From a virus, in the IMG/VR virus record IMGVR_UViG_3300031951_000634, positions 1-34,982 of that record: DNA of 34,982 bases. One strand, given 5' to 3'. A program made the position numbers and the translations under genes. Position 1 is the stretch's first letter; the number at the start of each line of letters is the position of its first letter. Shown here one piece after another: positions 1-34,982 of the stretch. The notes under the pieces were generated by a model. It was not told where the DNA came from and searched no databases. It worked only from the letters and a program-made list of their open reading frames with translations.

Positions 1-126
1 TACGCTGGTGCGGCGATGAGTCTCACGGCTGTCCGTCCATACGTTACAGCCAGGATGACCGAGCTCGGATATACCGAGCACACGGATCCATTCAACGATC
101 AGAACATCCCATCAGCCATTATCGAC
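1..126. repeat. Terminal direct repeat, left copy
   Basis: Bases 1-126 are identical to 34856-34981; the next base differs (G at 127, A at 34982). The repeat spans the end of the connector gene and the first part of the tail-terminator gene, which is where no packaging repeat would be expected. An overlap of this length is typical of a circular contig closed by a large-k assembler. I read it as proof of circular permutation or completeness rather than as a biological terminal repeat. Confidence 0.9.
2..19 (+). CDS. 3' end of head-tail connector gene (rest at 34164-34874)
   Basis: These bases read TLVRR-stop in the frame of the connector gene that ends at 34874. They are the duplicated tail of that gene created by the circular overlap, not a separate gene. 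The stop overlaps the ATG of the next gene as ATGA, so the connector and the tail terminator are translationally coupled. Confidence 0.85.
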   Translation, partial: TLVRR

Positions 127-450
127 GGGGCTTTTCACCAAGCCATGCTCGAGATCAGTGGCGTGGAAAAGAATAACGAGGCGCAGGGCGTCGAGGTTCC
201 GGTCAGGATCAAGGCTTTCTTCAAAGGCTACCGGACGCCAGAGGAAGCGCTGGATCAGTCGATCGTAAAGTCAGAAGAGATCGTGGTCGGTATGCTGAAG
301 GCCGAAAACTTCTTCAACTTTAGCCCAGCCATTACGGGGGTCTTCCTTGACTCACTGAGCTTTGAACCCTACGATGAGGAAAGCAACGACAACACGATCC
401 AAGTGGTTTTCGTGTTTCGGTTCAAGGTTTGGATCTGCGTCCAGAACTAA
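16..450 (+). CDS. Probable tail terminator / tail completion protein
   Basis: This 144-aa protein lies between the head-tail connector and the tail tube gene, which is the usual position of the gpU-like tail terminator. That protein caps the growing tail tube and forms the joining face to the head. The size and mixed alpha/beta look fit the family. I see no diagnostic motif, so the call rests mainly on gene order. The ATG overlaps the connector stop (ATGA). The first 37 codons appear again at 34871-34982 because of the circular overlap. A neck or tail-completion protein of another family is the main alternative. Confidence 0.6.
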   Translation: MSLTAVRPYVTARMTELGYTEHTDPFNDQNIPSAIIDGAFHQAMLEISGVEKNNEAQGVEVPVRIKAFFKGYRTPEEALDQSIVKSEEIVVGMLKAENFFNFSPAITGVFLDSLSFEPYDEESNDNTIQVVFVFRFKVWICVQN

Positions 451-477
451 AAACGAAAGCCCAAAGGAGGGGTAATC

Positions 478-1410
478 ATGGCCTGCAATTCTAATAAGTA
501 TAACCTCGGGATCCGGAATATCATTCTCGGATCTGATCGTCCTCAAAAGTTCTGCGTCTTCACAAAGGCTGACGAGTCGGACTCCCTCGATGGGAAGTTC
601 TTCGTCGTTCACGAGCCTGTGACTCAGGCAAAACACTATTTCTGGTTCAACACATCCGGCGGTTCTGCTGTCGATCCTGCTGTGCCAAACGCTACCGGGC
701 ATGAAGTGGCCATCACTACTGGCGCATCCAAGAGCGCTGTGGCCTCGGCTCTCCAGGCTGTAATTGATCCGCTTACCTGGGTAGTCGCTACCGTTTCAGG
801 TAACGAGGTAGAGTGCTACATGACTGCGGACGGATACGCTTACGAGGCACGTGACGCTCTCGATCCTACCAAGAAGACTGGCTTCTCGATCACCGTCGCT
901 CAGTTCGGCTCTGTCGCTACTGATCTCGGTGGAACTAACGGCGACATCACCTTCACCGTGACCGAGCAGACCAAGGAGATCAAGGCTCCTCAGACTGGCG
1001 ACTTCGTGCTCGCTGAGATTCGCCGGGGCGCTTCTGTGTCGGCTTCGTTCGAGCTGAAGGATTCCTCGGTTGAGTCCATCCGTCGGGCGCTTAACTTCTA
1101 CGGAAGCACAGTGGTCAGCGACGACGCCGCTTCTGAGGTTATCTCTGGATACGGATCGTCTAACCTGTTCAAGTCGACTGATGACGTGGCCGACAAGCTC
1201 GTCTTCCGTCCGACTGACAAGGCCGCAGACGCTGACGCTTCTGAAGATTTCACCATCCACAAGTGCAAGTTGAAGCTTGGCGAGCAGACCTTTTCGGCTG
1301 AGAACGAGTACATCCTTCCGATCGAAGCTATCGGCTACCTCGACAGCTCGAAGTCTGGATTCGCTAACCTGTTCTCATACGGGGACGCGTCGGCTCTTCC
1401 TGAAGCATAA
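478..1410 (+). CDS. Major tail tube protein
   Basis: This 310-aa protein sits directly before the tail chaperone pair, the standard place of the major tail protein whose hexameric rings stack into the tail tube. The sequence is rich in beta-forming Thr, Val and Ser and has no membrane segment. The central part (about residues 60-170) looks like an inserted Ig-like or beta-sandwich domain, with alternating small and aliphatic residues, between an N-terminal and a C-terminal part (about 175-300) that would form the tube fold. A strong Shine-Dalgarno (AAAGGAGGGG) precedes the ATG. The identification rests on position, size and composition. Confidence 0.7.
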   Translation: MACNSNKYNLGIRNIILGSDRPQKFCVFTKADESDSLDGKFFVVHEPVTQAKHYFWFNTSGGSAVDPAVPNATGHEVAITTGASKSAVASALQAVIDPLTWVVATVSGNEVECYMTADGYAYEARDALDPTKKTGFSITVAQFGSVATDLGGTNGDITFTVTEQTKEIKAPQTGDFVLAEIRRGASVSASFELKDSSVESIRRALNFYGSTVVSDDAASEVISGYGSSNLFKSTDDVADKLVFRPTDKAADADASEDFTIHKCKLKLGEQTFSAENEYILPIEAIGYLDSSKSGFANLFSYGDASALPEA

Positions 1411-1424
1411 TCTAAGGGGATCTA

Positions 1425-1691
1425 ATGGAGTTCGTTGCTAAGAAGAAAATGCTCAAGGTTACCATCGGAGGGGTGTCTCACGAGATGAGATGCCCCACCA
1501 TTGGAGAGCGCCAGGAGTTTTTGGAAAAACTCAAGGCCGTGAAGCCAGAAGACGCGATCAGCGCCTACGCAGACTGGTATTCCGGCCTGGGCCTTCCGAG
1601 AGAAGCGCTCTATTCCTTCGACGCTGACGACTTCTTCGAGTTTCTGGACTTCGTCTCGAATCCAAAAAAAAAGCCTCTGAACTCGACCTGA
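1425..1691 (+). CDS. Tail assembly chaperone (gpG-like, unshifted product)
   Basis: This 88-aa protein lies between the tail tube and tape-measure genes and is followed by an overlapping frame reached by a -1 shift. That is the hallmark of the lambda G/GT arrangement. G-type chaperones bind the tape measure and recruit tube subunits, and they are absent from the virion. The last codons before the stop are a run of lysine codons made of nine A residues (1664-1672), the slippage site. The stop TGA at 1689-1691 overlaps the ATG at 1691, so independent re-initiation is also possible. A good ribosome site (AAGGGGA) precedes the ATG. Confidence 0.8.
   Translation: MEFVAKKKMLKVTIGGVSHEMRCPTIGERQEFLEKLKAVKPEDAISAYADWYSGLGLPREALYSFDADDFFEFLDFVSNPKKKPLNST
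1667..1673 (+). other. Programmed -1 ribosomal frameshift site (A AAA AAG)
   Basis: In the G reading frame the codons at 1668 and 1671 are AAA and AAG, preceded by A, giving the classic heptamer A AAA AAG at 1667-1673. A slip of one base back moves the ribosome into the frame of the 1691-1963 gene, which has no stop between 1664 and its ATG. The predicted fusion has 83 residues from G plus 96 downstream residues, 179 aa in total. A downstream pairing element was not worked out. Confidence 0.8.
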
Positions 1692-1963
1692 TGAAGGCGA
1701 AGCTGGCGCGATTCTACGGATGGTCGCCAGATCAGATTGACTCCCTCGACGTGGTAAGTGCGAATGCCTACTGGCAATGTATCGACCAAATTGAGGCTGG
1801 CGAGGTTCTGATGTCGTTCACGGTTCAGGACTACCCGAACTTGACGCAGGACAAAAGGGAAGCGCTGTTCAAAAAGTTTGAAAAGCGTCTCAATCCCGTG
1901 AGAAAATCCGAAGGAAAGAAGCTCACGAACAAAGAGCTCATGGACATTCTTAGCCGACGATAA
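1691..1963 (+). CDS. Tail assembly chaperone T domain (made as G-T fusion by -1 frameshift)
   Basis: The frame encodes 90 aa from its own ATG, but it is open upstream through the slippery A run, so the working product is most likely the G-T fusion starting at 1425. In lambda the T part contacts the tape measure while G contacts tube subunits. The sequence is charged and helical, ending in a basic stretch (KKLTNKELMDILSRR), which is normal for this role. The tape measure follows after 8 bases. The first half resembles the short C-terminal T-like proteins (GWSPDQIDSLD) common after tube genes. Confidence 0.75.
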   Translation: MKAKLARFYGWSPDQIDSLDVVSANAYWQCIDQIEAGEVLMSFTVQDYPNLTQDKREALFKKFEKRLNPVRKSEGKKLTNKELMDILSRR

Positions 1964-1971
1964 GGAAATCA

Positions 1972-3675
1972 ATGGCAGACCAGAAGATCGAACTCGAATT
2001 AGTGTTAGACGACGGCTCGGTAAAACGGGCCTTCGCGACCGTCCGCAAGGAGGCAGAGGACACTGGTTCCGCGTTCGGTGATGCGTTCGCAGTCAAAGGC
2101 CTTGCCGATTTCAACGCTGGAGTTCAGCTCGTAACCGCATCGGTTCGCGCACTGGCTGAGGCTGGGCAGTTCCTTCTCGATCAGGTATTGAATGGCGAGA
2201 AGATCGACGCCATCAACAGGCGATTCGAGATCCTAGCTCAACAGCAGAACGCGAATGCTGAGGCTTTGGCCTTCGGTATTGCTCGAGCTGTTGACGGTAC
2301 AGTTGACCTAGAGGAGGCGCTGTCCGCTACGAGCCGAAGCCTTATCAATCTCCAGACCGGGGTGGGCCAGCTTCCAGCACTGTTCGAAGTCGCTCGTAAG
2401 TCTGCCGCCGCTTTTGGTGGCGATACCATCTCTAACTTTGAAAAGATTCAGCAGGCTGTTATCACCGGAAACGTAAAAGCCCTTCGCGATGTCGGTATCT
2501 TTATCAGCTCCGACGTAGCATTCCAGCGCATGGCCGATGGCTTAAAAACCACGACCAAGGAACTGACCGAAGCCGGTAAACAGCAGGCGATCCTAAACGA
2601 GGTTCTCCGGTTCGGTGAGCAGAATCTGAAGAACATCACCTCAAGCATCGAGCCAGTGAATCAGTCGATCAAGCGCCTCGGAGTATCGTTCGGCGAGGTG
2701 GCCGACACTGTAGCGGTCGCATCTAACAAAGCGTTCGGACCTACTCTCAAGGGCTTCCTTGATAACGTCACAAGCGGACTCGAGAGCTTCAACGTCAGGA
2801 TCAAGCAGGCCTTCGGATTCGAGACGCTGTCGGCTGCTGAGAATGTCCGACTCCTGACCGATGAGCTCGCTAGGCTCGAGGCTCTCAGGACTCAGGAAGC
2901 AAGCCTTGCCAATAGTGCCGAGACTGTCGCCGCGCTTGATATTCAGATCGCAAAGCTGAAAGAAAAGCTCGTCGTCGATCAGGAGCTCGCAGCCGAGCAA
3001 GAGAAGAAGAACCAGGCCGATCTTCTCGATATCCAGAACACTGCCAGCAAGGTCGCTTTAACTAACCAGCTCACTCAGGCCCAGATCGAAGGCCGGGCGG
3101 CTCTCGATGAATACACTAAGCTCCAGATTCAATCCGCTAACGAGGCGAAAAGATCAGCCGAGGCCGTAAATATGGCTGTCAAGAATGCCATCGTGAACGG
3201 TGTTGCTAACTCTATTCAGGCCATGACGAACGCCTTGGTTCAGGGAAAGAATGTAATGTCGGCTCTTGGGCAGGCGATCCTCTCTACATTCGCGGACCTT
3301 GCTATCGAGGTAGGTAAAATTTTCCTAGCTACTGGGATCGGTATGCTGGCGGTTAAGTTCCTTGATCCGACCGGAGCTATTGCCGCAGGTCTAGGGTTGA
3401 TCGCTCTCGGGTCAATCGTAAAGTCTCTTATCGGTGGTGGTGGTGGCCAGGGATCGACTCAGCTTCCATCTGGTGGTGGGGCGGCTGTAAGTCCAGCAGA
3501 TCAGCTTTTGTTTGAAGCACCTCGAGAGGAAAACATGGTCCGCACTCCTGGAACCGTGGTCAACTTCCAGGTTATGGGCGACATCCTAGACAGCTCGGAC
3601 ACTCAGAACCGCATCGTCGCGCTTCTAAATGACGCCATCGACTCGAAGGGCGCAGTCGTTAGGGGGATGGCATAA
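1972..3675 (+). CDS. Tail tape measure protein
   Basis: This 567-aa protein directly follows the chaperones. It is alpha-helical and Ala-rich with long coiled-coil stretches (about residues 290-410), a hydrophobic region that could form membrane-inserting helices (about 425-490), then a glycine-rich linker and a short C-terminal domain. This is the usual tape-measure plan: the protein fills the tail tube, sets its length and helps DNA cross the host membrane. By the usual scale of about 0.15 nm per residue the tail would be roughly 85 nm, short for a siphophage. TAAGGA before the ATG serves as ribosome site. Confidence 0.85.
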   Translation: MADQKIELELVLDDGSVKRAFATVRKEAEDTGSAFGDAFAVKGLADFNAGVQLVTASVRALAEAGQFLLDQVLNGEKIDAINRRFEILAQQQNANAEALAFGIARAVDGTVDLEEALSATSRSLINLQTGVGQLPALFEVARKSAAAFGGDTISNFEKIQQAVITGNVKALRDVGIFISSDVAFQRMADGLKTTTKELTEAGKQQAILNEVLRFGEQNLKNITSSIEPVNQSIKRLGVSFGEVADTVAVASNKAFGPTLKGFLDNVTSGLESFNVRIKQAFGFETLSAAENVRLLTDELARLEALRTQEASLANSAETVAALDIQIAKLKEKLVVDQELAAEQEKKNQADLLDIQNTASKVALTNQLTQAQIEGRAALDEYTKLQIQSANEAKRSAEAVNMAVKNAIVNGVANSIQAMTNALVQGKNVMSALGQAILSTFADLAIEVGKIFLATGIGMLAVKFLDPTGAIAAGLGLIALGSIVKSLIGGGGGQGSTQLPSGGGAAVSPADQLLFEAPREENMVRTPGTVVNFQVMGDILDSSDTQNRIVALLNDAIDSKGAVVRGMA

Positions 3676-4451
3676 TGGCTTTGCTTACTCGCTCGAAGTT
3701 TTATTTTGGGGTCCAGATTGATTCAGATAACAACATCCTTGATATCGACGAAGGAACGGGAGTCGTATCTGTCGCGCTTGCTGTTAAGGCGTTCTCGCCT
3801 AGTGAGCTCGCAGTCGCTCTCTCTTCGGCGCTGAACTCATCTGGATCCCTAACCTATACCGTTACTCTCAACCGCACCACACGGCTATTGAGAATTACAG
3901 CCAGTGGGACCTTCTCGATCCTTCGATCGTCTGGACCGAATAGCGCCTCCAACATCTATTCGCGCCTGGGCTTCGCCGGGTCTGGTGATCTCACTGGCTT
4001 CAGTCAATACGACGGGACTACGGCTATCGGATATTCCTACGAGCCTCAGTTTTACCTGCTCGACTACGTGCCACTGGACCACAACGTCAAGAGCGTGAAG
4101 GCCTCGATCAATGAGACGGGGTCCGGGGCGGTCGAGGTAATCCGGTTCGGCACTAAGCGATACATGGAGTGCTCGATGGATTTCATCACTGATCGGAAGT
4201 TCATCGGTGACGACATCTGGACCAGTAGCCAGACAGGGATCGCGGACGCGCTTCGGTTCATGGGCTTTGCCATCGAGAAATCGACCATAGAGTTCATGCC
4301 TAACGGATTAGACGTTGCGAACTATTCGAAGCTGGTTTTAGAATCCACGGAAAGCGACTCTCAGGGGACGGGCTTTAAGCTGTTAGAAATGATCGACTAC
4401 GGCGAGGGGCTATACCGGACGGGGCGCCTGGTCTTTAGGGAGGTTTCGTGA
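3675..4451 (+). CDS. Probable distal tail (Dit-like) or tail-tip component
   Basis: This 258-aa protein has its ATG overlapping the tape-measure stop by one base (TAATG) and is the first gene after the tape measure, where siphophages usually place the distal tail protein that links tube and tip. The N-terminal half (about 1-120) is beta-rich with many Ser and Thr residues, and the C-terminal half is a mixed fold ending in GLYRTGRLVFREV. I recognise no motif and assign it by position. Its stop overlaps the GTG of the following fibre gene. Confidence 0.5.
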   Translation: MALLTRSKFYFGVQIDSDNNILDIDEGTGVVSVALAVKAFSPSELAVALSSALNSSGSLTYTVTLNRTTRLLRITASGTFSILRSSGPNSASNIYSRLGFAGSGDLTGFSQYDGTTAIGYSYEPQFYLLDYVPLDHNVKSVKASINETGSGAVEVIRFGTKRYMECSMDFITDRKFIGDDIWTSSQTGIADALRFMGFAIEKSTIEFMPNGLDVANYSKLVLESTESDSQGTGFKLLEMIDYGEGLYRTGRLVFREVS

Positions 4452-5701
4452 GCGTATTAAACGGACAGAAAGCGGACGCGGCGACATTCAACTCAGCCTT
4501 CGCGTCGAAGCAAGACGATAACACGATGTACGGGGTCCAGACGCTCAGTGACGCAGGAAGTGGGGCGACCGTTTCTAACGTACAGCAGGCTATCAATGAC
4601 GTGATCGCGTCCGACGCTCTCAAGATCCCACTGTCCCAGAAGGGCGCAGCTAACGGAGTGGCTACGCTCGGAGCAGATAGCAAGGTTCCATCGGCTCAGC
4701 TTCCGTCCTATGTCGACGACGTGATCGAGGTGGCCAACTTCGCAGCGCTCCCGGCAACTGGTGAGACCAGTAAGATTTACGTAACGCTCGACACGAATTA
4801 CTCCTATAGGTGGTCTGGATCCACCTACGTCTTTATCGGTCGGCCTATCGTTAACACTGACGAGCTCCCAGAGGGAACGACTAACCAATACTTCACAGAT
4901 ACACGCGCCAGGAGCGCAGTCATCACTCAGGTCATCACGAACGGCGTGACGGATAAGTCTCCATCCGAGGATGCGGTATTCGATGCCCTGGCTCTAAAGC
5001 TGAACACTTCCGACTTCAGCACTAGCTTCGACTCCTCGCTCGCAACTAAGACGACGAATAACCTGAGCGAAGGCCTGACTAACCTCTACTTCACAGATGC
5101 CAGGGCGCAGAGCGCGACCATCACTCACACCATCACTGACGGAGTGACCACTAAGGCTCCTTCATCAGATGCGGTCTACGATGCCCTGACTCCAATCAAC
5201 TCAGCGGTGGCAGGCAAACAGGACGGGATCCAGTTTAAGGATGAGGGGTCGAACCTCGGTACCTCTGGGACAGTTACCTCGATCGACTTCGTCGGTCCTG
5301 GGATTACGGCTACCCGGACCACGAACGCCATCACCGTTACCGTTAACGCCACTGGTGGCGGTGGTGGATGGCAGGCCTACTCTAGCCTGGCGCTTGCTGG
5401 CGGTGGGTCGATCGTGATCGTCCCGGCTGACGGTCAACAGAAGTGGCTCGTCCAGGCTTCGACTAGCGCAGGATCTCAGCTCTCGGCCACTCCATTCGGT
5501 GCGACTCCTCCGACCGCTGACGGATCAATGATCCGGCTGATCGGTAACTCGGATACGAACTGGATCGAGATCGTGAATAACGATGCGGCGAATGGTTGCA
5601 TCTTAAACGGAAGCCCGGCTAGGCTTCTCAAGTATCACATCATGGACTTTGTGTACGATGCGACTCTCGCGCGTTATATCGAAGTAAACAGGAACTTCTA
5701 A
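4448..5701 (+). CDS. Tail fibre protein with internal repeats
   Basis: This 417-aa protein starts at a GTG that overlaps the previous stop (GTGA). It has typical phage fibre features. Residues about 137-185 and 206-252 are two copies of a roughly 42-residue module with the motif TNxYFTDxRA(R/Q)SA, ending DAVxDAL, widespread in trimeric fibre shafts. A short glycine run (GGGGG) around residue 302 leads into a compact beta-rich C-terminal domain of about 115 residues that may be the receptor-contacting or trimerising tip. It is followed after 10 bases by a second fibre gene, so the phage has at least two fibre types. Confidence 0.75.
   Translation: MSVLNGQKADAATFNSAFASKQDDNTMYGVQTLSDAGSGATVSNVQQAINDVIASDALKIPLSQKGAANGVATLGADSKVPSAQLPSYVDDVIEVANFAALPATGETSKIYVTLDTNYSYRWSGSTYVFIGRPIVNTDELPEGTTNQYFTDTRARSAVITQVITNGVTDKSPSEDAVFDALALKLNTSDFSTSFDSSLATKTTNNLSEGLTNLYFTDARAQSATITHTITDGVTTKAPSSDAVYDALTPINSAVAGKQDGIQFKDEGSNLGTSGTVTSIDFVGPGITATRTTNAITVTVNATGGGGGWQAYSSLALAGGGSIVIVPADGQQKWLVQASTSAGSQLSATPFGATPPTADGSMIRLIGNSDTNWIEIVNNDAANGCILNGSPARLLKYHIMDFVYDATLARYIEVNRNF
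4859..5190 (+). repeat. Two-copy fibre shaft module
   Basis: Two in-frame copies of a module of about 42 codons occur at roughly 4859-4990 and 5060-5190. Shared residues include EGxTNxYFTDxRA, the I-T-x-x-I-T-(N/D)-GVT segment and PSxDAVxDAL. The copies differ at many third positions, so the duplication is old and kept at the protein level, consistent with a repeating trimeric shaft segment. Confidence 0.7.
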
Positions 5702-5711
5702 GGGGTAAACG

Positions 5712-7697
5712 ATGGCGCTCAACTCTAATTTTCGGACACTGACTGCGGACAACATCGAAGGCCTGGTCGATGATCGGAATTACCTGAAGGCGAGCTTCGA
5801 GAACGGGACGATCCAGGGCTGGACTGAGATGGCGGTAACGCTTACCTCTGGTCTCCCAACCGGAACTCCTACGATCTCCTCGACCGCTGCAGGTTCGATC
5901 GCGCTTTCCACTACCGCGACCACTCCTCTCTCGGGAGCTCGCTCGCTTCTCGTGACTGGCGCGGCTGGATGGACCGCAGGCCAGGGGTTCATCTCTGACG
6001 AGTTCACGCTCGACCGGATGGATCTAGGCAAGGTGCTGACAGTTAGCTTCGACTACGAACTCGTTTCCGGCACGCTCAATTTCTCAGGCACTCTCGGATC
6101 TCAGACATTGATGGTCTACATCTACGACGCTACCGCTGGAGGCGCTAACTGGATCCAGCCAGCCGGGTTCCTCGGCATGAACCAGTCGAGCGGTCCGGGT
6201 CGTGTGACTGCGACCTTCCAGTCTAGCGTGGTGGCTGGCCAGAAGTACCGGGTGGCAGTGATCGCCTCTCAGGCTGTCGGCTCCGCTTGCTCGCTTGAGT
6301 TCGATAACTTCACATGTTCTCGAGTGACTGCTCCGATTGGTCCTGTCGTGACGGATTGGGTGAGCTATACTCCGACAATCACTACCTCAAGTGGATCAAT
6401 TACAAATTACACAGCATCTGGAAAATACAGGCGTGTTGGTGATAGCGTTCAGGTTTTTGGAAGCATTAAGTTTTCTGCCGCATCGGCAGCTTTTGCTCAA
6501 TTGTACGCAACTCTTCCGTCTGGTCTTTCGATTGATACCGCAAAGGTTAATCCAAATCAGCAAACAATAATCGGTAGCTGCGGGGCGCTTGATTCTGGTA
6601 TTGCAAACTACACTGGTGGTTCTGTTTTTGTGCAGCTTCCAAGCTATGTTTATTTAGCTCCATCCGCAGTAACAACTCACGCAGGAACGGCTCCGGTTGT
6701 TACTCCGGGTTTTAGCAATACCTTTCCAATCACATTTAACACCAACGATGAAATTTCATGGGAATATGAGGTTCCCGTTACTGGCTGGTCATCCTCGACT
6801 CAGCAAAGCTCGGACACCGACACTCGGGTGGTGGCGTTTCAGGCATATAATGCTGGAGGAACGGCTACATCGGTGCCGACAGGTGCAACTGCCACAAAAA
6901 TTGTAAACCTAACCGCAATATCGGACACTCACGCCACATGGAACGCAGGATCACAGGCATATATAATTCCTGTTTCAGGGTATTACGAAATAACAAGCTC
7001 CGTATATACATCAGCCTTTAGTGGCGGTAACAGTGTTGGATTTATATTAAATGGTTCATATAACGAAACCGGAGCATCTCAACAATCTTCTTCAATAGCG
7101 CCAATAACTGTTTGGGGATCAAGAACCGTACAATTAAAGGCAGGAGACTCCGTATCTATTGGTTATTGTCAATTTTCTGGAACAACACAATCCGTTGGCG
7201 CATTTCCTCCGACATCGTTAAAGATCACAAGACTATCCGGCCCGTCCGTGGTGGCGGCCAGTGAGACGGTGGCGGCGGTGTACCAAACCGGGGCAGGTCA
7301 ATCAATTCCTAACAATACAGTAACGCCTATTGTATACGGCACAAAAGTTTTTGATACGCACTCTGCGATGAATGCATCTACTGGTGTTTATACCGTACCA
7401 GTGAGCGGAACTTTTGAAGTTAAAGCATCCCATTATTTTGGAACGGCAATAACCGCCACTGCAACTGATGTTCAAACAATAGTTCAGGTTGATGGTATAT
7501 CAATGTTTGGATCAAACTTAACAAAGTCCGGCACGGTGGCCGCACCATTGACGACTCTTGGATCGTTTCTTGTAAAAGCAAATGCCGGACAAACCATCAG
7601 AATAGCATTGCTTCAATCAAACTCTACGGCATCTGCTCAATCTCTTTTGGCAAATGTGACATTTAATTGGATCTCCATCAATAGGGTTGGTAACTGA
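5712..7697 (+). CDS. Tail fibre / receptor-binding protein with C1q-like domains
   Basis: This 661-aa protein has an N-terminal part (about 1-210) that looks like a virion-attachment region plus a carbohydrate-binding-like beta sandwich. A fibre domain with the motif YRRVGDSVQVFGSIKFSA follows at about 215-365. Two C1q/TNF-like jelly-roll domains come next (about 372-515 and 520-660); each carries the TVPVSGxxE or IPVSGYYEI strand and a KAGxxxxI strand seen in phage C1q-type tips. C1q-like tips trimerise and bind host surface sugars. From about 6370 onward the DNA becomes clearly AT-richer with different codon choice, as if the tip had been exchanged as a module. Confidence 0.75.
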   Translation: MALNSNFRTLTADNIEGLVDDRNYLKASFENGTIQGWTEMAVTLTSGLPTGTPTISSTAAGSIALSTTATTPLSGARSLLVTGAAGWTAGQGFISDEFTLDRMDLGKVLTVSFDYELVSGTLNFSGTLGSQTLMVYIYDATAGGANWIQPAGFLGMNQSSGPGRVTATFQSSVVAGQKYRVAVIASQAVGSACSLEFDNFTCSRVTAPIGPVVTDWVSYTPTITTSSGSITNYTASGKYRRVGDSVQVFGSIKFSAASAAFAQLYATLPSGLSIDTAKVNPNQQTIIGSCGALDSGIANYTGGSVFVQLPSYVYLAPSAVTTHAGTAPVVTPGFSNTFPITFNTNDEISWEYEVPVTGWSSSTQQSSDTDTRVVAFQAYNAGGTATSVPTGATATKIVNLTAISDTHATWNAGSQAYIIPVSGYYEITSSVYTSAFSGGNSVGFILNGSYNETGASQQSSSIAPITVWGSRTVQLKAGDSVSIGYCQFSGTTQSVGAFPPTSLKITRLSGPSVVAASETVAAVYQTGAGQSIPNNTVTPIVYGTKVFDTHSAMNASTGVYTVPVSGTFEVKASHYFGTAITATATDVQTIVQVDGISMFGSNLTKSGTVAAPLTTLGSFLVKANAGQTIRIALLQSNSTASAQSLLANVTFNWISINRVGN

Positions 7698-7699
7698 TC

Positions 7700-8269
7700 A
7701 TGAAAAAAGTAATCATTAAAAACAAAGAAGGACAACACACTCACGGCGCTGAAATGCTCGATCCTCAGGCGTGGATCGCTGACGGTGTCGCAGGAAATTG
7801 GTGGGGCAAGCCCGAGCGTTGGGTTCACCACAAAGACGAGCCGATGGCCGAGGGCTACGACGAGGCCGATGTACTCGAAGAGCGCATCGTCGAGGACTAT
7901 CCCGCCATTGAGCCAGTCCTGATCTCGGAAGCCATCCCTGGAAGCCCTGCCGTGATGGACGAGGCCGGAAACATCGTCGAGGCTGAGATCCCAGAAGTCC
8001 ATGCCGTTTACTCCGAGGCCATCCCAGCTAGGACGCATCGCGAGGTAAAGCTCCGGGCCGAGTACACCGTGGAAGTCGTGGACATTACAGAGGCCGTGGC
8101 GCTGGAGAAGCTGTCCACTGAAGCTCTGCGCTACCTCGAGAGCACGGACTGGAAGGTTCTTCGACACATCAGGCAAAAGGCGCTTGGCATTACGACTAGC
8201 ATGAGCGATGAAGAATACTTAGAATTTGAACTGAGCCGTGTCGAGGCGGCGAACAAGGTTATCAGGTAA
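7700..8269 (+). CDS. Small fibre-linked protein, possibly a fibre assembly factor
   Basis: This 189-aa acidic protein is encoded two bases after the receptor-binding gene. The N-terminal half is rich in Glu, Asp and Pro. The C-terminal segment (LRYLESTDWKVLRHIRQKALG) resembles the end of many small phage proteins encoded just after fibre genes and annotated as tail fibre assembly proteins, where TDW and R-x-x-E/R helices recur. Its DNA returns to the GC-leaning style of the backbone, between two AT-rich blocks. A role in folding or attaching the C1q fibre is an inference from position. The last 32 bases overlap the next frame. Confidence 0.4.
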   Translation: MKKVIIKNKEGQHTHGAEMLDPQAWIADGVAGNWWGKPERWVHHKDEPMAEGYDEADVLEERIVEDYPAIEPVLISEAIPGSPAVMDEAGNIVEAEIPEVHAVYSEAIPARTHREVKLRAEYTVEVVDITEAVALEKLSTEALRYLESTDWKVLRHIRQKALGITTSMSDEEYLEFELSRVEAANKVIR

Positions 8270-8684
8270 CGGAAGACCGAAAGGACGGGGTAGCTATATC
8301 GCAACTTATTCAAACAATACGACGATCAAGATAGGTGATACTGTTACATTTAACAGAACAATAAGTGGTTCTAATTTTTCCGAATCTTATACCGTCCCAG
8401 CTAATTCCTACCTTGTAGTTTATCGCGCCGCTTTCAACGTCGGTTTTGGTGCTGGAGCAAACATAACCTATCAATATCCAGGACATTCACCGATTCAATT
8501 AACTGGAGGCATCCCGAACGATTTCGAATACCAAACTTCGTCATATCCATCTCCTATTGTTGCTGCAAATCCATTTGCAAAAACTTTTCCCGCTGGAACT
8601 GTGTTTGTTTTTTCTATTACAGCCGCTGGTGGGTTTAGCGCAAGCTATTCATTCGCAGCTCAACTATTCCAAAACACGCCATGA
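8238..8684 (+). CDS. Beta-rich protein, probable fibre-tip domain, uncertain start
   Basis: The only upstream start in this frame is a GTG at 8238 inside the previous gene, which adds an odd Arg-rich leader (MSRRRTRLSGNGRPKGRG) that is just the out-of-frame reading of that gene. The recognisable protein begins at about residue 20 and is Ser/Thr/Tyr-rich and beta-strand-like (SYTVPANSYLVV), like terminal domains of fibres. The DNA is AT-rich from about 8285, as in the C1q tip upstream. It may be a small tip protein, or a fragment pasted in by recombination that lost its start. I see no catalytic motif. Confidence 0.45.
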   Translation: MSRRRTRLSGNGRPKGRGSYIATYSNNTTIKIGDTVTFNRTISGSNFSESYTVPANSYLVVYRAAFNVGFGAGANITYQYPGHSPIQLTGGIPNDFEYQTSSYPSPIVAANPFAKTFPAGTVFVFSITAAGGFSASYSFAAQLFQNTP

Positions 8685-8923
8685 ATAAGATCGACGGTAA
8701 AACCTCCATTCCTGTTTTCGTAATCGGTGCGGCGGTCCCGTCTTTCGTTGCCTTTGTTCTCTGGCTCTCCTCGATCAGCTATTCAGCCACAGGAGCCGAG
8801 GCCAAGGTCCACGAACTCGAGAAGAAGCAGGAGGCCATGAGCTCGCTCCTGTTAAGCGTGAAGGAAGACCTTACGCTGATTAAGTACAAGCTAAAGATTG
8901 AAGGAGACGAGAGTGGAAAATAA
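8681..8923 (+). CDS. Small membrane protein with coiled coil, probable lysis component
   Basis: This 80-aa protein starts with an ATGA overlap with the previous stop. One transmembrane helix lies at about residues 10-33 (the stretch VFVIGAAVPSFVAFVLWL), followed by a predicted coiled coil (AEAKVHELEKKQEAMSSLLL) and a charged tail. A single N-terminal anchor and a helical soluble part fits an inner-membrane spanin or an accessory holin-like protein. It begins a tightly overlapped block ending in the endolysin, which supports a lysis role, though no family is recognised with certainty. Confidence 0.55.
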   Translation: MNKIDGKTSIPVFVIGAAVPSFVAFVLWLSSISYSATGAEAKVHELEKKQEAMSSLLLSVKEDLTLIKYKLKIEGDESGK

Positions 8924-9197
8924 AGGCGTGAAAGAAACGAAGGAAGCCCTGGTCGGGTTCATCAAGCTGGCGGCTATGCTGGCGACTGAGTTCAAGGATG
9001 GAGTCCAGGCGACCGACATCGCTCCGATCGTTGTTAAGATGCAGTCCGAGCCTCTAAAGTCCGCGCTCCTGGACGCCTATAACGGGATCGAGGAGGTCCC
9101 ATCTGAGCTCAAGGATGTGAGCTTCGGCGAGGCCCTGAGCTTGGTTCCTGAGATGATCGACGCTCTGAGTGAGCTCGTGCAGGCGGTGAAGAAATGA
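8913..9197 (+). CDS. Small helical protein of unknown function in lysis block
   Basis: I place the start at GTG 8913, giving 94 aa, because AAGGAG at 8901-8906 lies six bases upstream; a TTG at 8898 would start before this site. The protein is helical and amphipathic (KEALVGFIKLAAMLATEFKD), without a clear membrane span or signal. Small proteins of this type are often encoded next to holin and endolysin genes, but the function is unknown. Both ends overlap neighbours, so it belongs to the same translational unit as the lysis genes. Confidence 0.55.
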   Translation: MENKGVKETKEALVGFIKLAAMLATEFKDGVQATDIAPIVVKMQSEPLKSALLDAYNGIEEVPSELKDVSFGEALSLVPEMIDALSELVQAVKK

Positions 9198-9376
9198 ACG
9201 CGATCCTTTCCGTCATTAAGGCTATCCCCACCGCTCTCTCGATCATTCAGGCCCTTGTCGGGCTCGTGAAGTCTCTCCGCGAGATGGCTCACAAGAAGGC
9301 GATGGAGGACATGGAAAAGGCTGTCACGAAGGACGAGGTCAAGGAATCACTGGACGATGTTTCGCGCAATCCTTGA
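9194..9376 (+). CDS. Candidate holin-like small protein
   Basis: This 60-aa protein overlaps the preceding gene by four bases (ATGA). Residues 1-28 are hydrophobic with two prolines and a lysine (MNAILSVIKAIPTALSIIQA), then the sequence becomes highly charged and helical. One membrane-active helix plus a charged tail, encoded directly before the lysis genes, makes it a candidate pinholin or holin. It could also be a soluble amphipathic protein, since the hydrophobic part is broken by Lys and Pro. Confidence 0.4.
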   Translation: MNAILSVIKAIPTALSIIQALVGLVKSLREMAHKKAMEDMEKAVTKDEVKESLDDVSRNP

Positions 9377-9611
9377 GCGCGTACCGTTCCCTCTGACGCT
9401 GGCCCTTGCCGGGTGCAACGAAAGCCCAGACGCGAGCCTGTGCGTGATCTATTCAGACGATCCGAAGCCTGTGGTGTTCTGCCAGAACATGAAGACAGGC
9501 GAGGCCAGAGAGATTAGCCTAAAGGAATCCCATAAGTTCTACGCCATGAGCCCGAAGGATTATGAAGCCGTTCGGGCCTGGCATCGCAAGGAGTGCATGA
9601 CGAATGAGTGA
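9357..9611 (+). CDS. Predicted lipoprotein, possible o-spanin-like lysis protein
   Basis: This 84-aa protein has an N-terminal signal with basic residues (MFRAILERVP), a short hydrophobic core (PFPLTLALAG) and a lipobox LAGC with the acylated Cys at residue 20. It would be exported and lipid-anchored; Asn at +3 and the acidic residue soon after (CNESPD) are compatible with either membrane. It overlaps the upstream gene in another frame and the endolysin downstream by eight bases. Position next to an endolysin and a single-span coiled-coil protein suggests an outer-membrane spanin, but the mature part is not proline-rich like classic Rz1. Confidence 0.5.
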   Translation: MFRAILERVPFPLTLALAGCNESPDASLCVIYSDDPKPVVFCQNMKTGEAREISLKESHKFYAMSPKDYEAVRAWHRKECMTNE

Positions 9612-10050
9612 AGAGCAGATGCCAAAATGGTTAGAGATCGCCAGGAAGGAGCTCGGCCAGGCTGAGATCAAGGGCTCGAAGCATAATCCTCGCATCATTG
9701 ACTACCACTTCGCCACTAGCCTAAAGGCTACCGAGGATGAGGTCCCGTGGTGCTCGAGCTTTGCGAACTGGTGCATGAAGCAGGCGATGATTAAGGGAAC
9801 CGGATCAGCAGCCGCTCGGTCCTGGCTCGACTGGGGTCATAAGATCGAGAAGCCAGTACCTGGTACGATCTGCATCTTCCGCAGGGGGTCAGATCCTAAG
9901 TCTGGCCATGTCGGCTTCTACGTGGGCGAGGACGAGCACACGATCAGCCTGCTCGGTGGAAACCAGGGCGACCGGGTATCGGTGGCAAAATACAAGAAAA
10001 GCGAGCTCCTGGGTTACAGGTGGCCGTTTCCGGTGCTACCATCGGCGTAA
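9604..10050 (+). CDS. Endolysin, CHAP/NlpC-P60-like cysteine peptidase (TIGR02594-type)
   Basis: This 148-aa protein matches in layout the TIGR02594 family of small phage lysins. The nucleophile is Cys50 in VPWCSSFANWC and the general base His102 in SGHVGFYVGE, followed by the LLGGNQGDRVSV strand. Such enzymes cut peptide bonds in peptidoglycan. There is no signal peptide or wall-binding domain, so release would depend on a separate holin. AAGGAG at 9588-9593 lies ten bases before the ATG. It is the clearest enzyme of the lysis block, which here sits between fibre and tail-tip genes. Confidence 0.85.
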   Translation: MSEEQMPKWLEIARKELGQAEIKGSKHNPRIIDYHFATSLKATEDEVPWCSSFANWCMKQAMIKGTGSAAARSWLDWGHKIEKPVPGTICIFRRGSDPKSGHVGFYVGEDEHTISLLGGNQGDRVSVAKYKKSELLGYRWPFPVLPSA

Positions 10051-10053
10051 GGT

Positions 10054-13000
10054 ATGGCCTATCAATTAACGACCAGAGCAAAAAGTTTACTGAACCGGAC
10101 GAACATCGAGCCGAACGTGGTCTTTTGCATCGACGGTTATGAGTTCTGCTTTGGTGCTCAGATCACCGGGGTCTATGCGTTCATCGGCCAGCCTGGTCTC
10201 GAGATCGGGAACTTTATTATCGGAGGCCTCGCGCCTGATCCTCGGGTGCTGGACTACATCAGCCTAGATGGAACTACGACCAACATCACTCAACAGCTAG
10301 ACTCCGACAAAGGCGGCTCGAGCTCGACGCAGACCATGAAGATCCGGGTCGTGGACTTCGAGCAAACGGTAACGAAGCTCATCTCGCCAGGATATGACGT
10401 CGACGACGTGCTTTATCGTGACTGCACAATTTACCTCGGCTTCAAGGATGGCGCTTTTCCGGAAGACTATATCGACCTGTTCGTTGGTAAGATCCAGATG
10501 ATTGAGTCTGGCGCTGGCTTCGTCGAGTTCACGATCGCTCACCCGGAGGATCTGAAGCGCTCCGAGGTGTACCCTCTAATCGAGACCGAGCTCGATGGTC
10601 GGGCAGACTACAAGTCGGCTAAGATCCAGAACCTGTTCTACACTCAGCGCGGAGACGTGGACGGCACGGTCGAGATCCGTTACTTGCAAAGCCCGTTTAT
10701 CGGCGACACGGCTGTGGTATCCACATCAGGAAACCTGATCACAGTCGAGATCGAGTCATCGGTCACGAAACACAAGACCATCAAGAAGGCCATCGAGGGG
10801 AGCTTGGATGCTTCCTTGCTGGTCACAGTCAAGGCTGACGGAGACCAGAACGCGGTCGCGCTGGCTCAAGGGATCACACCTCTTAGCGTCCCGGATACGC
10901 TCAAGCTCAAATCAGTTGATGGATTGCTTACTAGCAACACTCCGCTCGTCCGCACATTCGTTCGAGTGGATGATGAGATCATCGAATACACCGGGATCGA
11001 CACTGGTGCGAATGAGCTTCTCGGGTGTACTCGCGCCGCTCTCACTAGCTTCGGATCGGTCCATGAAGACGAGGCTTCCGTTTCGTCGATGTACATGATC
11101 GGAGACGGGACAGCAGACTCTAACGCCATTGATCTTGCACTTCGGATCATGATCTCAGGATCTGGCGATTATGTGGCCGAGCAGGGTGGGATCCAGTTCT
11201 ATAACTTTGGCGAAATGGAGAACTATCCGAACGGTCTCCTCGTGACTGGCGTGGATCTTGTTCGCGAGAAGAACATTCGAGTCGGAGATACTATCTCGAT
11301 CACTGGTTCGATGATCCCAGGCAATAACGTATCTGACACGATCGAGGACATTGAGGTGATCGACCTCGGAACCATCATTTACGTTTCTGGCGCGTCGTTC
11401 ACTGTTGAGTCTGAAAGCCCGGCTGTGATCAGCATCTCGAGTCAGTACGATGTTCTTCCCGACGGTATTGGCATGAGCCCGAAACAGGTGGATATTGAGC
11501 GGTTCATCGAGCTCAAGAAGAAGTTTCCATCCATGCTCCCGACTCTCCAGGTTTACCTGCGCGAGACGATGAACGTGAAGGACTTCATCCAGAAGGAGCT
11601 TTTCATCCCGTCTGGGATGTACGCGCTCCCACGTAAGGGCAAGGCTTCGGCTGGTATTCTCGCCCCACCGCTTTACGAGTCCGAGTCTAAGATCCTGACA
11701 CTTGATAACTTGAAGGATCCGCAGAAGATCAAGACCAGCCGATCGGTGAATAAGTATTTCTATAATGCTGTCGTGACCAAATACAACGAAGACTCGGTCG
11801 AGGCTGATAAGTACCTGAATCAGAACATCGTCCTCTCGGCTCTCTCGACCGCCAGGGTGAAGGCTCCGACTAGGCCGCTGACAGTAATCGCTCGAGGTGT
11901 TCGTCCTGGTGGGGTAAATGAAGAGATCATCCGTAGGAACTCGAAGCGCTATCTCGACCGCTACCAGTTCGGTGCCGAGTGGATCCCTGTTGAGCCTGAT
12001 TTCAAGACCGGGTTCGGGGTCGAGATCGGGGATTCCATCGTCTTCGGTGAGCCCGCACTTCAGGTGTCCGACTCGTCCACCGGGACTCGCGATTTCCGGC
12101 CTCGGGTGTTCGAAGTAGTGAACAAGGATTTCGACTGGCGCGCTGGCCGGGTCAGGCTTCAGATCGTGGACACGAACTACTCTACCGGGGTCCGCTACGG
12201 GACATGGGCCCCGGCTTCTCAGATCGTCGAGAAGGTTGGGCCTAACCAGATCAAGCTCGAGCCTTCTTTCGGAGCGGAATCAGAAGCCGATAAGTGGACA
12301 CCGTATCTGAACAGGACGGTCAGGATCCGCTCTGAGGATTTCTCCGAGAGTCAGAATGTGAAGCTAGTTTCCTTCGATCCGGCTGATCCGTTGATTGCGA
12401 CCGTCAGCCCGGCGATTCAGTTCTCCGGGACTCCAACGGTTATCATCAACTCGCTCTCGAGCGCATCGGCCGGGACTTCAACGGTTACGCTATGGGGTGC
12501 CGGGCTTGCTTCGTACACGATAGGTGCTGAGCTTATGAGAGCCTCCCCGCTTCAGCGGTTCACCATGATCGGCTCTGAGATCTCAACCGTGAGCTTCGTA
12601 TATAACAAAAGCGCAGGCGGCCCCATTCCGGCATCGGCTTATTACGAGGCTTTGATTTACAGGCTTTCCGGGAACTTGCTTCAGACCATGACCGCTTCCC
12701 CAAATCCGGCCAACACGAACACTCCCGTGGCTGTGTCTGATCCGATTCAGGTTCTTTCGGTTGCGTCTGGAACAAATAAGACGATCACTTTCAATTTTGG
12801 GCCGATGAGTCTAGTCGATGGTGCTGATTACGCGATTGCTTTTAGGCTCAGGATGCTAAGTGCGGATGTTGATTTCGACACCGCGGCAGCGACTCGAATA
12901 GAGCTTCAATACATCGCGGGGCGATCAAGCGCTCCGAGCATTTTAAGAAATTATGGGAACTTCTATATTTCTCAGGCGTTCTCGGCTGTCGGGTCTTATC

Positions 13001-13398
13001 CGTATCTGAAAATGAAAGCAGAAGGAGGCGAGGTCTTCGACTTCTCGAGCGCGATCCTTGATGTGCCGAATTACGACGAGCTCAACACCTCGAACGATGC
13101 GCTATACAAGGCGCTTCATCCGTTCTGGAATTGCAGCGCGGAGGTAACGGTAGGCGTGTCCGATATGGCGTTCGAGGTGGGGCCTGGTGATCTCGGAAAG
13201 TTCTTCGTTGGGGCAACTATTCGGGTGTTCGCTCCGGATTATTCCGACGACTCGAAGGAGATCCAGCTTCGTGTGAAGGAGATTGCGGGGTCGGTCGTTA
13301 CGCTGAATGCCTCGATGGGGTTCACTCCCGCGGTTGGATACCGGGTCGAGCTTATTGGCTTTGCGTCCGATCAGGGAACGCCTTATGTTTGGGTCTAA
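10054..13398 (+). CDS. Large tail-tip / baseplate hub protein
   Basis: This 1114-aa protein is by far the largest gene product. The first 600 or so residues have the strand-rich layout of siphophage tail-tip hub proteins (opening with MAYQLTTRAKSLLNRTNIEP and the segment IDLFVGKIQMIESGAGFVEF). A helical insert with FIQKELFIPSGMYALP lies near 510-530. The last 350 residues (about 770-1110) are Ser/Thr-rich beta-sandwich material suited to host contact. It probably closes the tail tube and anchors the fibres. No enzymatic motif was seen. It follows the endolysin after three bases, with no strong Shine-Dalgarno. Confidence 0.7.
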   Translation: MAYQLTTRAKSLLNRTNIEPNVVFCIDGYEFCFGAQITGVYAFIGQPGLEIGNFIIGGLAPDPRVLDYISLDGTTTNITQQLDSDKGGSSSTQTMKIRVVDFEQTVTKLISPGYDVDDVLYRDCTIYLGFKDGAFPEDYIDLFVGKIQMIESGAGFVEFTIAHPEDLKRSEVYPLIETELDGRADYKSAKIQNLFYTQRGDVDGTVEIRYLQSPFIGDTAVVSTSGNLITVEIESSVTKHKTIKKAIEGSLDASLLVTVKADGDQNAVALAQGITPLSVPDTLKLKSVDGLLTSNTPLVRTFVRVDDEIIEYTGIDTGANELLGCTRAALTSFGSVHEDEASVSSMYMIGDGTADSNAIDLALRIMISGSGDYVAEQGGIQFYNFGEMENYPNGLLVTGVDLVREKNIRVGDTISITGSMIPGNNVSDTIEDIEVIDLGTIIYVSGASFTVESESPAVISISSQYDVLPDGIGMSPKQVDIERFIELKKKFPSMLPTLQVYLRETMNVKDFIQKELFIPSGMYALPRKGKASAGILAPPLYESESKILTLDNLKDPQKIKTSRSVNKYFYNAVVTKYNEDSVEADKYLNQNIVLSALSTARVKAPTRPLTVIARGVRPGGVNEEIIRRNSKRYLDRYQFGAEWIPVEPDFKTGFGVEIGDSIVFGEPALQVSDSSTGTRDFRPRVFEVVNKDFDWRAGRVRLQIVDTNYSTGVRYGTWAPASQIVEKVGPNQIKLEPSFGAESEADKWTPYLNRTVRIRSEDFSESQNVKLVSFDPADPLIATVSPAIQFSGTPTVIINSLSSASAGTSTVTLWGAGLASYTIGAELMRASPLQRFTMIGSEISTVSFVYNKSAGGPIPASAYYEALIYRLSGNLLQTMTASPNPANTNTPVAVSDPIQVLSVASGTNKTITFNFGPMSLVDGADYAIAFRLRMLSADVDFDTAAATRIELQYIAGRSSAPSILRNYGNFYISQAFSAVGSYPYLKMKAEGGEVFDFSSAILDVPNYDELNTSNDALYKALHPFWNCSAEVTVGVSDMAFEVGPGDLGKFFVGATIRVFAPDYSDDSKEIQLRVKEIAGSVVTLNASMGFTPAVGYRVELIGFASDQGTPYVWV

Positions 13399-13413
13399 AG
13401 AAGGGAAAAGATT

Positions 13414-13962
13414 ATGGCAGAAGTCACACCTCTAAAGCAGTTGATCCTAGTCGAAGAAGTCGAGACCGGAGCGTCAGCGTCCGAAGCGACCATGACGAAG
13501 ATCGCTGGGTCCGTGAACCATGCGGTCTCTAATCAGTTCATGAGCTGCGCCTTTAACCTTCACGGTCCGTACTGGATCACGCCAGTCCCAGACTCGAACG
13601 TGGATATCGAATGGATCGCGCCTTGCAACATGGAGATCGTGAAGATCCACTTCTACCACAAGGAGGCCGGGGCTTCTGGCACCTGTGAGGTCGATGTGCT
13701 GAAGTACCCGTTGGCCGGGGGCTCGAGCTCGATCTTCTCGACTAGACCTGCCATCCCGTTCTCAGCCGGGAACGCGGTCCGGGTTATCACGGACTACGAA
13801 GGCACGACTCCGACCGATGTGAATCTTCCAGCGGGATGTACCGCCCCCAGGCTGGCCAGCGTTACGGTCGCCGAGAACGACGTTTTGAAGATCTCCTTCA
13901 TCCAGAAGCAGGGATCAAGCGCCGAAGGGGTGGGGCTCCACCTCATCATGCGCCCCGTTTGA
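13414..13962 (+). CDS. Tail-associated beta-sandwich protein, function unknown
   Basis: This 182-aa protein follows the tail-tip gene after 15 bases, with GAAGGGAAAA as ribosome site. It has strand-forming stretches such as WIAPCNMEIVKIHFYHKEAG and a C-terminal FIQKQGSSAEGVGLHLIM, similar in style to the jelly-roll tip or cap proteins that decorate phage tails. It is the last gene of the structural run, and the 274-bp gap after it marks the end of the late operon. I do not recognise a specific family. Confidence 0.5.
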   Translation: MAEVTPLKQLILVEEVETGASASEATMTKIAGSVNHAVSNQFMSCAFNLHGPYWITPVPDSNVDIEWIAPCNMEIVKIHFYHKEAGASGTCEVDVLKYPLAGGSSSIFSTRPAIPFSAGNAVRVITDYEGTTPTDVNLPAGCTAPRLASVTVAENDVLKISFIQKQGSSAEGVGLHLIMRPV

Positions 13963-14236
13963 CCTATAACGGCCCTGGCTGTCGATTTAAGCGATTTCGT
14001 TGATCGGCGAATGGTCACGGTGCTACCTGGGCCAAAATCGCCTATAAACGATTTTAGAGCGTTCTGTTGTTTCCGCTTTGATTCTAGCGCTTGGTGGTAT
14101 AAGAAAGCAAACGGCCCGACTTTAGCGAGTCGAGCCGTCTTTGGCAATTAGTGCCGGAGAGTGAGCAACTGTGACGGAGTTGCCTTCGATGTGTTTAGCA
14201 CTCGAGGCCTCCTAACGCAACAAAAAGGGGGACATC
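13963..14236 (+). other. Intergenic region between late structural and early replication genes
   Basis: This 274-bp gap is the longest in the window. It holds an inverted repeat AAAATCG/CGATTTT (14034-14040 and 14049-14055, 8-base loop) ending in a T run. A TATAAG box with TTGATT upstream (near 14078-14101) has only a 14-base spacer and is a poor promoter. An 11-bp hairpin lies at 14111-14138, and the Shine-Dalgarno AGGGGG before the TTG start is at 14226-14231. No ORF or RNA gene was recognised. Its likely job is to end late transcription and start the replication operon. Confidence 0.5.
14111..14142 (+). terminator. Possible rho-independent terminator
   Basis: The arms at 14111-14121 and 14128-14138 pair over 11 positions with one C-A mismatch around a six-base loop. 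The T run after it is short (TCTTT). Placed after the last structural gene, it could end the late transcript, but the weak tail makes this uncertain. Confidence 0.4.
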
Positions 14237-14968
14237 TTGAGCGACACCATCACCATCAAATTCAAGAACTGGGATAAGTACAACAAACGCCAGAAGGACA
14301 TCAAGCGCCCTTACTGGTTCGCCATGTCGAACGAGATCTTTCTCGATCCGCTTTACTCCGAGCTTACCGATCAGGAACGCCAGGCGTTCATCTGGCTCCT
14401 GTGCGAAGCGTCCCGACAAAACAAATACGGCGAGGTCGAAATCTCGAAAAGACTTTTCCACCAAATCACCGGATATAAATGCTCGGTCTTAGACGCTACA
14501 ATTCATAAGTTATTGAAATCAGGGCGCGCGGCAGGATCCCGGCAGGATGGCGGCAGGATCGCGACCGCTACAAGACAAGACAAGACAGAACAAGACAGGA
14601 CAGAACAGGACATTACGTTAGGCGCGAGCGAAAAAAATTCGCTCTCGCATCCGGAGGCTTTCGCAGAGCTTCATGGATTCTTTCTTGAGAGGGGGGTAAA
14701 GCCTGAGATCACTCTGGCCTGGGAGCAAACATTCCCGGAATCATCGTGGGTCATCCAGGAAGTCAGGAAGGCTATCGCCTGGGAAACAGCGAACACCTCT
14801 CGCAGGAAAATAAACTTCGGGCGGTTCATGACGAACTGGCTTAACAAAGGGTGGGACTCGAGACGGAACACCGGGTCGCCACAGAACTACGCCGAGCGTC
14901 GGTTCGAGAATAATAAAAGCGCGCTTGAGATTGCGCTGGCGAGGGAGGCCGCTAAAAATGAAAAGTGA
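14237..14968 (+). CDS. Replication initiator (phage replisome organiser / gpO-like)
   Basis: This 243-aa protein has an N-terminal winged-helix-like region (about 1-95) with the opening KFKNWDKYNKRQKDIKRPYW typical of phage replisome organisers. A low-complexity Arg/Gln/Asp/Thr linker follows (about 96-128), then a C-terminal helical domain (about 135-243). Initiators of this kind bind repeats inside their own gene and recruit the helicase loader. The linker is encoded by tandem DNA repeats, described separately. The start is TTG with AGGGGG six bases upstream. The next gene overlaps its end and looks like a loader, matching the lambda O-P pair in arrangement. Confidence 0.65.
   Translation: MSDTITIKFKNWDKYNKRQKDIKRPYWFAMSNEIFLDPLYSELTDQERQAFIWLLCEASRQNKYGEVEISKRLFHQITGYKCSVLDATIHKLLKSGRAAGSRQDGGRIATATRQDKTEQDRTEQDITLGASEKNSLSHPEAFAELHGFFLERGVKPEITLAWEQTFPESSWVIQEVRKAIAWETANTSRRKINFGRFMTNWLNKGWDSRRNTGSPQNYAERRFENNKSALEIALAREAAKNEK
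14529..14609 (+). repeat. Iteron-like repeats inside the initiator gene, candidate replication origin
   Basis: Three exact copies of CGGCAGGAT begin at 14529, 14540 and 14551, an 11-bp period close to one helical turn. They are followed at 14570-14609 by eight pentamers of the form ACARR (ACAAG, ACAGA or ACAGG) in tandem. The whole block lies in the linker of the initiator gene, as lambda ori lies in O. The strand is strongly purine-rich in the pentamers. This fits an origin with initiator binding sites next to an unwinding tract, an inference from position and periodicity. Confidence 0.55.
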
Positions 14969-15497
14969 GATCATCAAACTGGTTTTTACCCTGGGCGAAT
15001 ACTACGACAAGCGACTCACTCCAGAGCAGCTCGAGATGTACTCTCAGGATCTGTCGGTCCTCTCACCAGAAGAACTCCGGGAGGCGATCCTGAAATACCG
15101 AGCCGACGGTAGGAACGATCGCTTTCCTCTCCCGGCGAAATTGATTTCGATCATCCGTCCAGTCGAAACAGAGCTCGATCTCGGGAACGACGTGGCGTCG
15201 CGGATCATCGGCGCTGTCTCGAAATTCGGATCATACCGGGGCGCGGAAGCCAGAGCCTACATCGGGGAGATCGGATGGGAGTGCGTGAAGCGCTTCGGAG
15301 GATGGGTCACGATCTGCTCCGAGCTCACTGACGACACGAAGACCTCGATCTTCGCACAGCTCCGAGGCCTTGCTCAGACGGTCGCGAAGAAGGGCGCGAA
15401 TGGAACGCTTGAAGTTGCGCCTGATTTCAAAAAGGAAATCGGGACGGAGCAGGTGCGAGCACTCATCGCAGGATTTTCTTCTAAGGGTAGCGACTAG
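14958..15497 (+). CDS. Probable helicase loader (gpP/G39P-like role)
   Basis: This 179-aa protein overlaps the initiator by 11 bases. The ATG at 14958 is preferred over an upstream start in the same frame because GGGAGG lies just before it. An N-terminal helical region (FTLGEYYDKRLTPEQLEMYS) resembles loader proteins that count replication-fork partners by a small helical bundle. The middle has FPLPAKLISIIRP, and the C-terminal part is a second helical bundle with the motif GWVTICSELTDD. No Walker A is present, so it is not DnaC-like. It probably brings host DnaB to the origin; no phage helicase or primase is encoded. Confidence 0.5.
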   Translation: MKSEIIKLVFTLGEYYDKRLTPEQLEMYSQDLSVLSPEELREAILKYRADGRNDRFPLPAKLISIIRPVETELDLGNDVASRIIGAVSKFGSYRGAEARAYIGEIGWECVKRFGGWVTICSELTDDTKTSIFAQLRGLAQTVAKKGANGTLEVAPDFKKEIGTEQVRALIAGFSSKGSD

Positions 15498-15505
15498 GCA
15501 ATTAG

Positions 15506-15562
15506 TTCTAATAATAAGCCCGAATGGGATTTCTGAGGTATTGTCCGGGCATGAACAACAAG
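15506..15562 (+). promoter_or_regulatory. Conserved 57-bp upstream element, copy 1 (candidate promoter/operator)
   Basis: This segment aligns without gaps to 18087-18143, with about 36 of 57 bases identical. Shared blocks are TAATAAT near the left end, a GGTA..GTCC box (TATTGT here at 15539-15544) and GGCAT.AACAA at the right end. Both copies follow a gene stop. If TATTGT is the -10 box, transcription would start at about the ATG at 15551. No good -35 is seen, so an activator or repressor site is equally possible. Confidence 0.5.
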
Positions 15563-15775
15563 ATCGACCACGAAAAGATTGAACAGGTGAAAGCCATGCT
15601 TCGCGATCCACTGGTAGCGCAGGCCTGGCACATTTACTACTCGATGGAGTATTCCAAAGGGTGGAACTCGAAGGCGTTCCTTGAGGCCAGGGAACGAGCA
15701 TGGAGAAACTATTGCCATTACCGAGATCTGTATCTCGGCATCAAGGTGGCAGAACTGGACGCTAAACTAAACTGA
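15551..15775 (+). CDS. Small hypothetical protein
   Basis: This 74-aa helical, aromatic-rich protein opens MNNKIDHEKIEQVKAMLRDP and continues with a WHIYYSMEYSKGW stretch. I chose ATG 15551 since the conserved upstream element ends there; an ATG at 15524 would add nine residues inside that element. No Shine-Dalgarno is visible for either, so leaderless translation or a start at ATG 15597 is possible. No domain is recognised. It lies between the helicase loader and the SSB-like gene, so a role in early replication is plausible but unproven. Confidence 0.5.
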   Translation: MNNKIDHEKIEQVKAMLRDPLVAQAWHIYYSMEYSKGWNSKAFLEARERAWRNYCHYRDLYLGIKVAELDAKLN

Positions 15776-15789
15776 AAGGAAGCGAAGCA

Positions 15790-16089
15790 ATGGAAAACAA
15801 AATCAAGCTAAGTGGAAAAGCGCTTTACGTGAAAGAGCGCACAGCGAAGACCGGGATGATCATTACCAACTTCATGGTTGAGTGCCAGAACGCAGAAGGT
15901 TACACCTCGAAGATCCCGGTGACTGGCTTCGGCATCAACACGAAGATCGTCGACGGAGACCAGGTGACTGTCTTCGGAAGCCTTCGGAACGCTATGATCA
16001 AGAATCCAGATCCAGCCGCTAAGAAAGACTTCCGGCTCGAGGCGATCGCTGACCGGATCGACGTCCTCAGTGCCGACGTTCCGTTCTAA
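15790..16089 (+). CDS. Single-stranded DNA-binding-like OB-fold protein
   Basis: This 99-aa protein has the strand pattern of a minimal OB fold (KIKLSGKALYVKERTAKTGM, then ITNFMVECQ, IPVTGFG, QVTVFGSL). It ends ADVPF, close to the conserved acidic SSB tail tip DDIPF that binds replication and repair partners. It is shorter than cellular SSBs (about 110-180 aa) because it lacks a long linker. It is placed next to the initiator and loader and upstream of the RecE/ERF pair, so it may serve both replication and recombination. A strong site (AAAGGAAG) precedes the ATG. Confidence 0.65.
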   Translation: MENKIKLSGKALYVKERTAKTGMIITNFMVECQNAEGYTSKIPVTGFGINTKIVDGDQVTVFGSLRNAMIKNPDPAAKKDFRLEAIADRIDVLSADVPF

Positions 16090-16160
16090 TCTTTTCCAGC
16101 ACCGTGTGAGCCGAGCGGTTAATGATCGGCCAACTTTTACAACAGGATGGGAGGCTCCTC

Positions 16161-16508
16161 ATGTTCGACGAATATACAGATGGATTTAACGCAGGATTTG
16201 ACTTCGCTCACACTGGCCCGGCCTTGAAGAAGCTCGAGGCCGAAGCAGAAGAGCGCGGATTCCGCAAGGCCGTGACTGATCGGGATTATCTCAGGATCCA
16301 CAGGCAACGCATGGAGATCATCCTGGACCAGGTGGAAGATCAGACTTTCGACGTTGTGCTGAAAGCATTCTCCGAGTTCGGGCTTTTCAACACTGAGAGC
16401 GGTCAGGGGAACAAGGGAGGCGCGATCCATGAATGGCTTCGCGTGAACCGGGATCGGATCCTGGCTGGCGGGTATCCTGTGCGGATCAAGGCAGAAGGAG
16501 CTGAGTGA
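16161..16508 (+). CDS. Hypothetical early protein
   Basis: This 115-aa protein starts at ATG 16161, supported by GGGAGG ten bases upstream; an in-frame ATG at 16122 is less likely. The sequence is charged and helical (MFDEYTDGFNAGFDFAHTGP, then a long Glu/Lys/Arg stretch). The opening motif resembles small early proteins of unknown function that begin with a Y-x-x-G-F-x-x-G segment. Its last bases overlap the next ATG as TGATG, so the two are coupled. No function can be given. Confidence 0.5.
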   Translation: MFDEYTDGFNAGFDFAHTGPALKKLEAEAEERGFRKAVTDRDYLRIHRQRMEIILDQVEDQTFDVVLKAFSEFGLFNTESGQGNKGGAIHEWLRVNRDRILAGGYPVRIKAEGAE

Positions 16509-16750
16509 TGACACCGACAGAAACGCACATTGATGCGCTGATGGAAAAGATTGAAAAGCTCGAAGCCGAAAACGCCCGACTGAGGGAGGCGTTGGAGTTT
16601 TATGCTGATAAGGCGTGGATAAATATCAAAATGCCATATCTTACCGAAGTTGATTTCGACGATGTGTCAAAACCATTTCTAGATCAAAAGCCAATGGGTG
16701 GCCGCCGTGCCCGTGAAGCGTTGAATTACCTGCGGAAAGGTGGGCAGTGA
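16508..16750 (+). CDS. Small leucine-zipper-like early protein
   Basis: This 80-aa protein has a strong coiled coil at residues about 8-33 (IDALMEKIEKLEAENARLRE), followed by ALEFYAD, a linker and a short C-terminal helix with RAREALNYLRKGG. Small phage proteins with this layout are common in early regions (the ENARLREALEFYAD type) and their role is unknown; some bind host partners. From about 16600 the codons become AT-richer than in neighbouring genes. The TGATG overlap with both neighbours places it in a tight translational unit. Confidence 0.55.
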   Translation: MTPTETHIDALMEKIEKLEAENARLREALEFYADKAWINIKMPYLTEVDFDDVSKPFLDQKPMGGRRAREALNYLRKGGQ

Positions 16751-17268
16751 TGCTTATTACCAAAGACTATCTGGAATCATTGAACCCCTGCAAAAATCGT
16801 TTTGATCACTATTTGACTTGTTATTCAAACTGGCAAGGTACGCTTGAAGCGTTTCTTGCTTTACCAGAACTTACTCATGAGGATAAAAAATGGGTGTTTG
16901 TTCGGTCGATTGATAAAGACAAGCTGCGTTTAGTAGCTGCCGACTTTGCCGAAAGAGTGTTGCACATTTACGAAAGCAAATATCCAAACGATGATCGTCC
17001 GAGAAAGGCAATAGAGGCCGCAAGAAAAGGTGCTACTGCTACTGCTGCTCATGCCGCTGCTGATGTTGCTGCTTATGCTGCTGATGCTGCTGCTTATGCT
17101 GCTAATGCTGCTGCTTATGCTGCTAATGCTGCTGCTTATGCTGCTGATGCTGCTGCTTATGCTGCTAATGCTGCTGTTAGAAAGGAAGAAGAACAAGCTC
17201 AGATTGAAATAATGAAAAAGTATGCCCGTGAAGCGCTGAAAGGCGAAGCTACGAAAGGCGCGGAGTGA
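16750..17268 (+). CDS. Imm5-like protein with alanine-rich heptad repeat
   Basis: This 172-aa protein starts in a TGATG overlap. Residues about 28-95 contain the pattern of the Imm5-like family: LPELTHEDKKWVFVRSI, RLVAADFAERVLHIYE, and YPNDDRPRKAIEAARKGA, where the D-x-R-P-R-x-A-I-E-A segment is the signature. The following region is five perfect-phase heptads AAYAA(D/N)A (residues about 107-141) after a degenerate copy, then a charged helix. Family members occur as putative immunity or toxin-neutralising proteins and in phages with unknown role. The DNA is AT-rich and unlike the backbone, a sign of transfer. Confidence 0.6.
   Translation: MLITKDYLESLNPCKNRFDHYLTCYSNWQGTLEAFLALPELTHEDKKWVFVRSIDKDKLRLVAADFAERVLHIYESKYPNDDRPRKAIEAARKGATATAAHAAADVAAYAADAAAYAANAAAYAANAAAYAADAAAYAANAAVRKEEEQAQIEIMKKYAREALKGEATKGAE
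17068..17172 (+). repeat. Five-copy 21-bp tandem repeat coding AAYAA(D/N)A
   Basis: Five tandem copies of a 21-bp unit (GCTGCTTATGCTGCT, then GAT or AAT, then GCT) start at 17068, 17089, 17110, 17131 and 17152. A diverged copy precedes them at 17044-17067. Nearly all alanines use GCT. The only variable codon is GAT versus AAT. Low third-base divergence implies recent expansion or ongoing slippage and copy-number change. Confidence 0.9.
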
Positions 17269-17271
17269 TCT

Positions 17272-17475
17272 GTGAACAAGAAGAAAAAACCGCTCTGCGT
17301 GTATGCACTCAAAAGAAACGGAAAGCCATACCGATGGATGGTGCGGACGGTTGTCAAAGGCGAGCCCGTTTATCTCGGATGCTACGAGAGCATGGAGAAG
17401 GCGGTCGAAGCCTGGAACAGATACGCGGTTAAGAATGGAAAGCAAGTGACGAGCATTGAGGCGCTCACTGGATAA
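17272..17475 (+). CDS. AP2-like small DNA-binding protein
   Basis: This 67-aa basic protein has a three-strand plus helix pattern: LKRNGKPYRWMVRTVVKGEP, VYLGCYESMEKAVEAWNRYA. This is the AP2/integrase-arm type fold in which the sheet reads DNA and the W-x-x-Y/A helix packs behind it; the strand-turn G-x-Y/F-x-S/T-x-E-x-A is characteristic. It has no nuclease domain attached, so it could act as a regulator or be a remnant of an HNH-AP2 homing endonuclease. The start GTG follows the previous stop closely. A hairpin follows its stop. Confidence 0.55.
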   Translation: MNKKKKPLCVYALKRNGKPYRWMVRTVVKGEPVYLGCYESMEKAVEAWNRYAVKNGKQVTSIEALTG

Positions 17476-17487
17476 GGATTAAGAATT

Positions 17488-17512
17488 GCCTGGCATGGTG
17501 CCGGGCTTCCCT
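17488..17512 (+). terminator. Hairpin after the AP2-like gene, weak terminator
   Basis: GCCTGGCA (17488-17495) pairs with TGCCGGGC (17499-17506) around a three-base loop, with one G-T wobble. A short pyrimidine tract (TTCCCTC) follows. It lies 12 bases after the stop codon. The tail is poor in T, so it may attenuate rather than stop transcription. Confidence 0.45.
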
Positions 17513-17566
17513 CGAGTCGGAGTTTAACCTCGGATGGCTACAATAACGCAGCCTCCGGCTCGAGGG
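17509..17566 (+). promoter_or_regulatory. Long hairpin covering a ribosome-binding site
   Basis: CCCTCGAGTCGGAG (17509-17522) pairs with CTCCGGCTCGAGGG (17553-17566) over 14 positions with one G-T wobble, around a 30-base loop. The GAGGG that should serve the ATG at 17577 is in the 3' arm and would be hidden in the folded RNA. The loop also holds a TACAAT box (17539-17544) that could be a -10, though no convincing -35 is present. The structure may regulate the small genes that follow or act as a terminator. Confidence 0.45.
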
Positions 17567-17576
17567 CTTTCAATTT

Positions 17577-17708
17577 ATGAACATGGAAACGGAAACGATG
17601 GTCGAGCTCTTTTGGATTTTCTTTTTATCTGGCGGCTCATTCGCGCTCGGTGCGATGCTTGTCGCCTGTGGCCTGAGATGGGCCGGGGAGGTTCTATGCA
17701 AAAAGTAA
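17577..17708 (+). CDS. 43-aa single-span membrane protein
   Basis: This short frame encodes MNMETETMVELFWIFFLSGG followed by a hydrophobic continuation (SFALGAMLVACG) and a short basic tail ending in CKK. One transmembrane helix spans about residues 10-32. GAGGG lies about ten bases upstream, inside a hairpin. Its end overlaps the start of the next small gene (ATG 17696), which argues for real translation. Tiny membrane proteins in early regions can act as host-takeover or exclusion factors, but no family is recognised. Confidence 0.5.
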   Translation: MNMETETMVELFWIFFLSGGSFALGAMLVACGLRWAGEVLCKK

Positions 17709-17836
17709 AACACGCGCCGTCATGCCTTGGCTGGATCTGCACCTGTGGCGCTGATAAGGCTGATAGCTCTTGTGCTATCCAGGTCGAAGCCTCATCATCT
17801 CAGCGTGGCCAAGGCGAAACCAAAACCGCATACTGA
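17696..17836 (+). CDS. 46-aa cysteine-rich small protein
   Basis: The ATG at 17696 has a strong GGGGAGG just upstream, which makes this start better than an in-frame one at 17534. The product contains CLGWICTCGADKADSSC: four cysteines (residues 10, 15, 17 and 26) that could bind one zinc ion. The C-terminal part is Ser/Gln-rich and unstructured. It overlaps the previous gene by 13 bases. Its function is unknown; a nucleic-acid-binding zinc knuckle is one reading. Confidence 0.5.
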   Translation: MQKVKHAPSCLGWICTCGADKADSSCAIQVEASSSQRGQGETKTAY

Positions 17837-18071
17837 CACGATCATCAAGGGACTGAGCGAAGCAGTCAACCGGGACATGATCGCCCAGGTTAAGCGCGAG
17901 GCCTACGAACTAGGGAAGCGCGAAGGGTTCCAACTTGCCATTGCCCTAGTCGACGAGGAAGTCGGGGAGTGTGAGTGTCGCATGGAGGACTCGATGCTCA
18001 TCATCTGTTCGTCGTGCCAGTCCGAGCCTGTGTTGACCTTTTTGATTGAGATGAAAAAACACATCTTCTAG
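17805..18071 (+). CDS. Hypothetical early protein with C-terminal cysteine pairs
   Basis: The frame is clear but the start is not. GTG 17805 gives 88 aa, ATG 17877 a shorter product, and neither has a good Shine-Dalgarno. The protein has a central helix (RDMIAQVKREAYELGKREGF) and C-terminal CECRMEDSMLIICSSC, two Cys pairs that could chelate zinc. It is typical of small early proteins of unknown function. The conserved 57-bp element follows 15 bases after its stop. Confidence 0.45.
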   Translation: MAKAKPKPHTDTIIKGLSEAVNRDMIAQVKREAYELGKREGFQLAIALVDEEVGECECRMEDSMLIICSSCQSEPVLTFLIEMKKHIF

Positions 18072-18086
18072 GCCCGATCCTATTAG

Positions 18087-18143
18087 GTTTAATAATTACC
18101 CGGAGCTAGGTTTAACTGGTAAAGTCCAGGCATCAACAAACAC
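18087..18143 (+). promoter_or_regulatory. Conserved 57-bp upstream element, copy 2 (candidate promoter/operator)
   Basis: This is the gapless counterpart of 15506-15562. It has TAATAATTACC at the left, TAAAGT at 18120-18125 in the place of TATTGT, and GGCATCAACAA at the right. If TAAAGT acts as the -10, transcription starts near 18132 and gives a leader of about 35 nt with GAGGCGG before the exonuclease ATG, a sensible promoter layout. The left AT-rich block could be an UP-like or regulator site. Confidence 0.55.
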
Positions 18144-18166
18144 GACCGAAGCGAGGCGGTCATTCT

Positions 18167-18949
18167 ATGTACATTCCCTTTTCCGATTATCGTTCTCTTC
18201 CAGGAATTAACGCCAGCCTTCTCAAGGCCTGCGCTAACGGGCTCTGGTCTGGCTGGCAGTCGCTCCATGTCGAGCGCGAGCCATCCGATGCGATGAAGTT
18301 CGGCACGGCTTTGCACGCCTACTTTCTCGAAGCCGATCGGTTCGGCGACCTGGTGGCCGTGAGCCAGAAGTTCGACCGTCGCACCAAGGCCGGGAAGGAG
18401 GCCTCCGAGGCTTTCGAGGCTCAGGCATCTGGCAAGACCGTCATCACTGACGAGGAGCTCGAGCAGATCAAGCGGATGCATCGTCGCGCCGCCGAAATCC
18501 TGGAGTTCTCATCCCTGCTCGGGACCGGGCTCAAGGAGTTCACCATCTCGGGCGAGATGCCAGCCGGTGCGATCAAGGGAAGGCTCGATCTCATGTCCCA
18601 GGACGGAAGCGTGATCGTGGACATCAAGACCACGCGCTCGGCTGATCCGGCGCTGTTCGCGAAGGACTTCCTGAATCTGCACTATGACGTGCAGTTTCTC
18701 CATTACGCGAATTTGGCGCGGATCCATAATCCGAAGCTGGCAAGCGTTCCGAAGATGCTGGTCCTGGCCTGCGAGACAGGATCCGGCGAGGTAGCGCTGT
18801 ACGACGTGACCGACATCAGCACACGTGAAAAGGCTGTAGAGAAGTACTGGCGCGCCTTCGATACAGCGCTTGAGCTTGAGCGTACGCCAGAGTGCCCGGA
18901 TAAGTTTCCGAGATTCGCCGTACCATTAACCGCACCCAGCTGGGCATGA
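18167..18949 (+). CDS. RecE-like PD-(D/E)XK 5'-3' exonuclease
   Basis: This 260-aa protein has the core of the RecB/RecE nuclease family: GTALHAYFLE with His50, GRLDLMS with Asp141, VDIKTT with Asp152 and Lys154, and a C-terminal YDVQFLHYA with Gln176. These residues bind the metal ions and cut DNA. It belongs to the phage DUF3799/RecE-type exonucleases that resect double-strand ends. The ERF annealing protein is encoded directly downstream, making the usual exonuclease-annealase pair for phage recombination. GAGGCGG precedes the ATG. Its promoter is probably the 57-bp element just upstream. Confidence 0.8.
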   Translation: MYIPFSDYRSLPGINASLLKACANGLWSGWQSLHVEREPSDAMKFGTALHAYFLEADRFGDLVAVSQKFDRRTKAGKEASEAFEAQASGKTVITDEELEQIKRMHRRAAEILEFSSLLGTGLKEFTISGEMPAGAIKGRLDLMSQDGSVIVDIKTTRSADPALFAKDFLNLHYDVQFLHYANLARIHNPKLASVPKMLVLACETGSGEVALYDVTDISTREKAVEKYWRAFDTALELERTPECPDKFPRFAVPLTAPSWA

Positions 18950-18960
18950 AGGAGGCGACC

Positions 18961-19422
18961 ATGAAGAACATCGTGAAGGCATTACTTGAAGCACAGAAGA
19001 AGATCGAGAACGCTCGGAAGAACGCTAATAACCCACACTTCAAAAGCAGATACGCCACGCTCGAGGCTGTCCTGGATGCGGTGAAGGTCGAGCTGAACCA
19101 GAACGGGATCGTCATCGCCCAGACCTGTGGCAAGGATCCAGAGGGCCACTTCGTCGAGACTAAGCTGATCCACGAATCTGGCGAGCAGATCGAGAGCAGG
19201 ATTTACCTGGTCCTCGAACGCCAGACCATGCAGGGCTTCGGTTCAGCTCTCACCTATGGCCGCAGGCTGGGCCTTGCTTCCCTGGTGGCACTCGGAGCCG
19301 AGGAGGACGACGACGCTAACAGGGCCGAGCGTGAAGCGCCTAAGCCTGTCCAGGCAAGGCCAGCGCAAAGGCCGATCCAACAGAAGGCCTCCGGTCCTTC
19401 GTGGGATGATTTCAACAGATAG
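18961..19422 (+). CDS. erf: ERF-family single-strand annealing protein
   Basis: I start this 153-aa protein at ATG 18961, since AAGGAGG lies five bases upstream; ATG 18946 would start before that site. The ERF family pattern is clear: IVKALLEAQKKIENARKNAN, HFKSRYATLEAVLDAVK, an LNQNGIVIAQ strand, then a GFGSALTYGRRLGLASLVAL segment and a low-complexity acidic/Gln-Pro tail ending in SWDDFNR. ERF proteins form rings that pair complementary single strands produced by the upstream RecE-like nuclease. The tail likely contacts the SSB-like protein or host SSB. Confidence 0.85.
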   Translation: MKNIVKALLEAQKKIENARKNANNPHFKSRYATLEAVLDAVKVELNQNGIVIAQTCGKDPEGHFVETKLIHESGEQIESRIYLVLERQTMQGFGSALTYGRRLGLASLVALGAEEDDDANRAEREAPKPVQARPAQRPIQQKASGPSWDDFNR

Positions 19423-19468
19423 CGCCAGCAGGCCAGGGAATAGCCTGCTACTCTCGCGGCGCTGGTCG

Positions 19469-19494
19469 GGGCGGTTGACTTCGGTTGACCGCCC
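19469..19494 (+). terminator. Hairpin after ERF gene, possible attenuator
   Basis: GGGCGGT (19469-19475) and ACCGCCC (19488-19494) pair perfectly over seven bases around a 12-base loop that itself contains a GGTTGAC direct repeat. The tail TGATTTAC is weak. A smaller hairpin (GCAGGC/GCCTGC, 19432-19447) lies just before. The pair could slow or modulate transcription into the nuclease gene. Confidence 0.4.
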
Positions 19495-19510
19495 TGATTT
19501 ACTTCAGGCC

Positions 19511-19867
19511 ATGTCATCACAGCCGGAAAAGCTTATCGAGAACCAGATCCTGACCTACCTTTTCAAGCGCGGTATCTTCGCCTGGAAGAATCAATCGGTC
19601 GGCATTTACGATCCAGTAAAGCGGATCTATCGGAAGAATAATAATCCATTCCACATCAAGGGCGTGTCGGACATTCTCGGCATCCTTCCCGGTGGACGGA
19701 TCCTGGCTATCGAAGTGAAGACTGATAAGGGGCGAGTGAGCCCGGAGCAGCAGTTCTTTATTCAGAAAATAAATGATCGAGGGGGTCTTGCATTCGTGGC
19801 TCGGTCGATATACGACGTAGAAAAGGAACTCGCTAAACATGACTCAGGCAATACTTCAGGCCCTTGA
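19511..19867 (+). CDS. VRR-NUC domain nuclease
   Basis: This 118-aa protein starts at ATG 19511; the frame is open further upstream but reads through ERF in another frame. It is a stand-alone VRR-NUC domain: GVSDILGILPGGRILAIEVK carries Asp and the E-x-K of the PD-(D/E)XK core, followed by GRVSPEQQFFIQKINDRGG, in which Gln completes the active site. Phage members are Holliday-junction-resolving or flap-cutting nucleases. The order exonuclease, annealase, resolvase-like nuclease makes a compact recombination set. Its end overlaps a small membrane-protein frame. Confidence 0.8.
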   Translation: MSSQPEKLIENQILTYLFKRGIFAWKNQSVGIYDPVKRIYRKNNNPFHIKGVSDILGILPGGRILAIEVKTDKGRVSPEQQFFIQKINDRGGLAFVARSIYDVEKELAKHDSGNTSGP

Positions 19868-20000
19868 TTCTAACGATCCGCTGGTCGCTGTGGGCTTTAT
19901 GATCTTCGTGTTTTTCATGCTCGTCTTCGGCCTGGTTACACTGATCGGCCTGTTCTTAATCGCATCCGACAGGAGCCACCGCCATGATCGCCATCGTTGA
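19839..20000 (+). CDS. 53-aa single-span membrane protein
   Basis: ATG 19839 opens MTQAILQALDSNDPLVAVGF followed by a strongly hydrophobic helix (MIFVFFMLVFGLVTLIGLFL) at about residues 20-42 and a basic tail (SDRSHRHDRHR). The charge pattern places the C-terminus in the cytoplasm. It overlaps the nuclease gene by 29 bases and the next frame by 17, a dense arrangement. No function is known; small early membrane proteins of this kind are candidates for superinfection exclusion or membrane remodelling. Confidence 0.45.
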   Translation: MTQAILQALDSNDPLVAVGFMIFVFFMLVFGLVTLIGLFLIASDRSHRHDRHR

Positions 20001-20211
20001 AAAGATTATCGGCTTCCTCGACAGCCTACTGTCTAGGTTCCTCGCAACGCTCACGGACTCCCCCCAGACCGTGGGCGCTGCAAGGAGAACTAAAACCAAC
20101 AAACGAAAGAGAAAGAAAATGCCAGCAAACAAAAAAGTAGCTAAGAAAGCAGTAACCAAAACCATTAAAGCCAAGAAGGCCAAGAAGACTGTAAGCAAAA
20201 AGAAGAAGTAA
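19984..20211 (+). CDS. Small protein with lysine-rich histone-like tail
   Basis: This 75-aa protein has a hydrophobic or amphipathic N-terminus (MIAIVEKIIGFLDSLLSRFL) and a highly basic, Ala/Lys-rich C-terminal half (ANKKVAKKAVTKTIKAKKAK) like histone H1 tails. A second in-frame ATG at 20119 could yield only the 31-aa basic part. The basic tail should bind DNA or RNA without sequence preference, while the N-terminus might tether it to membrane. It is the last gene before a strong terminator. The two-part design is unusual. Confidence 0.5.
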   Translation: MIAIVEKIIGFLDSLLSRFLATLTDSPQTVGAARRTKTNKRKRKKMPANKKVAKKAVTKTIKAKKAKKTVSKKKK

Positions 20212-20238
20212 GTTTCGTCGGCTCCCATCCGATGAGCG

Positions 20239-20297
20239 AGGCCAGGACCAACACCATGCGTGTTCCTTTCAATGGTTCTGGCCTTTTCTTTTCTTCG
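20239..20297 (+). terminator. Strong rho-independent terminator
   Basis: AGGCCAGGACCA (20239-20250) pairs with TGGTTCTGGCCT (20273-20284) over 12 bases with one G-T wobble. The 22-base loop can fold a small nested stem (ACAC/GTGT). A T-rich tail (TTTTCTTTTCTT) follows directly. This is the best terminator in the window. It closes the replication and recombination operon and argues against the 71-aa frame at 20232-20447 being a gene. Confidence 0.8.
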
Positions 20298-20331
20298 GGC
20301 TATGCTGTCAGAAGGATGGGGGTGATCGAGC

Positions 20332-20469
20332 GTGGTGTTCTATTGCGAAGAGTGTGGCATGACGAAGACTGGCGACCAGGTGATCCGAAAGATTTACACC
20401 TGGGTATGCGCGGACTGTCGCTCGATCCTGATGGTGGTCTCAGATGAACGGAAGAAAAGCCTTAACTAA
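20332..20469 (+). CDS. 45-aa zinc-ribbon-like protein
   Basis: GTG 20332 (or 20335) opens a short frame with YCEECGMTKTGDQVIRKIYT and then VCADCRSIL, two Cys-x-x-Cys pairs 19 residues apart, the layout of a small zinc ribbon. G-rich sequence lies upstream at usable spacing. It follows the strong terminator, so it would need its own promoter (a TATGCT box at 20301 is the only hint) or read-through. It ends exactly where the minus-strand cassette ends, with no base between the stops. Com-like translational regulators have this size and plan, but no direct relation is claimed. Confidence 0.5.
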   Translation: MVFYCEECGMTKTGDQVIRKIYTWVCADCRSILMVVSDERKKSLN

Positions 20470-20754
20470 TCACTCCCACGGAAGCCTGAAGTCTTCGCTC
20501 GGTACACTCATCGGGACCATAAAGCTCGCTTTCCTGACTTTGTTAACCTTCTTCGGCGCCATGATTTTCTTATCCGATAGCCTCTCTTGATCCATGAGGT
20601 CGCCACACCAGCACCGTTTCTGCTTCACAATCCACATCCCGGAATCGTACCCGGCTGCGGTCCGGCAATAGGTCTTACACTCAGCGTCCCGGACCTGGTC
20701 TAGGCTAAAGCATACTGCCACGAGCAGGACGAGCGCCTGGGCCCATGGCCTCAC
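20470..20754 (-). CDS. Exported cysteine-rich small protein
   Basis: The start is GTG at 20754, in a GTGA overlap with the metalloprotease stop, with GGAAGAA upstream. The 94-aa product opens with a signal-like segment VRPWAQALVLLVAVCFSLDQ and then AECKTYCRTAAGYDS, a CWC motif and a basic C-terminal half. It would be exported or membrane-anchored with several cysteines able to form disulfides. It is the last gene of the reverse cassette. Function unknown. A periplasmic or envelope role (exclusion, lysis timing) is possible. Confidence 0.5.
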   Translation of the reverse strand: MRPWAQALVLLVAVCFSLDQVRDAECKTYCRTAAGYDSGMWIVKQKRCWCGDLMDQERLSDKKIMAPKKVNKVRKASFMVPMSVPSEDFRLPWE

Positions 20755-21068
20755 TTCTTCCGCTCCCGGTAGTAAGTTAAAAGCCGATCGGCGTCCTTGA
20801 TCATCGTGCGACCGTATTTCCCGAACAGCTCGGCGAACCACTCTTCGACCTGGTCGTCGTCTAGCTGGAGCTCATGAAACGAGAGCTCGTGCTGATAGGC
20901 ATGGATCAGCTCGTGGAGGATCGTCTCCGAGTTCATGCTCGAGCGCCTGATGTGGATCTTCCTATCGTCCAGCATGGCGATCCCGTGCGTCTCACCAAAT
21001 CGAGCGTTGTGGATCTTATCGGTGCGGACGGTGATCTTCCATTTCTTATTCACTACCTTCACGATCAT
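20751..21068 (-). CDS. HExxH zinc metalloprotease-like protein
   Basis: The start ATG 21068 has a fine GAGGAGG upstream. The 105-aa protein carries TILHELIHAYQHELSFHE with the zinc motif HELIH at 52-56, plus a C-terminal helix EEWFAELFGKYG that may supply the third ligand. The upstream beta part (GETHGIAMLDDRKIHIRRSS) matches the small ImmA/IrrE or SprT-like zincin fold. Such proteases cut regulatory or DNA-bound proteins. It overlaps the next gene and lies ten bases after the phosphoesterase. Targets cannot be read from the sequence. Confidence 0.7.
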   Translation of the reverse strand: MIVKVVNKKWKITVRTDKIHNARFGETHGIAMLDDRKIHIRRSSMNSETILHELIHAYQHELSFHELQLDDDQVEEWFAELFGKYGRTMIKDADRLLTYYRERKK

Positions 21069-21078
21069 AGAGACCTCC

Positions 21079-22023
21079 TCAGAAGCTGATAAAGCGCGGG
21101 CCGTATTCGTCGATGAGACCGATCCCTGTCGTCCAGTTATGGATCCGTTGCGGACGGTAGGAGAGGGCTTTCGAATAGGGGTCGCCGATGAATCCGGCGT
21201 TAAGCTCCCAGAAGGTCTCGCCATTATAGCTCCGATAATTAACCCCGCCACGGTGAGAGTGACCGCACACGACGTTGCAGTTGTTAAAATCACGGTGCGC
21301 GCCCAGCTTCGAATAGTGGCCGTGGATGAACAAGATCCCGTTGATGTAGAGTTCCTCGGTCGGGTCATGGATTGTCGTCACTCCTTCGAAAGTCATTCTG
21401 GATCGGATGGCCTGGGCGATCAGGTGTTCTCCCTCTGGGCACTTCTCGACGATGCGCTTGAGTATTCTCGCGTCATGGTTGCCCATGAGCTGGAAGCATT
21501 TCGCCTTCGGTGCTACCTGCTGGAGCGTCTTCCAAAAGTCCTCTGCCATCTCCCTGGACAGATCATCCTCAGCCTTCGGCGTGTAGGTGTTCAGCGACCT
21601 GGCAAACTTCGAGGCCGAATACTGGTCGGTAAGATCACCAACCTGGACGATCACGTCCGGCTGTTCCTTCTGAGCGAAGGCGTAGACCATCGAGAGCGCG
21701 TTCAGATTTACGAAAGGCAGGTGCATGTCGCCCACGACCATGATCTTCTCGGCGTGGTTAAGCCTGACGACGTTTCTGTGTTCCTGAGAGTAAACGATCT
21801 CTTTGATCTTCTCAGGATCATCAATGGCCGGGAATGGATCCTTCTTCTTCGGCTCTTCCTTCTCTACCAGGCCAGCCGCCCTGAGAGCGTTATCCCAGGT
21901 CCCGAACAGGATCCCGACCGGGATGCGCGGAAAGATGGCCTGGAAATCCGAGATCATCGGGACGCGCCCCAACTCATGCGCGAGCTCCTTCAGCTTTACG
22001 ACCACGTAGTGCTTCTGGTCCAT
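21079..22023 (-). CDS. Calcineurin-like phosphoesterase fused to an HNH-associated repeat
   Basis: This 314-aa protein has a C-terminal metallophosphoesterase with all five blocks: GDMH (98-101), GDLTD (129-133), GNHD (181-184), HGH (234-236) and GHSH (254-257), which bind two metals. Residues about 15-52 (LGRVPMISDFQAIFPRIP then GILFGTWDNALRAAGL) match the short helical repeat found with HNH homing endonucleases and thought to bind DNA. The fusion suggests a phosphodiesterase or nuclease-like enzyme steered to DNA. It starts at ATG 22023 after GGGGGAAC and is the first gene of the reverse cassette. Confidence 0.75.
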   Translation of the reverse strand: MDQKHYVVVKLKELAHELGRVPMISDFQAIFPRIPVGILFGTWDNALRAAGLVEKEEPKKKDPFPAIDDPEKIKEIVYSQEHRNVVRLNHAEKIMVVGDMHLPFVNLNALSMVYAFAQKEQPDVIVQVGDLTDQYSASKFARSLNTYTPKAEDDLSREMAEDFWKTLQQVAPKAKCFQLMGNHDARILKRIVEKCPEGEHLIAQAIRSRMTFEGVTTIHDPTEELYINGILFIHGHYSKLGAHRDFNNCNVVCGHSHRGGVNYRSYNGETFWELNAGFIGDPYSKALSYRPQRIHNWTTGIGLIDEYGPRFISF

Positions 22024-22189
22024 GCGTGTTCCCCCGCTCTTAGGGTAAGGGGATCACTAGGAAAAAAAAGCCTACTCTCTCGACTCGGTGCAGTAATGCG
22101 TTCGGCTTTGATTCCTGACGAGGATGGTCTAACACTGGAGAGAGAGGCCCCAGTGGGGCTAGCTGGACCGTCCAGTGGAGGAACAGAGC
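22024..22189. promoter_or_regulatory. Divergent regulatory region
   Basis: These 166 bases separate the reverse cassette from the methyltransferase and terminase operon, so both promoters should lie here. For the plus strand, TTGATT (22108-22113) and TAACAC (22130-22135) are 16 bases apart, a modest promoter match. Inverted repeats are CTGGA-CCG-TCCAG at 22163-22175 and GCCCC-AGT-GGGGC near 22147-22159; CCAGTGG occurs twice (about 22150 and 22172). An A8 run is at 22062-22069. The repeats look like operator sites, perhaps for a regulator acting on both operons. Confidence 0.4.
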
Positions 22190-23407
22190 ATGACCAACAT
22201 TCCAGAGATCCATTGTCGCTATGACCGGATGATTCCCATCCATGAGCTGAAGGATCACCCGAAGAACAGGAACAAGCACTCAGACGAGCAGATCGAGCGC
22301 CTGGCGAAGCTCTACGAGTACCACGGGATCAGGCATCCCATCATCATCTCCGAGCTCTCAGGCTGTATCGTGGCAGGCCACGGACGGAAGCTAGCAGGGA
22401 AGAAGGCGGGCTTCGATTCAATGCCTGTGGTCTACCAGAAGTTCGCGGACGAGACCGCCGAGTATGCGTTCATCCAGGCCGACAACGCGATCGCATCCTG
22501 GGCCGAGCTCGACCTGGCTGGAATCAATGCGGACTTGCCAGACCTTGGACCAGACTTTGATCTCGAGATGCTGGGACTCAAGGACTTTACGCTTGATCTG
22601 TCGGAGAAGCTCGAGCCAGAGTGCGACGAGGACGAAGTGCCAGACGCCAGGCCAGATCCGAAGGTGGTTCAAGGCGAGGTTTACATCCTTGGGAATCATC
22701 GCCTCATGTGCGGAGACTCAACTGCGATCACCGATATCGAACGGCTAATGAACGGCGAGAAGGCCGATATGGTTTTTACAGATCCTCCGTATGGCATGAA
22801 TTTAGATACAGACTACTCAAAAATGGGGAAATCTGGATTAAAGCACAAACGAGTCATTGGCGATGGAGATGATTTTAAGGCTGAACTAATACAAACTCTA
22901 TTGGGAATTTTTCAAGATTGTGAAGAGATTTTTTTATTCGGCGCAGATTATTACGCCGAGTTGATTCACGAAAAAAATAATGGCTCTTGGATTGTTTGGG
23001 ATAAGAGATCACGATCAGAAATTGAAGTGGGAACATTAGACGGTGCATTTGGTTCAGACTTTGAAACTTGCTGGTCTAAAAAGAAACGCAAACGAGAACT
23101 TGCGAGAGTGCTTAGGCAAACCGGAGCTTTTTCGGCAAGAGGCGAAGACAGGTCTGTCCATCCAACACAAAAGCCGGTTGCGCTTGTTGAGTGGTTTTTT
23201 GAACGCGCAAAAGGTTCAAATATTGTAGACGTTTTTGGTGGGTCTGGATCAACACTAATCGCCTGCGAAAAGACTGGACGAAACTGCTTTATGATGGAGC
23301 TTGATCCGCATTACTGCGGAGTAATCCTCGACCGATGGCAGAAGTTTACAGGCAAGAAGGCACACCGGGAAGACGGAGTCGCCTGGGATGAGATCAGAGG
23401 TGCGTGA
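22190..23407 (+). CDS. ParB-linked DNA methyltransferase (beta-class, DPPY)
   Basis: ATG 22190 is preferred, with AGTGGAGGAAC upstream. The 405-aa protein has an N-terminal ParB/sulfiredoxin-like domain (about 10-100: HPKNRNKHSDEQIERLAK, then IVAGHGRKLAG) and a C-terminal methyltransferase with DPPYGM (Asp198) before the AdoMet motif VFGGSGST (about 348-355). That order is the beta class, which methylates adenine N6 or cytosine N4. Such proteins protect phage DNA from host restriction. From about 22785 to 23330 the DNA is AT-rich, so the catalytic half was probably swapped. The stop overlaps the terminase start. Confidence 0.8.
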   Translation: MTNIPEIHCRYDRMIPIHELKDHPKNRNKHSDEQIERLAKLYEYHGIRHPIIISELSGCIVAGHGRKLAGKKAGFDSMPVVYQKFADETAEYAFIQADNAIASWAELDLAGINADLPDLGPDFDLEMLGLKDFTLDLSEKLEPECDEDEVPDARPDPKVVQGEVYILGNHRLMCGDSTAITDIERLMNGEKADMVFTDPPYGMNLDTDYSKMGKSGLKHKRVIGDGDDFKAELIQTLLGIFQDCEEIFLFGADYYAELIHEKNNGSWIVWDKRSRSEIEVGTLDGAFGSDFETCWSKKKRKRELARVLRQTGAFSARGEDRSVHPTQKPVALVEWFFERAKGSNIVDVFGGSGSTLIACEKTGRNCFMMELDPHYCGVILDRWQKFTGKKAHREDGVAWDEIRGA

Positions 23408-23748
23408 TGGCGGTTGAAATCGACAAGAAGAAGCTAGAAGCCTTCATGCGACAGAAGCCGACGCTCCTCGATACGGCTGCGTTCTTCGACTGCTCGGATC
23501 GTACCATCGAGCGCTTTATCCGCGACGAGTACGGCGTGAGCTTTGTCGAGTTTCGGCAACAAAAGATGGTCCACACTAGACACGCGCTGATCAGAAAGGC
23601 GATCGAGAAGGCCATGGGTGGGGATAACACCATGCTGATTTTTTGCCTAAAGAACCTATGCGGTTGGGCAGATAAGCAAGAAGTGGCTGTCGAGAACGAG
23701 GGCGCGATCAAAATAAACATGAACTACGAGCGCAAGAAGAAGGAATGA
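23407..23748 (+). CDS. Small terminase subunit
   Basis: This 113-aa protein is encoded directly before the large terminase. It starts in a TGATG overlap at ATG 23407. The N-terminal half is a helix-turn-helix (TLLDTAAFFDCSDRTIERFI), used to recognise the packaging site, and the middle (HTRHALIRKAIEKAMGGDNT) followed by FCLKNLCGWADK matches small terminase oligomerisation helices seen in many siphophages. The basic end (YERKKKE) can contact the large subunit. It brings concatemeric DNA to the motor. Confidence 0.8.
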   Translation: MAVEIDKKKLEAFMRQKPTLLDTAAFFDCSDRTIERFIRDEYGVSFVEFRQQKMVHTRHALIRKAIEKAMGGDNTMLIFCLKNLCGWADKQEVAVENEGAIKINMNYERKKKE

Positions 23749-25109
23749 GTGAAGCAGTCGAACAATACTCCAAGCCCTACTTCAGCGACTTTAACCCGCG
23801 AGTTATTCCTTATCAGTCTGATGTCGTCGATTTTCTTGATGACTGGGATTTCGGAACAGGTACGCCTGAGATTCTCTTGTCTGGCAGTTATGGATCCGCA
23901 AAGTCTATCCTTATGGCTCATCTGGCCGTCCGTCATTGCGTCGAGAATCCTGGAGCGAGAGTCTGCCTAGCGCGTAAGGCCCTGCCTGATCTGAAGGATA
24001 CGATCTTCAAGGAGATCCTGGAGCACATCACGGAAGACTTCGTCGAGGGAAAGCACTACAGAGTAAACCACTCGATCGCTAAGGTTACCTGGTGGAACGG
24101 ATCCGAGATCATCTCGAGAAGCTGGTCGGATAAGAAATACAAGAAGGCCCGGTCTCTCAAGCTGTCCATGGTTGTGTTCGAGGAGCTCACCGAGAATAAC
24201 GAGGATGACAAGGCCGCCTTCGATACGCTGAAGGCCCGTCTTCGTCGGATCCCAGAGGTGAAGGAGAACATCCTGATAGCTGCCACGAATCCGGACGGGC
24301 CAGGCCACTGGGTCTATAAATACTTTTTCGACAGCGAGGCCAGGACTCGAAAGGTGTTCAAGTCGGTAACGACCGATAACCCGTTCCTAGATCCGGTTTA
24401 CATCGAGCAACTGAAGCAGGACTTGGCTCCTCGAGAGGCCCAGAGGTACATCTATGGCGAGTGGGTCGAGATCGACCAGGATCGGATCTACTCGGCCTAT
24501 GACGCCGATAAGAACTACCTGAACACCGCCTACCAGGTAAGGCCCCATCTCCCGATCGTGCTCGCGTTCGACTTCAACATCGGCCACGGGAAGCCCATGT
24601 CATCGGCGGCTGGCCAGTGGGACGGAAAGGCCTGGCACTGGTTCGACGAGGTGGTCATCCAAGGAGCTCGGACTCAGGACGCTATCGACGCATGGATCGA
24701 TAAGGGCATCCTGACGCACCGGGCGAAGATACTGGTGAGGGGTGACGCTTCCGGGCAGGCCCGTGACACGCGCTCCATCGTGTCGGATTATGACATCATC
24801 AGGAAAACGCTGGCCAACTCAGGCGCTACCTTCGAGATGCAGGTCCCTCGTGAGAATCCTCCGGTAAGGAAGCGCCACAATATCGCGAACGCCTATTGCC
24901 AGAACGAGGCAGGCGAACGGCGCTTGTTCGTTTACAAAACGGCTCCCGTAACGCACGATGGGCTAAGGCTGACAGCTCTGAAGAAGTCCGGCGATTACAT
25001 CGAAGACGACTCAAAGCCTTACCAGCACATTACCACCGCGATCGGCTACGCTGTGGTTTACGAGCACAACTTGCTCGGGACCGTAATGGTCGGAAGCTCA
25101 AGGAGATAA
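23745..25109 (+). CDS. Large terminase subunit (ATPase and nuclease)
   Basis: This 454-aa motor protein has Walker A GSYGSAKS (47-54), Walker B MVVFEE (142-147, with a catalytic Glu) and, in the C-terminal RNase-H-like nuclease, FDFNIG (Asp276) and LVRGDASG as metal-binding blocks. ATAATNP after Walker B is the usual coupling motif. It cuts and pumps DNA into the head. It overlaps the small subunit by four bases and leads straight to the portal. Length and motifs match the Terminase_6 or SPP1-type group. Confidence 0.95.
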   Translation: MSEAVEQYSKPYFSDFNPRVIPYQSDVVDFLDDWDFGTGTPEILLSGSYGSAKSILMAHLAVRHCVENPGARVCLARKALPDLKDTIFKEILEHITEDFVEGKHYRVNHSIAKVTWWNGSEIISRSWSDKKYKKARSLKLSMVVFEELTENNEDDKAAFDTLKARLRRIPEVKENILIAATNPDGPGHWVYKYFFDSEARTRKVFKSVTTDNPFLDPVYIEQLKQDLAPREAQRYIYGEWVEIDQDRIYSAYDADKNYLNTAYQVRPHLPIVLAFDFNIGHGKPMSSAAGQWDGKAWHWFDEVVIQGARTQDAIDAWIDKGILTHRAKILVRGDASGQARDTRSIVSDYDIIRKTLANSGATFEMQVPRENPPVRKRHNIANAYCQNEAGERRLFVYKTAPVTHDGLRLTALKKSGDYIEDDSKPYQHITTAIGYAVVYEHNLLGTVMVGSSRR

Positions 25110-25110
25110 A

Positions 25111-26643
25111 ATGCTGAACCTTTTGAACCCTAACGTCCGTAGACAGATCATCGACGAATCCAAGGCAAGCGAGAACGTCGAGCGCAAGAAGGTATCCTTT
25201 GGGCAGTTCGAGATCTTCAAGGACCGGATCCTCCAGCAGGTGAAGGCCTACCTCGAGGGATTCTACTCGAAAGACACCATCCAAAACACGCCGATCGTAA
25301 GCTCGGTCAACCTGGCTCGCCGGATCGTGAAGAAGGAAGCCAGCCTTTACAGGAAGGCTCCAGTCCGTGAGTTCTACGGCCTCAGCGAAGAGCAGGAGAT
25401 GGTGGTCCGTCAGGTGTACGCGGACCTAAAGATCGACACGGTCATGATGAAGGCTAACGAGTACTTCAAGCTTCAAGACCAGACGCACCTGTATCTCATC
25501 CCTCGCGCCGGGAAGCTGAAGCTCCAGGCCTTGCTTGCCCATAACATCGACGTGGTGCCATCGTCCCAGGACCAGGAGGATGGCGAGGTTTACTGCATCA
25601 ACGGATTCGACCGGAACCTAGCTAACGTTAAGGTGACAGAAGACGGCGACAGCATGAACGAGCTGATCGCGGACGAAGACGATTATCAGGCGGGCATGAA
25701 GGCGATCGCGGTATGGTCGCCTGTGTTCAATTTCGTCATGGATGAAAATGGAAACATCATGAAGGCCGACAGCTACGAGAACCCGATCGGTGGGGTCGTG
25801 CCATTCGTGGACATCAACGGTGGCAAGGACGGCGAGTATTGGGTCCGCTCCGGCGCTGCCCTTACCGACTTCACCATTCAATTCAACGCAGGCCTGACCG
25901 ACCTCGGGAACGTGGTCCGCATGCAGGGCTTCGGCCAGGCATGGCTGAAAGCTCCGTCTAACCTGATCCCGAATAATGTCCAGATCGGGACTAACTTCGT
26001 CCTTCGCTTGCCTATTGATCCTAACAACCCGGTCGAGACCGACTTCGGCTATGCTAACGCGAACCCTGATCTGCAAGGATCGCTGTCCTACCTTGAGGGC
26101 CTCCTGTCTAGCTTCCTGACAAGCCGGGGCGTGGATCCGAAGGTGGTCAATGCGAAGATGGACTCGGTGAAGTACAGCTCGGGATTCGAGCGCCTGCTGG
26201 CCATGGTCGAGCAGTTCGAGGCCAGCGAGTCCGACATCGCCGCCTTCAAAGATGCCGAGCAGAAGCTGTTCAAAATCATCGTGGCGTATCTCAACACCTA
26301 CGGAGGGACTAGCGTTCTTCCGGGCTACCGGGTAGCTCCGATCTCTGAAGACGCCTTCATGAGCATCACCTTCAAGAAGCCTTCAAGCGTGGTATCCGAA
26401 GCCGAGAAACTCCAGAACATCCAGCAACGGAAGGAGATGGGCCTGATCACTCAGGTCGAAGCCATCGCCCTGGACCGCGAGATCGAGCTCGAGGATGCGC
26501 AGGAAGTCTATCAGCGAATCCAGGAAGAGTCTGGTCGTGAAATGGAAAGAATCATGCCAACTCAGACCACACCCGTGGCTGAGGTCCAGGACATGGAAGA
26601 CGATATGCCAGAAGAGGAAGGCGACGTCGGAGCTGAGGACTGA
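25111..26643 (+). CDS. Portal protein
   Basis: This 510-aa protein directly follows the large terminase, with AAGGAGAT before its ATG. It has the SPP1-like portal layout: a basic N-terminal part (FGQFEIFKDRILQQVKAYLE), an alpha/beta clip and wing, a helical stem and a long C-terminal helix that runs into an acidic tail (about 480-510, many Glu and Asp). The portal forms the dodecameric ring for DNA passage and head-tail joining. The adjacent head proteins and terminase make this a firm call. Confidence 0.85.
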   Translation: MLNLLNPNVRRQIIDESKASENVERKKVSFGQFEIFKDRILQQVKAYLEGFYSKDTIQNTPIVSSVNLARRIVKKEASLYRKAPVREFYGLSEEQEMVVRQVYADLKIDTVMMKANEYFKLQDQTHLYLIPRAGKLKLQALLAHNIDVVPSSQDQEDGEVYCINGFDRNLANVKVTEDGDSMNELIADEDDYQAGMKAIAVWSPVFNFVMDENGNIMKADSYENPIGGVVPFVDINGGKDGEYWVRSGAALTDFTIQFNAGLTDLGNVVRMQGFGQAWLKAPSNLIPNNVQIGTNFVLRLPIDPNNPVETDFGYANANPDLQGSLSYLEGLLSSFLTSRGVDPKVVNAKMDSVKYSSGFERLLAMVEQFEASESDIAAFKDAEQKLFKIIVAYLNTYGGTSVLPGYRVAPISEDAFMSITFKKPSSVVSEAEKLQNIQQRKEMGLITQVEAIALDREIELEDAQEVYQRIQEESGREMERIMPTQTTPVAEVQDMEDDMPEEEGDVGAED

Positions 26644-27245
26644 TGGCCGAGCCAGGGATCAAGCTCACTAAAAGCCGGGTTTCTCAGAAGCTCGACCTAA
26701 ACGAGCTGACTGGCCGGGACATTTCATCCGATCCTGTCCTGGTCCGTAAGATCGCCCAGGGTGTGATCGACTACATGGTCGACCGGGCCAAGGAGGGGCG
26801 AGGCCTGGGGCGCAAGGATCTGAAGAGTCCATATTCGAAAGCCTACGCTAACAGCCTATCATTTAAGGCCGCAGGCAAGAGCCGGAACCAAGTGAACATG
26901 ACACTCACCGGGGATATGCTTCGCTCGATCGACATCCTCGAGGAAGACGGAGCCTTGGTCGTTATAGGCATCGACGACGAGGTGGACGCACCGAAGGCTT
27001 ACGGACATCAGACCGGATTCGAGGGCCATCCTACGATCCCTAACGGGAAGTATAAGCGCCCCTTCTTCGGTGTTACCAGCGACGAGGTAAAGCGCGAGGT
27101 GCTCCCGAAGTTCAAGGCCGAGATCGACGCTAGCGCAGGATCCAGGACGATCAGCTCACTCGAGAGCCAGGAGAAGGCCGTGGAGTTCGTACGCGGGCTT
27201 AGGACGCTTGAGGATCTGTTCGGCCTGGTGGGCGGTCTGGAATGA
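26643..27245 (+). CDS. Head morphogenesis / neck protein, paralogue A
   Basis: This 200-aa basic protein starts in an overlap with the portal stop. It shares with its neighbour the blocks LTGDMLRSI (about 92-100) and RPFFGVT with a following Lys-rich helix. The layout of a central LTG block plus a C-terminal RPFFG motif is that of virion morphogenesis or neck-type proteins (HK97 gp10-like). These join the head to the tail or help close the tail. Which of the two copies does this is not known. Confidence 0.5.
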   Translation: MAEPGIKLTKSRVSQKLDLNELTGRDISSDPVLVRKIAQGVIDYMVDRAKEGRGLGRKDLKSPYSKAYANSLSFKAAGKSRNQVNMTLTGDMLRSIDILEEDGALVVIGIDDEVDAPKAYGHQTGFEGHPTIPNGKYKRPFFGVTSDEVKREVLPKFKAEIDASAGSRTISSLESQEKAVEFVRGLRTLEDLFGLVGGLE

Positions 27246-27892
27246 AGCTCGTATTCAATAAGGCCAGCCTGGACCGACTGGAGAAGGAAACAAAGGATCG
27301 GATCAATAGGGTAATTCAAAACCCTCAACTGATTAACGAGCTCGGGAAGATCGCCGTCGATACTCTGAAATTCACAGCCAGGAAGGGGATCTCGCCAGAG
27401 ACGGGGGAGCGTTTTAAGCCATTATCTAAAAGCTGGAAGAATGAGAGAGAGAAGATCGCAGAAGCCAGCCCAACCCATCCAGCCTATTCTAAAACCAGAT
27501 CCAACCTTACTCTAACCGGGCAACTCCTCGACGCGATAAAGTTCACCTATTCCGTTACCACAAGAAGCATTTTCATCAGGCTCTTTATGGATGGCACTCA
27601 TCAGCCATACCGGAAGAAGTACATGGAATCATTCGTAAGAAAGAAGAAAAAAAGAAAAGTTAACCTAGGCAGAACAGTAAAGGGATTCGAGAAGTCATTC
27701 GGTGGGATGAGCTACGTAAACACCGGGCGCTCTGGATTCTATAAAGTCGGCAAAGAGATCAGCAACCTAAAGCTAGCGCAGTATGTTACCGAGGCCGGAA
27801 GGCCGTTCTTTGGATTCTCTGAGCGCCTAAAAGATAAGCTACTCACACAGATGAAAAAGGTTGTCATTCGATACATTCGTCGTAATCTCTGA
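27242..27892 (+). CDS. Head morphogenesis / neck protein, paralogue B
   Basis: This 216-aa protein overlaps the previous gene by four bases (ATGA) and repeats its motifs: LTGQLLDAI (about 90-98) and RPFFGFSERLKDKL near the end, with a Lys-rich middle (FVRKKKKRKVNLG) and very basic ends. Its relation to paralogue A suggests an old tandem duplication that diverged strongly. HK97 gp10-type neck proteins are the best family guess. The codons are slightly AT-richer than in paralogue A. Confidence 0.5.
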   Translation: MKLVFNKASLDRLEKETKDRINRVIQNPQLINELGKIAVDTLKFTARKGISPETGERFKPLSKSWKNEREKIAEASPTHPAYSKTRSNLTLTGQLLDAIKFTYSVTTRSIFIRLFMDGTHQPYRKKYMESFVRKKKKRKVNLGRTVKGFEKSFGGMSYVNTGRSGFYKVGKEISNLKLAQYVTEAGRPFFGFSERLKDKLLTQMKKVVIRYIRRNL

Positions 27893-27926
27893 CTAATACT
27901 TGAAAACCATAGGAGGATAATCAAGA

Positions 27927-28511
27927 ATGGAAGAAATGAACGGGGCCAGTGGCCACCAAGTCGAAGGCAGTGCCGGAAGCAAGGACAGTTCAAGCGACAG
28001 CGTGAAGTATGAAACCTATTCGCGCGCGATCGGGGAGATCAAAGCCCTGAAAGCAAAGCTGAATGAGTTTCAGGCTAAGGAACACGAGCGCGAGCAGACG
28101 GTGTTAGCAGAGCAGGGCAAATATAAGGAAGCCCTGGAGGGTGTCTTGAAATCCAAGCGGGAGATCGAAGACGCACTCAAGGCCAAGGATGCCGCCTATG
28201 CTAAGACCATCTTCCAGAAGGAGGTTAAGCAATTAGCCCTCACCATGGGAGCGCGCAAGGAAGCCTTGGATGACATCGTGAAGGTAGGCGACTGGTCCAG
28301 CGTTGAGATCGACGAAAGTTTCAATCTTAACACTGAACAGCTAAAGACTCAGATCGCGAACCTTGCCAAGTCAAAGCCTTACTTCTTCGCGACTGGAGCA
28401 CAGAAGCCGGGTGATGTTCACTTATCGGCTGGGACGTTCTCTGGGGAGAAGCCTGTAAAGGAACTCACCAAGGACGAATTGATTGAGAAACTGAAAACCC
28501 TAAAACCATAA
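27927..28511 (+). CDS. Scaffolding protein
   Basis: This 194-aa protein lies directly before the capsid gene. It has a Gly/Ser-rich leader (about 1-30), then a long charged coiled coil (SRAIGEIKALKAKLNEFQAK and on to about residue 100) and a helical C-terminus ending in ELTKDELIEKLKTLKP, where scaffolds usually grip the capsid. It is probably used up in assembly; no protease is encoded. AGGAGGAT precedes the ATG. Confidence 0.75.
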   Translation: MEEMNGASGHQVEGSAGSKDSSSDSVKYETYSRAIGEIKALKAKLNEFQAKEHEREQTVLAEQGKYKEALEGVLKSKREIEDALKAKDAAYAKTIFQKEVKQLALTMGARKEALDDIVKVGDWSSVEIDESFNLNTEQLKTQIANLAKSKPYFFATGAQKPGDVHLSAGTFSGEKPVKELTKDELIEKLKTLKP

Positions 28512-28522
28512 AGGAATAAATC

Positions 28523-29365
28523 ATGGCTGACGTAATCACTGGCAATACTCAACTGGTTGCCACCAAGAATGACTTGATCACAAGCCTCGTCCAGAAGGAA
28601 CTGAAGTTCCGGGCGAAGCTTCTCGCATCTGTAACCGACCTATCCAGCTACGCTGGCAAGGGCATGAAGTCTATCAGCTTCCCTAAGCTGTCTAGCTTCA
28701 CCGTTGAAAACCGCGCTTCGGCTGTTCCTGGAACCATCCAGGCCCTGAGCGCTACCACCGACAAGCTCGACCTCAACCTGAATGCTTACGTTTCCTGGTT
28801 GATCGACAGCTCTGACGAGATCCAGTCCTCTATGGACGTGCAGATCGAAAACGCTCTCCGCGCTGCTTCCGCTCACGGTCGCTACGTCGACGAGCAGATC
28901 ATCGCTGTCCTCGAAGCAGGCGCCGGCCTCGACGTCGGAACCGCTCCTTTGACTGCTGACTTGATCTTGGATGCTCGCGAACAGCTCCTGAAGTCTTTCG
29001 CTGATCCTGCCGCTTGCGTTATGCTCATCGGCCCAGATCAGGAGAAGGCCATGCTCAAGATTGCCGAGTTCGTGCGCGCCGACTACTACGGCTCGTCCAA
29101 CATCCCAAGCGGACAGATCGGCACCGTGTACGGAATGCCTGTCATGGTTCACCAGGGCGTTGCCGCTGGCAAAGGCTACTGGTACAGCAAAGACGCTGTC
29201 GGTATCGCTTTCCAGAAGGCTCCGTCCATGGCCGAGCAGTCTGAGATCGCTTACGGAACCAACGCTAAGCGCGTGGCAATCGACCAGCTCTTCGGTGTTA
29301 AGGCTCTCCAGACTGGTGAGCTCGGCGCCGCTTCTGGCAAGTCGCCTCTCATCGTAAAGATCTAA
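28523..29365 (+). CDS. Major capsid protein (HK97 fold)
   Basis: This 280-aa protein follows the scaffold and is rich in Ala and Ser with optimised codons, as expected for the most abundant virion protein. Residues about 20-75 form the N-arm and E-loop region (SLVQKELKFRAKLLASVTDL, then GMKSISFPKL). A long spine helix lies near 115-135, and the P- and A-domain follows with FVRADYYGSSNIPSGQIGTV and YGMPVMVHQGV, which are typical of phage HK97-type capsids without a delta domain. It has no N-terminal domain for a fused protease. Confidence 0.85.
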   Translation: MADVITGNTQLVATKNDLITSLVQKELKFRAKLLASVTDLSSYAGKGMKSISFPKLSSFTVENRASAVPGTIQALSATTDKLDLNLNAYVSWLIDSSDEIQSSMDVQIENALRAASAHGRYVDEQIIAVLEAGAGLDVGTAPLTADLILDAREQLLKSFADPAACVMLIGPDQEKAMLKIAEFVRADYYGSSNIPSGQIGTVYGMPVMVHQGVAAGKGYWYSKDAVGIAFQKAPSMAEQSEIAYGTNAKRVAIDQLFGVKALQTGELGAASGKSPLIVKI

Positions 29366-29377
29366 TAAGCTAACGGA

Positions 29378-29599
29378 ATGGGACGGGACTTGCTTCCTAC
29401 AGCCATTCCGAATTTCATCACCGCCGGGAGCCCGATGGGCCTCCGGCGGTCGATGCTTATGAATAATGCCAGGATGGGAGCTCATGTCAGGTATTTCGAC
29501 ATCGGGCAAGTCACGCTTAACGGGCGCCTAGTCTGGATCGCGTGGTTCTACGAGGACTTTGATCCTCAGAAGATTAAGGAACTGGAGGGCGCTAAATGA
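29378..29599 (+). CDS. Small protein after the capsid gene
   Basis: This 73-aa protein follows the capsid gene after 12 bases and opens with MGRDLLPTAIPNFITAGSPM. It lacks a strong Shine-Dalgarno, so a later ATG (29435) is possible. Aromatic and basic residues alternate as in a small beta protein (RLVWIAWFYEDFD). It overlaps the next gene. A role as a capsid decoration or connector piece is guessed from position only. Confidence 0.45.
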   Translation: MGRDLLPTAIPNFITAGSPMGLRRSMLMNNARMGAHVRYFDIGQVTLNGRLVWIAWFYEDFDPQKIKELEGAK

Positions 29600-29868
29600 G
29601 TCTCCCAGGCTCTCAACAGGATCGCGAATACCAGAAGTTTCGCGCAGGCTCAGATGGTGGATCGGCTGTCGCGGTTGTACCAGACGGTGGGACTCTTAAC
29701 GTCGAAACAGCAGGCGTCACGTGGGACGAGATCGTGACCACGCTTCCGGCATCGAATGTCGAGGTGTTCACCTATAAGCTAGCCGGGTCGGTTGTGCAGA
29801 CAGTAACCGTTACCTACGAGAGTGCAAGCAAGAAGACCCCGCTCCTCGTCGAGAAGGTGAGGCCGTGA
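29596..29868 (+). CDS. Small beta-rich structural protein
   Basis: This 90-aa protein starts in an ATGA overlap. The C-terminal half (VEVFTYKLAGSVVQTVTVTY) is a repeated beta-strand pattern common in tiny phage virion proteins encoded near fibres or heads. The N-terminal part is polar and flexible (SLPGSQQDREYQKFRAGSDG). It is probably a virion component, perhaps a decoration or fibre-linked protein, though no family name is secure. Confidence 0.45.
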   Translation: MSLPGSQQDREYQKFRAGSDGGSAVAVVPDGGTLNVETAGVTWDEIVTTLPASNVEVFTYKLAGSVVQTVTVTYESASKKTPLLVEKVRP

Positions 29869-30059
29869 TGCCTTGGAAGTTCGACGCGATCTTAGGTGAC
29901 CTGGTATTTAAGATCCCACCCACAGACATAAGCGATCCGGCTAATGTGGACCTCGGAGCGGCTGGCGCGTCTGATCTCGGGATCGACACAGGCGAGCGAG
30001 TGAACGACTCATCGACGGTTGACCAGGGCCTTCGGGTCTTTGAAGTGGATGGTGGATGA
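29868..30059 (+). CDS. Small acidic structural-region protein
   Basis: This 63-aa acidic protein starts at ATG 29868 in a TGATG overlap with the previous stop. The motif ILGDLVFKIPPTDI and the Asp/Gly-rich middle (VDLGAAGASDLGIDTGERVN) with DSSTVDQGLRVFE are seen in short phage proteins located near fibre genes. No enzyme motif is visible. It belongs to the same overlapping run between capsid and spike. Confidence 0.45.
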   Translation: MPWKFDAILGDLVFKIPPTDISDPANVDLGAAGASDLGIDTGERVNDSSTVDQGLRVFEVDGG

Positions 30060-30298
30060 TGGCTATCTTACGGGTTCCAAGGATTACAACGGCGCAACGG
30101 GCTAGCCTGCTACTCCTCGAGGGGGAGATCGTTTTCGATGTGGACGAGGCCAAGTTCTACGGCGGTGACGGAATCACCGTCGGGGGCTTTCAGATCTGCT
30201 CGGGCGATTGCGGTGGTGGTCCGGTTGTGGGAGACTTGCTACTGACTCAATCTGGAGACACGCTCACGACCGAGAGCGGGGACTTGTTACAACTTTAA
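30059..30298 (+). CDS. Small fibre-type protein with Mtd-N-like segment
   Basis: This 79-aa protein starts at ATG 30059 (30056 also possible). Residues about 5-45 (RVPRITTAQRASLLLLEGEI, then FDVDEAKFYGGDGITVGG) follow the pattern of the short domain at the N-terminus of many fibres and of the major tropism determinant, which trimerises and attaches fibres to the virion. The C-terminus has a small repeat (GDLLLTQSGDTLTTESGDLL). It is too short to be a full fibre, so it may be an adaptor for the large spike encoded next. Confidence 0.5.
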   Translation: MAILRVPRITTAQRASLLLLEGEIVFDVDEAKFYGGDGITVGGFQICSGDCGGGPVVGDLLLTQSGDTLTTESGDLLQL

Positions 30299-30308
30299 GG
30301 GGTGAACC

Positions 30309-32999
30309 ATGGCGAATAAAAAGATTACAGAATTAAACGAACTGACAACGGTTGTGGGCTCCGATGTTCTCCCCATTGTGGACATCTCGGCCAATGAAAC
30401 CAAGAAGGCCACGGCTGATTCACTGAAGAGCTATATAACAGCCGATAACACCGCAGCGATCGCAACCAAGGCAGGAAAGAACCGCAGGGTCAGGAAGTCG
30501 ATCTCGATTCAGCTCGACACTCCGACGAATCCAGTTATCGCAGCAGGGGCGTCGCACACCTATGTAATCGACCTGGGCGAGACTTTCGACCAGCTTGTTC
30601 TGACCAACTTCCAGTGGGTAGCACCTAAGAATAACCCGACCGATCCTGAGCTCGTAGTCGCTAACGCCATGTTCCCTCGCGCTCGTTATGGTGGGGCTCT
30701 TGTGGTCAACAAGACTCCAGGAAGCTGGACCCGTGGCTTTGAAATGGAAGTAGCAGAGTTCCAGTCTGGAGGCCTGTCAGACGTAGAAGCTCCGCTTTCT
30801 GCCACCTCTGACGATGTAGACGCTCCTCTCGGGTACGGATCAAGCAGGCTTCAGGTTCCTCTCGATCACATCGCGATCCAGACCACGCCGCCGAAGAAGC
30901 TCCAGATCGAAGACGTTTATCTCGACGGGCAGAATCTCAAGGTTACCATCAAGAACCACGACTCGACCTCGATTGACCTATCGTCCTATGTAGGCGTAAC
31001 CGCTCTTTTTGATGAGGACAGAAACGCGAACATGGGCGCGGTCGCCGAGAATGGTGTTCTGGCTTATTCGTCGTATGATGCGAGCTCGGTTCGCATTTCA
31101 GAGGATGGCGGCAAGACATTCTCGACTTCATTCATGAGCCTGAACAATAACTCAGACTCTACATCGGTCATACAGCGAACATCATCAATGGCCGCGACAA
31201 GCGACTCGGTCAATACCTTTATCGGCTTGTTCAATTATGCTTATGTTAAGGTCGCTCAATCCCCAGACTATGCCTTTCAAAATAGGTTCTGGGTTCAAAG
31301 CCTTGGAGAATCATTTAACCCAACCTTTGCGAAGGCCGTTAGCATGAACGAACCAGTCGGAGGAAAGCTGTTCGACTGGAAAAAAACCGATACTGAATCC
31401 TGCGCCCTATTCGCCGGGTTCATGAATTACTATGCCATCCGCGTCTATAAGTCGGTTGACGATTGCTTTACCTTTGGAGCCAACTCTCCAGACTTTAACG
31501 ATAGCCTTCCTGTGTTTAACTCGGACGGTATCGAGACCAATGACCTTCCAGACTTTGCAGCGAGCAGGACTCCAAGCGGCTCTCTTGATTATGTTAAGGC
31601 TCAGGTAAAGGTGATCGACGAAGAGACTCACTACCTCGCCCTTTCATACTGGGCCAAGGACGAGCTTTTTTACAACGGCCTCCCGTCTAATGATCTGTTC
31701 ATCGGACCTCAAACGATCGTCGGAGAGGAAAGCATTCCGTTCGAACTTCGGGCCAATGAGGTGGCCTTTGTTCGTGCGTCTTATCCGACCAGCTCATTCG
31801 GTAGATTCAAAATCACAGGATCCACTCTTGGCAATAACTTAGAGAGCACGACAGCCGGAACGCCACTCTCTTCTCCGATGGAGATTTACTACATCGGACT
31901 CCAGACTGTAGGAGCCGAGTCTGTTGATATTGCCGCTGACGAGATGGCGATCAAAAAAGACGATTGGGACACTCACACGACTTTTACGATAGGTGCAAAC
32001 ACTTATAGCGCAGTGGTCGGGGATAATATCCAGAGCACATTCACGCAGAATAGCACCATGATCTTCGGACTTCGTGACGCAACGATCGACGGGGTTTTAT
32101 TCAAGCTCGTCAGGGTTGGCAGGATTCAAGACGGCCAGCCTGTTCAGCTCTTTAACTATGGCGCTGATTCTAACAGTGGGAGCCCGATCCCTGGCGTGTT
32201 CGCTCAGTTCTCTCTAGGCGTTAGGAATTACAACATCAACGGGAAACAATACTGGGTTTTTCCTGGTAACGAAAACACCTTTACAGCCGAGGCGTCTGAG
32301 CTTGCCAATCCTGTCGGTGGGAATGTGAACCTGAAGCACTATTTCCAAATGCTGACCGGGACACAGAAAAACATACTGCTCAAGTCAACGAATGGCGGTG
32401 GAAGCTGGGAATCTGTCAACGAGGATCCAGAGTTCCGATACTCGCCGAGCTCGATCTTCTACTCTTCGAACGACGGTCAGACCCTGATGCTCGCGGCGAT
32501 GAAATACTGGACTGGCGTATCCTATGAAAAATGGCCATACGCAACCAATCCGAGCAACATGGGCGCAGATGCTAGGTTCAACATCTCGATCGATGGTGGC
32601 GATACCTGGAGGAACGCTAGCGGTGCATGGGATAACATGGCAACCGGGCTTATCAATGTAAGCATGAACACGGGCGGTCCATCCTATTCCGGCCGTCCTC
32701 CTGGCGGTCAGATCATGGGGAAGATCGGCGACGAGATCCTGGCCATCCTGTTAAACGACGACCAGAAGCCTGTCTTGATTCGGTCGGTTGATAATGGCAT
32801 GACCTGGTCTTCTAAGATCATCCTTCGCGAACCGTTTGGAGGAACAGGCGGAGGATTCAATGCATTCTCGCCAGATTCTAAAGATCAGTTCATGGCTTTC
32901 TTCGGGCATTTTTATCAGAAGAACCTCGATCAATACTTGTATTTCGGATCGGTGGTCGATAAGTTTACCCAATGGAAATCCTTCGGCGTGATCGAATAA
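30309..32999 (+). CDS. Large Asp-box (sialidase-like) fibre or spike protein
   Basis: This 896-aa protein starts with a virion-attachment sequence (MANKKITELNELTTVVGSDV) found at many fibre N-termini. Further on come Asp-box hairpins: SEDGGKTF (264-271), and at about 691, 759 and 824 the segments STNGGGSW, SIDGGDTW and SVDNGMTW, with a weaker SVDDCFTF near 382. The regular spacing of about 65 residues near the end suggests a beta-propeller, the fold of sialidases and other glycan-binding or cutting spikes. The catalytic Arg triad was not located, so binding rather than hydrolysis is possible. It lies among head genes. Confidence 0.65.
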   Translation: MANKKITELNELTTVVGSDVLPIVDISANETKKATADSLKSYITADNTAAIATKAGKNRRVRKSISIQLDTPTNPVIAAGASHTYVIDLGETFDQLVLTNFQWVAPKNNPTDPELVVANAMFPRARYGGALVVNKTPGSWTRGFEMEVAEFQSGGLSDVEAPLSATSDDVDAPLGYGSSRLQVPLDHIAIQTTPPKKLQIEDVYLDGQNLKVTIKNHDSTSIDLSSYVGVTALFDEDRNANMGAVAENGVLAYSSYDASSVRISEDGGKTFSTSFMSLNNNSDSTSVIQRTSSMAATSDSVNTFIGLFNYAYVKVAQSPDYAFQNRFWVQSLGESFNPTFAKAVSMNEPVGGKLFDWKKTDTESCALFAGFMNYYAIRVYKSVDDCFTFGANSPDFNDSLPVFNSDGIETNDLPDFAASRTPSGSLDYVKAQVKVIDEETHYLALSYWAKDELFYNGLPSNDLFIGPQTIVGEESIPFELRANEVAFVRASYPTSSFGRFKITGSTLGNNLESTTAGTPLSSPMEIYYIGLQTVGAESVDIAADEMAIKKDDWDTHTTFTIGANTYSAVVGDNIQSTFTQNSTMIFGLRDATIDGVLFKLVRVGRIQDGQPVQLFNYGADSNSGSPIPGVFAQFSLGVRNYNINGKQYWVFPGNENTFTAEASELANPVGGNVNLKHYFQMLTGTQKNILLKSTNGGGSWESVNEDPEFRYSPSSIFYSSNDGQTLMLAAMKYWTGVSYEKWPYATNPSNMGADARFNISIDGGDTWRNASGAWDNMATGLINVSMNTGGPSYSGRPPGGQIMGKIGDEILAILLNDDQKPVLIRSVDNGMTWSSKIILREPFGGTGGGFNAFSPDSKDQFMAFFGHFYQKNLDQYLYFGSVVDKFTQWKSFGVIE

Positions 33000-34189
33000 A
33001 GCTCGTTTATGTGCTCAGCGACTCCCCCATCAAGCCTTGCGGAGGCCTGGGGGAGCGCCTGAGAAAGCTCTTACCAATGATAAAGGAGCACTGTGATGTG
33101 TTCATCTATTGCGCTGGCGAGGGTGGGGTCTATGATGGAATTGAGGTCAAGGCGATTGACATCGAATGTCCAGACTATGGGAATCCGTATCCTTTCTTTT
33201 ATACGAACTTCGTCTTAGATAACCCCCCACCGTTTTCGCCTGATGTGGTGATCGCGACCGATTACGGAACGATCATGGCGGCCAAAGCGTTAGCTTCGAT
33301 TCACGGAGCGAAGCTTGTAACCGAGTTTCATCTGGCTTATTACTCTCTCAAGAAGGCCATCAAAGAACACGAGCTCGTGGGAGAGATGAAGCTAGACCAG
33401 GCGGCTAGGCTCGTTTATCTCATTGAGCAGATCGGAGCTACTTCATCAGATCTCGTTATCGGGTGTTCAACCAACTATGTAAATGACCTACCATGGGAAA
33501 CCAAAAAGGCCGTGGCGATCCAGAACGGGATCGACGCTGAGAAGTACAAGGGCGACCATAAGCCATTCAAGTTCGAGGGTGGCAAGAAGCGAAACCTGGT
33601 CTTTATTGGCAGGATGAACACTCAAAAGGGAATCAAATACCTGTTCGATTATTACGCGGTCCATGAGGGTCGCCGTAGGTATCTGGCTAGGATCCCTGAC
33701 TCAGAAAGGCTGATCCTTCCAGAGGATACGGCGCTGCATTTCGTGGGCGGTCCGATCGGTGGGGATCAGTGGGATTCGATGCTTGAAACGGTCAAGAATA
33801 GTGACCAGAAGTTCCACATTCCTTTCGTGAGCGGACAGGAAAAGATCGACCTCTTGAAGTCAGCAGATGCGATCATCTTCCCGTCTGTCCACGAGCCTTT
33901 CGGGATCGTAGGCCTTGAGGCGTTCGCGGCTGGGGTTCCGCTTATTACATCCATGGTGGACGGTATCGCTGACTATGCTAATGAATATAACTCCATCAGG
34001 TGCGAGCTCAGTTCGGCAGGTGTTCGATCTGCTATTGATAGGCTGTTTTCCATGCCTGAATCGGAGCGCCGAGCCATGATCGAGAACGGCTTCAAAACAG
34101 CCGAGCGATTTAATTGGAAAGACATCGCGGAGCAATTCATACTCGAGTTGAGGAGTTTGACTAATGGCGACGATCTTCGGACATCTTGA
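32972..34189 (+). CDS. GT4-type glycosyltransferase
   Basis: This 405-aa protein has the two-domain GT-B plan. The N-terminal domain opens RIKLVYVLSDSPIKPCGGLG with the donor-side glycine loop. The C-terminal domain has LVFIGRMNTQKGIKYL (about 207-222) and FPSVHEPFGIVGLEAFAAG with the E-x7-E motif (about 307-315) that holds the nucleotide sugar. The reaction is transfer of a sugar from an NDP or UDP donor; the acceptor is unknown. It overlaps the spike gene by 28 bases and the connector by 26, so it is part of the late operon. Modification of virion proteins or of host surface sugars are the two likely roles. Confidence 0.8.
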   Translation: MEILRRDRIKLVYVLSDSPIKPCGGLGERLRKLLPMIKEHCDVFIYCAGEGGVYDGIEVKAIDIECPDYGNPYPFFYTNFVLDNPPPFSPDVVIATDYGTIMAAKALASIHGAKLVTEFHLAYYSLKKAIKEHELVGEMKLDQAARLVYLIEQIGATSSDLVIGCSTNYVNDLPWETKKAVAIQNGIDAEKYKGDHKPFKFEGGKKRNLVFIGRMNTQKGIKYLFDYYAVHEGRRRYLARIPDSERLILPEDTALHFVGGPIGGDQWDSMLETVKNSDQKFHIPFVSGQEKIDLLKSADAIIFPSVHEPFGIVGLEAFAAGVPLITSMVDGIADYANEYNSIRCELSSAGVRSAIDRLFSMPESERRAMIENGFKTAERFNWKDIAEQFILELRSLTNGDDLRTS

Positions 34190-34874
34190 ACGCGAGGCAA
34201 TAATCCAGACAAACGATAAGACTAGGCTTGATGCGAGTAAGTCATTCTCTCCCAAGGGTGGGGCTTCGATTGAGCACGTAAAGATTAGCCCAGAGGTGGG
34301 GGTTGCTCTTATTAACGTGCACAGCGGAGGAAACCCAAAAGACTGGCATCTAGATTGGGAGTATGCGACTCCAGGAATTAAAACCATTACAATGGAGCTG
34401 AAAGCAGGACCGACAACTCAGGTTTTTACCTACACTATCGAGGTCGTGACTCCAGAGCAGGACAAGCTCTTCTCGAAGGACTCGGATCTGATCCAGTTCG
34501 AGCCTGACATTCTCAAGTGGCTCCCGGCTGGAAAGAGCACATACAACAATATCCACCGCAACGCGCAGTACCTGATCCTGGACTGGCTGGATTCGATCCG
34601 GGTCTGGCGTACGGACGGGACCAAGCTCACAAAAGCGGACCTTTCCCTCACTGATGATCTTAAACAGCTCTCGATTTACATGACGCTTGAGCTCATCTTT
34701 ATGGGCATTTCCAATCAAGTCGACGACGTGTTCCTGAATAAGGCTAGAATGTACGGACAGAAGGCGCTCCTGGTCCAGGGCCGTGGCCGGATCCAGGCTG
34801 ATTTCAACGGTAACGGTACGCTAGAATCTTCCGAAGGAGCAGACCTGCGCTCCTTTACGCTGGTGCGGCGATGA
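34164..34874 (+). CDS. Head-tail connector with PKD-like and EF-hand segments
   Basis: This 236-aa protein precedes the tail terminator. The N-terminal part (about 20-95) looks like a PKD/Ig-like domain (RLDASKSFSPKGG, then WHLDWEYATPGIKTITMEL). The C-terminal part (about 100-205) is helical, like gp6/gp15-type connector adaptors (KSTYNNIHRNAQYLILDWLD). Near the end DFNGNGTLESSE (about 213-224) fits a canonical EF-hand calcium loop (Asp1, Asn3, Asn5, Gly6, Glu12). The overlap with the glycosyltransferase and tail terminator ties it to neck assembly. A calcium-stabilised neck is the inference. Confidence 0.6.
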   Translation: MATIFGHLEREAIIQTNDKTRLDASKSFSPKGGASIEHVKISPEVGVALINVHSGGNPKDWHLDWEYATPGIKTITMELKAGPTTQVFTYTIEVVTPEQDKLFSKDSDLIQFEPDILKWLPAGKSTYNNIHRNAQYLILDWLDSIRVWRTDGTKLTKADLSLTDDLKQLSIYMTLELIFMGISNQVDDVFLNKARMYGQKALLVQGRGRIQADFNGNGTLESSEGADLRSFTLVRR

Positions 34875-34981
34875 GTCTCACGGCTGTCCGTCCATACGTT
34901 ACAGCCAGGATGACCGAGCTCGGATATACCGAGCACACGGATCCATTCAACGATCAGAACATCCCATCAGCCATTATCGAC
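34856..34981. repeat. Terminal direct repeat, right copy
   Basis: Identical to bases 1-126, then one mismatch at the last base of the window. It reflects circular closure of the contig. Annotation should treat 34856 onward as a duplicate of the start. Confidence 0.9.
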
Positions 34982-34982
34982 A
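34871..34982 (+). CDS. Partial duplicate of the tail terminator gene
   Basis: This is the first 37 codons of the gene at 16-450, repeated because of the circular overlap and cut by the window end. It is not a second gene. Confidence 0.9.
   Translation, partial: MSLTAVRPYVTARMTELGYTEHTDPFNDQNIPSAIID

Follow-up and report, generated by a model that had tools for sequence, protein, structure and literature searches.

A GT4-type glycosyltransferase gene linked to one spike body in three unrelated tailed phages, possibly as the dedicated modifier of that spike

We analysed a gene for a GT4-family glycosyltransferase (GT) in a stretch of viral DNA of 34,982 nucleotides (IMG/VR record IMGVR_UViG_3300031951_000634, positions 1 to 34,982; hereafter the window) and found that, in three phages, this gene is strictly linked to the body of a single spike protein. 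We lean slightly towards the reading that the enzyme is the dedicated modifier of the spike encoded by the preceding gene, and that the two genes form a receptor-binding cassette that has passed as one piece among tailed phages unrelated to each other. That the job of the GT would be to place a sugar onto that spike is suggested by the gene pair travelling together between such phages. The genes and motifs concerned are as follows, in window coordinates or in residues of the GT.

From 23745: terminase (phrog_2), upstream of the GT
From 27927: scaffold, upstream of the GT
28523..29365, + strand: major capsid protein, upstream context (PF19821, 2.3e-10; phrog_267, 5.9e-20)
30309..32999, + strand: spike/fibre protein, 896 aa, the conserved partner of the GT
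32972..32999, + strand: spike/GT overlap, 28 nt
32972..34189, + strand: GT4-family (GT-B fold) glycosyltransferase, 405 aa, ATG start, assigned from Pfam, structure model and motifs
34164..34874, + strand: next gene after the GT, 236 aa, no family match, overlapping the GT by 26 nt and lying outside the conserved cassette
GT residues 22-29: N-terminal donor loop PCGGLGER, invariant in three homologues
GT residues 118-120: motif EFH, invariant in three homologues
GT residues 213-220: motif GR-x4-KG, with R214 and K219 as the phosphate-binding R/K, invariant in three homologues
GT residues 308-316: motif E-x7-E (E308-PFGIVGL-E316), invariant in three homologues

In Pfam, the protein matches PF00534 (Glycos_transf_1; 73 bits at E 2.8e-20, the cut-off being 26.4) as well as PF13692 (2.4e-14), and among the PHROGs phrog_2170 'glycosyltransferase', while its sequence relatives in the PDB are GlgM, GlgA, BshA and WaaG. 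With an AlphaFold model (pLDDT 72.6, pTM 0.76; moderate confidence) as query, Foldseek retrieved the GT4/GT5-type GT-B enzymes GlgM (6tvp, E 1.6e-18), GlgA and MshA; the listed matches are GT-B enzymes aligned end to end with a probability of 1.00, as expected of the two-domain GT-B fold. No membrane segment is present, and the charge of the protein is acidic to near neutral. Codon-position differences (0.27/0.16/0.66) indicate purifying selection on the GT, and both spike and GT genes are under such selection, stronger on the GT. From Pfam, fold, motifs and gene order, we therefore conclude that the window encodes, amid consecutive virion genes, an intact GT4 that is probably active; as a GT4 member, it is predicted to act as a retaining enzyme on a nucleotide-sugar donor. 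Membership of the GT4-conflict family (PF20706) was rejected although the score passes (46.5 bits against a cut-off of 26), since PF00534 gives the better score and the surrounding genes code for virion proteins, not for a conflict system.

A preliminary description of this DNA had placed a GT with an intact E-x7-E motif, overlapping both of its neighbours, in a late structural operon between a spike and a connector gene. The reading frame was recovered with the same strand, start, length and coordinates, the two glutamates are E308 and E316, and the GT frame shares its first 28 nt with that of the spike and its last 26 nt with the following frame. The window order is terminase (23745), scaffold (27927), capsid (28523), spike (30309), GT and then the gene at 34164, the last three running in one direction. 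The location downstream of terminase, scaffold and capsid genes agrees with a structural operon, its 'late' status being read from gene position; promoter-like and terminator-like sites showed no excess over shuffled sequences in the region. For the label 'connector' given to 34164-34874, neither Pfam nor PHROG offers support, and this gene has no homologue at either of the two related loci described below. The name 'spike', on the other hand, finds support in the four Asp-box repeats of the protein and in its N-terminal module, which recurs in about 80 other phage proteins.

The spike consists of this N-terminal virion-anchor module (about residues 1-45, MANKKITELNELT...) and a body with the Asp-box (BNR) repeats at positions 264, 693, 760 and 826. 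Profiles of BNR, Ycf48 and sortilin match it weakly and, because of these matches and the four Asp-boxes, it is probably a beta-propeller or beta-rich binding protein; its predicted structure (pLDDT 28) was unusable. Serine and threonine make up about 17% of the spike, with no obvious long Ser/Thr-rich repeat acceptor, and the best S/T-rich stretches fall at positions that differ between homologues, both of which count against the spike as acceptor.

Relatives were sought in 2.9 million IMG/VR viral contigs with scans that rely on short peptide seeds. Two close relatives of the GT were found, at locus L001 in a 124.6-kb contig (G001; 68% identical to the window GT) and at locus L092 in a 40-kb contig (G002; 62-64%). 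At both loci, the GT gene is immediately preceded by a homologue of the window spike gene (products 58% and 43% identical, respectively, over the full body), and the order and orientation, spike then GT, are constant in all three phages. Three-way identities are 68, 62 and 62% for the GT and 58, 43 and 42% for the spike, the GT being the better conserved of the two. Other contigs carrying the DYGNPYP codon pattern or PCGGLGER turned out to be chance matches. Three cassettes are known. Two seed-based scans of 84,980 species genomes, which exclude only close relatives, yielded no cellular or prophage relatives, and a plasmid search returned only generic GT4s at about 25% identity. In both relatives, the spike stop and the GT start overlap by 1 nt (TAATG). 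The window codon homologous to their ATG is ATA, and the only standard start is an ATG located 24 nt upstream, a shift consistent with a kept function and with coupled translation of spike and GT.

The carriers of the cassette are of distinct types. The window phage has a phrog_2 terminase, a Phage_capsid_2 head and a GC content of 53%; G001 is contractile-tailed, with a long sheath (phrog_279), a GroEL, a different terminase and 43% GC; G002 is likewise contractile-tailed, with a sheath, a phrog_38 terminase, a phrog_64 portal and 42% GC. In the window the cassette lies within the run of head genes; in G001 and G002 it occupies fibre regions. When 48 window ORFs were compared by tblastn with both whole contigs, no other window gene was common as a whole to either of them; a 196-residue segment of a 1114-aa window protein matched at 55% within a tail-fibre/decoration-like protein of G001, and the remaining matches were minor and short. 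No homologous capsid or tail subunit genes are common to the three phages. As for cultured phages, the nearest relative of the sheath of the L001 phage is that of Myxococcus phage Mx1 (34%), and that of the window capsid belongs to Anabaena phage A-4L (25%).

The G002 spike has an anchor unlike that of the window, similar (49%) to the N-terminal end of another fibre of this phage; spike body and GT thus stay together despite a swapped anchor. Conversely, about 79 further viral loci in the IMG/VR scan have nothing but the anchor module in common with the window spike, and no GT of this kind occurs in their fetched flanks, which extend 4 kb or more downstream in at least 29 of the first 46. This anchor swap and these GT-less loci lead us to conclude that the GT accompanies the spike body, whatever the anchor, capsid, tail or genome type. 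Profile scans of the 2.9 million viral contigs gave no case of the spike body or the GT apart from the other, and each record of the three carries one PF00534 GT. The third-position GC of the paired genes (0.59/0.60 in the window, 0.31/0.34 and 0.35/0.38 in the relatives) matches within each pair, which argues that spike and GT have long been resident together in each phage.

We infer the acceptor, donor and timing of action of the GT as follows. The overlapping junction would couple the translation of spike and GT, and through this coupling enzyme and substrate would be made together in the cytosol. The GT would then move a hexose-type sugar, probably from a UDP- or ADP-glucose-like donor of the host nucleotide-sugar pool, to hydroxyl groups on side chains of the freshly synthesised spike, and the glycosylated spike would be assembled into the virion, its sugar protecting, stabilising or tuning the binding surface. 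GlgM, GlgA and MshA use ADP-Glc or UDP-sugars and, these being the nearest solved relatives, the donor is likely to provide a simple hexose or HexNAc drawn from the pools of the host; no sugar nucleotidyltransferase (PF00483) is encoded in the three records.

The GT is most likely aimed at a virion protein. In this respect, the earlier proposal that it glycosylates capsid, spike or tail proteins holds insofar as a real GT4 lies in an operon of virion genes, but its general range of targets does not, as the GT tracks the spike body only, and masking of the virion as the purpose found no support. A dedicated modifier predicts which virion protein bears the sugar, namely the spike. The broader proposition, that receptor-binding proteins are exchanged among phages along with a GT of their own, that the spike rather than the capsid is decorated and that the spike sugar serves as an evolvable means of recognition or protection, has in our judgement a little less than an even chance of being right. 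Sugar-coated attachment proteins may, then, move between phages as ready-made kits. If so, the attachment protein of some phages would be a glycoprotein whose modifying enzyme is inherited alongside it, a spike studied without its GT would mislead, and GT genes behind fibre genes would provide a genomic marker of glycosylated receptor-binding proteins.

In the main rival explanation, the target of the GT is the host surface glycan to which the spike binds (LPS core, O-antigen or capsule precursor); by altering it, the phage would avoid trapping on debris and block superinfection. It accounts equally well for the linkage, because receptor and modification must match and spike and GT would hence travel together. 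Serotype-converting GTs of phages are a known class, and the GT4 relatives include the soluble LPS/polysaccharide enzymes RfaG/WaaG, HpsP and EpsE. A position in the late operon would however leave little time for surface remodelling, the enzyme has neither a transmembrane segment nor a charge other than acidic to near neutral, and the three records contain neither a GtrA flippase nor a GT2 bactoprenol glucosyltransferase, each of these points speaking mildly against it; moreover, it is the spike gene, and not early or lysogeny genes, to which the GT gene is physically joined. GtrA (PF04138) and GT2 (PF00535) were absent from all three, possibly incomplete, records while the controls were positive, and seroconversion of the gtrABC type was rejected on account of these missing partners and of the lack of a membrane segment. 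Modification of the host surface, the main alternative in the preliminary description, is less likely; we regard it as unlikely overall, yet still as the foremost competitor of spike modification.

Passive linkage is more doubtful still. Here, the GT would be a moron-type gene carried along by spike recombination, with an unrelated target such as a small molecule, a host protein or DNA. Phage GT4 genes are indeed widespread and diverse, and the C-terminal regions of spikes recombine, taking neighbours along. Against this, the pair was kept while the spike diverged to 42% identity, the GT is strongly constrained and was never seen without the spike, and a DNA target would lack its thymidylate-synthase homologue: none was found with PF00303 in the possibly incomplete window record, with a positive control. 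The lack of this expected base-modifying partner makes phage DNA glucosylation of the T-even type less likely, although a search for TET/JBP as DNA-modification partners had no working positive control.

We attach a low probability to modification of other virion proteins, with an incidental adjacency to the spike, as in mycobacteriophages, for which glycosylation of capsid and tail tube is established according to the citing literature (Freeman et al. 2023, cited in PMC12619734). Since capsid and tail subunits are not shared among the three phages, which nonetheless keep the GT behind the same spike body, this explanation is disfavoured. Tail-fibre chaperones are usually encoded just behind a fibre gene, by a small gene that overlaps it. 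It is very improbable that the GT mainly fills this slot by helping in folding or assembly, its catalytic activity being of minor importance or gone: GtfB of the streptococcal adhesin GT pair does bind its acceptor as a chaperone (PMC6973325), but PCGGLGER, EFH, GR/KG and E-x7-E are invariant, and because a pure chaperone would have no need of them such a role is disfavoured.

Among characterized enzymes, GlgM/GlgA (TIGR02149 glgA_Coryne; 6tvp, 3fro) and MshA (3c4q) have the GT-B fold and E-x7-E in common with the window GT, GlgM and MshA match its structure over the full length (TM 0.67-0.70), and TIGR02149 is its best NCBIfam match. Identity to these enzymes is only about 20%, and the window GT sits behind a phage spike gene; with 68 bits against a TIGR02149 cut-off of 302, it is not a glycogen or maltose-1-P synthase. 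The gtrABC modules resemble it as phage-borne sugar transfer possibly tied to receptor specificity and differ from it in that the window GT is non-membrane, lies in a virion operon and comes without GtrA or GT2.

The proposed modification of the spike would work on the model of bacterial adhesins with a neighbouring GT gene. Bacterial GT genes often adjoin the genes of their protein substrates (PMC5230774), and for serine-rich-repeat (SRR) adhesins, modification by GtfA/GtfB precedes export (PMC6973325). In SdgA/SdgB with the Sdr proteins, as in GtfA/GtfB with the SRR adhesins, the gene of a cytosolic GT lies beside that of a surface-binding substrate, and in 3/3 phages the GT likewise lies beside the gene of the spike, its putative substrate. 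The L001 GT has a weak match to the SdgA family (5.7e-7, 28.5 bits against 800). The phage enzyme is smaller than the adhesin GTs, their accessory acceptor-binding domain (DUF1975) is not matched in Pfam, and the acceptor differs, the phage spike being an Asp-box (BNR) protein and the bacterial adhesins Ser-rich or SD-repeat proteins.

Capsid and tail-tube subunits of mycobacteriophages are glycosylated by phage GTs, as reported by Freeman et al. (2023, Cell Host Microbe) in the account given by PMC12619734 and PMC11256854. Both systems would use phage-encoded GTs on virion proteins, with capsid and tail tube modified in mycobacteriophages, whereas the window GT is genetically bound to one spike body; in a tblastn search of 50,697 phage records, kinship with actinophage GTs did not appear, the five weak matches including no named actinophage. 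Since phage GTs, GT4s included, are common and this mycobacteriophage glycosylation is already published, virion glycosylation by a phage GT cannot be regarded as novel, as the preliminary description had claimed. A literature search covering few subscription journals, and hence weak evidence of absence, returned no report of a receptor-binding protein moving between phages with its own GT. Phage GTs that glycosylate virions are thus known already, and what seems to be new here is the mobile cassette of a receptor-binding protein plus its GT.

A segment of 196 amino acids is common to the window phage and to G001, a 124-kb sheathed phage carrying a homologous spike-glycosyltransferase pair. 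It spans residues 796-991 (12439-13026) of the 1114-aa product of window ORF 10054-13398 and is 55% identical to part of the first protein listed here.

L105:10393-13707 (G001): tail-fibre/decoration-like protein
L107:8750-10465 and L102:5854-6573 (G001): GroEL-type chaperonin (phrog_5725) and protease-like protein
Window 22175-23407: fusion of a ParB-like domain, at the N-terminus, with an N6/N4 DNA methyltransferase (PF02195 and PF01555; phrog_498)
Window 34872-34982: further ORF (MSLTAVRPYVTARMTELGYTEHTDP...), overlapping the end of 34164-34874 and continuing beyond the contig

The 196-aa segment is a second module that the window phage and G001 have exchanged, which suggests that their hosts are related. 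The protease-like protein of G001 is encoded a few genes downstream of the cassette, and its translation, judged by eye, looks like a subtilisin-type protease.

Within the window, the ParB-like/methyltransferase fusion adjoins the terminase, and the terminal ORF is possibly, by position, a head-tail or tail-completion gene. The 1972-9600 region encodes several large proteins (567 and 661 aa) and a minor-tail/peptidase-like protein of 417 aa, for which family matches are slight or absent.

The start codon of the window glycosyltransferase seems shifted relative to its relatives, since it has ATA where they have a homologous ATG (32972-32999); an in-frame ATG lies 24 nt upstream of this ATA, within the conserved Q-W codons of the spike. 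In G002, a 40-kb sheathed phage, a second fibre gene (554 aa) and the spike have an N-terminal anchor in common (L111:1717-3381 and L109:2035-2170). As read from these genes, phage-specific anchors carry fused spike bodies.
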